Assembly (NCBI RefSeq): GCF_007743815.1
Contig: NZ_CP036265.1
Location: 1,666,323-1,730,322 of the forward strand
Source of the DNA: Alienimonas californiensis
GTDB lineage: Bacteria > Planctomycetota > Planctomycetia > Planctomycetales > Planctomycetaceae
Direction: 5' to 3'
DNA: 64,000 bases
Of this stretch, positions 1-64,000 are shown piece by piece (position 1 is the stretch's first letter; every line of letters starts with the position of its first letter). The notes under the pieces are model-generated. The model did not search any database, was not told the DNA's origin, and worked only from the letters and a program-made list of their open reading frames with translations. Position numbers and translations under genes: made by a program.

Positions 1-36
<36 letters not shown>

Positions 37-180
37 AGATTTTTTGCCGGTCCGCGACACCGGCGCCGCGTGTGCGGTGTTTCAAGAGCAGACCCGCCCC
101 CGCGAGTCGGTCCCGCCGCGAGAGGCGAGACCGGGCTTGAACGGGGGCCTCCGATTCCCCTCTCTGTGCGTTCGCCCCCG

Positions 181-1077
181 ATGTTCCTCATCCCCCGTCG
201 TCGTTCCCTCGTCGCCGCGGCCGCCGCGGCGTTGACCCTCCCCCTGGCCTGCGCGACGCCGGCCTCCGCCCAGGACGAGCCGGAGCGTCCCTCCGCCGAG
301 GGCGAACGCCCCCGCGGCGATCGCGGCGAGCGTCCCCGCCGCGGCGACGGCGAAGCCCGCCCGGACGGCGAAGGCCGTCCCGACGGCGAAGGCCGTCCCG
401 ACGGCGAAGGCCGCGGCGGGCGCCCCGGCGGCCGGTTCGGCGAAGGTCGCCCGGACGGCGAAGGCCGCGGCCCGGGCGGCCCCGGCGGCCCCGGCGGGAT
501 GGGCCGCTTCCTCCAGGCGATGCCGGTGATGGCCGCCCTCGATAAGGACGGCGACGGCACGCTCTCCGAAGAAGAAATCAAGAACGCCACCGCTGCCCTG
601 AAGACCGTCGACAAAAACCGCGACGGCAAGATCGACGCCGAGGAGATGCGCCCGAACTTCGAAGGCATGGGCGGCCCCGGCCGGCCCGGTATGGAACGCG
701 ACGGCGACCGCCCCCGCGGCGATCGGCCCGAGGGCGACCGCCCGGAACGCGGCGAGATGAACCCCAGCCAGATGGCCGAAGGCCTGCTGCGGCGTGACGC
801 CGACGGCGACGGCTTCCTCTCCGGCGACGAGATTCCCGAGCGGATGCAGCGCGGGATGGAACGGGTCGATACCAACAAGGACGGCAAGCTCGACCGGAAG
901 GAAATCGAGAGCATGATCGAGTCCATGCAGAACCGCGGCCCCCGTCCCGAAGGCGACCGTCCCCGCGGCGACCGCCCGGAAGGTGATCGGCCCCGCGGCG
1001 ACCGCCCGGAAGGTGATCGGCCCCGCGGCGATCGTCCGGAAGGCGACCGCCCGGAACGCAACGACGACCCCGTCTGA
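181..1077 (+). CDS. Secreted EF-hand domain protein with Arg/Gly/Asp-rich linkers
   Basis: A 298-residue protein with an N-terminal signal peptide (positive start, Ala/Leu core, likely ASA cleavage near residue 30). Four EF-hand calcium loops are visible, beginning near residues 121 ([12 protein letters not shown]), 144 ([12 protein letters not shown]), 206 ([12 protein letters not shown]) and 230 ([12 protein letters not shown]), i.e. two pairs. The pairs are separated and flanked by low-complexity linkers rich in GEGRPD and [10 protein letters not shown] units. A Cys at residue 24 (LPLAC) is not a good lipobox, so signal peptidase I cleavage is more likely. The ATG at 181 is chosen because it begins the signal peptide; the open frame extends upstream without a signal. 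Role is inferred to be calcium binding in the periplasm or at the surface. A strong terminator follows, so it is probably monocistronic. Confidence 0.85.
931..1056 (+). repeat. 30-bp tandem repeats encoding [10 protein letters not shown]
   Basis: Units at 961-990 and 991-1020 are identical, and 931-960 and 1021-1050 are diverged copies. They encode the C-terminal charged tail of the EF-hand protein, and identical neighbouring units suggest recent slippage or copy-number variation. Confidence 0.85.
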
Positions 1078-1110
1078 ACGTCGTTCGCCACGGCCTGAGA
1101 CGCTCGTTTC

Positions 1111-1140
1111 GCCCGGCCCTCCCCGAGGGCCGGGCGTTTT
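1111..1140 (+). terminator. Intrinsic terminator after the EF-hand gene
   Basis: Perfect 10-bp stem GCCCGGCCCT (1111-1120) with AGGGCCGGGC (1126-1135), 5-nt loop, followed by GTTTT. It lies 33 bp after the stop codon of the EF-hand gene. Confidence 0.85.
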
Positions 1141-1255
1141 CATGCGCCCTTTAAAAACTGCGAGCCCCGACGCGGAGGGACTGGTAATGTGATCGCGTGT
1201 ACAGTATTCTGTTCATCGGTTCGCCGTTCCCCTCCTCCCCTCCCCGCGTCGTCTG

Positions 1256-1579
1256 ATGGTCGCCCGTTCCGCCCGCCTGTCCGCCGTTCGCTCCTCCGCC
1301 GCGGGGCTCTCCGCCCCGCGGGCGATTCGTCGCCCCGCCCCGCCGCGAACCGCCACGGAGGCGGACCTCGATTCCTTCGACGCCTTCGCCGGAGCGGCCC
1401 GCATTCTCGTCGGTCCTCCGCGGGCGGAGCCGACGCCGGTTGAACCGCCGTTTCGGGGACTGAGCGGCGCGAACTGGCTGAGCGGCCCGATGCGGGCCGC
1501 CGCCCGGGCCCGCCGCGACGCCCGCCGGGCCGCGGCGGCTCGCGCGGGGGAGGCCGGCGCCGCCCGCCGCGCCGCCTGA
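1256..1579 (+). CDS. Small hypothetical protein, Ala/Arg-rich
   Basis: A possible 107-residue protein. The first 30 residues are Arg/Ala-rich and look like noise, while the middle (EADLDSFDAFAGAARILVG and a GANW motif) reads like real coding sequence with G/C at most third positions; the C-terminal third is a basic Arg/Ala helix. I do not recognise a family. No ribosome binding site decides the start, and a later start would also fit. Opposite-strand frames are also open here, as is usual at this GC content, so the call is tentative. Confidence 0.35.
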   Translation: MVARSARLSAVRSSAAGLSAPRAIRRPAPPRTATEADLDSFDAFAGAARILVGPPRAEPTPVEPPFRGLSGANWLSGPMRAAARARRDARRAAAARAGEAGAARRAA

Positions 1580-1716
1580 GGGCGGCCCGGTGAGCCAGAC
1601 GTCCGCCCGGTCGAGGGACCCGCGGCGACGGTCGACGGAACGCACGCTTCGGGTCCGTCGCCGCGTCGCCGGCGACGCGATCGGTCTGAGGTCGGTTTGA
1701 GGACGAGAGGTGCGCG

Positions 1717-2091
1717 ATGGCCGACGGTTCGCCCCGTCCCACCCCGACGGACGGTTCCCCCCAGACAAACGGCCCTCCGGCGAACGGCCCCCCGGCGAGC
1801 GGCGGCGGCGTCGGCCGGGACGAGGAGCCGGGGCCGTGGGGGCGGTCGTGGGGTTGGTGGCGGGAGATCGCCGGGCTGATCCCGCCCCCGCAACGGCGGG
1901 GCCGCCGGGCGGATACGGACCTCGCCGCGGTCGTGGCGGCGATTCTTTATAAACAGTCCAGCGACTGCCCGTGGCGGCGGCTGCCGCAGCGGTTCCCGCC
2001 CTGGCAAACGGTCTATTCCTATCACCGCCGCTGGTTAAAGGACGGCACGCTGCGACGCATCCGCGACAAAGCCCGCGAGACCGACGGGTAG
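1717..2091 (+). CDS. Stand-alone IS5-type transposase N-terminal (DUF4096-like) domain protein
   Basis: A 124-residue protein. Residues 1-45 are a Pro/Gly-rich leader; residues about 46-120 match the N-terminal DNA-binding-like domain of IS5-family transposases: WREIAGLIPPP, a D(L/A)AAVVAAILY segment, then CPWRRLPQRFPPWQTVYSYH and RRWLKDGTLRRI. The catalytic DDE domain that normally follows is absent: the frame stops at 2091 and no DDE signature is seen in the next 300 bp. A purine-rich AGGACGAGAGG upstream supports the ATG at 1717. It is either a transposase remnant or a domesticated stand-alone domain; terminal inverted repeats were not seen. The adjacent dispersed repeat may be coincidental. 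Confidence 0.7.
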   Translation: MADGSPRPTPTDGSPQTNGPPANGPPASGGGVGRDEEPGPWGRSWGWWREIAGLIPPPQRRGRRADTDLAAVVAAILYKQSSDCPWRRLPQRFPPWQTVYSYHRRWLKDGTLRRIRDKARETDG

Positions 2092-2110
2092 AGCGCTCTT
2101 CGCCAAAACG

Positions 2111-2167
2111 TCCGTTCTCCCCTCGCCCCCTTTTGGGGGAGAGGGGCCGGGGGTGAGGGGGCAGTGA
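2111..2167. repeat. Dispersed 57-bp hairpin repeat, copy 1
   Basis: The segment from TCCGTT to CAGTGA is the same as 6163-6219 except for one base (T/C at position 7). It contains CCCTCGCCCCC / GGGGGAGAGGG, which can fold on itself. It lies between genes, about 20 bp after the transposase-domain gene, and resembles the REP/MITE-like elements common in Planctomycetota. Confidence 0.8.
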
Positions 2168-2234
2168 TTCCCGAAGGCTGTTCACTGTGCGGTACTCAAG
2201 ATGGTCAGCCCGACGCGTGCGAACAGGGCAGGAT

Positions 2235-2266
2235 CACCCGGCCTCGCTGGCGCTTCGGGCTCACAA
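2235..2266. repeat. Dispersed REP-like motif (CACCCGGCCTCGCT type), copy 1
   Basis: TCACCCGGCCTCGCT followed by a variable base and GCGCTTCGGGCTCACA occurs here and at 6297-6328 with one difference. Both copies lie downstream of the 57-bp hairpin repeat, so the two motifs form a composite unit. Confidence 0.7.
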
Positions 2267-2407
2267 TTTCCGAGCGAAGAGCGGGCCGAGCGCAGCCCTG
2301 CGGACGCCGGCCCGTTTGTGTGCGGGGGCGAGGGGTGGCACAGTCCCGTCCTGGCCGCGTCGCCGGCCTTGGCACGTTCCGTCCCCTCGATCGCCCGGCG
2401 ACTCCCC

Positions 2408-3136
2408 ATGTCTCGTTACGACGCCAACAGGTCTGCCGATCTGGACGGGTGGGGCGGCGGGTTTGAAGATCCGCGGTTCGCGGGCGGCCGCCGTCCCGAC
2501 GACGATAACGAAGGGTTCGACAACGTCTTCGGCGGCTCCCCCCGCGCGGGCGGCGGGCGGCGGATCGGGTGCGGGTGCTTCCTGACGCTGCTCGGCCTGG
2601 GGGCGGCGGCGACCGTCATCTGCTGCGGCGGGCTGGCCTGGTTCGGGTTGCAGGATCGGGCGGACCGCGTCGCCGCGGCCCTCGCCGACGATCCGGCGTT
2701 CCGCGGCCAGTTGGAGGAGGCGCTGGGGCCGGACTATCGGCTCTCCCCGGACGTGATCGACTCGCTGGACGCCCCGCCGGACACCGTGGCGTTCGAGGCG
2801 ACCGGCTCCCGGGGCTCGGGCCGGCTGACGGCGTTCGCCCGCCGCGACCGCGACGTCGATCCGAACGCCGACCCGCAGGCCGTCACCGTGCTCCGCGGGA
2901 CGTTGCAACTGGACGACGGCCGCACGATCGAACTGCAACCCGAGGCCGACTCCCCCGCCGAGGCGATGCGGCGGCGGCTGGAGGACGTGCGACGGCGGCT
3001 GGAAGAGTTGCGGCCGGAGGACCTGCCATTGAACGACGAAGAGGCCCCGGCGCCCGATGAGGGACCGAACGGGGACGAACCGGCGGACGAACCGCAAATT
3101 GAGCGGTCTGATGCGTTTGAAGACGGTGATCGATAA
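2408..3136 (+). CDS. Hypothetical single-pass membrane protein
   Basis: A 242-residue protein. Residues 1-50 are polar and Asp/Gly-rich; a Cys-rich transmembrane segment follows at about residues 57-80 (CGCFLTLLGLGAAATVICC). Residues 85-190 form a soluble domain predicted to face the periplasm, and the C-terminus (about 190-242) is acidic with an Arg/Leu coiled-coil-like stretch (RRRLEDVRRRLEELR). No family is recognised; proteins of this layout recur in Planctomycetota with unknown function. The ATG at 2408 is the first Met in a frame that upstream runs through repeat DNA. Confidence 0.75.
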   Translation: MSRYDANRSADLDGWGGGFEDPRFAGGRRPDDDNEGFDNVFGGSPRAGGGRRIGCGCFLTLLGLGAAATVICCGGLAWFGLQDRADRVAAALADDPAFRGQLEEALGPDYRLSPDVIDSLDAPPDTVAFEATGSRGSGRLTAFARRDRDVDPNADPQAVTVLRGTLQLDDGRTIELQPEADSPAEAMRRRLEDVRRRLEELRPEDLPLNDEEAPAPDEGPNGDEPADEPQIERSDAFEDGDR

Positions 3137-3491
3137 GCCCGCACGGCCCGCCGGGCGAGTTTGCTGTGCCGTGCGGCGGCGCGGGTTGTAGCGACGCGGT
3201 GGGGGTGGGGTCGTGACGGCCGTGCCGGTCCGCCGGGGGGCGACCGGCGAGAACCGGCGGGGTGCGGCTGGAGGGGTGGTGGGGCGTCAAGGGGTTCGCC
3301 GGGCCGTGACGAACCTGCGTGTCAGACCTCGATTCCCTCCCCGCCGCCGGATCGTACGGAAGCGATTCGGCCGGGGGAGATCGGGCGTCCTGGACCACCT
3401 GGACCCGGTCCGCCCCTTCCCCCGCTCCGCCCGCCGGGTTTCGGCCGCGCCGTGCGAGGGTTCACACCACTTCAGCACGGAGGCTGATCCA
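3137..3491. other. Intergenic region, probable leader of the barrel-protein gene
   Basis: These 355 bp hold no gene I can support. The frame of the downstream gene is open back to a GTG at 3213, but that stretch is basic and lacks a signal peptide, so I treat it as untranslated leader. GGAGG at 3479-3483 is a good ribosome binding site for the GTG at 3492. Confidence 0.55.
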
Positions 3492-5831
3492 GTGAAGACC
3501 TTATTTAGCGTGTGGCGCCGCCGCCGCGGGCTCGTCGCCCTGAGGGCCGCCGCCTTCGCCGCCGCGGCCGTCGGCCTGACGGGCAACGCCCTGGCCGACC
3601 CGGAACCGCCGACGCCCAGCACGCACGCCAAGAGCCAGCCGCAGAAGGCGGTCGCGGAATCGCTCGAAAAGCATCGCCCGGAGTGGAAGCACTACACGGG
3701 CACCTACCCCGTCGGCCACCCGAAGGACGACGGCAGCGGCACGGTGCCGTACGACTTCTACGATTACGACTACTACTCGACCACCAAGCACGAGCGGTAT
3801 CGCCAACTGTACTGGCTGAGCCCCGCCCTGCAGCAGCAGGCCCTCGCCCAGCTCAGCGGCGAGATCTACGGCCAGCTGCCGATCGCCCGGGCGGCGATTG
3901 AGGATCAGACCTACCGGAACCTCGGCTATCTGCTGCGGCCGAACGGCCTGGTCGGCGGCGTCGGCGCCCCCGTGGCGATCGGCGCCGGCTCCGGGCCGGC
4001 CCCGATCGGCGGGATCGGCTTCGACGGCGGCTCCTTCGGCCCCGCCTACGGCGCCCCCTGCGGCCCGACCTACGGCGGCCCGGCGGGCGGCCCGTACGAC
4101 GGCGGGATTTACGGCGGCGGGTTCGCCCCCGGCGTCGCCTCCGACGGCCTGATGATCAACGGCCCGGCGTTCGACGGCCAGATGTACGGCAGCCAGGTGT
4201 ACGGCGGCCAAATGTCCGGCGGCCCGATGTACGGCGGCCCCGTGTATAACCCGACGCCCGATCCGGCCTTCGCCTCCGGCATGACTGCCGGCACCCCGGT
4301 GCCGGCCGGCAGCTACCTCACCCCGGACGGCCGCCTCGTCGGCCCGGACGGCCAGCCGGTGCGTCCCGGCGCCGCCTCCGCCGGCCCCGGTCTGCCGATC
4401 GGACCCAACGGGCAGCCGATTCGTCCGAACGGCCCGAACTTCGGCGCCCCCGGCGTCGGCCCCGGCCTGAACGCCCCCGGCGCCGCCGGCGGGTTGAACG
4501 GCGCCGGCACCCCGATCCCCGACGGCAGCACCTTCGGCCCGAACGGCGAAGTGATCGGCCCGGACGGCGACGTCCTCGGCGGCGGCTCCGCCGCCGCGTC
4601 ACGTCGCAGCGGCTCGCTCTACGGCGGACCGTTGGGCGATCCCGGCCTGATGCAGGTCGGCTATGAATCCGCCGCCCTCGGCGGTCCCGGCTACGGTGCT
4701 CCGATCTACGGCGCTCCGGCGTACGGCGGACCCGGCTACGGCGGACCCGGCTACGGCGGACCCGGCCTGATCGGCCCGGGCATGGTCGGCGGCGGGTGCT
4801 CCAACGGCCTGTGCGGGCCCCCGGCGGGCCCGGTCTGCGGGCCTGCCGGCTGCGGCCCGGTCTGCGGGCCGGTCGGTTGCGGCCCGGTCTGCGGACCCTC
4901 GGTCTGCGGCTGGCTCACCGGCCACTACGTCAACGGCGAACTGGACGGCACCGAGTGCCGCTCCGGCCTGGACTACGACATCGGCGGGCTGAACGCCGGC
5001 CTGAGCCACCAGATCTGCCCGACCCTGCTGGTCGGCGGGTTCGTCGGCTACAGCAGCCTCAGCGCCGAGGCCAACTACTACAACCTCGGCGAGTACGACG
5101 TCGACACCTTCCAGTTCGGCGGCTACTTCCGGAAGATCGTCGGCAACTGCTACTTCATCGGCGCCGCCACCGCCGGCTACGACGAGTACGACGTCAGCCG
5201 CAACGTCGACTTCAAATACTACCAACGGCCGGCGACGGCGAACTTCCACGGCTGCACCGGCAGCGTGTTCGGCGAGCTGGGCTACACCAAGGCGATCGGC
5301 TGCGACTGCTCGCACTTCATCCAGCCGTTCGCCAGCCTGCAGTACACCCGCATCATGCGGGGCGGCGTCGACGAGAAGGGCAGCTTCCAGAAGGATCGCT
5401 ACAACGACTTCTTCGAACCCAGCGATAAGGGCGACACCAAGGCCTACAAGTTCGCCAACGAAGGCGACGAGTACGGCTCGAACCTGACCGTCTCCGAGAC
5501 CCGGGACCACTTCCTGCGGACCCGCGTGGGCGTCCGCGGCTTCCGGCGGCTGCGGAACCAGTGCGGCACCTTCCGCGTGCTGCCCGAGGTCCGCGCCTAC
5601 TGGGCCCACGAGGAATTCGACCCCAGCAGCTACACCGTTCGCCTGAACGATTCGTACGACTGCCCCTTCGTGGTCGCCGGCCTGGAGAACGTCAGCGACG
5701 CCGGCGTCCTCGGCACCGGGCTGACCTTCGCCCACTGCGGCGGGTGCAGCGTCTACGGCAACGTGGACGGGTTCTTCGCCGATCGGCAGACCGCCCTGGC
5801 GCTCTCCGGCGGGACGCAGTTCTGCTGGTGA
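3492..5831 (+). CDS. Outer-membrane autotransporter-type barrel protein with Gly/Cys-rich insert
   Basis: A 779-residue surface protein. The GTG start is set by GGAGG eight bases upstream and by the signal peptide it opens (VWRRRRG then an Ala-rich core, ending ALA near residue 36). Residues 121-127 carry LSGEIYG, the helical hinge motif that in planctomycete autotransporters sits just before the barrel and also occurs in the two giant proteins at 44-54 kb. Here a Gly/Pro/Tyr-rich region (about 150-470, many YGGP and IGPDG/PNG units, then Cys-rich CGPVCGP repeats) separates hinge and barrel. The barrel spans about 475-779: alternating aromatic/polar strands and a C-terminal aromatic residue (FCW). 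There is no passenger ahead of the hinge. Function unknown; likely an envelope structural protein. Confidence 0.8.
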   Translation: MKTLFSVWRRRRGLVALRAAAFAAAAVGLTGNALADPEPPTPSTHAKSQPQKAVAESLEKHRPEWKHYTGTYPVGHPKDDGSGTVPYDFYDYDYYSTTKHERYRQLYWLSPALQQQALAQLSGEIYGQLPIARAAIEDQTYRNLGYLLRPNGLVGGVGAPVAIGAGSGPAPIGGIGFDGGSFGPAYGAPCGPTYGGPAGGPYDGGIYGGGFAPGVASDGLMINGPAFDGQMYGSQVYGGQMSGGPMYGGPVYNPTPDPAFASGMTAGTPVPAGSYLTPDGRLVGPDGQPVRPGAASAGPGLPIGPNGQPIRPNGPNFGAPGVGPGLNAPGAAGGLNGAGTPIPDGSTFGPNGEVIGPDGDVLGGGSAAASRRSGSLYGGPLGDPGLMQVGYESAALGGPGYGAPIYGAPAYGGPGYGGPGYGGPGLIGPGMVGGGCSNGLCGPPAGPVCGPAGCGPVCGPVGCGPVCGPSVCGWLTGHYVNGELDGTECRSGLDYDIGGLNAGLSHQICPTLLVGGFVGYSSLSAEANYYNLGEYDVDTFQFGGYFRKIVGNCYFIGAATAGYDEYDVSRNVDFKYYQRPATANFHGCTGSVFGELGYTKAIGCDCSHFIQPFASLQYTRIMRGGVDEKGSFQKDRYNDFFEPSDKGDTKAYKFANEGDEYGSNLTVSETRDHFLRTRVGVRGFRRLRNQCGTFRVLPEVRAYWAHEEFDPSSYTVRLNDSYDCPFVVAGLENVSDAGVLGTGLTFAHCGGCSVYGNVDGFFADRQTALALSGGTQFCW

Positions 5832-5848
5832 GTCCCCGGACGCCGGCC

Positions 5849-5883
5849 GCCTCCCCGACGCCCTGACCGGGCCTCGGGGAGGC
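5849..5883 (+). terminator. Long hairpin after the barrel-protein gene
   Basis: GCCTCCCCGA (5849-5858) pairs with TCGGGGAGGC (5874-5883), and an inner GCCC/GGGC stem stacks on it around a TGACC loop. It starts 17 bp after the stop codon. There is no T-tract, so it is a likely but not classical terminator. Confidence 0.65.
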
Positions 5884-6162
5884 GGAGTCCGACCTCCGAC
5901 CCGTACTCCTGACGCGTTCGACGCGACAGGCTCGCGGGGGGACGGCCGGCCGGTGTAACAAGCCGCGGCGGGGCGCTTCCTCGTTCTACTTGAACGGCCC
6001 GCGCCGACACGAACGACAGGCGTGTCGAACCTGGTGACGGAATCGTTCCGCGGCGGCCCGGACCGGGTCCGCCGGCCGCTCCCCCGACCGCCCGGTCGCC
6101 CCGTCCCGCTCCCCCCCGGGAGCCGACGGGACGGCCGGGCGGTTCTTCAATTCCCCCGTCCC

Positions 6163-6219
6163 TCCGTTCCCCCCTCGCCCCCTTTTGGGGGAGAGGGGCC
6201 GGGGGTGAGGGGGCAGTGA
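6163..6219. repeat. Dispersed 57-bp hairpin repeat, copy 2
   Basis: Differs from 2111-2167 by one base. Its 3' part (6191-6211) is exactly inverted at 6363-6383, so together the two flank a 150-bp core that includes the REP-like motif at 6297-6328. The layout is that of a small non-autonomous element. Confidence 0.8.
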
Positions 6220-6416
6220 CGTGCGGACGCTGTTAAGGGTCCGGCCTTCAGCATTGGCAGCCCGAGGCGCGAGTCGAGGCGTGCGCGCGTGGCAGGCTCA
6301 CCCGGCCTCGCTTGCGCTTCGGGCTCACATACTCCGAGCGGGGACGTGCGACCCGTGCGTCACCCTCACCCCCGGCCCCTCTCCCTCAAGGGTGAGGGGG
6401 GAAACGGGAGCGGGCG

Positions 6417-7859
6417 CTATTCCTTCACCCGCAGATCCAACACCGTCAGCGAGTCTTCGTCCGCCAGCAGCAGGCGGCCGTGGGCGAGGACCGGGGCCGG
6501 CCAGGCGGGGTAGCCGATCTTGGGGACGTCGGTGCGGCTGCGTTCCTGGTAGCCCTCCGCGGAGGGCGCCGCGCAGAACAGCGTGCTGCGTTCGCCGAGG
6601 ATGTAGAGGGTGCCGCCCTCGCCGATCTGCGGGGCGAACAGGCAGGAGCCGCGGCCGAAGTCCGGGGTGGGCGCGCGCTCGCCGGCGGCGTTGAGGTAGC
6701 CGCCGGCCTCGCGGGAGAACGTCAGCGGGCCGGCGGCGTCGCGGCCGTTCGCGGACCATTTCAACTCGCCGGTCTCCAGGTCGACGCACTGGAGCTCCGC
6801 CTCGCGCTCGTGCCGGCCGGCGAAGCCGTAAATCAGGCCGTCGTGGACGATCGGGGTGCTCCAGTGGCAGTCCAGCAGGTCCGGCTGCGTCCACAGCTCC
6901 GTCACGCCGTTGCCGGATGCGTTCACCTTCAATAAGGCGGAGCCGGCCCGGTAGGTGGCGCTCAAGAGAATGCGGTCGCCGATCACGACCGGCCGGGCGG
7001 CGTTGACGCTTTCGTACTGCGGGCTGCGGAACCAGTAGGCGAACCGCTGGGCACCGGTGCGGGGGTCGAGGCTCACCAACCCCTGCCGGACGAGGCAGAG
7101 CAGGTGCGGCTGGCCGTGGATCGTGGCCAGCAGGGGCGTCGCATAGCTGACGACCTGCTCCTCGCCGGTCCACTCATAGGGGCCGTCGGGCGTGGCGGCG
7201 CCGTCCCAGGTCTCCTTGCCGACGGCCTGCCAGACGGTGGCGCCGGTGGTCGGGTTCACGGCGACAATCCCCGCGTTCGGCTGGCCGCCGGGGGCGAAGA
7301 TCACCAGCGAATCGCCTGCGGGGTTCTCATAAAGAACCGGCGAACCGCCCACGCCGAAGAACCAGCGGGGGATGGTCAGTTCCGCGTTGAAGTCGCGGCT
7401 CCAGCGTTCCTCGCCGGCGACGAGGTCCGTGCAGGCCGCCCGCCCGGCGGCGCCGAGGGTGTAAACGGCGCCGCCGGCCTCGGTTTGAACCACCAGCGGG
7501 GTGGCCCGCGGGCCGCCGTTGTAGCCGAACGGATCGCGGAAGGCGGTGGGGGCGGCGGACTCCCAGACGGTTTCGCCGCTCTCCAGGGCGCGGCGGACGA
7601 GGGCCTCGCGGTCGCCGACGCGGCGGTGGGTGAGGACGGAGGGCGTCCCCGCGACGGTCACGACGGCCGGGGCGCTGTAGCCCTCGCCGATCTCCGCGGT
7701 CCATTGGAGGGCGGCGGCGGCGTCCGGCAGGGCGGCCCGCAGACCGGCTTCCTCGCTGACGCCAGTTCCCGCCGGGCCGAGAAACGCGGGCCAATCGCCC
7801 GGCGCCGGACCCGGGTTCGGCGCCGCGAGGGCGCAGGCGAGCAACACGAACGACGGCAC
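6417..7859 (-). CDS. PQQ-like beta-propeller repeat protein, exported
   Basis: About 480 residues. It opens with a short hydrophobic export signal (SFVLLACALAAPNPG), then DWPAFLGPAGTGVSEE, the usual N-terminus of planctomycete PQQ-like propellers (compare WPQWRGPDGSG in the gene at 40746). Blades are marked by repeats such as LESGETVWES, VNPTTGATVWQ, LDPRTGAQRF and VDLETGELKWS. The family folds as an eight-bladed propeller and is periplasmic; a redox cofactor is often absent, and no dehydrogenase residues stand out. The GTG at 7859 is chosen because it starts the hydrophobic signal; an upstream TTG at 7916 is an alternative and neither has a clear ribosome binding site. It diverges from the phosphatase gene at 8091. 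Confidence 0.82.
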   Translation of the reverse strand: MPSFVLLACALAAPNPGPAPGDWPAFLGPAGTGVSEEAGLRAALPDAAAALQWTAEIGEGYSAPAVVTVAGTPSVLTHRRVGDREALVRRALESGETVWESAAPTAFRDPFGYNGGPRATPLVVQTEAGGAVYTLGAAGRAACTDLVAGEERWSRDFNAELTIPRWFFGVGGSPVLYENPAGDSLVIFAPGGQPNAGIVAVNPTTGATVWQAVGKETWDGAATPDGPYEWTGEEQVVSYATPLLATIHGQPHLLCLVRQGLVSLDPRTGAQRFAYWFRSPQYESVNAARPVVIGDRILLSATYRAGSALLKVNASGNGVTELWTQPDLLDCHWSTPIVHDGLIYGFAGRHEREAELQCVDLETGELKWSANGRDAAGPLTFSREAGGYLNAAGERAPTPDFGRGSCLFAPQIGEGGTLYILGERSTLFCAAPSAEGYQERSRTDVPKIGYPAWPAPVLAHGRLLLADEDSLTVLDLRVKE

Positions 7860-7869
7860 GGAACGTTCC
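7860..7869. promoter_or_regulatory. Palindrome GGAACGTTCC in a divergent promoter region
   Basis: A perfect 10-bp palindrome directly adjoining the putative GTG of the propeller gene, in the 231-bp gap between divergent genes. It could be an operator half-site pair, but a palindrome of this size can occur by chance. Confidence 0.2.
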
Positions 7870-8090
7870 GAAAAAGATGGATGCGAGGCTTGCCCAGTGT
7901 AGGGCCGGACTGCCAAATGTGCAGGAGCCGTGAGAAACAGCGACCGCCCCGAAACCGCGTTGACCGGGGGCGACGCCCGGGTTTACACCCATGGTGCTGG
8001 CACGCAACCGCCTTGGCCCGCCTGGGGCCGTCGTCGGCTTCGTCCCGCGCCCGGCCCTCCCCTTCGATCTTCGCCCCGCCTGCCGTCCAC

Positions 8091-8693
8091 ATGACCCGTC
8101 GCACCGCCCTGCTGTCGCTGTCCGCCCTGCTCGTGTGCGGCGTCGCCGCCGGCGGATACGCCTATCATCAGCACCACACGTACAAGCACGTCGCCACGCA
8201 CGAGGCGGGCATGATGTACCGCAGCGCCTGGTGCGAGCCGGAGGTGATGGCCGAACTGGTCGAGCGCTGGCAGATCCGCAGCGTGGTGAACCTCTGCGCC
8301 CCCGGCGAGATGGGCGAGGCCCGCTGGGAAGGGGAGCGGCAGGCGGTTTCCAACGCCGGCGCCCAGCTGCTCGAACTGGACATGCCGCTGGACATCGATC
8401 CCGCCGATCCCCGCCTGCAAAAGCACATGGACGCGTTGGCGGACCCCAATAACTACCCGATGCTGGTGCACTGCCAGCACGGCGTGACCCGCACCGCGAA
8501 GTTCTTGGCGATGTACGACATCGTCATGCGGGGCCGCTCCGCCGATCAGAGCCTCGACGCCCAGCCGCTGTTCGGCCGCGACCGGCAGAACGTGCACGTC
8601 ACCGCCTTCGCCGGCCAGTTCGAGAAGGCCCATAAGTCGCTCTACCCCCGGGTTAGCGCCGCGGACCTCGGCGTCCTCCGCGACTCCCTCTGA
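8091..8693 (+). CDS. Dual-specificity/tyrosine phosphatase-like protein, membrane-anchored
   Basis: A 200-residue protein. Residues 5-24 form a hydrophobic anchor or signal; the rest is a cysteine phosphatase domain. The signature HCxxGxxR is intact: HCQHGVTRT with nucleophile Cys128 and Arg134. Upstream IRSVVNLCAPGE and the DMPLDIDPAD segment fit the DSP fold, the latter offering Asp residues as general acid. This family dephosphorylates protein or small-molecule phosphomonoesters; with the exported anchor the domain is probably periplasmic. The ATG at 8091 opens the hydrophobic segment; the frame remains open far upstream only because it shadows the propeller gene. It is followed 85 bp later by a glycosyltransferase on the same strand. 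Confidence 0.8.
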   Translation: MTRRTALLSLSALLVCGVAAGGYAYHQHHTYKHVATHEAGMMYRSAWCEPEVMAELVERWQIRSVVNLCAPGEMGEARWEGERQAVSNAGAQLLELDMPLDIDPADPRLQKHMDALADPNNYPMLVHCQHGVTRTAKFLAMYDIVMRGRSADQSLDAQPLFGRDRQNVHVTAFAGQFEKAHKSLYPRVSAADLGVLRDSL

Positions 8694-8778
8694 ACCGGCT
8701 CCCTCTGACACGGCCGCGGCCGTTCCAGCGTCGGTCGCAAGCGCGGCCGACGCTTCTCCTTTTGATCGGCCCGGCCCG

Positions 8779-9636
8779 ATGCCCGTCGTCACCGTCTGCA
8801 TTCCGCACTGGCAGGTCGAGGTCTACGCCAAACCCTGCCTCCGCAGCCTGCGGAAGTTCGCCCCCTCCGCCGACCCCAGCGTCGAGTTGGAGGTGATCGT
8901 CGTCGACAACGGCTCGAAGGACGGCAGCCTGGACTACCTGCGGTCGCTCTCCTGGATCACGCTGATCGAGCGGCCGGAGGAAACTTCGGACAACTGGCCG
9001 ACGAACGTCTTCACCGCCTGGGACCTCGCCGCCCGGCAAGGGCGGGGCGAGTACCTGCTGACGATGCACTGCGACGTGTTCGCCCGCCGGGACGGCTGGC
9101 TCGATCCGCACCTGCGGACGATCAATCAGCCCGTCGCCGAGGGCGCCCCGCCGATCGTGGCCTCCGGGGCCTGGAAGCTGGAACTGAGCAGCCCGCTGTA
9201 TCAAAGCTGGAAGCGCGTCACCGGGACTGCGTTCGGCCGGGTCAAATCGGCCTTGGGCCGCCCGGGCCGCAATTACACCGGGCGGGAGTACCCGCGGGAT
9301 TATTGCGCGCTCTATCGCCGTGATGCGTTGGTGGAGCACGGGCTGTCCTTCGTGCCGGAAGGGAACCTCGGCGGCGGGCTGGCCGTGACCCAGCGGATCT
9401 GGGCCGCGGGCCTGGACACCGCCACGTTCCCCGTCGCGGAGATGGCCCGCAGCGTGGTGCACGTGACGCACGGCACCGCGGCGGTCACGCCGGACAAACC
9501 GCTCCGCCACGCCCGCAAGCAGCGCCAAGTGGAACGGGCCGTCCAGAAGCTGTTCCGGGCGAAATGGGTGCGGGAGTTGTCCGAAGACGCCTCCCTCGAC
9601 GGCCCCCCCGCCGACGCCGTCCGGGCCGCGGCGTAA
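8779..9636 (+). CDS. Family 2 glycosyltransferase
   Basis: A 285-residue protein with the GT-A fold of family 2: VVTVCIPHW at residues 3-11, then LEVIVVDNGSKDGSLDYL (about 37-54) which binds the nucleotide sugar, and YLLTMHCDVF (about 92-101) carrying the metal-binding Asp in a DxD-like position. A DYCALYRRDAL segment (about 174-184) is the usual mid-domain feature. It would transfer a sugar from an NDP donor to a glycan or lipid acceptor in the cytoplasm. No membrane segment is seen. Substrate cannot be told. It may be cotranscribed with the phosphatase 85 bp upstream, and it ends at a hairpin shared with the converging gene. Confidence 0.82.
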   Translation: MPVVTVCIPHWQVEVYAKPCLRSLRKFAPSADPSVELEVIVVDNGSKDGSLDYLRSLSWITLIERPEETSDNWPTNVFTAWDLAARQGRGEYLLTMHCDVFARRDGWLDPHLRTINQPVAEGAPPIVASGAWKLELSSPLYQSWKRVTGTAFGRVKSALGRPGRNYTGREYPRDYCALYRRDALVEHGLSFVPEGNLGGGLAVTQRIWAAGLDTATFPVAEMARSVVHVTHGTAAVTPDKPLRHARKQRQVERAVQKLFRAKWVRELSEDASLDGPPADAVRAAA

Positions 9637-9648
9637 GACTGTTCCGTC

Positions 9649-9675
9649 CCCCCCTCTCCCTAAGGGAGAGGGGGG
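9649..9675. terminator. Bidirectional hairpin between converging genes
   Basis: CCCCCCTCTCCCT (9649-9661) pairs perfectly with AGGGAGAGGGGGG (9663-9675). It sits 12 bp after the glycosyltransferase stop and 14 bp after the end of the minus-strand gene, so it can serve both. The sequence belongs to the same purine-rich hairpin family as 2111-2167. Confidence 0.65.
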
Positions 9676-9689
9676 AAGAGCGGCCTGCT

Positions 9690-9899
9690 CTACAGGTTAA
9701 AGCTCAGCAGATACAGCGCGGCGAACACCGCGGCCAGGAACAGCAGCGTTTTGCCGAACATCCCGGCGCTGCGGCGCCAGATTGTCGGCACGTCTTCGTA
9801 CCGGCTGGCGGTGTAGACGAGGCTGATCGCCGCCGCCGTGGGCAACGCCCACAGCAACCGCATCGGGTCCGCGGCGAGCGGGGGGAGGAATTGAAGCAT
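9690..9899 (-). CDS. Small two-helix membrane protein
   Basis: A 69-residue protein with two predicted transmembrane segments (about residues 14-31, WALPTAAAISLVYTA, and 48-66, TLLFLAAVFAALYLL) joined by a basic/aromatic loop. I do not recognise a family. The ATG at 9899 is preferred over a TTG three bases earlier that also fits. The gene starts four bases after the stop of the TM2-like gene upstream, indicating translational coupling and a joint role at the membrane. Confidence 0.7.
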   Translation of the reverse strand: MLQFLPPLAADPMRLLWALPTAAAISLVYTASRYEDVPTIWRRSAGMFGKTLLFLAAVFAALYLLSFNL

Positions 9900-9902
9900 C
9901 AA

Positions 9903-10985
9903 TTAAGCCGCAGCGGGGGCGGGGGAGCCGGGGGCGTCGGCGTCCGAGTCGCCGTTGTCGAGGCGGCGGTCGGTGCGGCCGTAGGCGGGGCCGTCGATCG
10001 CGTCCCAGAAGGCCAGCACGTTCAGCAGGCCGGCGATCATCGTGAAGACCACGGCGAGGTCCATCGTCGTGCCCTCCTCGGCGTGCAGGCGGTTGGCGGC
10101 CCGGCGGTCGCGGGGGGCGAGGTACCAGTTCCACAGCGGCCGCGGCACCGTGCCGATCGCCCGCGGGCGCTCCAGTTCGTCCGCCGCCACGCCGTTCGGC
10201 AGGGCGATCGCGGACAGGGCGGAAGGGTCGACCAGCAGTTTGAGCAGCCGGCCTTTCTCGCCGTTGATCGGGCGGTCGAACGCCTGCACGGTGGTCGGCG
10301 TCAGCGTGACCGGCCGGGGCGGCCCGGGGGGAAAGACCGCGGCGGGGGAGCCCTCGAAGCCGGTCCGCAGCCGCGGGTCGGTCGGGGAGGCGGCGGCGAC
10401 GTCCAGCGTGCCTTCCACCCGGGAGCCGTCGCCCCGGGGGACGGCGTTCACCGTGCCGGTGAGCGTCGCCAGCACGACGGGGCGGTCGTCGAGGTCGGCC
10501 ATCAACACGCCCTCAAACGGAGCGTCCAGCGGCTCGATTAGGCGGCGGCGGGGGACGTTGTCCGCGTTGTCGAACCGCTGGCTTTGCAGCAGCGCCGGCC
10601 AGGCGACCCCGCCCGTGAAGACCTGGGCGGTGTAGTGCTGGAGCAGTTGGCGGCGGGGCGGGCCGAAGGGGGTGCGGAACGGGTTGTCGCCGGGGCCGTC
10701 GAACTCCTCAGAGCCGAAAGGCACGCCGGGGGCGTTGCTCTCCAGGGCGACCGTCTGCCAGCCGCCCAACGCCTGCCCGCACAGGAACAGGCCGAGGATG
10801 CAGACGCAGTAGATCGCCCCCTTGACCGTCCGTCCCTGATAAAAGTGCCCGGCCCCGGGCAGCGCCGCGGCCAGCAGCCCGGCGATCGGGCGGCTCTTTA
10901 ATTCCACGGGGGCGTCGTCCGCCGGCGCCGCGGGCGGCGCCGTTGCGGACGGGTCGGCGGGCGGCGGCACGGCGTCGTCGGACAT
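9903..10985 (-). CDS. TM2/DUF6677-like membrane protein
   Basis: A 360-residue protein. After a Pro/Ala-rich cytoplasmic start, residues about 32-65 contain IAGLLAAALPGAGHFYQGR and TVKGAIYCVCILGLFLCG, the TM2-type hairpin with the LPGAGHFYQGR signature found in planctomycete DUF6677 proteins. A soluble periplasmic-type region of about 220 residues follows, then a final hydrophobic segment (LAVVFTMIAGLLNVLAFW) near 315-332 and a polar tail. Function unknown. The ATG at 10985 is chosen because the frame further upstream is repeat DNA. It is followed directly by the small membrane gene at 9690-9899. Confidence 0.8.
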   Translation of the reverse strand: MSDDAVPPPADPSATAPPAAPADDAPVELKSRPIAGLLAAALPGAGHFYQGRTVKGAIYCVCILGLFLCGQALGGWQTVALESNAPGVPFGSEEFDGPGDNPFRTPFGPPRRQLLQHYTAQVFTGGVAWPALLQSQRFDNADNVPRRRLIEPLDAPFEGVLMADLDDRPVVLATLTGTVNAVPRGDGSRVEGTLDVAAASPTDPRLRTGFEGSPAAVFPPGPPRPVTLTPTTVQAFDRPINGEKGRLLKLLVDPSALSAIALPNGVAADELERPRAIGTVPRPLWNWYLAPRDRRAANRLHAEEGTTMDLAVVFTMIAGLLNVLAFWDAIDGPAYGRTDRRLDNGDSDADAPGSPAPAAA

Positions 10986-11045
10986 CGGCGGAGTGTACGG
11001 CGATTCGCGGCAGACGCCCATGCCGGGGCGCGCGAGGCAGCTTGA

Positions 11046-11165
11046 GAGGCGAGCGGGGGGCGTCAGCCCCCCGTGTTCTCTGGCGGGTGCGACCACGTCG
11101 TGCAGCGCCCATCCCGGATCGCGCCGTTGAGAACACACGGAGGGCTCGCGCCCCCCGCTCGCCTC
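11046..11165. repeat. Imperfect inverted repeat element
   Basis: The arm at 11046-11080 (GAGGCGAGCGGGGGGC ... GTGTTCTC) is repeated in reverse at 11129-11165 (GAGAACAC ... GCTCGCCTC) with a few mismatches, leaving a 48-bp core. It lies between two minus-strand genes and looks like a REP/MITE-type element; it may also act as a terminator for the gene upstream (11172-12593). Confidence 0.75.
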
Positions 11166-11171
11166 GCCGGC

Positions 11172-12593
11172 TCACTTCACGATGTTCAGGTCCGGGTTCG
11201 CCTCTTGCAGCTCGGCGACGCCCTCGGAGGTGATCTCCGTGTTCTTCAGCGTGAGGCTTTGCAGGTTCGGCAGGGCCTTCAGCACGGCCACGGACTCGTC
11301 GGTCACCTGCGTTTCGGACAGGTCCAGCCGTTCGAGCTGCTTCAGGTCCGCCAGCGCCTTCAGGCCCTCGTCGCCGACCTTCGTCTGTTGGAGGGAGAGG
11401 GCCGTCAGGTTCTCGAAGCCCGCGATCACCTCCGTCATCGTGGCGTCGGTGGCGCCGGTGGCCCACAGGTCGAGGTCTTCCATCTTGGTCAGCGGGGCCA
11501 GCTCTTTCAGGCCCGGCTCGGTGACGGCGGAGACCTCCGCGAGGTTCAGCGTTTTGAGGTTCGTCAGCTCGCCGACGGTCGGCATCAGGGCGTTGGTGAC
11601 CGGCGTTTGCCGCAGGTTCAGCGATTCGAGGTTCGTCAGCTCGCCCAGCACCGGCTGGAGGTCTTCGTCGTAGGGATAGGCCTCTTGCAGGGAGAGCAGA
11701 CGCAGTTCCTTGAACTGCTTCAGCGGGGCGAAGCCCTCGGCCCCGTAGATGTCTGTACGGTCCAGTTCGAGCGCCCGCAGGTCGGTGTAGCCCTTCTCCG
11801 CGAGGATCGGCAGCGGGTCGGAGAAGCCGGTGTCCAGGTCCAGCACGCGGAGCGGCTGCTCCGCGGAGAGCTTTTGCAGGCCGTCGTCGGTGACGGCGGA
11901 ACGTTCGAGCTTCAGCGCGGAGAGGTTCGGCAGCTTGGCGACGGAGTCCATCGCGGCGTCGCCGACGTTGGAGAACCGCACGTCCAGCTCCCGCAGTTCG
12001 GTCATCCCCTCCAGCGGGGTGAGGTCGTCGACGGAAACGGTTTTGAGCCGCAGCACCTTGAGGTTCGTCAGCCCGGACAGCTTCGCCAGGCCGTCGTTGG
12101 AGACGGGGGTGCCGGAGATGTCCAGCCGCTCCAGGCCGGTGAGCTTGCCGACGACGGCCATCGCCTCGTCGTCGAAGCTGGGACCGCCGAGGGTGAGTGT
12201 TTTCAGCTCCGGCATGAGGAGCAGGGGCAGCAGATGGGCCGCGTTCGTGGAGCTGGTCGCCGGCATGGAGACCGCGGTGACGACGCCGCCGTCCTCGGTG
12301 ACGGTCGCCCCGGCGTTGCGGAGAGCCTCCAGCAGCGGGTCGAGGTCGGCGCCCCCGCCGTCGGCCTCCAGCGTGGCGACGCGGACCTTGAGGGCGTCGC
12401 GTTCGGCGAGGGCGGCGTCGCGTTCGGCGACGAGGGCGGAGTCGTCGGCGCCCTCCGGTTCGCAACCGGGCGTCGCCAACCCGAGGGCCAGTGCCGGGGC
12501 GAGCAGCGCCGGGGCCGTCCAACAGACGCGCCGACGAACGAATCCACGAACCGACGGGCGGGCGGAGCGGGAGCGGGCGGGGCGGGTCGTCAC
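11172..12593 (-). CDS. Leucine-rich-repeat lipoprotein
   Basis: About 473 residues. An Arg-rich start and hydrophobic core end at a lipobox-like GLATPGC, after which a short coiled-coil (LVAERDAALAERDALKVRV) leads into at least 12 leucine-rich repeats of about 24 residues, e.g. LTGLERLDISGTPVSNDGLA, LTNLKVLRLKTVSV and LKQLERLDLSETQVTDES. The spacing (xxLxxLxLxxTxVTDxGL) is that of the bacterial-type LRR found widely in Planctomycetota. Such proteins bind other proteins; a partner cannot be named. The GTG at 12593 is chosen as it opens the export signal; an ATG at 12710 is an alternative. It diverges from the methyltransferase gene at 13011. Confidence 0.8.
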   Translation of the reverse strand: MTTRPARSRSARPSVRGFVRRRVCWTAPALLAPALALGLATPGCEPEGADDSALVAERDAALAERDALKVRVATLEADGGGADLDPLLEALRNAGATVTEDGGVVTAVSMPATSSTNAAHLLPLLLMPELKTLTLGGPSFDDEAMAVVGKLTGLERLDISGTPVSNDGLAKLSGLTNLKVLRLKTVSVDDLTPLEGMTELRELDVRFSNVGDAAMDSVAKLPNLSALKLERSAVTDDGLQKLSAEQPLRVLDLDTGFSDPLPILAEKGYTDLRALELDRTDIYGAEGFAPLKQFKELRLLSLQEAYPYDEDLQPVLGELTNLESLNLRQTPVTNALMPTVGELTNLKTLNLAEVSAVTEPGLKELAPLTKMEDLDLWATGATDATMTEVIAGFENLTALSLQQTKVGDEGLKALADLKQLERLDLSETQVTDESVAVLKALPNLQSLTLKNTEITSEGVAELQEANPDLNIVK

Positions 12594-13010
12594 GGGCGGG
12601 CGCGGGGTTCGATCGAATCGCGGGGCGGGCCCCGCAGCGTAAGGCCGCCCGCCGGACCGGGCAATCCGGCCGCAGCGGCCGCGGCGGGCGCACGCGGCGC
12701 GCCGACGCATGGGTCCCGAATCGGCCGACGGTGATGCGAGGAGGGGCGAAAGGTTGCGGACTTGGCGAATCCGCAAGGAAATAAGGGCGACACGGCCCTG
12801 CGGCGGCGGAGAATGCGTTCCCCCCGGGAGAGCCCCCGGGCGATCCGCTTTACGGTCGGGCGTCTGGCCGTACGATCAGGCCCCCAACCCCCCAAGCCGG
12901 CAGTCACGCTTGGCTGATCGGGCGAGCCGCGTCTGCGGCTTGCCCCTGTCGCACTCCACAATGACCCCGGCTGCGTGTGCAGCCGGCCGCCGCGATGGAC
13001 GCCGCCCCCG
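12594..13010. other. Intergenic region between divergent genes
   Basis: No gene is seen in 417 bp. It must contain promoters for the LRR lipoprotein and the methyltransferase, but I cannot identify convincing -35/-10 boxes. A CCCCCGGG repeat near 12822-12840 could form a small hairpin. Confidence 0.5.
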
Positions 13011-13757
13011 ATGCCCCAATCCGTATTGTCCCGAACGCCGGAGGCGGAGGTGACGGCGTCCGCGGACGACGCCGCCGCCTACGATCGGATGGATCACGCG
13101 GCCGTCAATCGGGCGTTCGTTGACGATCTGCTGACCGAACTCGCCGCGGCCGACCTCGCCGAGCGACTGCGGGACGGATTAAACCCGTTGCGGTTGCTGG
13201 ATCTGGGGACCGGGACCGGACGCATTCCCATTGAACTGGGGCGCCGACCGATTTTCGCACGGATGACGCTGCTCGACGCCTCCGAGGCGATGCTCGCCCG
13301 GGCGAAGAAGAACGTGTTCGCCTCCGGGTTGCAGGGCGGCGTGCGGCTGCGGCAGGCCCGGGCGGACGAACTGCCCTTCGAGGACGGGCAGTTCCACACG
13401 GTCGTCTCCAACAGCCTGCTCCATCACCTCACGCGGCCGGCGGCGGTGTTGCGGGAGGCGGCGCGCGTGCTGGCGCCGGGGGGCCTGCTGTTCTTCCGCG
13501 ATCTGGTGCGTCCCGCCGACGCCGCCGCGGTGGACGCCCTGGTGGCGGAGCACGCCGCCAAAGAGGAGCCCGCCGCCCGCGAGTTGCTGCGGGCCTCCCT
13601 GCACGCCGCCTATACGGTGCAGGAGATGGAAGCGTTGCTGGCGGAGGCCGGCGTGGCGCACGTCCGGGTGGAGCGAACCGGCGACCGCCACCTGACGTTG
13701 TGCGGACGCCCGAACCCCGCCGAGCCGGTACACGCCGAGACGACCTCCGCCGCGTAG
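13011..13757 (+). CDS. Class I SAM-dependent methyltransferase
   Basis: A 248-residue protein with the Rossmann-type methyltransferase core: motif I LRLLDLGTGTGRIPIEL (about residues 61-77), an acidic ribose-binding residue in MTLLDASEAML (about 84-94), motif II/III around ADELPFEDGQFHTVVSNSLL (about 116-135) and GGLLFFRDLVRP after it. This pattern is the Methyltransf_11/25 type, which methylates small molecules such as quinone precursors; the substrate cannot be deduced. The C-terminus (RHLTLCGRPN) resembles other small-molecule methyltransferases. No operon partner: the next gene is on the other strand. Confidence 0.8.
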   Translation: MPQSVLSRTPEAEVTASADDAAAYDRMDHAAVNRAFVDDLLTELAAADLAERLRDGLNPLRLLDLGTGTGRIPIELGRRPIFARMTLLDASEAMLARAKKNVFASGLQGGVRLRQARADELPFEDGQFHTVVSNSLLHHLTRPAAVLREAARVLAPGGLLFFRDLVRPADAAAVDALVAEHAAKEEPAARELLRASLHAAYTVQEMEALLAEAGVAHVRVERTGDRHLTLCGRPNPAEPVHAETTSAA

Positions 13758-14110
13758 ACCGCGCGAGCCGAGTCAGCCCCGCGACGAGGCCCCCGCGGTC
13801 GCCGATTCGGAGGGGACGGCGTCGGCCCGGGCAATTTTCGCCCGTGCGACCCGGCGCCGTTTGCCCCGCCCGCGGGGCGACGTAGCGTTGCGGGTCGCCG
13901 CCCCCGGCGACCGGACGGCGACGAACCCGCAGCGGGTGCGACGCCGGGTCAGATTAAACGCGGCCCGCGAGGGCCGCGCGTCCGGCCGCTCGGCGCACTC
14001 CGCCGTACCGGCCACGACGCGCCGTCGTACGCGGCGCGGCGGGATAACGCTGGGAGCGTTGGAGGGGACCCCGCCGCGCCGCGTCTTTTCTTGCGCCCCG
14101 GCCCCGTGCG
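13758..14110. other. Intergenic region between converging genes
   Basis: No gene in 353 bp. A palindromic stem CGCGGCCC (13959-13966), loop GCGA and GGGCCGCG (13971-13978) is the only clear structure and may help terminate transcription from either side. Confidence 0.5.
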
Positions 14111-17100
14111 CTACGGGACGCTGGGCAGCGGCACGCAGACCTGCAGGGTGCAGCCGGCCCCCGGGGCGCTGACGACGTCGACGGCGCCGCCCAACAGATC
14201 GACCCGTTGCCGCAGGTCGCTCATGCCGAAGCCGGAGGGGGCGTCGCCGGCCTGGGCGGCGGCGTCGAAGCCGACGCCGTCGTCGGCGACGATCAGCCGC
14301 ACGCCGGAGCAGTTCCCCCGCGAGCCGCCCGGCAGGCCGCACTCCGGTCCGCAGACGCAGCGTTCGAACTTCAGGCGCACGGATGCGGCCCGCGCGTGTT
14401 TGGCGGCGTTCAGCAGGCCCTCGCGGGCGGCGCCGAACAGCAGCGCCGCCAGCGAGTCGTCCAGTTCCGCGGAGGCGTCGGCGTCGGTTTCGACCCGCAC
14501 GTTCAGGCCGTGGCGGGTGCGGAACTGCTCCGCGAGCCAGCCCAGCGCCGGCCCGAGCCCGGCGGTGCGGAGGATCGGCGGGGAGAGTTCGGCGGAGAGG
14601 CTGCGGCTTTCGCCGATCGCCTCGTCGATCAGGTCGGCGACGCGCTCGGTCAACTCCCGGGTGCGGTCGTCCGCGGTCATCGTCAGCACGGACAGGTTCA
14701 TCTTCGCCCCGACCAGAATCTGCTGGAGGTGGTCGTGCAGCACGTGGGCGATGCGGTCCCGCTCCTGCCGGCCGGCCTCGGCGAGGCGTTCGGCGGCGGT
14801 GCGCAGCTGGGCGGTGCGGCGGGCGACCTCCCGTTCGAGTTCGTCGTTGGACTGCTCCAGCCGGGCTTTGGCCTCCTCCAGGGCCTTGGCGTGGCGTTTC
14901 TCCGCGGTGACGTCCTGCAGGTAGCCGATGATTCGGACCGCCGGTCCGTCCGGCCCCTCGAACTGCACCTCGGACTGGGAGCGAATCCAGCGGTGGGAGC
15001 CGTCCGGCTGGGGCAGGCGGTATTCCACTCGGAAGCGGGCCGGCCCGGTGCGGTTCGCGGCGGCTTCGACCCGCTGCTGGACCTGCCGGCGATCCTCGGG
15101 GTGCATGCGTTCGAGGGTGTCCGCCGAGAGCACGGTCTCGCCGGTCATGTCGAACAGCTCCCGGCTGCGTTCGTCCCACCAGACCTCCCCGGTCCGCAGG
15201 TCCCGGGTGAAGCTGCCGAGTTCGGAGGCGGCGGCGGCCAGCCGCTGGCGCTCCTCGCTGAGCCGCAGGCGTTCCTCGCGCCGGCGGTCCTCGGTGAAGT
15301 CCCGCACGCAGCCGAGCAGGCGGACGGCCCGCTCGTCGGGCCGGTCGAAGCGGGCCTCGCCGTTCGCCCGCACCCAGCGGACGCTGCCGTCCCGGTGCAC
15401 GACGCGGTACTCCGCCTGGTAGCGGTTGCTGCCGGTCGGGGCGCAGGCGGCGTCGACGGCGGCCCGCACGCGCATCAGGTCGTCGGGGTGAATCCGATTG
15501 AACGCCGCGCTGACGCCGGTCACCTCCGCGGCGGCGGCGCCGAAGATCCCGCGGCAGCGGTCGTCCCACCAGATGACGCCGGTCCGCAGGTCGTAGTCGT
15601 ACGCCCCGAGGTCGGCGGCCTCGGCGGCGAGGCGGCGGCGTTCCTCCGTCTCGGCGAGGCGGGTCTCCCGCTCCCGCTCCTCGGTAATATCCCGCACGCA
15701 ACCCACCAGCCGCGTCGCCGGGGCGCCGGGCTGCTCGAACCGCCCCTCGCCGTACACCCGCGCCCACCGCACGACCCCGTCGCCGCGGACGATGCGGTAA
15801 TCGGCCTGATAACGGGGGTTGCCGCCCAGCGCGCAGGCGGCTTCCAGGGCCGCCCGCAACCGGTCCCGGTCTTCGGGGTGAACACGTTCGTAAGCGGCAG
15901 CGGCGTCCACCACCTCCGGGCCGTCCGCGTCGTAGATCGCGCGGCAGCGGGGGTCCCACCACAGCCGATCGGTCCGCCGATCCAGGTCGAACGCTCCGAG
16001 GTCGGCGGCCTCGGCGGCGAGGCGGCGGCGTTCCTCGGCTTCGGCGAGGCGGCGGGCGCGCTCCCGCCGCTCCGTCACGTCCTTGACCGTGCCGGTCACC
16101 CGCACGGCCCGGCGCTGCGGCCCCGCGCCGACGAACGTCGCCTCCCCCGCGACCGACAGCGTGAGCGCCGCGCCGTCCGGGTGCACGACGCGGTGCTCCG
16201 CCTCGTACTTTCCGCTGCCCGCCGGGTCGAGCGTCTCCGTGATCTTCTCGGCGATGCGCTCCCGATCGTCGGGGTGGATCGCGGCGAACATCTCCGGGTG
16301 CGTGTAGAGCCGCTTGCCGCCCTGGAACTGCTGCCCGTAGCCGAACAGCGTCGCGGTACGGGCGTCCCAGGCAGACAGGCCGGTGGCGGCGTCGAACTCC
16401 CAGATGCCCAGGTCGGCGGCGTCGACGGCCAGCCGCAGGCGGCGTTCGCTCTGGGCGAGCCGGTCGGCGGCGACGTGCTCGGTCGTCACGTCCCGCAGCA
16501 CGCCCACGCTGCGCAGGGGGCGGTCGAACTCGTCGAACCACTGCTCGCCCAGCGCCCGCACCCAGCGGATCTCGCCCTGCTTCTGGCCGGGCCGCGGCGG
16601 GTGGACGACGCGGTAGGTCATGTCCACGCGGGCCGGTCCGCCGTCCGCGGGGCGGGGTTCGACGCGTTCCAGCAGGGGGCGGTCGTCCGGATGCACGCGG
16701 GCCTGCAACTCCTCCCGCGTGGGCTTGCCGTCGAACCCGCCCCCGTAGATCTCCAGCGCCTCCGAGGACCAGTCCGCCGTGCCCTTTCTCAGGTCGTAGG
16801 CCCAGGCGCCCATCCCGCCGGCCTCCGTGGCCAGCCGCAGACGGCTTTCGCTGCGGGAGAGCGCCCGCTGGGTCCGCACGCGGTCGGTCATGTCGACCGC
16901 GACGGCGAACAGGCTTTCCGCCTGCCCGTCCGGGCCGGGCAGCACGGTCGTGGTGTTCCGCACCCACACGCTGCGGCCGTCGGGGCGGCGGTAGCGCTTG
17001 TCGCTGAGGTACGGTTCCCCGGTCTTCAGCGCGCGGGCGAATTTGACCTCGTTGCGGCCGGCGTCGTGCGGGTGAGTGATCTCCTGCTGGGAGCGGACCC

Positions 17101-17731
17101 CCACCAGTTCGTGCCGGGCCCAGCCGGTCATCTCGCAGAAGCGATCGTTGACGTATAGGAACGTGCCGTCCCGGTCGACCTGGGCGAGGCCGACGGTCGT
17201 CTGCGTGACCAGTTCGCGGAAGCGTTCGTCGGAAACGCCGTGGGGGCGGTCGACAAGTTCTTCGTTCACCTCCCGGACGACCGCGACCACGCCGGCGGGG
17301 CCGTCCCGACCGCTGCGGAGCGACTCCGCGCTGGGGGGCAGCGGGAAGTAGCTGCTCAGCCAGCGCCGCCCGCTGGGCGCGGAGCGGGCCGAGCCCTCGA
17401 AGGGGATCGACAGCCGCGGCTCGCCGGTTTCCATCACCTGTTGAAGGATCGGACCGATCACGTCCACCAGATCCGGCCGCACCTCCGCGACGGATCGGCC
17501 GAGGTGGTCCTCCGACGCCCGCCCGTTGACCGCCGCCAGCGCCGCGTCGATCCGGCGATACCGCAGCCGCCGGTCCAGGATCGCCACGCCGATCAGCGTC
17601 GCCGCCCGCAGCGGGGGGGGCGGCGGACCGGGCAGGAACGGGAGCCCCACGCCGGAGGCGGCGTCCTCGATGGCAATGTCCAGCGCCGAGTAGTCCATTT
17701 CGGACCGCGGCGGATCGAGGGCGGACGGCAT
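14111..17731 (-). CDS. Sensor histidine kinase with seven PAS domains (HisKA_3/DegS type)
   Basis: About 1206 residues, with no obvious transmembrane segment, so a cytoplasmic sensor. Roughly seven PAS modules occupy residues 45-960, several ended by the PAC signature (VAVDMTDRVRTQRAL, VGVLRDVTTEHV, VTGTVKDVTERRE, VGCVRDITEERE, LGCVRDFTEDRRRE, IGYLQDVTAEKRH). A coiled coil follows, then the dimerisation/phosphoacceptor helix of the DegS/NarX group with RDRIAHVLHDHLQQ (His near residue 999), and an HATPase with AAREGLLNAAKHARA and VADDGVGFD. Such kinases phosphorylate a LuxR-type response regulator; none is adjacent. PAS 5 and 6 share a near-identical 41-bp DNA block, showing internal duplication. 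The start is uncertain: GTG 17800, ATG 17731 or ATG 17698. Confidence 0.85.
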   Translation of the reverse strand: MPSALDPPRSEMDYSALDIAIEDAASGVGLPFLPGPPPPPLRAATLIGVAILDRRLRYRRIDAALAAVNGRASEDHLGRSVAEVRPDLVDVIGPILQQVMETGEPRLSIPFEGSARSAPSGRRWLSSYFPLPPSAESLRSGRDGPAGVVAVVREVNEELVDRPHGVSDERFRELVTQTTVGLAQVDRDGTFLYVNDRFCEMTGWARHELVGVRSQQEITHPHDAGRNEVKFARALKTGEPYLSDKRYRRPDGRSVWVRNTTTVLPGPDGQAESLFAVAVDMTDRVRTQRALSRSESRLRLATEAGGMGAWAYDLRKGTADWSSEALEIYGGGFDGKPTREELQARVHPDDRPLLERVEPRPADGGPARVDMTYRVVHPPRPGQKQGEIRWVRALGEQWFDEFDRPLRSVGVLRDVTTEHVAADRLAQSERRLRLAVDAADLGIWEFDAATGLSAWDARTATLFGYGQQFQGGKRLYTHPEMFAAIHPDDRERIAEKITETLDPAGSGKYEAEHRVVHPDGAALTLSVAGEATFVGAGPQRRAVRVTGTVKDVTERRERARRLAEAEERRRLAAEAADLGAFDLDRRTDRLWWDPRCRAIYDADGPEVVDAAAAYERVHPEDRDRLRAALEAACALGGNPRYQADYRIVRGDGVVRWARVYGEGRFEQPGAPATRLVGCVRDITEERERETRLAETEERRRLAAEAADLGAYDYDLRTGVIWWDDRCRGIFGAAAAEVTGVSAAFNRIHPDDLMRVRAAVDAACAPTGSNRYQAEYRVVHRDGSVRWVRANGEARFDRPDERAVRLLGCVRDFTEDRRREERLRLSEERQRLAAAASELGSFTRDLRTGEVWWDERSRELFDMTGETVLSADTLERMHPEDRRQVQQRVEAAANRTGPARFRVEYRLPQPDGSHRWIRSQSEVQFEGPDGPAVRIIGYLQDVTAEKRHAKALEEAKARLEQSNDELEREVARRTAQLRTAAERLAEAGRQERDRIAHVLHDHLQQILVGAKMNLSVLTMTADDRTRELTERVADLIDEAIGESRSLSAELSPPILRTAGLGPALGWLAEQFRTRHGLNVRVETDADASAELDDSLAALLFGAAREGLLNAAKHARAASVRLKFERCVCGPECGLPGGSRGNCSGVRLIVADDGVGFDAAAQAGDAPSGFGMSDLRQRVDLLGGAVDVVSAPGAGCTLQVCVPLPSVP
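15606..16036 (-). repeat. Duplicated DNA block inside the PAS array
   Basis: The 41 bases at 15606-15646 recur at 15996-16036, 390 bp apart, which is the length of one PAS module. They encode EERRRLAAEAADLGA at the start of two neighbouring PAS domains. Such identity at the DNA level implies a fairly recent duplication or gene conversion. Confidence 0.8.
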
Positions 17732-17985
17732 CCGGCCGAGCGGGTTCGAGCGAGCGGGAAGGGGCCTCGGCGGTCCGGGCGCAGCCCGGTGGATCGTCAC
17801 GGTACACCCGGCCCTAACGGGGGGGAATCCCCCAACCCCTCGCCGTCGCAGGATCGCCCGGCCCGTCGGTGCGGAACGGCGACCGCGGGCCTATGATTCC
17901 CGCCCGCCGTTTCCCTTCGCCCCGACCGTCCCGGTTCCGCCCCGCCGGTTCGCCCGCCCGCCGCCGACCTCCCCGTTCCCCCCGC

Positions 17986-19437
17986 ATGCCCCAGGACGCC
18001 CCCCCCTCCGCCGACGCCGCCCCGCAGGCCGCCCCCGCCGACGCCCGCGAGTTCGACCTCATCGTGATCGGCGCAGGCCCCGGCGGCTACGTCGCCGCCC
18101 TGCGGGCCGCCCAACTTGGGATGACCGTCGCCTGCGTGGAGCTGGAGCCCGCCCTGGGCGGCACCTGCCTGCGGGTCGGCTGCATCCCCTCCAAGGCCCT
18201 CTTGGAAAGCAGCGAGATCTACCATCAGGCCCAGCACAGCTACGCCGCCCGCGGCGTGAAGTTCGACGGCCTGACCCTCGATCTGCCCGCGATGCTGAAG
18301 GACAAGGACGGCACCGTCACCGCCCTCACCGGCGGCATCGCCCACCTGTTCAAGAAGAATAAAGTCACCCGCGTCGCCGGCCGCGGGACCCTCGCCGGCC
18401 GCGACGGCGAGCGGGTGTTGGTGCAGGTGGACGGCAAAGACGCCGGCACGCTGTCCGCGGGCCACGTGATCGTCGCCACCGGCAGCGCCCCGGCCAGCCT
18501 GCCCGGCATCGAGATCGACGGCGAGTTCGTCACCGACAGCACCGGCGCCCTCTCCTACGAACAGGTCCCCGATCACCTCGTCGTCATCGGCGCCGGCTAT
18601 ATCGGCCTGGAACTGGGCACCGTCTGGAAGCGGCTGGGGGCGAAGGTCACGGTGCTGGAATACCTCGATCATATTCTCCCCTTAAACGATCAGGAGATCG
18701 CCAAGGCCGCCGAGAAGATGTTCCGCAAGCAGGGCCTCGATCTGAAGCTCGGCACGAAGGTAATCGGCGTCGAACGCCGGGACGAAAAGGGCGGCCAGGT
18801 CCTCATCGAGGGCGGCGACCCGATCGAGTGCGACAAGGTCCTGATGAGCGTCGGCCGCCGCCCCTACACCGAGGGGCTGGGCCTGGAGACGGTCGGCATC
18901 GAGACCGACAAACGCGGCTTCATCCCCGTCGACGAGCATTATACGGCGGCTCCCGGCGTGAGCGCGATCGGCGACGTGATCGGCGGCGCCATGCTGGCCC
19001 ACAAGGCCGAGGAGGAGGGCGTCGCCTGCGTGGAGCGCCTCGCCACCGGCCACGGACACATCGATTACGGCGTGATCCCCAGCATCGTCTATACCTCTCC
19101 GGAGATCGCCGCCGTCGGCAAGACCGAAGAAGAGTTGAAGAAGGAAGGAATTGAGTACCGCAAAGGAAAATTCCCCTTCGTCGCCAACGGCCGGGCCAAG
19201 GCGATCGGCAACACGGAGGGTCAGGTGAAGATCCTCGCCGACAAAGCGACCGACCGCGTCCTCGGCGTGCACATCCTCGGCCCGCACGCCGGCGACTTAA
19301 TTGCGGAGTGCGCCGCCGCGATGGCGTTCGGCGCCACCGCCGAGGACATCGCCCGCACCTGCCATGCCCACCCGACGCTCTCCGAGGCCGTCAAAGAAGC
19401 CGCCCTCGCCGTCGACGGCCGGGCGTTGCATTTTTAG
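17986..19437 (+). CDS. lpdA: Dihydrolipoyl dehydrogenase (E3)
   Basis: A 483-residue flavoprotein of the usual E3 length. It reoxidises dihydrolipoamide in the pyruvate and 2-oxoglutarate dehydrogenase and glycine cleavage complexes, passing electrons through FAD to NAD. Visible features: FAD-binding DLIVIGAGPGGYVAALRAAQ (residues 24-43), redox disulfide GGTCLRVGCIPSK (Cys61 and Cys66), NAD-binding VVIGAGYIGLELG, a second FAD contact AIGDVIGGAMLAHKA, and the C-terminal His-Glu pair in CHAHPTLSE (about His462 and Glu467). Residues 1-20 are a Pro/Ala-rich extension. The ATG at 17986 is preferred to a start at 17869, which would add an unlikely basic leader. No E1/E2 genes are beside it, so it probably serves complexes encoded elsewhere. 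Confidence 0.95.
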   Translation: MPQDAPPSADAAPQAAPADAREFDLIVIGAGPGGYVAALRAAQLGMTVACVELEPALGGTCLRVGCIPSKALLESSEIYHQAQHSYAARGVKFDGLTLDLPAMLKDKDGTVTALTGGIAHLFKKNKVTRVAGRGTLAGRDGERVLVQVDGKDAGTLSAGHVIVATGSAPASLPGIEIDGEFVTDSTGALSYEQVPDHLVVIGAGYIGLELGTVWKRLGAKVTVLEYLDHILPLNDQEIAKAAEKMFRKQGLDLKLGTKVIGVERRDEKGGQVLIEGGDPIECDKVLMSVGRRPYTEGLGLETVGIETDKRGFIPVDEHYTAAPGVSAIGDVIGGAMLAHKAEEEGVACVERLATGHGHIDYGVIPSIVYTSPEIAAVGKTEEELKKEGIEYRKGKFPFVANGRAKAIGNTEGQVKILADKATDRVLGVHILGPHAGDLIAECAAAMAFGATAEDIARTCHAHPTLSEAVKEAALAVDGRALHF

Positions 19438-19553
19438 AACGCGATCCGCTCACCCGTCCGCCCGTTTCGCCGTCGCCGAGAGGCGGCGCGCGTTCAGGGC
19501 GGCGCGAACCCCGACGGATCAGCGGGCGTCCGGCGGGTCCCCTCGCCCAAGAC

Positions 19554-20117
19554 ATGACCATGTTGAAGTTCGCCGCTCTCGACGCCGACCTGCAACCCGT
19601 TCCTCATCAGTACGGCAACGTCTATCAGCGCGACGACTTTGGTCCCGGCGGTCGCGTGTGGGCCGGGGTGGACGGCGGCGGGATTGCGACGCTCGACGCA
19701 CTGGCCGCGGCGTTCCCCTCCGAACGCTATTGGGTCCTCTACGTTCTGCTGGTCTCCCACGCCGGCCGCGAGCCGGGACGGTACGAGTCGCCGCTGATCG
19801 AGTCGCGGGAGGACCTGCAGTTATTCCTCTGGTCGTTTCAGGAGTTCTTCGAGGAGGACGGCCGGCACGGGATCTGGGTCGGCACGCCAGACGGCCCGCA
19901 TCTGTTGGTCTACGACCGGCACGAACGCCTCTTCGCCTACGGCGACGCCGATCGGTTCGAAATGATATTGAAGACCCGCGGATTCACGCCGGGCGAGGTG
20001 CAGATCCCGGCCCCGCACCACCACGGCTACGACCCCGCCCGCGTCGATGAGGAAGACGCGGTGATGGAGTACTGGGCGTGGAACCACACCCCGCTGCAGC
20101 CGGACGACGACACTTAA
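19554..20117 (+). CDS. Hypothetical protein, soluble
   Basis: A 187-residue soluble protein I do not recognise. It is rich in aromatic and acidic residues, with PSERYWVLYVLLVSHAGREP (about 48-67), a DLQLFLWSFQEFFEEDGRHG segment (about 84-103), IWVGTPDGPHLLVYDRHERL after it and a C-terminal HHHGYD. The text is compact and low in Arg shadows, and reads as true coding sequence. No signal peptide or membrane segment. It follows lpdA by 116 bp on the same strand and converges on the sulfatase with 13 bp between stops. Function cannot be inferred from context. Confidence 0.75.
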   Translation: MTMLKFAALDADLQPVPHQYGNVYQRDDFGPGGRVWAGVDGGGIATLDALAAAFPSERYWVLYVLLVSHAGREPGRYESPLIESREDLQLFLWSFQEFFEEDGRHGIWVGTPDGPHLLVYDRHERLFAYGDADRFEMILKTRGFTPGEVQIPAPHHHGYDPARVDEEDAVMEYWAWNHTPLQPDDDT

Positions 20118-20130
20118 CCCCCTGCCGAAC

Positions 20131-21597
20131 TCACCGCCGCCCCACGTCGCTCGGGTCGTACTTCGGGTTTGGCTCCGTCGGCAGCGGGGCGTCGGTCGCT
20201 TCGAACCACGCCAGCAGGTCGTTCAATAACTCCGCCCGCTTCTCCGGGCGGGCGGCGGCGAGGTCGTTTCGCTCGCCGAGATCCTCGGCGAGGTTGTACA
20301 GCTCCACGGCTCCGCTGCCGGGCAGGGCGTTGCGGCCGCCGTCGAGCGCCCATTCCTCGTGGAACAGGTGCAATTTCCAATCGCCCTTGCGGATCACGCT
20401 GACCGGTCGGGTGCGAAAGCCCAGCGCCACGTCTGACGGCCGGCCCCGCACCACCGGGCGGTCCAGATAGCCCGGGAAATGCCAGAAGATCGCCTCCCGC
20501 TTTAAGTCGCCTCCTTGGAACAGCGGCACCAGGCTTTCGCCGTCCAGCGGCGTATCGGCCGGGGCGTCGGCCCCGGCGACGTCGAGGAAGGTGGGGTAGA
20601 AGTCCACGTTGATCACCGGCTCATCGCACGTGCTGCCCGGTTCGATCACCCCCGGCCAGCGGGCGAGGCAGGGCTCGCGGACGCCGCCCTCGTAGTAGCC
20701 GCCCTTGCTGCCCCGCAGCGGTTCCTGCGGCGAGGCGTTCGTCGCCCCGTTGTCGCTGGTGAAGATCACCAGCGTGTTCTTGGCCAGACCGAGGGCGTCC
20801 AATTCCTCCAATAACCGACCGACGCTGGCGTCCAGATCGGCCGTCATCGCGGCGTATTTTGCGGTCGGATTGCCGTCATGCTCTTTGGCCTGAAACTTCG
20901 CCAGCGTCTCCGGCCGGGCCTGCAACGGCGTGTGAATCGCATGGTGGGCGAGATAGCAGAAGAACGGCCGCTCGCGGTTCTCCTTCATAAACTCGACGGC
21001 CTTGTCCGTCAGCGTGAACACGCCTTTGGGGTCGGAGGGCGGGCCGGATTTGTTGGTCTCCGTGCCTTCCCGCAGCGTCCCGTCGCCGAAGGAGTCGAAG
21101 GAGACGTCGAACCCCTGCGCGGTCGGCAGCGCCCCGTCCTTCCCCGCGAGGTGCCACTTGCCGAAATGCCCGGTGGCGTACCCGGCGGCCTTCAGCGCCT
21201 CGGCCATCGTCACGAACCGCGGGGCCAGCCCGTTGCGGTTGGGGATCGGCACGAGCCGCTGCCGCCGCTTCGGCCCGCGGTCCGTGCTGCCGACGGCGAA
21301 TAGGCCGTGCCGCGGCGTATAGAGCCCCGACAGCAAACAGGCCCGGCTCGGCGCGCAGTTCCCCGCGGCGGCGTAGGCGTTGGTGAAGGTCATGCCCTCG
21401 GTCGCCAACCGGTCGAGGTGCGGCGTCTCGATAAACCCGTCGCCCTGATAGCCGACGTCCTTCCAACCCAGATCGTCCGCGAACACGAACAGCACGTTCG
21501 GCGGTCGGGGCTCGTCCTCTGCCAAACCGGCTGCCGCAAACGACAGCGACAAACAGACGGCCAGCAGCGGCCGGACGATGGGGGGAAGATGCGTCAT
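20131..21597 (-). CDS. Sulfatase, formylglycine-dependent (arylsulfatase A-like)
   Basis: A 488-residue exported sulfatase that would hydrolyse sulfate esters, probably on polysaccharides. A signal peptide (LLAVCLSLSFAAAGLAED) precedes the alkaline-phosphatase-fold core. Metal-binding FVFADDLGWKDVGYQG lies at residues 38-52; the sulfatase signature CAPSR with Cys81, to be converted to formylglycine, is followed by ACLLSGLYTPRHG. Further conserved parts are GKWHLAG, FFCYLAHHAIHTPLQ (lysine-free variant of the His site) and LVIFTSDNGATN. The C-terminus (YNLAEDLGERNDLAA, then LPTEPNPKYDP) is typical of planctomycete sulfatases. ATG 21597 opens the signal peptide. Activation needs a formylglycine-generating enzyme or anSME encoded elsewhere. 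Confidence 0.92.
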   Translation of the reverse strand: MTHLPPIVRPLLAVCLSLSFAAAGLAEDEPRPPNVLFVFADDLGWKDVGYQGDGFIETPHLDRLATEGMTFTNAYAAAGNCAPSRACLLSGLYTPRHGLFAVGSTDRGPKRRQRLVPIPNRNGLAPRFVTMAEALKAAGYATGHFGKWHLAGKDGALPTAQGFDVSFDSFGDGTLREGTETNKSGPPSDPKGVFTLTDKAVEFMKENRERPFFCYLAHHAIHTPLQARPETLAKFQAKEHDGNPTAKYAAMTADLDASVGRLLEELDALGLAKNTLVIFTSDNGATNASPQEPLRGSKGGYYEGGVREPCLARWPGVIEPGSTCDEPVINVDFYPTFLDVAGADAPADTPLDGESLVPLFQGGDLKREAIFWHFPGYLDRPVVRGRPSDVALGFRTRPVSVIRKGDWKLHLFHEEWALDGGRNALPGSGAVELYNLAEDLGERNDLAAARPEKRAELLNDLLAWFEATDAPLPTEPNPKYDPSDVGRR

Positions 21598-21642
21598 CGG
21601 TCGGCGGGGGCGGGGTCGGAACGGCGGCGAAGAGGCGGCACA

Positions 21643-21798
21643 GGGTGCCATGCGCTCACGCCGAAGTGCAGCGAAGCGGAACGTAGGCAGGTGAGCACGC
21701 GGGGCGACGCGGCTCCCTCTGCCGCGGTCAATCGCCGCTCGCATGCTCACCCCGTCCGACTCCGCTCTGCTGTGTCGGCCGGTGAGAGCATGGCACCC
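21643..21798. repeat. MITE-like element with 17-bp inverted ends
   Basis: GGGTGCCATGCGCTCAC (21643-21659) and GTGAGAGCATGGCACCC (21782-21798) are inverted repeats with one mismatch, bounding 156 bp. Inside are further GTGAGCA / ATGCTCAC half-sites. No coding sequence is seen in it. GGGTGCCATG elements of this kind are known as dispersed repeats in Planctomycetota; this one lies between the sulfatase and the low-GC FRG gene. Confidence 0.8.
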
Positions 21799-21840
21799 GG
21801 AGCATTCCACAGCCGCTGCCCCCGTCGGTCGTGACGTTAG

Positions 21841-22599
21841 TTAGAGCGAGGCGTCGCACTCAGTTCTACGATCATGCTGGACGGTGACCTCATACCGCAG
21901 CCGGTCGGCCAACCCTCCAAGGTCAGGCCAGATGAACGCGCCATGAATCCCAAGATCAAACAGTTCACTAAGCACCTGCTTCTTCTTTCCTGCAGGGATA
22001 GTGATCTTCGTGAAGCGGCAGTAGTCGTCCCAGTCTGCTTCGTCAGCAGGTTTGTTGGTGCGATGGTTCGTGAAACAGCCGGATTGATTAGTTACACGTG
22101 GCGAGAGGTGTCGTGGGAAGACAATTAACCCAGAGTTTCTCACTGTTGACCGTTGATCGGTATGGGTGCTTGCCGGTAGGCAGTTGTGTGTCGAATGTGC
22201 GCCTAGGCACCACACATTGCCGTCTTGGTCTGGCGACTGTTCGACTGCAAAATATAAGGCGACGAGCGGGTTGGTCGACCAGTCTAGCAATCGCGTCGGC
22301 ACCCCATGGTGTTGGGCAATCGTTAGCCAGCCAAGCTCGTCGTCTAGCGGCGGCGGCGATTTTAGATAAGCCGGAGCCTCCCGCTTGAAACAGCCCATCA
22401 AGTACGATTCGATCGATCCGATGTCTGACATCGGGTTGTGTTCAGCGACCCGAAACAGACTTGGGACTAAGCGAAACTCCTGTTCTGAATGTCCTCGGAA
22501 GAACCATTGAGCGACATGGCGTCGTTCAAGTCCGGAGATCAACCGGACGAACTGTTCGACAGTCTCGGTTTGAGATTCTTGGACGAGCTTCTGAGACAT
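21841..22599 (-). CDS. FRG-domain protein, lower GC than its neighbours
   Basis: A 252-residue soluble protein with an FRG domain: WFFRGHSEQEFRLVPSLFR at residues 32-50 (the Phe-Arg-Gly motif is 34-36) and IAQHHGVPTRLLDWSTNP with LVALYFAV at about 94-119. The biochemical role of FRG domains is unknown to me; they are scattered in bacteria and phage and often lie in variable or defence-like regions (general knowledge, not shown here). Base composition is plainly different: the 60 bases at 21961-22020 contain 30 G/C, against about 70 percent around it, and codons are mixed. That supports recent horizontal transfer. The ATG at 22599 starts a sensible N-terminus; the gene lies between a MITE-like element and the DUF1501 gene. 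Confidence 0.85.
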   Translation of the reverse strand: MSQKLVQESQTETVEQFVRLISGLERRHVAQWFFRGHSEQEFRLVPSLFRVAEHNPMSDIGSIESYLMGCFKREAPAYLKSPPPLDDELGWLTIAQHHGVPTRLLDWSTNPLVALYFAVEQSPDQDGNVWCLGAHSTHNCLPASTHTDQRSTVRNSGLIVFPRHLSPRVTNQSGCFTNHRTNKPADEADWDDYCRFTKITIPAGKKKQVLSELFDLGIHGAFIWPDLGGLADRLRYEVTVQHDRRTECDASL

Positions 22600-22649
22600 G
22601 CATTGTCGCGGCTGGTGCGGAATGGCCTACGCAGTGACATCCCAATACA

Positions 22650-24122
22650 TCACGCGAACAGCCCCGTGACCGCCTCCGCCTTGACCAACTCCCGCGGTTG
22701 GTTGAGGTGATTATAAACAATCGTTTCCGGCTGGATGCCGAAGGCGTGGTAGATGGTGGCGAGCAGTTCGCCGGGGTGCACCGGGTCGGTCGCGGGGGCG
22801 CTGGCGGTGGCGTCGCTGGAGCCGTGCACATGGCCGCGGCGGATGCCGGCGCCGGCGACCAAACCCGTGTAGCAGTACGGCCAGTGGTCGCGGCCGTCGG
22901 CGGAGTTGTTGTTGCCGGAGGTGCTCACCCCCCGCTTCGGACTGCGGCCGAACTCGCCCACGGCGACCACCAGCGTGTCCTCCAGCAGCCCGCGGTCGTC
23001 CATGTCCGCCAGCAGGGCGCTCAGGCCTTCGTCGAACATCGGGCCGGACTGGTCCTTCATCCGCTTCGTCAGGGCCGTGTGCTGGTCCCAGGAGTGGTTG
23101 TCGCTGTTGGCGTGCTTCGGCCAGATCACCTCCACCACCCGCGTGCCGGCCTCCACGAGGCGGCGGGCCAGCAGCAGGCTCTGGCCGAAGGTGTTGCGGC
23201 CGTAGCGTTCGCGCATCGAATCCGGCTCCGCCTCCAGGTCGAAGGCGTCCCGGGCCCGGCCGCTGGCGACCAGTTCGAGGGCCTGCTCGTAGTACGTGTC
23301 GAGTTTGTGCTCGGAGACGGCCTGGTCGATCTCCCGCATGCCGTCCAGCACGCTTTTCCGCAGGTCCGCCCGCCGCCGCAGCCGGGCGGCGAACACGTCG
23401 TCCGGCAGTTTGAGGTCGTCGACCTTCACCGTCGCCAATTTGTCCATCTGCATATCGTCCCCCGGCGGGTAGAGCGTATACGGGTCGTACGCCTTGCCGA
23501 GGAAGCCCGCGGTCCCGCCCTTGCCGACGACGTTCGACTCCTGCAGCGGCCGGGGCAGCATCACGAAGGGCAGCATCGGCTCGGTCGCCGGCCGCAGGCG
23601 GATTAAATTCGAACCGAAGTTCGGAAAGTCCTTCGGGCTGGGCGGCTCCAACTGGCCGGAGGGGCTGACCTTGTCCGTCGTATAGCCGGTCATCATCTGA
23701 TAGATGGCGGCGGTGTGGTTGAACAGCCCGTTGGGGGTGTAGCTGAGGGAGCGGATCAGCGTCGCTTTATCGAGCTGCTGGGAGAGCTTCGGCAGGATTT
23801 CCGTGACGTTCACCCCGGGGACGACCGACGGGATCGTCTTGAAGGCGCTGCGGACGTTGTCCGGCACGTTCTCCTTGGGGTCCCACAGGTCCAGTTGGCT
23901 CGGCCCGCCCTGCAGGTAGACCATGATGATGCTCTTGGCCCGGTTCCAGCCGGGCGCCCCGCTGCCGCCGCCGGTCTCTGCCGCGCGGGCCCGGAGGTTC
24001 AGCATCGACGCCAGCGAGAGCCCCAGCACGCCGGAGCCGCCGACCCGGAGCAGGTCGCGGCGGGTGTGACCCGCGTGGGGATCGCAGAGGTCTTTGCCGC
24101 GGGAGCCGGGGAGGATGAACAT
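22650..24122 (-). CDS. DUF1501 family protein, Tat-exported
   Basis: A 490-residue protein of the DUF1501 family, abundant in Planctomycetota and paired with DUF1549/DUF1553 cytochrome-type proteins. The N-terminus has a twin-arginine signal ([20 protein letters not shown], Arg21-Arg22). The core is a sulfatase/phosphatase-like fold: [20 protein letters not shown] near residue 65, [18 protein letters not shown], and [14 protein letters not shown] with [10 protein letters not shown] near the C-terminus. Its biochemical function is unproved. It begins 66 bp after the giant PSC1/DUF1553 gene on the same strand, so the two form an operon, as in most relatives. Confidence 0.9.
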
Positions 24123-24150
24123 CGGTGGCGGGCGGGCGGGGGGGCGGACG

Positions 24151-24182
24151 TAACGCGGGGGCCCCGCGGGGCCCCCGCGTTA
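24151..24182 (-). repeat. Perfect hairpin TAACGC...GCGTTA between the DUF1553 and DUF1501 genes
   Basis: TAACGCGGGGGCCCC (24151-24165) and GGGGCCCCCGCGTTA (24168-24182) are perfect inverted repeats with a 2-base centre. It fills the short gap in the operon and could act as an attenuator or mRNA stabiliser. A hairpin with the same end sequences and geometry lies inside the upstream gene at 27473-27504. Confidence 0.85.
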
Positions 24183-24188
24183 GAAAGA

Positions 24189-29117
<4,929 letters not shown>

Positions 29118-29290
29118 ATGACAGCCGGCCGGCGTGCGGGGAGGGGGAGCGTTGTCAAGACTCAACGCCCGGGGGGAGCCTCATCTTACAGCGGTCCCCC
29201 CGCACCCATCAACGCCCCGCGATCTTTCCCCCGACGCCCCGCCGGACGAACGCGGGCGGAACGCGAGGCGAACCGCCCGGGAGAAACGAC

Positions 29291-29364
29291 TAGGGCCGGC
29301 GGGACTCGAACCCGCAACCGAGCGATTATGAGTCGCGCGCTCTAACCGATTGAGCTACGGCCCC
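29291..29364 (-). tRNA. tRNA with CAT anticodon, probably tRNA-Ile2 (lysidine type)
   Basis: A 74-base cloverleaf on the minus strand: acceptor GGGGCCG with CGGCCCT and discriminator A, D-arm GCTCAATCGGTTAGAGC, anticodon loop CTCATAA (anticodon CAT), T-arm GCGGGTTCGAGTCCCGC. The CCA end is not encoded. The anticodon arm and following bases (GCGACTCATAATCGCT) match bacterial tRNA-Ile2, in which C34 is changed to lysidine by TilS to read AUA, better than elongator or initiator tRNA-Met. The lower pair of the anticodon stem (C-T) is a mismatch. Met cannot be excluded. Confidence 0.9.
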
Positions 29365-29639
29365 CTGGCACTGCGAGAATAGGCGTTTGCGTCGGTCGTC
29401 GGTAGTCTGGCCGGCGTTTGCGGGCGGGTTTGGTCTCTGACCTGTTCGTCGGAGCGGAGCGCACTGCAAACGCGGCCTCCGCTCGCTGGCGCCGGGATCG
29501 GGTCGTTTCGGTCCGGTCGCGGCGGCGGCGGCGTCCGCAGTCCGCCGCTATGGTCAGTCGCGACAGAGCCCGCGAACACGGGCCGCCCGAGGTCCGGCGT
29601 GTAACCGGCGTGAGACGACGATCTGAATAGGACGATTTG

Positions 29640-32600
29640 ATGACGGCGAGCCCGATTGCGTTCTCGACAGTCGTCCCGGCGCTCTGCGTCGCGTGGCTCG
29701 CCGCGCCGCCGGCGGATTCGACGCTCGTGGCGCCGACGGAGGCCCTGTCGCCGGCGGAGCAGCAAACGCAGTTTCGCCTGCCGCCCGGCTTTGAGATTCA
29801 GCTCGTCGCGGCGGAGCCGGAGATCGGGCAGCCGATGAACCTCGCCTTCGACGGGGCGGGGCGACTTTGGGTCACGCACTCCACCACCTATCCCTTCCCG
29901 GTCGAGGGGCCGGGCACGGAGCCGCGGGCGGGGGGGCTGGACGGCACGACCCCCGGCCCGCCGCGGGACCGGCTGTCCGTGCTGTCGGACTTCGCGGCGG
30001 ACGGGCGGGCCCGGTCGGTCGAGCACGTCGCCGACGACCTCAACATCCCCATCGGCCTGCTCCCGCTGGACGGCGCGGGGGCGGACGACGCCGGCGGGAC
30101 GCTGGTGTACTCAATCCCGAACCTCTGGCGCACGCCCCCCGGCGGCGGGGAAAAGACGCCGCTCGTCACGGGTTACGGCAACGTCGACGCCCACGGGATG
30201 ACGAACTCCTTCACCCGCGGCCTGGACGGCTGGATCTACGCCTGCCACGGCTTCCGGAACGACTCGCGCCTCGTCGGCTCCGACGGCTCGACGCTGCCTC
30301 TCAACTCCGGGAATACCTATCGGTTCCAGCCGGACGGATCCCGGCTGCAACAATTCACCCACGGGCAGGTGAACCCCTTCGGCATGACCTTCGACCCGCT
30401 GGGGAACATTTATAACGCCGACTGCCACTCCCGCCCGCTGACGTTGTTGCTCCGCGGGGCCTATTACCCGAGCTTCGGGAAGCCGGACGACGGACTCGGG
30501 TACGGGCCGGAGATGATCGACCACAGCCACGGCTCGACCGGCATCTGCGGGGCCGCGTGGTACGACGCCGATCATTTTCCGCAGGAATACCGGGACGCTT
30601 TATATCTCTGCAACCCGGTCACTGGCCGCGTGCACCGCGACCGGGTGCGGTGGGCCGGCTCGACCGCCCGCGCGGACACCCAGCCGGACTTCGTCCGCTG
30701 CGACGACCCGTGGTTCCGGCCGGTCTACGTCACGCTCGGGCCGGACGGGGCGTTGTATCTGGCGGACTTCTATAATGCCGTCATCGGGCATTACGAGGCG
30801 CCCCTCGACCACCCGGCCCGCGACCGGCGGCGGGGCCGGATCTGGCGGATCGTGTGGCGGGGCGAAGGGACGGAGGAACAGGCCGACCCGCCGCCGGCGC
30901 CGGTCGATCTGGCGGTCCTTCCGGCGGACGCCCTTGCCGATCATTTCGCCGATCCGAACATCGCCGTGCGGACCGCGGCGACGCACGAGTGGGTCGACCG
31001 CGTCGGGGCGGCCGGCGCCGCGACGTTGGACGGGCGGATGAACGATTCCGAACCGACCTTCCGTGTGCACGCCGCCTGGGCGCTCCATCGAGCCGGCGGG
31101 CTGACCGACGACCGACTCGCGGCGCTGCTGGCCGACCCGGACCGGACGGTGCGGACGCACGGGGCGAAGCTCCTCGCCGAGCGCGACGCCGCGGACGACC
31201 TGCCGCGACTGAAAACGCTGCTGGCGGACGCCGACCCGTTCGTGCGGCGGGCCGCCGCCGAGGCCCTCGGTCGGCGACCGGACGCCGGGCACGTCCGCCC
31301 GCTGCTGACGGCCCTCGCCGCCGCGGAGAGCGGGACGGCGGACGACGCGATGCTGATCCATCAACTCCGCATCGGTTTGCGGGATTGCCTGCGGGCGTCG
31401 GTCGACGGGGCGCCCACGCTCGCCGCGGATGAGTTCACCTCGGAAGAGCGCCGCCGTCTCGCCGGGGTTCTGGTCGCCGTGCCCACGGCGGGCGGGGCGG
31501 AGGCGCTGGCCGCGCTGCTGGCGCCGGAGGGGCCGCCGTTCCCCCCGGCCGACGTCGAGCGGTTCGTCGCCCACGTCACCCGGTACGGATCGGACGAACG
31601 GCTGGACGAACTGCTGGCGAAGCGGTGGGAGACGACCGCCGACCCGCTGCGTCGCGTCGGGTTGCTGCGGGCGGCCGCGGAGGCGCTGCGGCAGCGGGGG
31701 GCGGATCCGACCGCCGTGCTGGGCGAGCGGGGCCGGGCGACGGCGGCGGCGCTGCTGAACGCGTCCGGCGCCGGGGCGTTCGAGTCGACCGCCGCGGCCG
31801 CCGGGCTGATCGCGGAGTTGAACCTGACGGACGCCGCCGCGGGGCTGCGGGAGCGGCTCGCCGATCCGTCCGTCGGCCGCGCCGCGGCCGGGGCGTTGGC
31901 GGGGGCGTTGGCGACGCTGCGTCGCTCCGCGGCGGCGGACGCGGCGTCCCTGCTGATCAGCGACGGCGGCCTGGCCGGGCCGCAGTGGGACGGGTTGCGG
32001 GCGGCCCTCGCCGGCGGGAACGAACCGGCGGTCGCGGAGGCGGTCGGCGCGGCGTTGAGCGTCGCTCCGGCCCCGCTCCGCCGGGCCGCCGCCGAACGGC
32101 TCGCCGCGGACGCCGCGGGGGCAACCCTGCTGACGACCCTCGCCGAACGCGGCGCGATCCCCCCGCGGTTGCTGATCGACCCGACGGTCGGTCAGCGGTT
32201 GGGCGGCGTGGCGGACGCGGCGCTCGCCGCCCGCGTGGCCGCCCTCACCGCCGACCTGCCCGCGGAGGACGCGGGGCTGGAGGCGCTGCTCGCGGCCCGG
32301 GCCGCCGCCTTCGACCCGGCCGTCGCCTCCGCGGAGCGCGGGGCGGCGCTGTATAAAACGCAGTGCGCCGCCTGCCACGCGGTCGGCGGCGTCGGCGGCG
32401 CCGTCGCCCCGCAACTGGACGGCGTGGGCGTCCGCGGGGTCGCCCGGCTGTGCGAGGACGTGCTCGCCCCGCACCGCAACGTCGACGCGGCGTTTCGCAC
32501 CGTGCTGCTCGTGCTGGAGGACGGCCGCGTGGTCACCGGGCTGCCCCGGCGCACGGAGGGCGAAACGTTGATCCTGGCCGACGCGGAGGGCAAGGAGTTC

Positions 32601-32774
32601 GCCGTGCCCACGACCGCCGTGCTGGACCGGGCCGATTCGCCGCTCTCCCTGATGCCGGGCAACTTCGGCGAAACGCTGACCGAGACGCAGTTCGCCGACC
32701 TGCTGGCCTACCTGCTCGCCCAGCGGGAGCCCGCCCAGCAGGAGCCTGCGGAGGGAGCCTCCGCCGCGAAGTGA
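29640..32774 (+). CDS. PVC-type haem-binding CxxCH protein with HEAT repeats
   Basis: A 1044-residue exported protein of the large planctomycete/verrucomicrobial family. Order: signal peptide; six-bladed propeller membrane-bound dehydrogenase domain (about 45-400) with LPPGFEIQLVAAEPEIGQP, IPIGLLPLDG, GLDGWIYACHGFRND, LYLADFYNAVIGHYE and RRGRIWRIVWRG; Ala-rich HEAT repeats (about 420-880), e.g. DADPFVRRAAAEALGRR; and a C-terminal cytochrome c domain with YKTQCAACHAVGG. Its redox partner is unknown; the family is thought to oxidise carbohydrates in the periplasm. AGGA at 29629-29632 supports the ATG at 29640 over a TTG three bases earlier. It stands alone between the tRNA and a decayed sulfatase. 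Confidence 0.9.
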   Translation: MTASPIAFSTVVPALCVAWLAAPPADSTLVAPTEALSPAEQQTQFRLPPGFEIQLVAAEPEIGQPMNLAFDGAGRLWVTHSTTYPFPVEGPGTEPRAGGLDGTTPGPPRDRLSVLSDFAADGRARSVEHVADDLNIPIGLLPLDGAGADDAGGTLVYSIPNLWRTPPGGGEKTPLVTGYGNVDAHGMTNSFTRGLDGWIYACHGFRNDSRLVGSDGSTLPLNSGNTYRFQPDGSRLQQFTHGQVNPFGMTFDPLGNIYNADCHSRPLTLLLRGAYYPSFGKPDDGLGYGPEMIDHSHGSTGICGAAWYDADHFPQEYRDALYLCNPVTGRVHRDRVRWAGSTARADTQPDFVRCDDPWFRPVYVTLGPDGALYLADFYNAVIGHYEAPLDHPARDRRRGRIWRIVWRGEGTEEQADPPPAPVDLAVLPADALADHFADPNIAVRTAATHEWVDRVGAAGAATLDGRMNDSEPTFRVHAAWALHRAGGLTDDRLAALLADPDRTVRTHGAKLLAERDAADDLPRLKTLLADADPFVRRAAAEALGRRPDAGHVRPLLTALAAAESGTADDAMLIHQLRIGLRDCLRASVDGAPTLAADEFTSEERRRLAGVLVAVPTAGGAEALAALLAPEGPPFPPADVERFVAHVTRYGSDERLDELLAKRWETTADPLRRVGLLRAAAEALRQRGADPTAVLGERGRATAAALLNASGAGAFESTAAAAGLIAELNLTDAAAGLRERLADPSVGRAAAGALAGALATLRRSAAADAASLLISDGGLAGPQWDGLRAALAGGNEPAVAEAVGAALSVAPAPLRRAAAERLAADAAGATLLTTLAERGAIPPRLLIDPTVGQRLGGVADAALAARVAALTADLPAEDAGLEALLAARAAAFDPAVASAERGAALYKTQCAACHAVGGVGGAVAPQLDGVGVRGVARLCEDVLAPHRNVDAAFRTVLLVLEDGRVVTGLPRRTEGETLILADAEGKEFAVPTTAVLDRADSPLSLMPGNFGETLTETQFADLLAYLLAQREPAQQEPAEGASAAK

Positions 32775-32872
32775 CGCGACCGGCCGGTCGTCACGCGTTC
32801 GCGAGTTCCTCGGACGTGGCGCTGCCGAGGCGGGATTTCCGCTGGTCCTGATCGCCGAAACGCCGCCGCTTG

Positions 32873-33180
32873 GCCGTCTTCGCCGCGATGGTGCGGAGCG
32901 TGGACGCCGGCGTGGGACAGATCGTGGACCGTCTACGGGCGACCTGGTCATCACGCGATTCTGTTCCTCAGCGACAACGGGGCCTGGGGGTTCGACCACC
33001 GGGGCGGCCACGCCCTCCGAAGCGGCGGCCGTCACCAGGGAGGTGAGCCTGGCGGCGACGCGGACGGGGAACCGGAGGACGCTCCGCGTGAACGACGGCG
33101 CCGCGGTCGCCGGCGACTCCCCGGGGCTCGTTCCCGTTCAGCCGATCGACCCGCTTTCCGCGGATGCGGAGGTCCGTCAA
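32873..33180 (+). pseudogene. Decayed sulfatase fragment
   Basis: Three pieces of a sulfatase-like protein appear in three frames. Frame A from 32873 reads AVFAAMVRSVDAGVGQIV then DRLRAT. After an apparent one-base insertion near 32945 the next frame reads GHHAILFLSDNGAWG, which matches the conserved sulfatase metal-site segment LILFLSDNGA. Further on, a third frame (about 33040-33170) reads RRTLRVNDGAAVAGDSPG then LVPVQPID, resembling the C-terminal jelly-roll tail of some planctomycete sulfatases. The N-terminal part with CxPSR is missing. I infer a deleted and frame-shifted sulfatase, located next to the carbohydrate cluster; the similarity is read by eye. Confidence 0.65.
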
Positions 33181-33222
33181 AGTGGCGGTCCCGATCGCTC
33201 CCCGTCGGCCCCGGCTCCGGCT

Positions 33223-33256
33223 GGGGCGGACGGGAGACGCGACGCCCGTCCGCCCC
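33223..33256 (+). promoter_or_regulatory. Perfect 12-bp-stem hairpin upstream of the XylR-like gene
   Basis: GGGGCGGACGGG and CCCGTCCGCCCC are exact inverted repeats with a 10-base loop, 20 bp before the annotated TTG start. It may be an operator, a terminator for the relic upstream, or a dispersed element. There is no T-tract. Confidence 0.4.
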
Positions 33257-33275
33257 GCCGCCGACCGCAAAGCCC

Positions 33276-34502
33276 TTGTCCCGCAAATCCGGCTTGAACG
33301 CCCCGCCGCCCGCTTGCGGGCGGGCGCCCGCCCGCAAGCGGGTGGCGCTGCTGGTGGAAACCTCCAGCGGGTACGGGCGAGGCGTGCTCGCGGGGATCAC
33401 GCGGTTCATGCGGATGCACGACGACTGGTCCGTGTTCCTCGAACAGCGGGACCTGACGCAGAGCCCCCCGAAGTGGCTGACCGGGTGGGACGGGGACGGG
33501 GTGATCTCGCGAGCGACCGCCCCGGAGCTGACCGCCGCCGCCGCGTCCGGCCTGCCGCTGGTGGAGATCGCCGACCGGGAGGAAGGCCGGGCGCAGATCC
33601 GGAGCGACGACGCGGCGATCGGCCGGCTCGCCGCCGAGCACCTGTACGACCGCGGCTACCGCCGGTTCGCCTACTGCGGGTTCTCCGGCGAGGCCTGGTC
33701 CGCCCGCCGGGAGCGGGGGTTCGTGGAGTACGTCGAGGGCCGCGGCGGGCGTTGCGAGCGGAATCACGTCTCCTGGTTGGGCCCCGGGGCGCTGCCCTGG
33801 GACGTGGACCGGGGCCGCCTGGGCGAGTGGCTGGCGACGATCCCGCGGCCGCTCGGCGTGATGGCCTGCAACGACGTCCGCGGCCAGCAGGTGCTCGACG
33901 CCTGCGCCGCGCGGCGGTTCGCCGTGCCGGAGGACGTGGCGGTGATCGGCGTGGACGACGACGACCTGCTCTGCCGGCTCAGTTCCCCGCCGCTCTCCAG
34001 CGTGATCCCGGACGCGGAGGGCGTCGGGTACCGGGCGGCCGAACTGCTGGCCGCTCAGATGAACGGCGAACCGACGCCTCCCTCCGCGGAACTGATCCCG
34101 CCGCTGGGCATTGCGACGCGGCAGTCCACCGATGCGGTGGCGATCGCCGACGCCGGCGTCGCCGCGGCGCTGAACTACATCAGCCAGCACGCCTGCCGCG
34201 GGATCTCAGTGGACGAGGTCGTCCAGAACGCCTCGGTCTCCCGCAGCACCCTAGAGCGGAAGGTTCGCAAGCACCTGGGCCGCACGCCCCAGGAGGAGAT
34301 TCGTCAGGTGCAGGTCAAACGCGCCTGCGAACTGCTCCAGACAACGGACCTCACCATCGAGCGAATCGCGGCCCTGTGCGGGTTCGAGCACCCGGAGTAC
34401 CTGCACGTCGTCTTCAAGCGGATCACCGGGCGAACGCCGGGCCAGTTCCGCGCCGACGCCGCCGCGGGCCGCTCGAAGTCGCCGCATCTGGTTGACGCCT
34501 GA
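33276..34502 (+). CDS. XylR-like transcriptional regulator (LacI-type sensor, AraC-type HTH)
   Basis: A 408-residue regulator. Residues about 22-280 form a periplasmic-binding-protein sensor domain without a LacI HTH: RVALLVETSSGYGRGVLAGI, GVISRA, GLPLVEIADR, LYDRGYRRFAYCG and VGVDDDDLLCRLSSPPLSSV-like text. Residues about 295-395 are an AraC HTH pair: GISVDEVVQNASVSRSTLER and LTIERIAALCGFEHPEYL followed by FKRITGRTPGQFR. This is the layout of XylR, which senses a sugar and activates its catabolic genes. Neighbouring dehydrogenase and GH2 genes on the same strand are likely targets. The TTG start at 33276 adds about 22 residues that include a perfect DNA palindrome (33309-33342); the GTG at 33342 is a credible alternative start. 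Confidence 0.85.
   Translation: MSRKSGLNAPPPACGRAPARKRVALLVETSSGYGRGVLAGITRFMRMHDDWSVFLEQRDLTQSPPKWLTGWDGDGVISRATAPELTAAAASGLPLVEIADREEGRAQIRSDDAAIGRLAAEHLYDRGYRRFAYCGFSGEAWSARRERGFVEYVEGRGGRCERNHVSWLGPGALPWDVDRGRLGEWLATIPRPLGVMACNDVRGQQVLDACAARRFAVPEDVAVIGVDDDDLLCRLSSPPLSSVIPDAEGVGYRAAELLAAQMNGEPTPPSAELIPPLGIATRQSTDAVAIADAGVAAALNYISQHACRGISVDEVVQNASVSRSTLERKVRKHLGRTPQEEIRQVQVKRACELLQTTDLTIERIAALCGFEHPEYLHVVFKRITGRTPGQFRADAAAGRSKSPHLVDA
33309..33342 (+). repeat. Perfect 16-bp inverted repeat at the start of the XylR-like gene
   Basis: CCCGCTTGCGGGCGGG (33309-33324) and CCCGCCCGCAAGCGGG (33327-33342) are exact inverted repeats with a 2-base centre, the same geometry as the hairpins at 24151 and 27473. 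If translation starts at the GTG at 33342 it lies in the leader, where it could be an autoregulatory site; if at the TTG it encodes part of the N-terminus. Confidence 0.8.
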
Positions 34503-34587
34503 TCTCAGGGCGGCGCCCCGTCGATTGTGCCGCCGACCTTCCGCGCTTACGGTGAGCCGCCCGCCCCCGGTCCGATCCGACGAAGCG

Positions 34588-35625
34588 ATGAAGGCGCTGC
34601 TGCTCTCCGACCTGAAACAGCTTGAGGTCGTCGACTTCGACACCCCGACGCCGGGCCCGCGGGATCTGCTCGTGCAGGTCCGGGCGTGCGGGATCTGCGG
34701 CAGCGACGTGCACGGGTACGACGGCGGCAGCGGACGCCGCATCCCCCCGCTGGTGATGGGCCACGAGGCCGCCGGCGTCGTCGCGGAGGTCGGCTCCGAG
34801 GTGACGGGCTTTCGGCCCGGCGACGCCGTCACGTTCGACTCCACGATCTTCTGCGGGACCTGTCACTTCTGCCGGCAGGGGCGGGTCAACCTCTGCGAGG
34901 ACCGGCAGGTGCTGGGCGTCTCCTGCGGCGACTACCGCCGCCACGGCGCCTTCGCCGAATACGTCGCGGTTCCCCAGCACGTCTCCTACAAGCTGCCGGA
35001 GGGGCTGTCGTTCGAGCACGCCGCGATGATCGAGGCCGTCTCCGTCGCCGTGCACGCGGTCGGCCGGACGCCGGTGCGGCTGGGCGACACGGCCGTCGTC
35101 GTCGGCTGCGGAATGATCGGGCTGCTGACGATTCAGGCGGCCCGGCTGGCCGGCTGCACGCGGGTCGTCGCCGTCGATCTGGACGCCACCCGGCTGGCGC
35201 GGGCGAAGGCGCTGGGGGCGGACGTGACGCTGAACGCCAAGGACGTCGACGTGCCGCAGGCCGTCCGCGACCTGACCGACGGCCGCGGGGCCGACGTCGC
35301 GTTCGAGGTCGTCGGCACGCCGCCGACGGTCAAGACGGCGATCGACAGCGTCCGCAAGGGCGGGGCGATCACGCTGGTCGGCAACCTCGCCCCGACCGTG
35401 GAGTTCCCGCTGCAATCGGTCGTCACCCGGGAGCTGTCCCTGTTCGGGACCTGCGCCTCCAGCGGGGAGTACCCCGCCTGCATCGACCTACTCGCCCGCG
35501 GGGCGATCCGGGTCGCGGACCTCATCACCGCCACCGCCCCGCTGGAGGAGGGGGCCGACTGGTTCGCCCGCCTCTACGACGGCGAAGCCGGCGCGATGAA
35601 GGTGATCCTCGACCCCACCCGCTGA
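34588..35625 (+). CDS. Zinc-dependent medium-chain dehydrogenase (sorbitol/threonine dehydrogenase type)
   Basis: A 345-residue cytoplasmic oxidoreductase that would oxidise a sugar alcohol or related secondary alcohol with NAD(P). Catalytic zinc ligands are seen in GICGSD (Cys37) and GHEAAG (His59, Glu60); the structural zinc lobe has FCGTCHFCRQGRVNLCED (Cys89, 92, 95, 103). The Rossmann domain shows AVVVGCGMIGLLTIQAARLAG and ends its second strand in VVAVDLDATRL, where the Asp suggests NAD. The exact substrate cannot be told from sequence. It lies 85 bp after the XylR-like regulator and 98 bp before the GH2 gene, all on one strand, so a sugar-catabolic operon is likely. Confidence 0.88.
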   Translation: MKALLLSDLKQLEVVDFDTPTPGPRDLLVQVRACGICGSDVHGYDGGSGRRIPPLVMGHEAAGVVAEVGSEVTGFRPGDAVTFDSTIFCGTCHFCRQGRVNLCEDRQVLGVSCGDYRRHGAFAEYVAVPQHVSYKLPEGLSFEHAAMIEAVSVAVHAVGRTPVRLGDTAVVVGCGMIGLLTIQAARLAGCTRVVAVDLDATRLARAKALGADVTLNAKDVDVPQAVRDLTDGRGADVAFEVVGTPPTVKTAIDSVRKGGAITLVGNLAPTVEFPLQSVVTRELSLFGTCASSGEYPACIDLLARGAIRVADLITATAPLEEGADWFARLYDGEAGAMKVILDPTR

Positions 35626-35723
35626 GCGGACCGCATTCGTCCCAGTCCCGTGCGGCCGGGGCGCCTGAGGCGCGCCGGCCGCACCCGCAGCAGACCTCGT
35701 CCCCTTTCGAGTCGCCCCGCCCG

Positions 35724-37676
35724 ATGACGCTCAAACTCACCCTCGCGGTCGCCGGTCTGGCGGCCCTCGCCGCCCCCGGGGCCGCCCCCGCCGCGGACTG
35801 GTCCCCCGTCGCCGATTCGATGCTCACCCGCTGGGGCAAGACCGTCGAGCCGGAGTCGGCCTGGTCGGAATACCCGCGGCCGACGATGGTTCGGCCGCAG
35901 TGGCAGAACCTCAACGGCCTCTGGCAGTACGCCGTGACCCCCGCCGCCGCCGGCCCGCCGACGGAGTGGGACGGCGAGATCCTCGTGCCGTTCGCCCTCG
36001 AAGCCCCGCTGTCCGGCGTCGGCCGCCGCCTGGGAGCGGACGAGGCCCTCTGGTACCGCACCACGTTCCCCGCCGCGGAGGGCGACGCGAACCAGGACGG
36101 CGACGCGAACCGGCAAGGCGACCGCACGCTGCTGCACTTCGAGGCGGTCGACTACGCCTGCGAGGTGTGGGTGAACGGGCAGTCCGTCGGCACGCACGTC
36201 GGCGGGAACCTGCCGTTCCGCTTCGACGTGACCAAGGCCCTCGCCGCCTCCGACAAGCCGGCGACGCTGACGGTGAAGGTCCGCGACGCGACCGACGCCG
36301 CCGGGGAATATCAGCTCCGCGGCAAGCAGGTGAACGAGCCGGAGGGCATCTGGTACACGCCGGTCTCCGGCATCTGGCAGACGGTCTGGACCGAACGCGT
36401 CCCCGCCGCGGCGATCTCCGCGGTGGACTTCGACACGAAGATCGACGGCTCCGTCGCCGCGACGGTCGCGGTCGACGGGCCGACCGGCGCGGAAGCGTCG
36501 ACCCGGGTGACCGTGCTGGACGGCGGCCAAGAAGTCGCCTTCGCGACCGGTTCCCCCTCCGCTCCGGCCGGCGAGGTCTCGCTGTCCATCCCCGACCCGA
36601 AGCTGTGGTCGCCGTCGTCGCCGCACCTGTACGACGTGAAGGTCGAACTGCTCGACGGAGACCGGGTCGTGGACGCGGTCACGTCCTACGTCGGCGTGCG
36701 TGAGGTCGGCACGGAGCGGGACGGGAACGGCGACCTGCGGCTGACGCTCAACGGGAAGCCGCTGTTCCACTGGGGACCGCTCGATCAGGGCTGGTGGCCG
36801 GACGGGCTGCTCACCCCGCCCTCGGACGAGGCGATGCGGTTCGACGTCGATTGGCTCAAGTCCGCCGGCTTCAACATGATTCGCAAGCACATCAAGGTGG
36901 AGCCCCGCCGGTATTACGCCCACTGCGACCGCGTCGGCATGCTGGTCTGGCAGGACCAGCCCTCCGGCGGGAAAGACGAGCGGACCGGCGAGTGGCCCCG
37001 CTGGCACCGTCTGGCGGACAAGTACCTCGGCGACCCGAAGCGGACCGTCGACTATTCCTCTTTGAAGCTCGACGCCGACTGGCCCGACGCCGCCCACGAG
37101 CAATACATGCGGGAATTGAAGGGGATGGTCGACCATCTGGACGTTCACCCCTCGATCGTCTGCTGGGTGCCCTTCAACGAACGCTGGGGCCAGCACCGGA
37201 CGGCGGAAGTCGGAAAGTGGCTGAAGGAGTACGACCCCTCCCGGGCCGTGAACGTCGCCAGCGGCGGCAACTTCGCCCCGGTCGGCGACATCGCCGACGA
37301 GCACGCCTACCCGCACCCGTTCTTCGACACTGAGGAACCCCGCTACGACGACTTCGTCAAAGTCGTCGGCGAGTTCGGCGGCCACGGCTGGCCGGTGAAG
37401 GGCCACCTCTGGAACGAGTCCACGCGGAACTGGGGCTACGGCGGCCTGCCGAAAACCAAGGAGGAATACGTCAGCCGCTACGAGGAGTCGATCCGGCGCC
37501 TCGCCGACCTGAAAGCGAAGGGGATCGCGGCGGGGATCTACACCCAGACGACCGACGTCGAGGGCGAGATCAACGGCCTGCTGACCTACGACCGGGAGAA
37601 CGTGAAGGTCCCCGCCGAACGCCTGAAGCAGATCGCCGAAGACGCCGGCCTGATCGGTCCGGCGACTGGGAGGTAA
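35724..37676 (+). CDS. Glycoside hydrolase family 2 protein, exported
   Basis: A 650-residue exported glycosidase (beta-galactosidase, beta-glucuronidase or related). A signal peptide (AGLAALAAPGAAPAADW) precedes the sugar-binding jelly roll (about 60-230) with PRPTMVRPQWQNLNGLWQYA, LWYRTTFP, HFEAVDYACEVWVNGQSVG and EGIWYTPVSGIWQTVW; an immunoglobulin-like domain (about 235-330); and the TIM barrel with SAGFNMIRKHIKVEPRRYY. The acid/base Glu is in VPFNERWGQ (about residue 486) and the nucleophile in VVGEFGGHG (about residue 550). It probably acts on plant or algal oligosaccharides, and its neighbours support control by the XylR-like regulator. Confidence 0.9.
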   Translation: MTLKLTLAVAGLAALAAPGAAPAADWSPVADSMLTRWGKTVEPESAWSEYPRPTMVRPQWQNLNGLWQYAVTPAAAGPPTEWDGEILVPFALEAPLSGVGRRLGADEALWYRTTFPAAEGDANQDGDANRQGDRTLLHFEAVDYACEVWVNGQSVGTHVGGNLPFRFDVTKALAASDKPATLTVKVRDATDAAGEYQLRGKQVNEPEGIWYTPVSGIWQTVWTERVPAAAISAVDFDTKIDGSVAATVAVDGPTGAEASTRVTVLDGGQEVAFATGSPSAPAGEVSLSIPDPKLWSPSSPHLYDVKVELLDGDRVVDAVTSYVGVREVGTERDGNGDLRLTLNGKPLFHWGPLDQGWWPDGLLTPPSDEAMRFDVDWLKSAGFNMIRKHIKVEPRRYYAHCDRVGMLVWQDQPSGGKDERTGEWPRWHRLADKYLGDPKRTVDYSSLKLDADWPDAAHEQYMRELKGMVDHLDVHPSIVCWVPFNERWGQHRTAEVGKWLKEYDPSRAVNVASGGNFAPVGDIADEHAYPHPFFDTEEPRYDDFVKVVGEFGGHGWPVKGHLWNESTRNWGYGGLPKTKEEYVSRYEESIRRLADLKAKGIAAGIYTQTTDVEGEINGLLTYDRENVKVPAERLKQIAEDAGLIGPATGR

Positions 37677-37715
37677 ACGGCGGCTTCCGGGCCGACGGCG
37701 ACCCCGGGCCTTCGC

Positions 37716-37856
37716 TCATCCGCTGGACCGACGCGAAAAGGACCTGCGCTCCCGGGGCTCGCCGGGGTTGGGCGTGGCGCCGGTCAGAGACCACGTTCCG
37801 TCGGGGTCGCGGGCGATGAACGGATCGCGGATCCAGCCGCCGGTCGGGTGCAGCGC
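37716..37856 (-). pseudogene. GH43-like gene remnant
   Basis: A short open frame of 46 codons reads HPTGGWIRDPFIARDPDG then TWSLTGATPNPGEPRE before running into unrelated text and a stop. The WIRDPFI...DGTWxLTGAT block is the start of the five-bladed propeller of GH43-type glycosidases (first-blade Asp in RDPF). There is no start codon (a stop precedes it) and no remaining domain, so it is a remnant of a larger gene. The identification rests on one block and is an inference. Confidence 0.5.
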
Positions 37857-37878
37857 CTAGAGCGGTCCGCGGATCGCC

Positions 37879-37971
37879 GTAGCGGCGGCTTCCAGCCGCC
37901 GACTCTCGACACGGCCCTTTTCGAACTCCCGCTCGCTCCGCTCTCGGACGGCGGCAGGATGCCGCCGCTAC
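37879..37971. repeat. Inverted repeat GTAGCGGCGGC...GCCGCCGCTAC
   Basis: The 22 bases starting GTAGCGGCGGC at 37879-37900 are repeated in reverse at 37950-37971 with three mismatches, enclosing 49 bp. The inner parts (GGCTTCCAGCC and GGCAGGATGCC) are the variable cores often seen in the GGCGGCTTCCAGCCGCC dispersed repeats of Planctomycetota. It may terminate the sulfatase transcript, which ends 19 bp away. Confidence 0.7.
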
Positions 37972-37989
37972 GGATCTTCGAGTCCTGTC

Positions 37990-39597
37990 CTAGTCGTGCG
38001 CCTCCAGCCCGGCGGCGATTTCCGCCCGGGTCATCGGCGGGGCCGGCTTCGCCGCGGCCTGCGCCGGCGTCTCGCCCGGCTTGAGGGGTTTCGGGTAGTC
38101 CGCCAGCGTCGCCCGCAACCGCTCCACGACCTGCGGCCGTTCCTCGGCGAGGTTCCGCGTTTCGAGCGGATCGTCCCGGTAGTCGTACAGCTCCAGCAGC
38201 GCCGGGGCCTCCGGGACGCGATGGTCGATCCACTCCACCAGGCGGTAGCGGTCGGTGCGGATCGCGCGGCCCAGCCGTTGCTTGGGGAACACGTGATAGG
38301 CGTGATCGCGAACCCGGGCCGCGGGGTCCTTTAACACCGGGACGAGGCTCACCCCGTCGATCGGCTGCGGCCCCCGGGGGGTCGGCAGGCCGCAGAGTTC
38401 CGTCAGCGTCGGGAACACGTCGACGCTCTCCGCCAGTTGGCCGGTCGCCGCGCCGGCCGACACGCCGGGGCCGGCGAACAGCAGCGGGATGCGGGCGGCC
38501 TGCTCGAAGTTGGTGTGCTTCGTCCAGATGCCGTGGTCGCCGAGGTGGAACCCGTGGTCGCCCCACAGCACAACCACGGTGTTCTCCGCGAGTCCCAACT
38601 CGTCCAGCGCCGCGATCAGCTTGCCGACCTGGGCGTCGGCGTAGCTCACGCCGGCGTAGTACCCGTGCACCAGCGTCTTCGCGAGTTCCGAGCCGGGCTC
38701 CGGATCGCCTCCGTCGGGGATCGGTTTGTAGGCGTTGATCTCCCCGCCTCGCTTTATCGCGACCCCCGGGGCGCCGTCCGGGGCCTCCACGAATTCCGCG
38801 GCGGGCAGTTCGTCCGGGTCGTACAGGTCCCAGTACCGCTGCGGCACGCTGAAGGGCATGTGCGGCCGGGCCAGCCCGCAGGCAATGAAGAACGGGGTGC
38901 CCTCCGCCTCCCGCCGCGCCTTCGCGTCCCGGAGGCGCCGCACCGTTTCGGCCGTCACGCGGCCGTCGGCGTAGGCGTCGTCCGGCACGTCGGGCGATTC
39001 GTACGCGGCCCCCCGCGGCAGCTGGCCGATCCGGTCGAGCATCACGTTGCCGAACAGCGCCTCCTCGCGGGTGATCGGCCCGCCGACGTTCTCCGGGGCG
39101 ACGTACTCGATCACCTTGTCCTTGAAGTGCGGGACCATGAAGGACTCCGGGTCGCCCTGGTTCCCGTGCCCGATGTGGAACACCTTCCCCAGCGACTCGG
39201 TCCGATAGCCGGCCGCGGCGAAGCGCTGGGGCAGGGTGACGGCGTCCGGCAGCGCCTGCCGCAGGTGGCTGCCGAGTCCGTAGAGGCCGGTGGACGTGCT
39301 GTGCGAGCCGAGCATCAGCGTGAACCGACTGGGGGCGCACACCGCCTGGTTGCAGTACGCCGCGTCGAACCGCACGCCGCGGGCGGCGAGGGCGTCCATA
39401 TGCGGCGTCTGAGCTACCGCGTCACCGTAGCAGCCCAGTGCCGGCTTCAGGTCGTCCACCAGAATCATCAACACGTTCGGCCGCCCGGCCGCGGAGGGCC
39501 TGTCCGGTTCCTCCGCGGCGACCCCCGCGGGCTGTACCGCAAGGGCCGCGACGGCGAGCGCCGCGGCGAGGCGGACGGAGACGGGCGGCGGAATCAT
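37990..39597 (-). CDS. Sulfatase, iduronate-2-sulfatase-like
   Basis: A 535-residue exported sulfatase. Signal peptide (VRLAAALAVAALAVQPAGVA); metal-binding VLMILVDDLKPALGCYGD (residues 42-59), a hallmark of the iduronate-2-sulfatase-like group; signature CAPSR with Cys87 as the formylglycine site in NQAVCAPSRFTLMLGSHSTS; GKVFHIGHGNQGDP; PFFIACGLARPHMPF; and VVLWGDHGFHLGDHGIWTKHT. The C-terminus has LYDYRDDPLETRNLAEE followed by an Ala/Pro/Lys-rich tail (PAQAAAKPAPPMT). It would remove sulfate from a uronate- or hexose-containing polysaccharide. It diverges from the DUF1080 gene at 39887, with a strong hairpin between them. Confidence 0.92.
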   Translation of the reverse strand: MIPPPVSVRLAAALAVAALAVQPAGVAAEEPDRPSAAGRPNVLMILVDDLKPALGCYGDAVAQTPHMDALAARGVRFDAAYCNQAVCAPSRFTLMLGSHSTSTGLYGLGSHLRQALPDAVTLPQRFAAAGYRTESLGKVFHIGHGNQGDPESFMVPHFKDKVIEYVAPENVGGPITREEALFGNVMLDRIGQLPRGAAYESPDVPDDAYADGRVTAETVRRLRDAKARREAEGTPFFIACGLARPHMPFSVPQRYWDLYDPDELPAAEFVEAPDGAPGVAIKRGGEINAYKPIPDGGDPEPGSELAKTLVHGYYAGVSYADAQVGKLIAALDELGLAENTVVVLWGDHGFHLGDHGIWTKHTNFEQAARIPLLFAGPGVSAGAATGQLAESVDVFPTLTELCGLPTPRGPQPIDGVSLVPVLKDPAARVRDHAYHVFPKQRLGRAIRTDRYRLVEWIDHRVPEAPALLELYDYRDDPLETRNLAEERPQVVERLRATLADYPKPLKPGETPAQAAAKPAPPMTRAEIAAGLEAHD

Positions 39598-39706
39598 GCG
39601 AGCGAGCGGGTTGAACCGGGGAACGGCCCAGTCTATCGGGGCGGCCGACAGGAATTGCCCCTGAGACGGCGAGTCTCGATTGAAACCGCCGATCCCGTCC
39701 GCCGAG

Positions 39707-39749
39707 GGCGTCGTTCGCCGGCGCCCCCGTGCGGCCGGCGAACGACGCC
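39707..39749. repeat. Perfect 16-bp inverted repeat between divergent genes
   Basis: GGCGTCGTTCGCCGGC (39707-39722) and GCCGGCGAACGACGCC (39734-39749) are exact inverted repeats around 11 bases. It lies 110 bp upstream of the sulfatase start and 138 bp upstream of the DUF1080 start. It may be a shared operator or a dispersed element; no T-tract follows. Confidence 0.75.
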
Positions 39750-39886
39750 GGTGAAACGATGGGCGCCTCGCAGCCCGCCGCGTCCGCTTCGGCGGCTTCG
39801 GGTTCCCGGTAGCATGTCGGCGACGATCTCTCGCCGCCCGGCCGCCGATCGACCGCTCCCCGCTCCCCCGACACGACCGCCGCCCG

Positions 39887-40606
39887 ATGCCGTTCCGCAC
39901 CGCCCTCGCCCTGACCGCCGCCGCCTCGTTCTGTTGCTCCGCGTTCGCGGACGACGGGCCGGCCGGTTCGAGGAGCCTGTTCGACGGGAAGACCCTCGAC
40001 GGCTGGCACGCCGACGTGCCGGCCGCGGACGGCAAGCCGGAGACGAAGCCCTCCTTCGTCGTCCGCGACGGGATGCTCGTCAGCCTCGGCTCGCCGAACG
40101 GGCACCTCATCACCGACAAGACGCACGAGAACTACCGGCTGGAGGTCGAATACCGCTTCCCCGGCAAGCCCGGCAACTGCGGGGTGCTGGTGCACGCCTC
40201 CACGCCGCGGGCCCTCTATCAGATGTTCCCGCAGTCGATCGAGGTGCAGATGAACCACCAGCACGCCGGCGACTTCTGGTGCATTGAGGAGGACATCGCC
40301 GTGCCGGATATGGTCGAGCGCCGCGGCCCCAAGGAGAACTGGGGGATCAACGGGAGCAAGGCCCGCCGGATCCTCAACCTGACCGACGGCTCCGAGAAGC
40401 CGCTGGGCGAGTGGAACCGCATGACGATCGAGTGCGTCGGCGACGAGGTGAAGGTCTGGGTCAACGGCGACCTGGTGAACCACGGCCACGACTGCACCGC
40501 CGCCAGCGGTCAGATCGCCGTGCAGGCGGAAGGCTCCGAGGTGGAGTTCAAGAAGCTCCGGCTGACGCCGATCGAGACCCTCAGCGAAACGGCCCCGGCC
40601 GAGTGA
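39887..40606 (+). CDS. 3-keto-disaccharide hydrolase domain protein (DUF1080)
   Basis: A 239-residue exported protein: signal peptide (FRTALALTAAASFCCSAFA), then the DUF1080/3-keto-disaccharide hydrolase domain. SLFDGKTLDGWHAD (about residues 30-43), LITDKTHENYRLEVEYRF (about 75-92), GNCGVLVHAS, QSIEVQMNHQHAGDFW and the C-terminal EWNRMTIECVGDEVKVWVNG with IAVQAEGSEVEFKKLRL are all typical of this concanavalin-like jelly roll. Some members cleave 3-keto-glycosides produced by periplasmic glycoside 3-oxidases. It is followed 139 bp later by a PQQ-like propeller gene on the same strand, which fits an oxidation-then-cleavage scheme. Confidence 0.88.
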   Translation: MPFRTALALTAAASFCCSAFADDGPAGSRSLFDGKTLDGWHADVPAADGKPETKPSFVVRDGMLVSLGSPNGHLITDKTHENYRLEVEYRFPGKPGNCGVLVHASTPRALYQMFPQSIEVQMNHQHAGDFWCIEEDIAVPDMVERRGPKENWGINGSKARRILNLTDGSEKPLGEWNRMTIECVGDEVKVWVNGDLVNHGHDCTAASGQIAVQAEGSEVEFKKLRLTPIETLSETAPAE

Positions 40607-40745
40607 CCCCCGGGCGAGCCTGTCGCGTCCCGGACGGAGTTTCGTCACGGCCCGCACCCCGTGGCGCCCGCTCGCCGCGTTGTTTGCGGGGGCGGCCGTT
40701 AGACTGTTCGGGTTCCGATCCGCCCCCCGATCCGCGCTCGATTCC

Positions 40746-42083
40746 ATGCGAAACGCCCTCGCCTCCGCCGGCACGTTCCTGTGGCTCGTCGTCCCGGCCC
40801 TCGCCGCGGACGGGGAGCGCTGGCCGCAGTGGCGGGGGCCGGACGGCAGCGGGCGGACCGCCGCCACGGACGTCGTCACGGAGTGGGGCCCCGAGCAAAA
40901 CGTGCTCTGGCGCGCCAGCCTGCCGGAGGCGGGGAACTCCACGCCGGTCGTCTGGGGCGACCGCGTGTTCCTCACGCAGCCGTTGTCGGAGAACGATCAG
41001 CGGGCGCTGCTCTGCCTCGACCGCACCACCGGCGCCGAACTCTGGCGGCGGGCGGTGACCTACGACAAACCGGAGGCCACCCACAAAACGAACCCCTACG
41101 CCTCCGCCTCGCCCGCCGTCGACGGCGAACGGGTCGTCGCCTGGTTCGGGTCCGCCGGCCTGGTCTGCTGGGACCTGGAGGGCAAAGAGCTGTGGCGTCG
41201 CGACCTCGGCGAGCAACGGCACATGTGGGGCTACGGCTCCTCGCCGATCCTCCACGGGAACAACTGCATCCTGAACTTCGGCCCGGGCGAACGGGAGTTT
41301 CTCATCGCCGTCGACAAGAGCACCGGCGAGACCGTCTGGCAGGTCGACGCCCTGGACGACGAGGCCGAACGCGCCCACAGCGGCCCGGAAAACGACGGCA
41401 ACTCCAAGGACTTCGATAAGGATGGCGACCGGGCGAACCGTCTCCGCGGCGCCTGGAGCACGCCGATCGTGATCACCGTCGACGGCCGTGACGAACTGAT
41501 CGTGACGCTGCCCCGCCGCGTCAGCGCCTTCGATCCGGCGACCGGCGAACAGTTGTGGACCTGCGGCGGGCTCGGCCCGCTGGCGTACGCCTCGCCGATG
41601 GCCTCCGAGGACGGCATCGTCGTGGCCCTGGGCGGCTACGGCGGGGCCTGCCTGGCCGTGCGGGCCGGCGGCGAGGGCGACGTCACGGAGACCCGGCGGC
41701 TCTGGCACCAGCCCCGCGGGGTCGGCTACCTGGGGACCGGCGCCGTGGCCGACGGCGCCGTGTACGTCTGCGACATGGGCGGCGTCCTGCGCTGCCTCGA
41801 CGTGCAGACCGGCAAGGAACTGTGGAAGTCTCGCGTCGCCGGCGGGGGCACCTGGTCCAGCGTGACCCAGACCGCCGACGGCCGCATGTTCCTGCTGACA
41901 AAGTCCGGCACCACCGCCGTGTTTCGGGCGAACCGGGAGGAGTACGAACCGATCGCCGCGAACGACCTGGACGAGTCCACAAACGCCTCCGTCGTGGCGG
42001 CGGGCGACGCCCTGTTCCTCCGCACCGACGACGCCCTCTGGGCCGTCGGCGCCCCGGCCGAGGGCGCCGCGGACGGCGAGTAG
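40746..42083 (+). CDS. PQQ-like beta-propeller repeat protein, exported
   Basis: A 445-residue protein: signal peptide (ALASAGTFLWLVVPALAAD) and an eight-bladed PQQ-like propeller. The blade marks are ERWPQWRGPDGSGRTAA at the start, then CLDRTTGAELWRR, VDKSTGETVWQV, FDPATGEQLWTC and CLDVQTGKELWKS. It belongs to the outer-membrane-assembly/PQQ-like family common in Planctomycetota; no cofactor or catalytic residues can be assigned. ATG 40746 opens the signal peptide. It resembles the protein at 6417-7859 in its N-terminal WP(A/Q)...GP.G.G signature, so the two are paralogues. It ends just before a 16-bp inverted repeat. Confidence 0.85.
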   Translation: MRNALASAGTFLWLVVPALAADGERWPQWRGPDGSGRTAATDVVTEWGPEQNVLWRASLPEAGNSTPVVWGDRVFLTQPLSENDQRALLCLDRTTGAELWRRAVTYDKPEATHKTNPYASASPAVDGERVVAWFGSAGLVCWDLEGKELWRRDLGEQRHMWGYGSSPILHGNNCILNFGPGEREFLIAVDKSTGETVWQVDALDDEAERAHSGPENDGNSKDFDKDGDRANRLRGAWSTPIVITVDGRDELIVTLPRRVSAFDPATGEQLWTCGGLGPLAYASPMASEDGIVVALGGYGGACLAVRAGGEGDVTETRRLWHQPRGVGYLGTGAVADGAVYVCDMGGVLRCLDVQTGKELWKSRVAGGGTWSSVTQTADGRMFLLTKSGTTAVFRANREEYEPIAANDLDESTNASVVAAGDALFLRTDDALWAVGAPAEGAADGE

Positions 42084-42114
42084 GCTGCTCCCGAGGGAGG
42101 GCCCTGTGACGAAC

Positions 42115-42166
42115 GCTTGCGGTTTCGCGGGGCCCGAGAGCCCTCTGGCGCCGCGAAACCGCAAGC
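42115..42166. repeat. Perfect inverted repeat GCTTGCGGTTTCGCGG
   Basis: GCTTGCGGTTTCGCGG (42115-42130) and CCGCGAAACCGCAAGC (42151-42166) are exact inverted repeats with 20 bases between. CGCTTGCGGTTTCGCG is a well-known dispersed palindrome in Planctomycetota genomes. It starts 32 bp after the propeller stop codon and may double as its terminator. Confidence 0.8.
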
Positions 42167-42325
42167 GATGCAAGCACCCCGAGAAGGCCCGACGGTTCGT
42201 CGGAGCAGTCGAACGCCGGACGTCGCCGCCCCGCCGCTTCGGTCGTGACGACGGATCGGCGCCGGTAGATTGGTTCGTCGCGGAGCCGCCGAGGCTTCGG
42301 ACGCACGAACTGAAACGATCCGCCC

Positions 42326-44065
42326 ATGCCCGCTCAATCCCGCTGCGTTCTGTTTCTGGCGGGGGCGCTCCTCGCCCTGACGGCGGGGGCCGTGCCCGCC
42401 GGGGCTCAGGTTCCCTCTGAAGGGGAATCTGCACGGGAACCCGCGAGCGTGCCGGCGGAGAAGAGCGGGTATCTGCTCGTCCCCAACGGGCCGGTGTCGC
42501 AGGAATTCGACGCCGGGTTCTCCCTGTACGCGGCGGCGTGGCCGCTGCTGGAGACCTACCCCGGCCAGCAGTTTCAGTCCGGGTTGTTCGGGACGTGGAT
42601 GCACCCGCTCCACGATCCGCAGCCGGAGGAGCGGCTCTACAACACCATCGAGGGCGGCTTGGGCTGGTGGCGGGACACCCGCTTCGCCACCGCGACGCCG
42701 AAGTTCATCATGGGCGGGGTCGCGTTGAACTTCTCCGCCTGGGCCAACGGCCCCGGCGCCGGCAAGGGGCGGGACTGGGCGAAGCCCAACGGGAAGGAGG
42801 CCGTGGTGCAGCTCAGCCCCCGCGTCCTCTGGCCGCCGGACGGGTTGAACCTGAAGCAGGGCACCTGCGGGGAGCTGTTCGGCTACGGCTACCTTCCGCT
42901 GCCGTTGATCGACCCCCAACCGACCACCGACGGCGCCCCGGTCCCCACCGGCGGGCAGTGCTGGACGCTGTTCCTGAACGCCGGCAACTTCAAGGGTCCG
43001 GTCGCCTTCTTCGCCCCCTCCTTCTGGTCCCGGCCGACGATCGAACGGCCGGAACTGGCGGGGCTGTTCCTCGACGCCAAGCCGTCGAAGGCGAACCGGG
43101 CGTTGCAGATGGAAACGCAGTTCATCCCCGCCGTCGTCGCCACCGCCGAGGACGGCACCCGCTACGCCCGGGTCGCCCGCACGCTGTTCCCGGCGAACCG
43201 CGACGGGGCCTCGGTGACGGTGCACAAGATCTCCTCCTACCGCCGGGCGGCGCTGTGGGACGCGGTGGAGGCTTGGTTCGCCGGCGGTCCCCCGGCCGAC
43301 GGCCGGATCGACGCCGGGCAGGCGGTCGTGCATCCCTTCCCGGGCCGCGGCGGGGCGACCTGGCGGATCTTCGAACGCGGGACGCCGCGGGAGGACCGCA
43401 TCCGCCTGGACTGGGACGCGATCGCCACCCCCACCGCCTTCGCCGAGGACGCCTACGGCTTCCGCTGGAACGAAGACCTGACGACCTCCGCGACCGTCGA
43501 CGGCAATCCGGCCGTCGCGCTGCCGGAGTACTACCGCCTCGGCGAGGACGCCCGCGGGAACCCGCTGTGGCAGCCGATCAAACGGGGGGACGTGCCGGCC
43601 TCGGTGCGCTTCGACGAGTCCGCCCTGACGACCCCCGGCGCCGACCGGCACGACGCCTACGTCACTCCGCTGGTCGCGGAGAACCCGGACGGCCGCGACG
43701 CCACCGGCGCCGGGACCGACGCGGCGACGGTCTGGACGACCCCCGGCCCGGCCGTCGGCCCCTTCACGGCCCGCCCCGGCGACGGCAGCGAGGTCACGTA
43801 TCACTGGTATCGCTTCGCCGACCAGCCGGCCGTCTTGCAGGCCGGTCTGTCCGACGCGGAGCGGGAGGTTCTGCAGAAACGCGTCGAACTGCTGCACCGG
43901 CATTGGACGCCGGACCGCGACTACCTCCCCCCGCCGACCGACGGCGCCCTGTCCGCCGGCGCCCTGGCGGAGATCGACCCGGCGCTGCTCGTGACGCCGC
44001 CGGCGGGCTTGGAGATCGGCTACGTCCCCATCGTCACCCGCCAGGCCGCCGGCCCGGACCGCTAG
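42326..44065 (+). CDS. Secreted hypothetical protein, large
   Basis: A 579-residue protein with a signal peptide (CVLFLAGALLALTAGAVPAGA). The mature part is Trp/Tyr/Pro-rich, which suggests a carbohydrate-binding or all-beta fold: GYLLVPNGPVSQEFDAGF, NTIEGGLGWWRDTRFATAT, VVQLSPRVLWPPDG, FFAPSFWSRPTIERPEL and a C-terminal YHWYRFADQPAVLQAGLSDA. I do not recognise a family or catalytic motif. It lies between the DUF1080/PQQ pair and the first giant surface protein, on the same strand but separated by 242 and 305 bp, so it is probably its own transcription unit. Function unknown. Confidence 0.8.
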   Translation: MPAQSRCVLFLAGALLALTAGAVPAGAQVPSEGESAREPASVPAEKSGYLLVPNGPVSQEFDAGFSLYAAAWPLLETYPGQQFQSGLFGTWMHPLHDPQPEERLYNTIEGGLGWWRDTRFATATPKFIMGGVALNFSAWANGPGAGKGRDWAKPNGKEAVVQLSPRVLWPPDGLNLKQGTCGELFGYGYLPLPLIDPQPTTDGAPVPTGGQCWTLFLNAGNFKGPVAFFAPSFWSRPTIERPELAGLFLDAKPSKANRALQMETQFIPAVVATAEDGTRYARVARTLFPANRDGASVTVHKISSYRRAALWDAVEAWFAGGPPADGRIDAGQAVVHPFPGRGGATWRIFERGTPREDRIRLDWDAIATPTAFAEDAYGFRWNEDLTTSATVDGNPAVALPEYYRLGEDARGNPLWQPIKRGDVPASVRFDESALTTPGADRHDAYVTPLVAENPDGRDATGAGTDAATVWTTPGPAVGPFTARPGDGSEVTYHWYRFADQPAVLQAGLSDAEREVLQKRVELLHRHWTPDRDYLPPPTDGALSAGALAEIDPALLVTPPAGLEIGYVPIVTRQAAGPDR

Positions 44066-44370
44066 GGCGCTCGGCCGGGTGCCGCCGCGGTGAGCGAGAC
44101 CTGCGGTCGAACCGCGCGAACGGAGGCGACCTTCGCGTTTCCGCGACGCAGTTCCTTCGCGGGCGATCGACGCCGAAAGGGTCTCGGGCCGGACCGTCCA
44201 CTCCCCTAGCATCTCAGGGCGGAAACATGAGGCGGACTTCGCCGCCGCGGTGAAAACGGGGGGTTTCCCTGATGCCTCGACAGAAGATCTGACGATCTTG
44301 TTAAGAAGCGGTCGACGGAGCGTCCCGTCAGTCTGCGCCTCTTCAGAACTTTCACCGAAAGGCGTCACGG
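44066..44370. other. Intergenic region upstream of the first giant surface protein
   Basis: No gene in 305 bp. A small inverted repeat AAGATC-TGAC-GATCTT (44284-44299) is a candidate operator, and AAAGG about eight bases before the ATG at 44371 a weak ribosome binding site. No clear promoter boxes. Confidence 0.45.
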
Positions 44371-47300
44371 ATGACGTCGCCCCCGCCCCCGCCCACGGCG
44401 CCTGCCGCAGACTCCGCCCGCCCGCGGCCGTCCCGGGCCGCGGCGGAGCGTCGCCGCTCCCGTCGCCGCCGGTTTGCGGCCGCCTTCGCCACGGTCGCGC
44501 TGGGCCTGTTCGCCGCCGCCGACCGGGCGGCGGCGCAGGACTTTCAGGACGTCGGCCGGTTCCGCATCGTGTTCTGGAACCAGGTCGACGGCGATCACAA
44601 CTTCGGCGCGGAATCGATCGTCCAGGCGGACCTCGGCACCTTCTCGGCGGAGGAGCGGGCGGCGGTGGTGCAGTCGTTCCAGTATTGGAACGGCATCCTC
44701 AACACGACGACCGACGCCGGCGCGGGGGGGACGGTCGGGGCGGTCGGCGAGCAGGTCGTCATCCGTGTGCTGAAGGACGACTCGCAGACCGGCTACAACG
44801 CGAACGCCGCCTCCAGCTTGCACGACGTCGGCGGGGGCGTGATCAGCACGGACACCGCGGCCCGCTTGGTCAATGGCCAATCCACCACCCGGACCGACGG
44901 GCAGGACGGGCGGATCGTGTTCGAGTTCGGCGCCTCGCCGCTCAACTTCGACCGCCCCGCCCAGCTGGTGCCGCCGGGGAACTCCGTGGTGCGGACGTCG
45001 ATCCACGAGATCGGCCACCTGCTGGGCTTCACGGGCGACCACGACCCGTTCTCCACCAACACCGTCGGTGGCAACTTCAACGGGACGGAGGTGGACGCGA
45101 TCACCGGCGCCGCCGGCGTGCCGGTCGACGGGGACGGCGCCCACACGCTGCTGGACTACCACAACCTGACCCGGGCCGAACCCACCGGCGTCAGCTACCG
45201 CAACCTGGCGGCGTTCGGGCCGGCGGAACTGGCCGTGCTGGCGGACCTGGGCTACGACGCCGGGGCGAACGCCACGCTGAACCTCGACCAGCAGTTCGGC
45301 GGGGCCCGCTACTTCGCCGACGTCGCCGGGGCCGTCGGCTTCAACGACAACGTCGCCGGCGGGACGGGGACGACCGGAACCTGGACCTCCGCGGCGGACT
45401 ACTCCGTCGGCTATTTCCTCCAAACGGACGGCAGCGTCGTCAGGCTGGTCGGCAGCACGAATCAGAGCGGCTTCGCCACCGCTGGCGTGCGAATCGCCGG
45501 CCCCGGGAACCAGACGACCGGCGACCGGGTGACGCTGGACGTCGGTTCGGCGATCAACGCCTCCGGCGACAGCGCCGTCGGCGTCCTGGTCAGCAGCGGG
45601 GCGAACAACTGGATCACCCACCGCGGGGCGATCAACCTCACCGGCGCCGACACGATCGGGTTGCAGTTCGACTTCGGCGGGCCGTTCGGCACGACCGTCG
45701 TCGACTCCGGCCGCTATGGCGACCACCTCGTGGACCGGGTGGATCTGACGGGCACGGTCTCCGCCGACCGGTCGATCTTCATCGCCGACACCGCCGCCGT
45801 CCGGGAGATCAACGTCCTCACCGGCGCCAGTCTGACCGGCGACATCGTCAGCGACGCCTTTGTCGGCGCCCTGGGCCGCCCGACCCTCACGTTCGGCCGG
45901 GCGTTCGACGCCGGGACCGGGCAGGCCAACGGCGTGACCGGGACCGCCGGCGCCGGCGGGGACGCGGCGTTCGTCTTCACCTTCGCCGACGACGTCACCT
46001 CGTCCGACCCCGGCGTCAACGGCGGCCGAGCGGTGTTGGACGCCCAGGTGTACGGCGGCGCCACGACGTTGTCCGGGATCGCGCTGTTCGGCGGCGAGTA
46101 CGAACAGTACGGCGGCACGCTGACCGCCTCCGGCACGCTGCTGAATTACAACGGCACCACGCTGCACGGCGGGGAACTGCTGGTTTCGGGGAACGGCTTT
46201 CTGGAGGGGACGGAAGTCCGGAACGGGGCCACGCTGACGGTCTCCGGCACGGCCCGGACGGGCGACGACGTCACCTCCACGGACGCCTTCTACGACCTTG
46301 AGGTGCAGGCCGGGGGGACCGCCGCCGTCACGGCCACCGGGACCCTGGTGACCGACGACTTCGATACCGCCGGCACGGCCACGGTCGCCGACGGCGGGAC
46401 GTTCAACGCCGCTACCGCCGACGTCACCGGCGCCGGCGACTGGACCGTGAACGGAACCGCCGCGGTGACTGGTGCCGCGACCGTGGACGCCGGCGAGCTC
46501 ACGGTCGGCGCAACCGGCGCCTTCGACGCCGCCTCCCTCGCCCTGTCCGGCAGCGGCGACGCGACCACCAGCGGCGACGTGGACGTCGTCGGCGCCACGA
46601 CGGTCGACGGCGCCGGTTCGACCCTCAACGTCGCCGCCGGCGCCTTCGACGCCGACTCGCTGGCCCTGACGGACAACGCCGCCGCGAGCGTCACCGGGAC
46701 CGCGACGCTGACCGGTGCCGCCACGGTCACCGATTCCACCGCGACCGTGAACGCCGGCGGGACGCTGGCGGCGGGGTCGGCGACGCTCAACTCCGGCCTG
46801 CTGGACGTGTTGGCCGGCGGCACGGCCGACGTGACCGGCGACGCCTTGCTCGACGGCGGGTTCGCCCGCGTCAACGGCGACCTGCTCGCCGCCAACGTGC
46901 TGCTGAACCAGGGCGGCGCCATCGGCGGCGCCGGGACCGTCACCGGCGACTTCTTCGCCGCCGGCCGCATCGCCCCGGGCAACAGCCCCGGCGTGCTGAC
47001 CGTTGTCGGGAACTTCACCGGCGCCTCCGTCGCCGTGTACGACATCGAACTGCAGGCCGCCGCCGCCCCGGTCGCGGGCGTCGACTACGACCGCCTCGCC
47101 GTCAACGGGGCCGCGAGCGTCGACGGCGGCACGGTCAACGTGCTGCCGTTCGGCAACTCGAACTACGTGTTCGGGTCGCGGTACGACTTCCTCACCGCCG
47201 CCGGCGGGCTGACGGTGCAGAACCGCGTGGACGTCGTCGATCCGCTGGCCGACGTGCGGTTCGCCCAACTGATCGGGCCGAACTCCTACGCCCTGGTGAC

Positions 47301-48447
47301 CGCCCGCGACGTGCCGTTCGCCACGTTCGGCGACACCTTCAACACCCGTCAGGTGGGGGCGGCGCTCGATCGGGTGCGGAACGATCCGGCCCTGGCGGAG
47401 TTGCGGGACGCCCTCGACACCCTGCCGGCCGACGCCGACGTGCGGGACGCGATCAACCAGCTCTCCGGCGAGATCTACGGCACGCAGTTGACCGCCATGA
47501 ATCGCAGCAACCTGCAGTTCCTGGACGTGGTGGGCAGCCGCGGCGGAGCCTTCCCGCTGGTCTGCGGGACCTGCGGCGCCGGCCCCGGACGGGGCGGCTT
47601 GCAGGGCTGGCAGGAGACCTTCGGGGCCGGCGGGCAGGTGGAGGGCGACGGCAACGCCTTCGAGGCCCAACTCGGCACGGCGGGCACCGCGGTCGGCCTG
47701 TCCCGGATCTACGGCGGGGAGAGCGGCTGCTTGGCGGTGGACGTGTTCTACGGCTACGAATCGACCACCGTCCGCGTGCCGGACGCCCGCTCCACCCTCA
47801 CCGACGAGTCGCACCGCGTCGGCGGCTCGCTGCGGGCCAGCGCCGGCCGGGTCTACGGCCGGCTGACCGGGTTCAGCGGCGGGTTCGACGGCGAATCCCG
47901 CCGGGCCTTCGTCGTCGACAACCCGCTGTTCCCGCTGTCCAATCAGACCCGCGGGGAGTACGACGGCTCGTTGTCCGCCGGCGACGCGGAGGTCGGCGCC
48001 CTGACCGGCTCCGAGGTCGCCTATCTCATGCCGATCGCCGGCGTGCGGGTCGTGCGGACGCATCGGGGCGGGTTCGCCGAGGACGGCGGGATCAGCGCCC
48101 TGGCGGTGGACGACGCCGCCCTCACGGAGCTCCGGGCGCGGGTCGGCCTGCGGGCCGGGCGCCGGCTGGCGCTGGGTTGGAACCTGCCGGCGACGGGGAC
48201 GTTCGAGGCGTTCTACAGCCGGGACCTGTCCGCCAGTTCCGTGGGCGACTTCCGGGCGAACCTCGTCGCCGCCGAAGCCGCCCGGTTCACCGCCCGCGGC
48301 ACGGACTTCGACGCCGACCGCCTCGTGCTGGGCCCGGGGCTGACGCTGGGCGACGGGCCGGTGCAGCTCACCGGCCGGTACCGGGCCGGGCTGAGCGAGA
48401 CCGCCGTGCTGCACGCCGGCGACGTCGGGCTGGAAGTCTGCTTCTGA
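44371..48447 (+). CDS. Autotransporter-type surface protein with metzincin-like metalloprotease passenger
   Basis: A 1358-residue exported protein. An extended Arg-rich signal (RRRSRRRRFAAAFATVALGL, about residues 28-55) leads into a 300-residue domain with RTSIHEIGHLLGFTGDHDPF at 209-228: zinc-ligand His212 and His216, catalytic Glu213, Gly219 and a late Asp223/His224, a metzincin-like variant. A protease fold is supported by ERAAVVQSFQYWNGIL and GGVISTDTAARLV. Next come beta-helical autotransporter repeats (about 480-900), e.g. TASGTLLNYNGTTLHGGELL and GNSPGVLTVVGNFTG, then the hinge INQLSGEIYGTQLT (about 1028) and a C-terminal barrel ending in CF. It should be a surface-exposed or released protease. 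A strong terminator follows. Confidence 0.85.
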   Translation: MTSPPPPPTAPAADSARPRPSRAAAERRRSRRRRFAAAFATVALGLFAAADRAAAQDFQDVGRFRIVFWNQVDGDHNFGAESIVQADLGTFSAEERAAVVQSFQYWNGILNTTTDAGAGGTVGAVGEQVVIRVLKDDSQTGYNANAASSLHDVGGGVISTDTAARLVNGQSTTRTDGQDGRIVFEFGASPLNFDRPAQLVPPGNSVVRTSIHEIGHLLGFTGDHDPFSTNTVGGNFNGTEVDAITGAAGVPVDGDGAHTLLDYHNLTRAEPTGVSYRNLAAFGPAELAVLADLGYDAGANATLNLDQQFGGARYFADVAGAVGFNDNVAGGTGTTGTWTSAADYSVGYFLQTDGSVVRLVGSTNQSGFATAGVRIAGPGNQTTGDRVTLDVGSAINASGDSAVGVLVSSGANNWITHRGAINLTGADTIGLQFDFGGPFGTTVVDSGRYGDHLVDRVDLTGTVSADRSIFIADTAAVREINVLTGASLTGDIVSDAFVGALGRPTLTFGRAFDAGTGQANGVTGTAGAGGDAAFVFTFADDVTSSDPGVNGGRAVLDAQVYGGATTLSGIALFGGEYEQYGGTLTASGTLLNYNGTTLHGGELLVSGNGFLEGTEVRNGATLTVSGTARTGDDVTSTDAFYDLEVQAGGTAAVTATGTLVTDDFDTAGTATVADGGTFNAATADVTGAGDWTVNGTAAVTGAATVDAGELTVGATGAFDAASLALSGSGDATTSGDVDVVGATTVDGAGSTLNVAAGAFDADSLALTDNAAASVTGTATLTGAATVTDSTATVNAGGTLAAGSATLNSGLLDVLAGGTADVTGDALLDGGFARVNGDLLAANVLLNQGGAIGGAGTVTGDFFAAGRIAPGNSPGVLTVVGNFTGASVAVYDIELQAAAAPVAGVDYDRLAVNGAASVDGGTVNVLPFGNSNYVFGSRYDFLTAAGGLTVQNRVDVVDPLADVRFAQLIGPNSYALVTARDVPFATFGDTFNTRQVGAALDRVRNDPALAELRDALDTLPADADVRDAINQLSGEIYGTQLTAMNRSNLQFLDVVGSRGGAFPLVCGTCGAGPGRGGLQGWQETFGAGGQVEGDGNAFEAQLGTAGTAVGLSRIYGGESGCLAVDVFYGYESTTVRVPDARSTLTDESHRVGGSLRASAGRVYGRLTGFSGGFDGESRRAFVVDNPLFPLSNQTRGEYDGSLSAGDAEVGALTGSEVAYLMPIAGVRVVRTHRGGFAEDGGISALAVDDAALTELRARVGLRAGRRLALGWNLPATGTFEAFYSRDLSASSVGDFRANLVAAEAARFTARGTDFDADRLVLGPGLTLGDGPVQLTGRYRAGLSETAVLHAGDVGLEVCF

Positions 48448-48487
48448 GCCGCGGCGCTCGTTGAAGGCGTTCGAAGGCGTTCGTCGG

Positions 48488-48527
48488 AACGGCGGTCCGC
48501 ACCTGGTGCGGGCCGCCGTTCTCTTTT
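48488..48527 (+). terminator. Intrinsic terminator after the metalloprotease-autotransporter gene
   Basis: AACGGCGGTCCGCACC (48488-48503) pairs with GGTGCGGGCCGCCGTT (48505-48520) with one G-T wobble, followed by CTCTTTT. It starts 41 bp after the stop codon and separates the two giant genes. Confidence 0.85.
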
Positions 48528-48733
48528 GCCGTCCGGCGTCTCCGGACTGTACGGCCCCTTTTGGCCCCGGGCGGACGCGGGCTGACTTGAGGGGAATTGG
48601 GAAAGATCGCCCGGGGGGCGGGAATCCCTCATGCGACGGGCGCGGCGGCGTCGATTGAAGAGGGAAGCCGTGGGGAGCGAAGGATCGCATCCCCGGGAAT
48701 CTCCCCGTCACCAGCCTCCTGACCGCCGCACGG

Positions 48734-51700
48734 ATGCGCCGTTCCCTCGCGTCTCGCCTCGCCCCTTCCCGCCGCGGCGGGGCGGCGTCCCGGTCGGCCT
48801 CCGGTCTGCGGGGCCGTCGCGCCTGGGAGCCGGGGCGCTGGTTCCGCCGGGCGCTGCCCTGGCTACCGGCCGCCGCGTTCGCCCTCGCCGTGCCCACCGT
48901 CGCGGTTCCGACCGTCGCCGTCGGGCAGGTGACCATCGACGCCGCGACCTACCCGTCGGGCGGCCCGTATCAGGTCGCGGCGACGGAGGACTACAACGGC
49001 TTCGGCGACTTCACCGTCGAGTCCGGGGCGTATTTGGAAGTCCTCGGCCCGTCGGGCCAGTTGATCACCGACGCCTACTTCAACCAGGGCTCCACCACGG
49101 TCTTCGCGGACGGGCAGCTCTCCACCGGGCTCGGCGAGGACTACACGAACGAACTCGGCGGCGAGACGGCCGTCGGCGGCGCGCTGGCGGTCGGGGGGGA
49201 TCTGAACCTCTCCGCCGGCAGCGTGATCGCGGAAGTCGGCGGGACGATCACCGCCGCGGCGCTCGCCCAGACCGGCGGCACGTTGCAGGCCGACGGGACC
49301 GTCACGCTGACCGGGGCCGCGGCCGTCAGCGACGGCGCCGGGGCCTCCGCGCTGAACGTGAACGCCGGCGGCGCCTTCTCCGCCGACAGCCTCACCCTTG
49401 CCGCGGCCGGGGGCAACGGCACGACGGCGGCGCTCAACGGGACCGTGACCCTGAACGCCGGCGGGACCGCCGCGGACGCCGGCGTGTTCATCGTCGCCAA
49501 CGCGGCGACGGCGGGCGTCGGCGGCGCCTCGACCGTCACCGGCGAAACGTCCGTCACCGGCGCCGGGTCGGCGCTCACGGTGCAGGAGGACGGCGTCTTC
49601 ACCACCGACGCCCTGACCGTCGTGGGCGGCTCCGTCACCGTCGACGCCGTCGGCGGCGGCGGCGCGGACGGAATGCTGATCGTCAACGACTCCACCGTCC
49701 TCGGCGACGGGACCAACGGCGGGACGTTGACGGTCCACGGCGACGCCGCCACCGGCGACACCACGGTGAACAGCGACGCCACGCTGACCGTCGGCGCCAC
49801 GGGCGACCTCACCACCGGCTCGCTCGCCACCGCCGGGACCACGACCCTCGACGCCGGCGGCCAGCTGATCGCCGCCGGGACGACCGTCTCCGGCGGGACG
49901 ATGACCCTCGACGGCACGGCCACGCTCGGCGCCACGACCGTCTCCGGCGGCGCCCTGACCGTCGGCGGAACCGCCGACACCGACGACGGCCTCGGCGCGA
50001 TGCAGACGCTGAACGTCTCCGGCGGAACCGTCACCGTGGAGAACACGGGCCTCCTGAGCGCCGGGGACGTGGACGTCGCCGGCACGCTGAACGTCAACGG
50101 CGACGTCGGCGGCCGCGGCGTGTTGAACGCCGCCAGCCTCGACGTCGCCTCCGGCGGGCTGACGTACGTCTACGGCGGCGACGCGACCGTGACCGGCGAC
50201 GTGACGGTCGTCGGCGGGGGTTCGGGGGCGGAACTGCGGCTCAGTTCCGGCGGCGCCGTCGCCGGCACGCTGGCCGCCGGCGGGCTGATCGTCGACGGCT
50301 CCGCCGGCGCCGCGGAGGCGAACCTCTTCGACACCGCCTCCGCCGACGTGACCGGCGCCGCGGTCGTCACCGGGGCGAACGCCGACCTGAACGTCTTCAG
50401 CATGGGGGACGGCTCGCCCGGGGCCGCCGGGCTGAGGGTCGGCACGCTGGAAGTCTCCGCCGGGGCGACGGCGACGGTGGGCGGCGGGGCGGGTCCCGCG
50501 GACGGCTCCCTGATCGTGGACGGCGCCGCGACCGTCGCCGGGGCCGGCTCGACGCTGACGCTCGCCACCCCCGGCAGCTCGCTGGAGGTGAACGCCGGCG
50601 GAACTGCCGCGGACGCCGGCGCCCTCGCCGTGTCCGCCGGCGGCGCCGTGACGGTGGGCGGCACCGCGACCGTCACCGGCGAGGCCGTCGTGACCGGCGC
50701 GGGCTCCTCGCTCGTCGTGCAGCAGGACGCCGCCCTCGCCGCCGACGCCCTGACGATCCACGGCGGCGCCGTCACCGTGGACGCCGTTTCCACCGGCACG
50801 GCCGACGGCACCCTGACCGTCGCCGACGCCACCACGATCGGCGACGCCGCCGCCGCCGGCGGTTCGCTGACGGTCCACGGCGACGCCTCCACCGGCGACA
50901 CGACCGTTCACAGCGACGGCACGCTGACGGTCCACGCCGGCGGCGCCCTGACCGCCGGCACGCTGGACTCCGCCGGCGCCACGACCTTCGCCGCGAGCTC
51001 CGCCGTCGACGCCGACGCCCTCAACGTGCTTGGCGGATCCACGCTGGGCGCCGCCGGCGCCCTGACGCTCACGGGGGGCGCGGTCGTCGCCGACAGCTCC
51101 GTCCTGAACCTCTCCGACGGGACCTTCGACGCCGCCAGCCTCGCCCTGACCGGCGCCGGCTCGGCGACGATCGAGGCCCTCGCCACGCTCACCGGCGGGG
51201 CGACCGTCGACGGGCTCGGCTCCCTGCTGACCGTCGACGCCGCCGGCACGCTGAACGGCACGACCCTCGCCCTGACGAACAGCGGCGAAGCGACCGGCGC
51301 CGGCGACGTGAATCTCTCCGGCGCCGTCACCGTCGACGGGGTCGGCAGCCAACTGAACCTGACCGGCGGCACGTTCGGCGCCGCCGGCCTCGCCCTCACC
51401 AACGAGGGGCAGGCGAGCGTCACCGGGGGCGCGGCGACCCTCTCCGGCGCCACGACCGTCGACGGCGACGGGGCTCAACTCACCGTCGGCGCCGCCGGCG
51501 TCCTGAACGGCACGTCGCTGGCCCTCACCAACTCCGGCGACTTCTCCAGCACGGGGGACGTGACCCTTTCCGGCGCCGCCACGACCAGCGGGTTCGGCAG
51601 CAATCTGCTGATCAACGGCGGGACGTTCGACGCCGCGTCGCTGGGCGCCTCCGGCGGCGGGTACTTCGGCGCCGGCGGGGACGTGAACGTGACGGGCGCC

Positions 51701-54523
51701 GCGACCGTGGACGGTTCCGGCAGCGAGATCGACGTGCATTCCGGGACGTTCGACGCCGCCTCCCTCGCCGCCACCAACGGCGGGATCCTGTACGTGTCCC
51801 GCCACGGGACCGGCGGCACGGCCACCCTCGCCGGCGCCCTGACCGTGGACGGGGCGGGCTCCCTCGCGGAGGTCGGCGTCGGCGGCGTGCTGAACGGCGC
51901 GACCCTCGCCCTGACGAACGACGGCGACGCGACCAGCGTCGGCGACGTGAACCTCTCCGGCGCCGTCACTGTCGACGGGGTCGGCTCCACGCTGACCGTC
52001 GCCGCCGGGACCTTCGACAGCGCCACCCTCGCCCTGACCGGCGCCGGCTCCGTCACGGTCGCCTCCGGCGCGACCCTGACCGCGACGACCTCCACCACCG
52101 TCGGCGACGGGACGGACGGCGGCACGCTGACGATCGACGGCACCGGCGACCTGGGGGCCACGACCCTCCTCGCCGACGGCACGCTGATCGTGAACGGCGC
52201 CGCCTCCGCGACCACCGTCGACCACGCCGGGGACCTGACGGTCGCCGCCGCCGGCTCGCTGACCGCCTCCGACGCCTTCGCCCAGACCGGCGGCACGACG
52301 ACCGTCGCCGCCGGCGGGACGCTCGACGGGACCGCCCTCGACCTGACCGGGGGGACCTTCGATGTGGCCGGCGAGGCGACCTTCACCGGCGCCGCGACCG
52401 TCGACGGGGTCGGCTCGACCCTGACCGTGCAGCCCGCCGGCGTGCTGAACGCCGGTTCGCTGAACGTCACCGGCGGGGCGACCGCCACGACCGCCGGCGA
52501 CGTGAACGTGACGAACGCCCTCTCCGTCGACGGGGCCGGCTCCGCCCTGACCGTCTCCGGCGGGACCTTCGACGCGGCCAGCCTGTCCGCGACGAACGGG
52601 GGAACCGTGAACGTCGACGCCCTGATGACCGTCGTCGGCTCCACGGACCTCGACGGCGGCACGCTGGACGTCCGCACCAGCGGCGCCGTGTTCAACACCG
52701 ACACGCTGTCCACCGTCAATAACTCGGTCCTCAATATCGCCGACGGCGCCACCGTCAACGCGACCGTCTTCACCCTCGACGAATCCTCCACCCAGACGGT
52801 CGCCAGCGGCGGGGCGCTGAACGTCGGCGAACTGCAGTTCTCCCACGGCTCGATCTTCAGCGTCGGCGCCGACAACGTCGTCAGCAGCCCCGGCACGTTG
52901 ACGATCGTCGACGGCTCCACCGCCCATGTGAACGGCCGGTTGCGGGGCGATACCTTCGTCGTCCAGCAGGGCGGCCGGCTGACCGGCTCCGGCGTCTTCG
53001 AGGCGACCGGCTCCGGCGGCGGCTTCCTGATCGCCGGCACGGTCGCCCCCGGCAACAGCCCCGGCGTGCTGGGGGTGATCGGCGCCGTCAACGTCGCCCC
53101 CACCGCCGTGCTGGAGATCGAACTGGTCGCCACCGCCCCGGGCGTCGCCCCGGTCGCCGGCGTGGACTTCGACCAGTTCGCCGTCACCGGCCCGGTCGTG
53201 CTGAACGGCAACACCGTGGAGGTCGCCCAGTTCGGCACGGGAACCTTCGCCGTCGGCACGCGGTACGACGTCGTCACCGCGACCGGCGGGCTGACCGTCG
53301 CCGGCCCGGTGACGGTCGTCGACGACGTCGCCGGCGTGCGGTTCGCCCAACTGATCCGGCCGACCAGCTACGGCCTCGTCGCCGCCCGGGACGTCTCCTA
53401 CGCCGGGACCTTCGGCACGTCCGTCAACCGCCTCGCCGTCGGCGGCGGGCTGGACGCGGCCCGATCCGCCCCCGCCCTGAGCGACCTGCGGGACGCCCTC
53501 GACACCCTGCCCGTCGCCGCCGCCTCGAAGGCCGGCCTGAACTCGCTTTCCCCCGAGATCTACGGCACGCACCTGACCTCGCTGAACCGCAGCTCGCTAC
53601 AGTTCTTCGACACGCTCGCCGCCCGGGACGCCGTGTTCCCGCTGGGCTGCGGGGTCTGCGGGGCGACCGACACGGGGCTGACCGGCTGGTGGGACGTCGC
53701 CGGCGGCGCCGGCCGGATCGACGGGGACGACAACGGCGGCGACGCCGACTTCGGCCGCGTCGGGACGACGGTCGGGCTGTCGCAGGTCGTCCGCGGGGGC
53801 AACGCCGCCGCGGCGTTCGGCGGGTTCTACGGCTACGAGTCGCTCGAATCGCGGGTCGATTCGGTCGGCGCCCGGGCGGAGTCGGACGTGCACCGCTTCG
53901 GCGTGGACGCCAGCGGAACCTTCGGCCGCATGTACGGCCGCGTGAGCGGCTTCGGCGGCTTCTCGGAGACGGACGTCCGCCGCGACGTGGTGATCGCGAA
54001 CCCGCTGTTTCCCTACCTCGACCGCAACGCCGCGACCGTCGACGGCGCCCTCGCCGGCGCCGACTCGGAGGCCGGCGTGCTGATCGGCGGCCCCCGCGCC
54101 TACGTCATGCCGGCGGCCGGCCTGCGGTACGTGTACGCCTCGCTGGACGACGCCCGCGAGAGCGGCGGCGCCACGGCGCTGATCGTGGACGACAGCGCGC
54201 TGGACGAACTGCGGGCCCGCCTCGGCGCCCGCTTCGGCTCCCAGTTCGGCAGCGACCAGCTTTGCGTCGCCGGCACGCTGGACGCCTTCTACAGCCGGGA
54301 CATCGCCGCCGGCTCGACCGGCGACGCGACCGCCGCCTTCGCCGCGGCGCCCGACGCCCCCTTCACCGCCCGCGGCACGGACTTCGGCAGCGACCGCCTG
54401 ACCTTCGGCCCGGGCGTCACGTTCGGCATCGACGCGCTGACGATCGGCACGTTCTACCGCCTCGACCACAACCGCGAAGCCACCTTCCACACCGGCGACA
54501 TTCGCCTGGAATACAGCTTCTAA
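48734..54523 (+). CDS. Giant autotransporter-type surface protein with beta-helical repeats
   Basis: A 1929-residue exported protein. An Arg-rich signal (ending about residue 64) is followed by about 1,450 residues of Gly/Thr/Asp/Ala repeats that fit a right-handed beta-helix, with units of about 40 residues such as DGVGSTLTVAAGTFDSATLA and LTNSGEATGAGDVNLSGAVT. Then GNSPGVLGVIGAVNVAPTAV marks the passenger end, SLSPEIYGTHLTSLNRSSLQ (about 1,602) the hinge, and about 300 residues of barrel to the C-terminal YSF. It is a tandem paralogue of the protein at 44371, sharing hinge and barrel but lacking the protease domain. It probably mediates adhesion or cell-surface display; no ligand can be named. 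Confidence 0.88.
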   Translation: MRRSLASRLAPSRRGGAASRSASGLRGRRAWEPGRWFRRALPWLPAAAFALAVPTVAVPTVAVGQVTIDAATYPSGGPYQVAATEDYNGFGDFTVESGAYLEVLGPSGQLITDAYFNQGSTTVFADGQLSTGLGEDYTNELGGETAVGGALAVGGDLNLSAGSVIAEVGGTITAAALAQTGGTLQADGTVTLTGAAAVSDGAGASALNVNAGGAFSADSLTLAAAGGNGTTAALNGTVTLNAGGTAADAGVFIVANAATAGVGGASTVTGETSVTGAGSALTVQEDGVFTTDALTVVGGSVTVDAVGGGGADGMLIVNDSTVLGDGTNGGTLTVHGDAATGDTTVNSDATLTVGATGDLTTGSLATAGTTTLDAGGQLIAAGTTVSGGTMTLDGTATLGATTVSGGALTVGGTADTDDGLGAMQTLNVSGGTVTVENTGLLSAGDVDVAGTLNVNGDVGGRGVLNAASLDVASGGLTYVYGGDATVTGDVTVVGGGSGAELRLSSGGAVAGTLAAGGLIVDGSAGAAEANLFDTASADVTGAAVVTGANADLNVFSMGDGSPGAAGLRVGTLEVSAGATATVGGGAGPADGSLIVDGAATVAGAGSTLTLATPGSSLEVNAGGTAADAGALAVSAGGAVTVGGTATVTGEAVVTGAGSSLVVQQDAALAADALTIHGGAVTVDAVSTGTADGTLTVADATTIGDAAAAGGSLTVHGDASTGDTTVHSDGTLTVHAGGALTAGTLDSAGATTFAASSAVDADALNVLGGSTLGAAGALTLTGGAVVADSSVLNLSDGTFDAASLALTGAGSATIEALATLTGGATVDGLGSLLTVDAAGTLNGTTLALTNSGEATGAGDVNLSGAVTVDGVGSQLNLTGGTFGAAGLALTNEGQASVTGGAATLSGATTVDGDGAQLTVGAAGVLNGTSLALTNSGDFSSTGDVTLSGAATTSGFGSNLLINGGTFDAASLGASGGGYFGAGGDVNVTGAATVDGSGSEIDVHSGTFDAASLAATNGGILYVSRHGTGGTATLAGALTVDGAGSLAEVGVGGVLNGATLALTNDGDATSVGDVNLSGAVTVDGVGSTLTVAAGTFDSATLALTGAGSVTVASGATLTATTSTTVGDGTDGGTLTIDGTGDLGATTLLADGTLIVNGAASATTVDHAGDLTVAAAGSLTASDAFAQTGGTTTVAAGGTLDGTALDLTGGTFDVAGEATFTGAATVDGVGSTLTVQPAGVLNAGSLNVTGGATATTAGDVNVTNALSVDGAGSALTVSGGTFDAASLSATNGGTVNVDALMTVVGSTDLDGGTLDVRTSGAVFNTDTLSTVNNSVLNIADGATVNATVFTLDESSTQTVASGGALNVGELQFSHGSIFSVGADNVVSSPGTLTIVDGSTAHVNGRLRGDTFVVQQGGRLTGSGVFEATGSGGGFLIAGTVAPGNSPGVLGVIGAVNVAPTAVLEIELVATAPGVAPVAGVDFDQFAVTGPVVLNGNTVEVAQFGTGTFAVGTRYDVVTATGGLTVAGPVTVVDDVAGVRFAQLIRPTSYGLVAARDVSYAGTFGTSVNRLAVGGGLDAARSAPALSDLRDALDTLPVAAASKAGLNSLSPEIYGTHLTSLNRSSLQFFDTLAARDAVFPLGCGVCGATDTGLTGWWDVAGGAGRIDGDDNGGDADFGRVGTTVGLSQVVRGGNAAAAFGGFYGYESLESRVDSVGARAESDVHRFGVDASGTFGRMYGRVSGFGGFSETDVRRDVVIANPLFPYLDRNAATVDGALAGADSEAGVLIGGPRAYVMPAAGLRYVYASLDDARESGGATALIVDDSALDELRARLGARFGSQFGSDQLCVAGTLDAFYSRDIAAGSTGDATAAFAAAPDAPFTARGTDFGSDRLTFGPGVTFGIDALTIGTFYRLDHNREATFHTGDIRLEYSF
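51118..52620 (+). repeat. Tandem ~40-codon repeats in the giant surface protein
   Basis: The passenger repeats a unit of about 120 bp: ...LALTNSG(x)GDV(N)LSGA(V)TVDGVGS(x)LTV...GTFDAAS. GACGTGAACCTCTCCGGCGC and GACGGGGTCGGCTC recur verbatim several times in this stretch. The DNA-level identity is strong enough to allow recombination and length variation between strains. Boundaries are approximate. Confidence 0.75.
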
Positions 54524-54527
54524 AGCG

Positions 54528-54612
54528 TACCAGCCCGACGCGCGAGCGTCGGCCGTCGGCGCCGCCGACGGACCGGACGCCGCACGGCCGGAGCTTGCGC
54601 TCCGGGCTGGTA
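54528..54612. repeat. Palindromic TACCAGCCCG element
   Basis: TACCAGCCCG (54528-54537) and CGGGCTGGTA (54603-54612) bound an 85-bp element with internal CGCGAGCG and CCGGAGCTTGCGCTCCGG palindromes. Its first 38 bases recur, inverted, at 56998-57035 with one mismatch. It starts five bases after the stop of the giant surface protein and may end its transcript. Confidence 0.8.
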
Positions 54613-54671
54613 GCAAGACGATTCGCCAGTGAATCGCGGTTGAGAACCCCCCCCGCCGCGGGGCGGATCGC

Positions 54672-55235
54672 TCAGGCGGTCTGCTCCGCGTGCTTGCCCT
54701 CGGCGAACTCCTCGATCGCCTTGGCGCAGAAGGCCGGCAGGTCGTCGGGATTGCGGCTGGTGACGAGGCCCTCGTCGCAGACGCATTCCTCGTCGACCCA
54801 CTCGGCGCCGGCGTTCTTCAGGTCGGTCTTCAGGCTCGGCCAGGAGGTGACCCTGCGGCCGCGGACCACGTCGGCCTCGATCAGCGTCCACGGGCCGTGG
54901 CAGATCGCGGCGACCGGCTTGTGCTGCTGGAAGAAGTCCCGCACGAACGACACCGCCCCCGCGTTCGTTCGCAGGTTGTCCGGATTGGCGACCCCGCCGG
55001 GCAGCACCAGCCCGTGATAATCCCCGGCGGAGGCGGCGTCGACGGTTTTGTCGACCGGGAACGTGTCGCCCTTCTCGTCGTGGTTCATCCCCTGGATCTC
55101 GCCGCTTTTGAGCGAGATCAATTCGACCTCGGCGCCGGCGTCCTTGATCGCCTGCCAGGGCTCGGTCAGTTCGACCTGTTCAAAACCGTCGGTCGCCAGA
55201 AAGGCGATCCGTTTGCCGCTGAGTCGGTCGGCCAT
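54672..55235 (-). CDS. DJ-1/PfpI family protein (type 1 glutamine amidotransferase-like)
   Basis: A 187-residue cytoplasmic protein of the PfpI/YhbO group. RIAFLATDGFEQVELTEP (residues 9-26) gives the conserved Glu19, and AAICHGPWTL (about 109-118) the nucleophile-elbow Cys112 with His113. LVLPGGVANPDNLRTN and SRNPDDLPAFCAKAIEEF complete the family pattern. Members act as proteases, glyoxalases or deglycases in stress protection; the exact activity is disputed. GGAGA lies upstream of the ATG at 55235. It follows the alpha/beta hydrolase by 46 bp on the same strand, forming a likely two-gene stress operon. Confidence 0.9.
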   Translation of the reverse strand: MADRLSGKRIAFLATDGFEQVELTEPWQAIKDAGAEVELISLKSGEIQGMNHDEKGDTFPVDKTVDAASAGDYHGLVLPGGVANPDNLRTNAGAVSFVRDFFQQHKPVAAICHGPWTLIEADVVRGRRVTSWPSLKTDLKNAGAEWVDEECVCDEGLVTSRNPDDLPAFCAKAIEEFAEGKHAEQTA

Positions 55236-55281
55236 CGTCGTGATCTCCGCGTGAGAAAGTAAGAGTTGAAAAGGCGACGGG

Positions 55282-56106
55282 CTACTGTGCGAGGAACGCG
55301 AGCAGGTCGTCGCGGAGTCGGTCCCGGTGCGTCTGGAACAGGCCGTGGGGGGCGCCGTCGTATTCTTTGAGGACGGCGTTCGGGATGCCGGCGGCGGCGG
55401 GGCGGCCGCTGGCGTCGATCGGCACCGTCGCGTCGCTCGTGCCGTGCACGACCAGCGTCGGCACGGTGAAACGGGACAGTTCGCCGCGGAAGTCCGTCGT
55501 GGCGAAGGCGTTCGCGCAGTCCAGCGTTGCCTTCAAACTGCCCTGCATCGCCACGGTGCGAGTCCACTCCAGATATTCGTCGCTGACCGGCTGCGAGAGC
55601 ACGCCCACGCCGTAGAAGTCCTTGAAGAACCCGCCGTAGAACCCGGGGCGGTCCTTTTTTAAACCCGCGGCGATGCCGTCGAACACGGATTGATCGACGC
55701 CCTCCGGGTTGTCGTCCGTCTTGAGCATGTAGGGCACGATCGACGAGATCAGCGCCGCCCGCGTGACGCCCGCCCCGTCGTGGCGGCTCATATAGCGGGC
55801 GACCTCGCCGCCGCCCATGGAAAAGCCGACCAAGGCCACGTCCTGCCGGGCGCCGATCTCTTTCATCACGTCGGCCAGGTCGTCCGACAGGGCGTCGTAA
55901 TTGTAGCCGGTCCAGGTCTGCTCCGACCGGCCGAAGCCGCGGCGGTCGTAGGCGATCGTGCGGTAGCCGGCCTCCGCGAGGGGCAGGGCGATCGCGTCCC
56001 AGCTATCCGCCGACAGCGGCCAGCCGTGGATCAGGATCACCGGGCGACCCTCGCCCCACGCTTTATAATACAGGCGGGCGCCGTCCCGGGCGGTGACGTA
56101 ACTCAT
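55282..56106 (-). CDS. Alpha/beta hydrolase, non-haem haloperoxidase/esterase type
   Basis: A 274-residue enzyme of the arylesterase/cofactor-free chloroperoxidase group, of the usual length. The oxyanion segment is VILIHGWPLSADSW (residues 23-36); the nucleophile elbow GFSMGGGEVARY has Ser96; HGTSDATVPIDASG gives Asp225 and DGAPHGLFQTH His254, completing the catalytic triad. It would hydrolyse esters or peracids; haloperoxidase activity is a side reaction. No signal peptide. It lies first in a pair with the DJ-1/PfpI gene, a combination consistent with oxidative or carbonyl stress response. Confidence 0.9.
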   Translation of the reverse strand: MSYVTARDGARLYYKAWGEGRPVILIHGWPLSADSWDAIALPLAEAGYRTIAYDRRGFGRSEQTWTGYNYDALSDDLADVMKEIGARQDVALVGFSMGGGEVARYMSRHDGAGVTRAALISSIVPYMLKTDDNPEGVDQSVFDGIAAGLKKDRPGFYGGFFKDFYGVGVLSQPVSDEYLEWTRTVAMQGSLKATLDCANAFATTDFRGELSRFTVPTLVVHGTSDATVPIDASGRPAAAGIPNAVLKEYDGAPHGLFQTHRDRLRDDLLAFLAQ

Positions 56107-56346
56107 GGCGGGGGCCTGGGGCGAACGGATCGGGGACGCGGGGGACTCGCCGCCATTTCACCTGATGCAGGCCGTCGCCGCCCGGGTCGATTCCCGCTTC
56201 TGCCTTCGGGGAAAACGCAGAGCGCGCCGACCGCCGGAGGCGCATGAACGAAAGCGACGGGGGCGGCCGGCAGGAGGGAACCCGCCGCCCCCGTCGCCCG
56301 TCGGGGGCGCGACGCCTTCGGCGCCGAACCCCTCGACGCCGAGCCC

Positions 56347-56748
56347 TCAATCGCAGACCTTCACCTTCGCCCGGTACGGCACGCGGACCGTCGCCCGGTA
56401 GGGGACCTTGGCGAGATACGCGTCGCCGTAGTCGTCGTACTTCACGACCTGCTTATATTTGACGACGGTCTCAATGCGGTACTTGACGACCCACTCGTAC
56501 CGGCAGTCGTCGTGGCGGCCGGCGTCGTGAGAGTGGGAATCGTGGTTGCCGTATCCGGCGTAGTGATTGCTGTGGCCGTGATTGCCGTGACGAGCGTTGT
56601 TGTATTGAGAGTTACTGGAGCGGGAGTTGCCGTAGCTCTGGTGGCCGTGGTTTGAGTGGCCGTGGTTGCCGTAGCCGCCGGCGGCGGCGAGCGAGGGGGC
56701 GGCAAGAGCGGCGAGGAGCGCGGCGGCGGAGCAGAGGCGGCGGAGCAT
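56347..56748 (-). CDS. Small secreted His/Gly/Asn-rich protein
   Basis: A 133-residue protein with a clear signal peptide (SAAALLAALAAPSLAAAG). Residues about 24-75 are extremely rich in His, Gly, Asn, Tyr and Ser (repeats of GNHGHSNHG and HSHDAGRHDD), suggesting metal binding or a flexible surface segment. Residues 82-133 hold tandem short beta units, VVKYRIETVVKYKQVVKYDD and then VPYRATVRVPYRAKVKV. No family is recognised; small secreted proteins with a VVKY/VPYR tail occur in Planctomycetota. Genes on both sides are on the same strand but too distant to imply an operon. Confidence 0.75.
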   Translation of the reverse strand: MLRRLCSAAALLAALAAPSLAAAGGYGNHGHSNHGHQSYGNSRSSNSQYNNARHGNHGHSNHYAGYGNHDSHSHDAGRHDDCRYEWVVKYRIETVVKYKQVVKYDDYGDAYLAKVPYRATVRVPYRAKVKVCD

Positions 56749-57049
56749 CGGAACGTCTTTCGAGGAGGGGCCGGTTTCGGCCGGGAGTCGGGTTCGTCGA
56801 GAAGACCGGGGAGCCGGCGGCCCCCTCGCGGAGCGGTACGCCGCCGCCGCCGCTCCGCTTCCCGCGTTCCGAAAGAATTTCCGAACGGCCTCTCCGCCCC
56901 GCCTCTCCGGCGACGACGGCAGCCCGAGGCGCGAGCCGAGGCCGGGTGAGCGCCCGATATGCGGGTCCCCGATCGCCGACTCCGGACGGTTCCATCGGCT
57001 GCGCCGACGGCCGACGCTTGCGCGTCGGGCTGGTATTTCAACCAGCCGC
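56749..57049. other. Intergenic region with dispersed repeats
   Basis: No gene in 301 bp. It holds a CAGCCCGAGGCGCGAGCC-type motif (56927-56944), also seen near 6265, and an inverted copy (56998-57035) of the element at 54528. No promoter is recognised. Confidence 0.55.
56998..57035. repeat. Inverted copy of the TACCAGCCCG element
   Basis: The reverse complement of these bases matches 54528-54565 with one mismatch over 38 bases. It lies 15 bp from the end of the PVC-cytochrome gene, so it may serve as its terminator. Confidence 0.75.
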
Positions 57050-60004
57050 TCAGCGGGTCGGTTCGGCCGGGGCCGGGGGTTCGGACTCCAGGTAGCGGAA
57101 CAGGTCGCGGGCCTCGCGGTCCGTCATCTGGTCCAGCAGCCGGTTGGGCATCAGCGAGGTCCCGGTGATCTCCAACGCGGCCACGTCCGCCCGCCGGAGC
57201 GTGCGGACGTGGCCGCGGGCGTCCTTCAGCTCCAGCGTTTCGTCGGTCTGGCGGACCAGCAGGCCGGTCAGCGTCGAGCCGTCCTCCAACAGCAGCAGGG
57301 CGGTCTCGAACCCCTCGCGGATCTCCGCCGAGGGGGCGACGATCGCCAGCAACGTCTGGTCCCGCTTGGTCCGCTGGTAGGCGGTGAGGTCCGGGCCGAC
57401 GAGCTGCCCGACGCCGTGCAGCGTGTGGCAGTTGGCGCAGTGTTTCTTGTAGACCGCCGCCCCGCGCTCGGCGTCGCCGCGGCCGCCGACGGCGAGGCGT
57501 CGGCTCCAGAACGCAAACGCCTTCTCCGTCTCCGCCGGGTCGACGGGCGTCTCCGGCCACCGCTCGGCGAGGCGCTGCCGCAGGGCGGGGTCCGCGTGCC
57601 GCCGCAGGCCCTGGACCGTCAACGCGGAGACGGCGGCCGGGTCGACGGCTCCGGCGTCGATCGCGTCCAGCAGCGCCGCCGTCCACCCCGGCCGGGCGGC
57701 GAGCAGCTCCACGATCGCCGCGTTCGCCGCCTCGTCCAGGTCCGGCCGGGCCGTCAGCAGGCGGCTCGCCACCTGGGGCGAGTCGAACCCGGCCAGCGTG
57801 GTGAACAGCCGGGACCGCAGCCGGGCCGGCGTCCCCGGGGCCGCGGCGAGGTCCAGCAGGCCGGGGAGGAAGGCCGCGTCGCCGGTGTCCTCGATCACCC
57901 CCAGCAGGGCGTCCCGCCGGGCGTTCGAGGTCGTGTTCGCCAGCTCCGCCAGCGCCGCGGCCGGTTCGACCAGGCCCAACCGCACGCGGAGGGCCAGCGG
58001 CGCCGCCTCCCCGGCCTCCCGCACCCGTCGATCGACCGCCTCCCCGAAGGACCGCTCCGCCGACCCGGCCGCCGCCTCGTTGAGGGCGTCGAACAGCGGC
58101 CCGGCGTCCTCAGCGTTCTGCAACAACTCGGCAACGACGGACCGGCCGAAGGAAGAATCCTGAGCCACGGCCCAGCGGAGGATGCGCGGGGCCAGCACCT
58201 CGTCGAACAGCGGGTTCTCGCGATCGAGCGCCGCTAGCACGGCTTCAGCGTCGCCTGTGGACAGTTGCCGTTCGACCGCCCACCACAGCGCGAGCGGGAA
58301 GTACGGGTCGTCCGCAAGCCCGCGGCGTCGGCTCAACTCCCCCACGAGCGACCGGGCGGGAACGGGGGCGAGGCGACGGGATCGTCCCGCCAACGCGACC
58401 AACACGGACGCGTCCGCGCCGCTCCACACTAGGCCGTTCGCCAACGGGGAATGGCGGCCGCTCGGCGGCTCGAAGAGGTCGGTCGTCGCGATCGCGAGTC
58501 GCCGCACAGACGCGTCGTTGTGATTGAGTGCGAGGCGGTCCAGCTTTCGTCGCTGATTGACGTCGGCCACCGAACGGGCCGCGGCGTAGGCGTCGAAGGC
58601 GATCGGGGCCGGGCCGTGCATCAGCGGTTCGAGGTCGTCCAGCAACTCCGTCGCCCCCCGTTGCCGGATCAGCCGCACCGCCGTGCGGCGGACCGCCCGG
58701 TTCGGCGATTTCAGCCGCTCGACCAGCTGGCCATTCGAAAAATCCGGCGGAGGGGCGGGCGTCCAGCCCTTCGGTTGCACACGATAGATACGGCCGGTGG
58801 AGGGCTCGATTTCGCCCTCGTGGTTCCGGTAGTGACTGACGACGGCGTCCGCCCAGTCGGCCATCAGCAGCGTGCCGTCGAAGGCCAATTCGAGGTCGAC
58901 CGGGCGGAAGTCCTCGCCCCCCCGCACGGGCCGGGAGAGGTCCTCCGTGGCAAAGGTGGAGCCGTTCGGCCGCATCGCCGTCAGCGCGAGGTCGTTGTGC
59001 AGCACGTCCAGGGCGACGAGGTTGCCGTGGAAGCGCTGGGGCAGGGCGTCGGCGTCGTACCGCACGAAATGATGGGTGAACCGGGCCACCGGCGGGTGCG
59101 GGATCGCCTCGAAGAAGCCGAGGGCGAGCGGGTTGCTGAGGTCCCCGTGCTTGCCGAAGTTCTTGCGGTAGTAGCCGCCGTCGACGAAGTGAAAGCCCCG
59201 CGTGTCGCCGCCGTTGTGGCCGCTGAACACGTGGCCGGCGGCGTCGATCTCCAAGCCGAAGGTGTTCCCCCCGCCCTCGGCGAAGACCTCGAACCCCACG
59301 TCCGGCCGGTAGCGCCAGACGAGCTGTCCGCTGCGCTTCACCGGCGGGGCGTCCGGCGTCGCCAGCGGGGCCGTCACGGCGATCGTGCAGGTGCTCCCGT
59401 TCCCGCCGTACAGCCAGCCGTCCGGCCCCCAGGTCAGCGAGTTGGCGATCGAATGGGTGTCCTCCAGCCCGAACCCCGTCAGGTGCACCTCCGGCGGTCC
59501 GTCCGGCACGAGGTCGCCGTCGGCGTCCGGGTAGAACAGGAGTTGCGGCGGCGACAGCACCCACACCCCGCCGCCCCCGCGGCCGGCGTCGAACGCCACG
59601 GAGGTGGTCAGGTTCAGCCCCTCCAGAAAGGTTTGGTGCGTCTCGTACGTGCCGTCGCCGTCGGCGTCGGAGTGCACCGAAATGCGGTCCCGCCCGCGGA
59701 ACGGCGAGCCCTCTTCATAAGGCGGCGGGGGCAGTTCGCGGTCCCACCGCACCCGCCAGTATTCGTCCCGTTCCAACTCCGTCAGCCCGGCCGGGTCGGG
59801 GTATTGGCGGTACTCCACGACCCACAGCCGCCCGCGTTCGTCCTGCTTCACCTCGATCGGCTGGGCGATCGTCGGATCGGCCAGCAGCAGCGCGACCTCC
59901 AAGTCGGCGTCGTGCTCCAGTTCGACCGGCTCCGCGGCGAGAAGAGGCGGGGCGAAGAGAACCCCAGTCAGCGCGACGAGCACGGCGGCGGGAACGGGCG
60001 GCAT
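57050..60004 (-). CDS. PVC-type haem-binding CxxCH protein with HEAT-like repeats
   Basis: A 984-residue exported protein, paralogous in layout to the one at 29640. Signal peptide (VLVALTGVLFAPPLLAAE); propeller dehydrogenase domain (about 30-440) with ADLEVALLLADPTIAQPIEV, RGRLWVVEYRQYPDPAGL, GPDGWLYGGNGSTCTI, HVFSGHNGGDTRG and LMADWADAVVSHYRNHEGE; HEAT-like helices (about 445-830); and a C-terminal cytochrome c domain with YKKHCANCHTLHGVGQLVGP, then EGFETALLLLEDGSTLTGL and a C-terminal EARDLFRYLES. It is expected to be periplasmic and to pass electrons from a carbohydrate or polyol. ATG 60004 opens the signal peptide. It stands alone on the minus strand. Confidence 0.9.
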   Translation of the reverse strand: MPPVPAAVLVALTGVLFAPPLLAAEPVELEHDADLEVALLLADPTIAQPIEVKQDERGRLWVVEYRQYPDPAGLTELERDEYWRVRWDRELPPPPYEEGSPFRGRDRISVHSDADGDGTYETHQTFLEGLNLTTSVAFDAGRGGGGVWVLSPPQLLFYPDADGDLVPDGPPEVHLTGFGLEDTHSIANSLTWGPDGWLYGGNGSTCTIAVTAPLATPDAPPVKRSGQLVWRYRPDVGFEVFAEGGGNTFGLEIDAAGHVFSGHNGGDTRGFHFVDGGYYRKNFGKHGDLSNPLALGFFEAIPHPPVARFTHHFVRYDADALPQRFHGNLVALDVLHNDLALTAMRPNGSTFATEDLSRPVRGGEDFRPVDLELAFDGTLLMADWADAVVSHYRNHEGEIEPSTGRIYRVQPKGWTPAPPPDFSNGQLVERLKSPNRAVRRTAVRLIRQRGATELLDDLEPLMHGPAPIAFDAYAAARSVADVNQRRKLDRLALNHNDASVRRLAIATTDLFEPPSGRHSPLANGLVWSGADASVLVALAGRSRRLAPVPARSLVGELSRRRGLADDPYFPLALWWAVERQLSTGDAEAVLAALDRENPLFDEVLAPRILRWAVAQDSSFGRSVVAELLQNAEDAGPLFDALNEAAAGSAERSFGEAVDRRVREAGEAAPLALRVRLGLVEPAAALAELANTTSNARRDALLGVIEDTGDAAFLPGLLDLAAAPGTPARLRSRLFTTLAGFDSPQVASRLLTARPDLDEAANAAIVELLAARPGWTAALLDAIDAGAVDPAAVSALTVQGLRRHADPALRQRLAERWPETPVDPAETEKAFAFWSRRLAVGGRGDAERGAAVYKKHCANCHTLHGVGQLVGPDLTAYQRTKRDQTLLAIVAPSAEIREGFETALLLLEDGSTLTGLLVRQTDETLELKDARGHVRTLRRADVAALEITGTSLMPNRLLDQMTDREARDLFRYLESEPPAPAEPTR

Positions 60005-60089
60005 TTCACGCTTTCGACGGGCGGGGTCGCATCGGAACCCGCCGACCTTAACGTTTCGCCTGGTCGACGACCCGGCAGCCCGAGGATCC

Positions 60090-60371
60090 CTACCGGCAAT
60101 GAGGCGGAACGGTGTCGCAGCGGGGCACGATCACAAACCGTGGACGGAACGGGTCCGTCGTCGCCGGCCGCTCCGTCAGCGTCGGCTCCCGGGGCGGCAA
60201 GACGGGACGCCGGGGGAGCGACGCCGGCCGCTGCACGACCGGCGGGGCAGACGGCTCGGCGAACGCCTCCGCGGTCAGCTGACCGCGGAAGTGAAAGGCG
60301 ACCGCGACCAGCAACACGACGGCGACGGCCGGCAGGTCCGGGTGAGCGATCAGGCGACGAACGGCGGACAT
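60090..60371 (-). CDS. Small single-pass membrane protein
   Basis: A 93-residue protein with one transmembrane helix (about residues 12-28, LPAVAVVLLVAVAFHF) and a Pro/Arg-rich tail (PVVQRPASLPRRPVLPPREP). No family is recognised. It lies between the RbfA-like gene (85 bp) and the PVC-cytochrome gene on the same strand. The composition of the tail makes a chance open frame possible, but the hydrophobic helix and ATG start favour a real gene. Confidence 0.5.
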   Translation of the reverse strand: MSAVRRLIAHPDLPAVAVVLLVAVAFHFRGQLTAEAFAEPSAPPVVQRPASLPRRPVLPPREPTLTERPATTDPFRPRFVIVPRCDTVPPHCR

Positions 60372-60456
60372 CGGCGGTGCGGGGGCGAAAGCGAGCGGGA
60401 CCGCCCGCGGTACGCCGCCGCCGACGGCCTGCTTCCCGCAAACCGCCGGCCCGCGC

Positions 60457-60993
60457 TCACTCCTCCGAGTCGTCCTCGTCCCAATCGTCCTCCTGGTCGT
60501 CGTCCTCCGCCCGTTTCGCGGCAGCGGCGGCGAGCAGGGCGTCGGCGTCCAGCGTCGGGCCGCGGCCGGACGGGTCGGGACCGGGGGCGGCGTCAGCGGG
60601 GTCCGGCAGGCCGAACGCCGGGCCGGCGAGGGTGAACGAGAGGTCCGGCACCTTCTTGCGGTTGATCGCCCGCGCCACGGCGCTGCGCAGCATGGGTTGG
60701 GCGAAGGCGAGCTTCTCCATCACGGCGCCGGCGTCCAGTTCCGCGTGGCGGTCGATCGGGGCGAGCGTCGCCAGCAGCCGGGAGGCGTCCGGGGCAGGGA
60801 TCACGTCGGCCACGTAGAGCTGCCGCAACGTGTCGTCGCCGGTCTCCCCGCTGAGCACGTAATCCAGCGTCTTGCGGACCTGCCCGCACAGTTGCAGCGT
60901 TTTGCGGTCCGGGGCGCGTTCCACGCCGGGGCCGCGACGGCCGCCGGACGGGCCGCGGGGGCTTTGACCGCGGTGACGTTTCTTGCTGGACAT
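60457..60993 (-). CDS. RbfA-like ribosome-binding factor
   Basis: A 178-residue protein. After a basic Arg/Gly/Ser start (MSSKKRHRGQSPRGPSGG), residues about 30-125 resemble the KH-type fold of ribosome-binding factor A: RKTLQLCGQVRKTLDYVL, then LRQLYVADVIPAPDASRLLA with TLAPIDRHAELD, and the C-terminal RSAVARAINRKKVPDLSFTL motif that in RbfA binds 16S rRNA helix 1. The tail (130-178) is Ala-rich and ends in an acidic DDDQEDDWDEDDSEE stretch. RbfA matures the 30S subunit and is needed at low temperature. In many genomes it sits with infB and truB; those genes are absent here, so this planctomycete-type RbfA is assigned with moderate confidence. ATG 60993 opens the basic leader. Confidence 0.65.
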   Translation of the reverse strand: MSSKKRHRGQSPRGPSGGRRGPGVERAPDRKTLQLCGQVRKTLDYVLSGETGDDTLRQLYVADVIPAPDASRLLATLAPIDRHAELDAGAVMEKLAFAQPMLRSAVARAINRKKVPDLSFTLAGPAFGLPDPADAAPGPDPSGRGPTLDADALLAAAAAKRAEDDDQEDDWDEDDSEE

Positions 60994-61127
60994 CGGTCCG
61001 TCCGGACGAGCTGCGGGAATCGGCGGGACGACAAGTCTAGACGCCCCGCCGCCCGCTGCGACGGGGGGAAGCCCGAGCGACGGGCGAGGAACCTCTCGGC
61101 GGAGGAACGGCTCGGCAGACGGGCGGC

Positions 61128-61364
61128 TCAACGGCCCTCGTCCCGGAACCGCCGCAGGCCGGACACGTCCCGGGCGCCGGAGGCTCGCGCCGTTTCCCGA
61201 GAGCCCGCCATCCGTACCAGCGTCGGCAACGCCGAGACCCGGAAGGCCCGCACGGCGTCGGGATTGGCGTCCACGTCGATCACCTCAAACCCCGGCCCCG
61301 CCGCCGCCAGTGCCGGCTTCATCGCCGCGCAGGCCCGGCACCACGACGCCGAAAACACCAACAC
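61128..61364 (-). CDS. Thioredoxin-like small protein
   Basis: A 78-residue thioredoxin-fold protein with the redox motif WCRAC (Cys9 and Cys12), VIDVDANPDAVRAF and the cis-Pro loop SALPTLVRM (Pro47). It is shorter than a typical thioredoxin (about 105 residues) because the N-terminal strand and helix are missing. The only usable start is GTG at 61364, as an in-frame stop precedes the frame. It follows the Cys-motif lipoprotein by 42 bp. Whether it acts as a reductase is not shown; a WCxxC motif close to the N-terminus suggests a disulfide function on the other cassette products. Confidence 0.65.
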   Translation of the reverse strand: MLVFSASWCRACAAMKPALAAAGPGFEVIDVDANPDAVRAFRVSALPTLVRMAGSRETARASGARDVSGLRRFRDEGR

Positions 61365-61406
61365 CCGCGGCGCCGCGACCGGCGGGTCGGCCTCCGCCCC
61401 GTCACC

Positions 61407-61733
61407 TTAGTTCTTGATTTCTTGGTCCTTGAGACTTCCACGCAAGCAGCTGCACGGCACCCGGGCCAACCCGTCGCCGCTCGGCACGGTCCCGGACCCC
61501 TGACAGCGGGGACAGTTCGGATCGGGCCGGCGATCGTCGGGCGCGTCGTCAGGAACGCCGTCGTCGTCGGGGGAGCCGTCGTCGGGATGAACCGGGACGG
61601 CCCGTTCGGCCGCGGCGAGGGCGAACGCCGCCCGCACCCGGTCTGCGGCGGGATCGTGAGACGGCCCGGACGGAGCACAGCCGGAGAGAGCGAGGAGCAG
61701 GAGAACGGCCATGGACTTCGCTTTGGGAGACAT
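61407..61733 (-). CDS. Lipoprotein with DnaJ-type CxxCxGxG motif
   Basis: A 108-residue lipoprotein: signal ending at the lipobox LALSGC (Cys near residue 19), then an Asp/Pro-rich linker (DDGSPDDDGVPDDAPDD), then CPRCQGSGTVPSGDGLARVPCSC. This last part is a single zinc-ribbon-like CxxCxGxG repeat as in DnaJ. Such a lone zinc finger on an exported lipoprotein is unusual and may instead form disulfides. It is in the minus-strand cassette that starts at 63584, following the papain-like gene by 59 bp. Confidence 0.7.
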   Translation of the reverse strand: MSPKAKSMAVLLLLALSGCAPSGPSHDPAADRVRAAFALAAAERAVPVHPDDGSPDDDGVPDDAPDDRRPDPNCPRCQGSGTVPSGDGLARVPCSCLRGSLKDQEIKN

Positions 61734-61792
61734 TTGGGAGTCAGTCGGTGAGCTGGGTAGGGTGTGAAGGAGTCATGCGGAGTCCTGGGGAG

Positions 61793-62776
61793 TCATCCGA
61801 GGAGTCCGCCCCAGTCGTGCCGGCGGGGCGGGAAGCCGGCGAAGGCGGCCAGGGCGTAGGCCTCGCCACCGGCGAGCATTCCCTCCAGCGCCTCCCGCCG
61901 GATGCGGAGCGTGCCGGCGGGCCAGGGCTCGCCGGTCGCCCAGTCGGTCAGCCGGCCGTGGGCGTCGCCCCAGCTGTTCAGCAGGGCGGCCCAGGGCCTC
62001 GCCGGGTCGTCGCAGACGCCGACGACGCACATCTGGTGCGGCCAACGCCCCTGGCGTTCGTGGTAGCCGCCGGAGCCGGCGGACATCGTGAAGCCGGCGT
62101 TGCTGGCGACCGTCACCGGCGAGCCGTTCGCCACCGCGGAGACGACTTCGTCCCAACTCCAGACCCGGGCCGCCGCCCCGACCGGGTGATCCGCGGCCAG
62201 CCCGAGGAAGTCCCGGAAGCCGCTCGGCCCGTCGTCTGAGCGAACCGTCCGCCCGTCGCCCCAGGCGTCGGCGACGCTGCGGGAGTAGGGCGGCACGCCG
62301 GGGGCGTCGGTCCGCAGCACGCCGTATTCCTTCAAGGCCGCGGCCTGCCAGGAGCCCAGCGACCCGGCCCGGCCCCGCAGCCGCCCCTCGCCGGCCAGTA
62401 CCCGGCCGGTGGCGTACAGAAAGGGGGGGAAGACGGGTTGGAACCCCTCGGATTCGCCGGCGGCGATCTCCGCGCATTGCAGGTATTCGACGGCGTTCTT
62501 CGCCCCGAAGGAGACGCAGTCGCCCGTCTGCTGCGGCACGTTCGGCGTGTCGGAGCCCCGTACCTTGCGGACGAGATCCCACAGCCGCACCCCGCCGTTC
62601 GCCACGCGGGCGGGCAGGGCCGCGGACAGGTTCGCCAGGGGAAAGGTCTCCAGCGGGGCGGGGCTCTGCTGGAGGGCGTCGAAGGCCCGCTCGGCGGCGT
62701 CGCGGCCGACCCAGCCGAAGCGGGCCGCGGGCGGGGTGATCTGTCGGGCAGAGTTTTTGGCAGAGGCGGCGCTCAT
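61793..62776 (-). CDS. Papain-like cysteine peptidase (C1-type fold)
   Basis: A 327-residue protein with a papain-type catalytic pattern: PQQTGDCVSFGAKNAVEYLQ (about 81-100; oxyanion Gln and candidate nucleophile Cys87), RWPHQMCVVGV (His247) and LLNSWGDAHG (Asn267, the NSWG motif of papains). No signal peptide is seen, and no prosegment is obvious. It could be a housekeeping peptidase or a phage-type or effector-like peptidase. It overlaps the lipoprotein gene by four bases (ATGA), so it is translationally coupled. The ATG at 62776 is fixed by that overlap. Confidence 0.75.
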   Translation of the reverse strand: MSAASAKNSARQITPPAARFGWVGRDAAERAFDALQQSPAPLETFPLANLSAALPARVANGGVRLWDLVRKVRGSDTPNVPQQTGDCVSFGAKNAVEYLQCAEIAAGESEGFQPVFPPFLYATGRVLAGEGRLRGRAGSLGSWQAAALKEYGVLRTDAPGVPPYSRSVADAWGDGRTVRSDDGPSGFRDFLGLAADHPVGAAARVWSWDEVVSAVANGSPVTVASNAGFTMSAGSGGYHERQGRWPHQMCVVGVCDDPARPWAALLNSWGDAHGRLTDWATGEPWPAGTLRIRREALEGMLAGGEAYALAAFAGFPPRRHDWGGLLG

Positions 62777-63201
62777 CGGACCGCCTCCCCGCAGGCGTCG
62801 GCGAGGCGGGCGAAGGCGGCGGCGGCGTTCGTCCGCCGGGCGCCGGTCAGCGGGCCGGGCGGGTTGAGGACCGGGTCGAGTTCGTCCTCGACGACCGCCG
62901 ACAGCTTGCCCGGCAGGCCCAACAGCGCCGCGGCTCGGCCGGCGACGGCGGCCAGTTCGCCCGTCGTCTCCCACTCGCCCGCGGTCAGACGCTCGGCGAT
63001 CAGGTGATAGAAGGCGGCGTACAGCCGGGCGGCGTCGGCGTCGCCCGGCAACGCCGCGGCGACTCGGTCGTGCAGAGCGTTGTCGGCCGGATCGACCGCC
63101 GGCCCGGCCGGCGTCGGCGGGGCGAAGCAGCCGGCGACGGCGGCGGAGAGCAGAAACGCGGCGACCGTCAGCGCCGCGGTGCGGAGGCGGAGCGAGGTCA
63201 T
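62773..63201 (-). CDS. Lipoprotein of unknown function
   Basis: A 142-residue lipoprotein: signal RLRTAALTVAAFLLSAAVAGC with a good lipobox (AVAGC, Cys near residue 25), then an Ala/Pro-rich linker and an all-helical domain (about residues 40-142), DARLYAAFYHLIAERLTAGE and LNPPGPLTGARRTNAAAAFA. No family is recognised. Both ends overlap neighbours by four bases (ATGA), tightly coupling it to the membrane gene before it and the papain-like gene after it. Confidence 0.75.
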   Translation of the reverse strand: MTSLRLRTAALTVAAFLLSAAVAGCFAPPTPAGPAVDPADNALHDRVAAALPGDADAARLYAAFYHLIAERLTAGEWETTGELAAVAGRAAALLGLPGKLSAVVEDELDPVLNPPGPLTGARRTNAAAAFARLADACGEAVR

Positions 63202-63584
63202 TCGGCACCCCCTTCCGTCGCGGCGACCGAATCGGCGGGGTGATGCACCTCGAACAGCAGTTCGGCCAACGCTTTCAGGGCCGCGGCGCCCCGCGGGTGG
63301 CGGACGACGGCGGGGGCGAAGGCGTCCAGCGCCGCCGCGTCCTCCGCGAACGACCGGGCCGCCGCCGGCGCCGATTCAACGCTCCGCGACCGACCGAGAA
63401 CCGCCGCGGCCAGCCCGGCGCCGCCGCCGACGGCGATCAACCCGCCGGCCAGCAGGTTCGCCCCGGTCCACAGCGGCCCGCCCGTTCCCAGGCCCAGGCC
63501 GACGCCCAGCCCGTACCCGCCCCACGCCGCCAACGGCGGCCCGAGCGCGGCGAGAGCGGGGGGAACAACATTTGGAACACGCAT
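63198..63584 (-). CDS. Small two-helix Gly/Ala-rich membrane protein
   Basis: A 128-residue protein with two Gly/Ala-rich hydrophobic stretches (about residues 9-33, LAALGPPLAAWGGYGLGVGL, and 40-64, GANLLAGGLIAVGGGAGLAA) and a helical tail (about 75-128). The size and two hydrophobic segments resemble phage holins in a general way, but no holin family is recognised. It is the first gene of the five-gene minus-strand cassette and overlaps the next gene by four bases. The start is ATG at 63584. Confidence 0.7.
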   Translation of the reverse strand: MRVPNVVPPALAALGPPLAAWGGYGLGVGLGLGTGGPLWTGANLLAGGLIAVGGGAGLAAAVLGRSRSVESAPAAARSFAEDAAALDAFAPAVVRHPRGAAALKALAELLFEVHHPADSVAATEGGAE

Positions 63585-63754
63585 CGGGGGTCCTCGAACG
63601 GGGGGCGGGACGGCCGACCGGCGGCCTCACCCCACGGCGGTTCAGGACCCGTTCGTGGCGGATCTTTCGTTAAACAACGCTCCCCCAACGGGATACAACC
63701 GCCTCACCGCGACGAACTGCATTTCCCGCCACCCGCACGCCCCCGCTCCGTACG
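63585..63754. promoter_or_regulatory. Divergent promoter region of the cassette
   Basis: The 170 bp between divergent genes must drive the minus-strand cassette and perhaps the plus-strand gene at 63755. A less GC-rich stretch around 63661-63700 (TTTCGTTAAACAACGC) is the best candidate for a promoter, but I cannot assign boxes with confidence. Confidence 0.35.
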
Positions 63755-64000
63755 ATGCTCGACGCCCTCTTTCGACGCGGCAATCCGACGAACCGCTGGT
63801 CGCGGTCGCCCGGGCTGGCGCTGACGGTCGATCTCTCCCCGCCGACGATCAACGGCGTCCCGATCGGGTCGCCGGTCGAGGAGTTCTGGTTTCTCGGCCG
63901 CACGACGTCCCAAGGCGCCTGCCCGCTGGACTACGCGGACCTCGGGCTGTCGCTGGTCGCGGAGGACGACGGGACCTGTTCCACGTTTCAGGTCATCTTC
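63755..64000 (+). CDS. Hypothetical protein, cut by the window end
   Basis: An open frame of 82 codons runs from ATG at 63755 to the last base without a stop. The protein starts MLDALFRRGNPTNRWSRSPG and continues with PPTINGVPIGSPVEEFWFLG and GLSLVAEDDGTCSTFQ. The G/C-rich third positions and balanced composition support coding. I recognise no family; it resembles the start of a soluble enzyme or a two-domain cytoplasmic protein. It diverges from the cassette. Confidence 0.65.
   Translation, partial: MLDALFRRGNPTNRWSRSPGLALTVDLSPPTINGVPIGSPVEEFWFLGRTTSQGACPLDYADLGLSLVAEDDGTCSTFQVIF

Follow-up and report, generated by a model that had tools for sequence, protein, structure and literature searches.

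A predicted metzincin-like metalloprotease domain at the N-terminus of a type Va autotransporter in the planctomycete Alienimonas californiensis

A gene on the forward strand of the window (the whole stretch of 64,000 nucleotides of Alienimonas californiensis DNA that was analysed) encodes a protein that is best explained as a type Va autotransporter, whose passenger starts with a metzincin-type zinc endopeptidase domain. A probability of approximately 0.75 is assigned to this reading, in which export, zinc binding, catalysis and substrate are all predicted properties. The C-terminal part of the protein is a classical type Va autotransporter, and the N-terminal domain, spanning residues ~57–300, is a predicted metzincin-like metalloprotease. 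The fusion of the two recurs in a small conserved family that appears to be uncharacterised. The features discussed below are as follows.

44371–48447, forward strand: whole gene, 1358 amino acids (signal peptide, metzincin-like protease, beta-helical passenger, helical linker, autotransporter barrel)
44371–44538, forward strand: probable Sec signal peptide, residues 1 to ~56; the n-region is long and rich in Arg, and inspection of the sequence by eye puts the cleavage near AAAQ|D
44539–45270, forward strand: predicted protease domain, residues ~57–300 (alignment of seven homologues, sub-threshold NF038122 match, hhalign to 24 planctomycete proteases)
45004–45018, forward strand: HEIGH, residues 212–216, two candidate zinc-ligand histidines and the putative catalytic Glu213, invariant in all seven
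45142–45144, forward strand: His258 (in VPVDGDGAHT), proposed third zinc ligand from its invariance and its alignment to a distal histidine
45166–45168, forward strand: Leu266 (in N-L-T-R), taken as the Met-turn position from the seven-row alignment, a presumptive assignment
45271–47352, forward strand: beta-helical passenger stalk, residues ~301–994 (structural model, Ag43 and TibA matches)
47353–47535, forward strand: helical linker before the barrel, residues 995–1055 (secondary structure of the model, where pLDDT is low)
47566–48444, forward strand: autotransporter beta-barrel, residues ~1066–1358, with an aromatic end (..EVCF; PF03797 and NalP fold match)
48734–54523, forward strand: downstream autotransporter paralogue without a protease domain, 1929 amino acids, 45% identity over the C-terminal part, PF03797 at G000:C1:1720009-1720767

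The preliminary description read, at 44371–48447, an N-terminal metzincin-like protease, beta-helical repeats, the motif LSGEIYG and a barrel. Both the coordinates and this order of parts were recovered, and the layout gains further support from a conserved family that carries the same fusion. It is not a product of chance, because the whole arrangement is also seen in a second full-length copy in the A. californiensis genome (917974–922065, 56% identity) and in five homologues from other genomes. An opposite-strand open reading frame (44365–48936, 1523 amino acids) was rejected as a composition artefact, as the homologues, the conserved domains and the paralogue all lie in the forward frame. 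By eye, hydrophobic signals ending in 'AQ' are seen at the equivalent place in homologues L002, L014, L015, L048 and L050. Three other genes of the window (37990–40119, 40680–42083 and 42326–44065) were compared by tblastn with the regions flanking the paralogues and homologues; none had a match there, and therefore no operon partner is proposed.

Assignment of the export half rests on profile and fold matches. The Pfam profile PF03797 matches residues 1080–1326 with E=1.1e-21 and a score of 78.2 bits, where the cut-off is 26. A model of residues 300–1358 (m3b366ff79d4b), built from five sequences, reached a moderate overall pLDDT of 59; local values were best at residues 669–864 (mostly 85–92), mostly 50–80 in the barrel and low in the linker. 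The C-terminal 293 residues of this model match solved autotransporter barrels, which together with the profile match bears out the barrel proposed earlier. The best fold match of the modelled barrel was NalP (Z 21.9, rmsd 2.6 over 249 residues), and the folds of BrkA, EspP and EstA were also matched. Similarly, modelled residues 343–652 match the beta-helices of Ag43 and TibA (Z 18.3–18.9), in agreement with the beta-helical repeats of the preliminary description. The LSGEIYG motif, which had been described as a hinge, is present at residues 1031–1037 (47461–47481), inside the helical linker. The NCBIfam EprS model aligned with residues 808–1269, covering stalk and barrel only, and scored far below its cut-off. 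Outer-membrane barrels usually end in an aromatic residue, as does this chain. BamA has been reported in all planctomycete genomes examined (PMC3422733), and insertion of the barrel is therefore plausible.

A CGTC motif stands just before the barrel (window 47563–47574, residues 1065–1068). Cysteine motifs recur at this place in paralogues (VCGTCG, ACGSC, SCANCG), and also in L048 and L049; according to PMC3297439, autotransporters rarely contain cysteines. VCF or VCY forms the C-terminal end of several paralogues in the A. californiensis genome, which holds approximately ten PF03797 autotransporters, unusually many for the class. A third autotransporter of the window lies at 3213–5831 on the forward strand (872 amino acids), with a PF03797 match (E=3.9e-36) that is split into two stretches.

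The same fusion was found in seven proteins from six genomes, representing four genera and three families, and all seven carry PF03797. In a class-wide search of 397 genomes, the full domain was present in six: A. californiensis, three species that belong to a single related genus, and two more genomes, each from a different further family. One other member of the genus Alienimonas was sampled, a 97% complete draft; it lacks the fusion, yet has nine PF03797 matches. In the tree, the fusion clade forms one side of a fully supported branch (100/100) opposite 24 wider-family relatives, and this branch is long; the tree is consistent with one origin of the clade. Within the class, 31 of 198 genomes have PF03797, and the wider protease family is common: of 40 relatives, 28 match NF038122, most of them with scores under the cut-off. 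Each half is thus unremarkable among these planctomycetes, and it is their joining that stands out. Nineteen other planctomycete autotransporter loci were inspected, and none has HExxH in the autotransporter frame.

A single-sequence scan of genome contigs gave no match, and an alignment-based scan of genome contigs gave two loci, on the same contigs as those of genomes G152 and G004. No relative of the fusion domain was found in viral contigs, nor was one found in plasmids. One viral contig, L067 (IMGVR_UViG_3300022221_000279), encodes a wider-family protease at 1046–1909, the sole such viral relative found; its neighbours, judged by eye, are an apparent phage portal gene and a capsid-protease gene. 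In the G108 copy (L049, at ~5144 on the reverse strand), an in-frame TAG falls within the matched region, adjoining the start of the protease domain; this copy may be damaged, have a different start or contain an assembly error.

NalP in Neisseria is a surface sheddase that processes autotransporters, and a comparable enzyme acting mainly on its neighbours could be encoded here. Both protease copies of A. californiensis lie directly upstream of protease-free barrel paralogues: 44371–48447 is followed by 48734–54523, and 917974–922065 by genes at 922796 and 927132. This pairing may, however, reflect tandem duplication only. Furthermore, in genomes G004, G152 and G108 the protease fusion is the only protein with a PF03797 match, so that there is no other such autotransporter to cut; for this reason a sheddase role is not general, and it is unlikely to be the main one. 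Most likely the protein instead cuts extracellular proteins at the surface of the cell, either for nutrition or for the turnover of surface and matrix proteins. The preliminary description had suggested that it could act in predation, remodelling or biofilm life.

The protease domain itself was recognised through distant relationships, and no library model that hit it reached its curated cut-off. Searched alone, the N-terminal domain matched NF038122 (metallo_LGF) with 28.2 bits and E=1.8e-6, against a curated cut-off of 80. The Pfam matrixin profile (M10) gave weak matches in six of the seven members (best E=1.5e-4), and the Pfam M8 profile PF01457 matched a short stretch below threshold (11.3 bits against a gathering score of 21, E=0.14). 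In a PDB profile search, the HExxH segment fell weakly on matrix metalloproteinases (E ~0.004), and karilysin was also matched. A further relationship emerged from hhalign, in which a profile of the seven members matched 24 ordinary secreted planctomycete proteases with a probability of 98.8 and E=7.6e-17. An AlphaFold model of the domain was poor (pLDDT 31, pTM 0.29) because its alignment held only three sequences, and no claim about the fold is based on it.

The metzincin-like site put forward earlier, with His212, Glu213 and His216, is upheld: the motif HEIGHLLGFTGDHD is present, and all three residues are invariant in the seven homologous domains, although the other six share only 31–54% identity with that of the window. 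His258 is likewise invariant, and is the only other invariant histidine of the domain. It aligns with the invariant distal histidine of the 24 secreted proteases. Given this invariance and this alignment, the most likely zinc site consists of HExxHxxG followed, after an insertion of 38 residues (between Gly219 and His258), by His258 as the predicted third ligand. The length of the insertion between the glycine and the distal histidine varies among the homologues in the seven-row alignment.

At the presumed Met-turn position the window protein has Leu266 in place of the methionine typical of metzincins. Among the seven domains this position is Met in three (L002, L049 and L050), Leu in two (the window protein and L048) and Ile in two (L014 and L015). 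Loss of the methionine in four of seven would suit a catalytically dead zinc-protease fold that has been reused as a binding tip, and autotransporter passengers without enzymes are mostly adhesins. Against such an adhesin stands the invariance of Glu213 and of the three ligand candidates at low overall identity, which is the pattern that selection for catalysis gives; a dead fold is accordingly judged quite improbable. As cited in PMC1266349, leucine at the Met-turn position is tolerated in MMP-2 but compromises Erwinia protease C, and leucine is native to this position in one GP63 group (PMC11957388).

Least probable is a shifted or Asp-zincin-like site with Asp223 or His224 as the third ligand, as the preliminary description had it. 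An aspartate and a histidine do follow closely after HEIGHLLG in the window protein, HExxHxxGxxD sites occur in Asp-zincins (PMC3890501), and L014 (TYDHAPF) and L015 (TYSHSPF) have a nearby histidine, which falls on His224 in a three-row alignment but not in the seven-row alignment. However, Asp223 is replaced by Tyr, Thr, Arg or Gly in five of the six homologues, and His224 has no counterpart in L002 (GDDPY), L048, L049 and L050, whereas His258 is invariant and aligned with an invariant histidine of the wider family. Both candidates were rejected on conservation across the seven domains.

For the metzincin-like autotransporter, the following sequence of events is proposed. The protein would be exported by Sec, its C-terminal 12-stranded barrel would insert into the outer membrane and the passenger would be translocated through the barrel. 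Once outside, the passenger would fold into its long beta-helix, a stalk with the N-terminal protease exposed at its distal end. His212, His216 and the distant His258 would bind the zinc, with Glu213 as the general base, and the insertion would lie between Gly219 and the third histidine, as in leishmanolysin. The odds are evenly balanced on the fuller claim of an uncharacterised class of autotransporter, a bacterial outer-membrane counterpart in layout of surface leishmanolysin, in which a beta-helix on the planctomycete surface carries at its tip a catalytically active metzincin whose zinc site is split, the third histidine lying past the 38-residue insertion.

The protein shares its layout with the serine-protease autotransporters, which comprise the subtilisin-type NalP and EprS and the SPATEs EspP and Hbp: an N-terminal protease, a passenger, a helical linker and a 12-stranded PF03797-type barrel. 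It differs from them in its host, a planctomycete, and in its protease, a predicted metzincin-like zinc enzyme unrelated to the subtilisin or trypsin folds. With the NF038122-related secreted metalloproteases of planctomycetes it shares HExxHxxG[FI], an F.G insert, the distal histidine in VP.....H and a C-terminal D[IL]G[WY] helix, but the fusion clade is separate from these proteins, and the scanned relatives L011 and L012 lack PF03797. The three planctomycete proteins observed to match NF038122 above its cut-off (L088, L089 and L090) have HE[IL][DS]E, that is HExxE and not HExxH; judging from these motifs, some enzymes of the NF038122 family may bind metal through a different kind of site.

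Leishmanolysin (M8, GP63) is a surface-displayed metzincin with an insertion between the glycine of HExxHxxG and the third histidine (PMC11957388), and it is the assignment of His258 that likens the window protein to it. Leishmanolysin is, however, a GPI-anchored eukaryotic enzyme with many cysteines, and the 38-residue insert of the window protein is shorter. Matrixins (M10), including bacterial karilysin, have in common with the window protein the weak profile matches around HExxH; in contrast, their third histidine follows the glycine by three residues (HExxHxxGxxH), whereas the conserved histidine of the window protein lies 39 residues on and its residue 222 is a glycine that is not conserved.

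A literature search found no description of a metalloprotease or metzincin autotransporter; this agrees with the earlier suggestion that the layout is uncharacterised, but the search covered open-licence papers only, so the absence is weak evidence. Serine proteases, but no metalloproteases, appear in a review of type V secretion (PMC3297439). Among protease autotransporters serine proteases are the known rule, and a metzincin passenger would extend the group by a zinc-dependent class. The molecular basis of planctomycete surface biology and extracellular digestion is poorly understood, and a conserved protein that combines a protease with its own secretion device would offer a single-gene handle on how enzymes are placed outside planctomycete cells.
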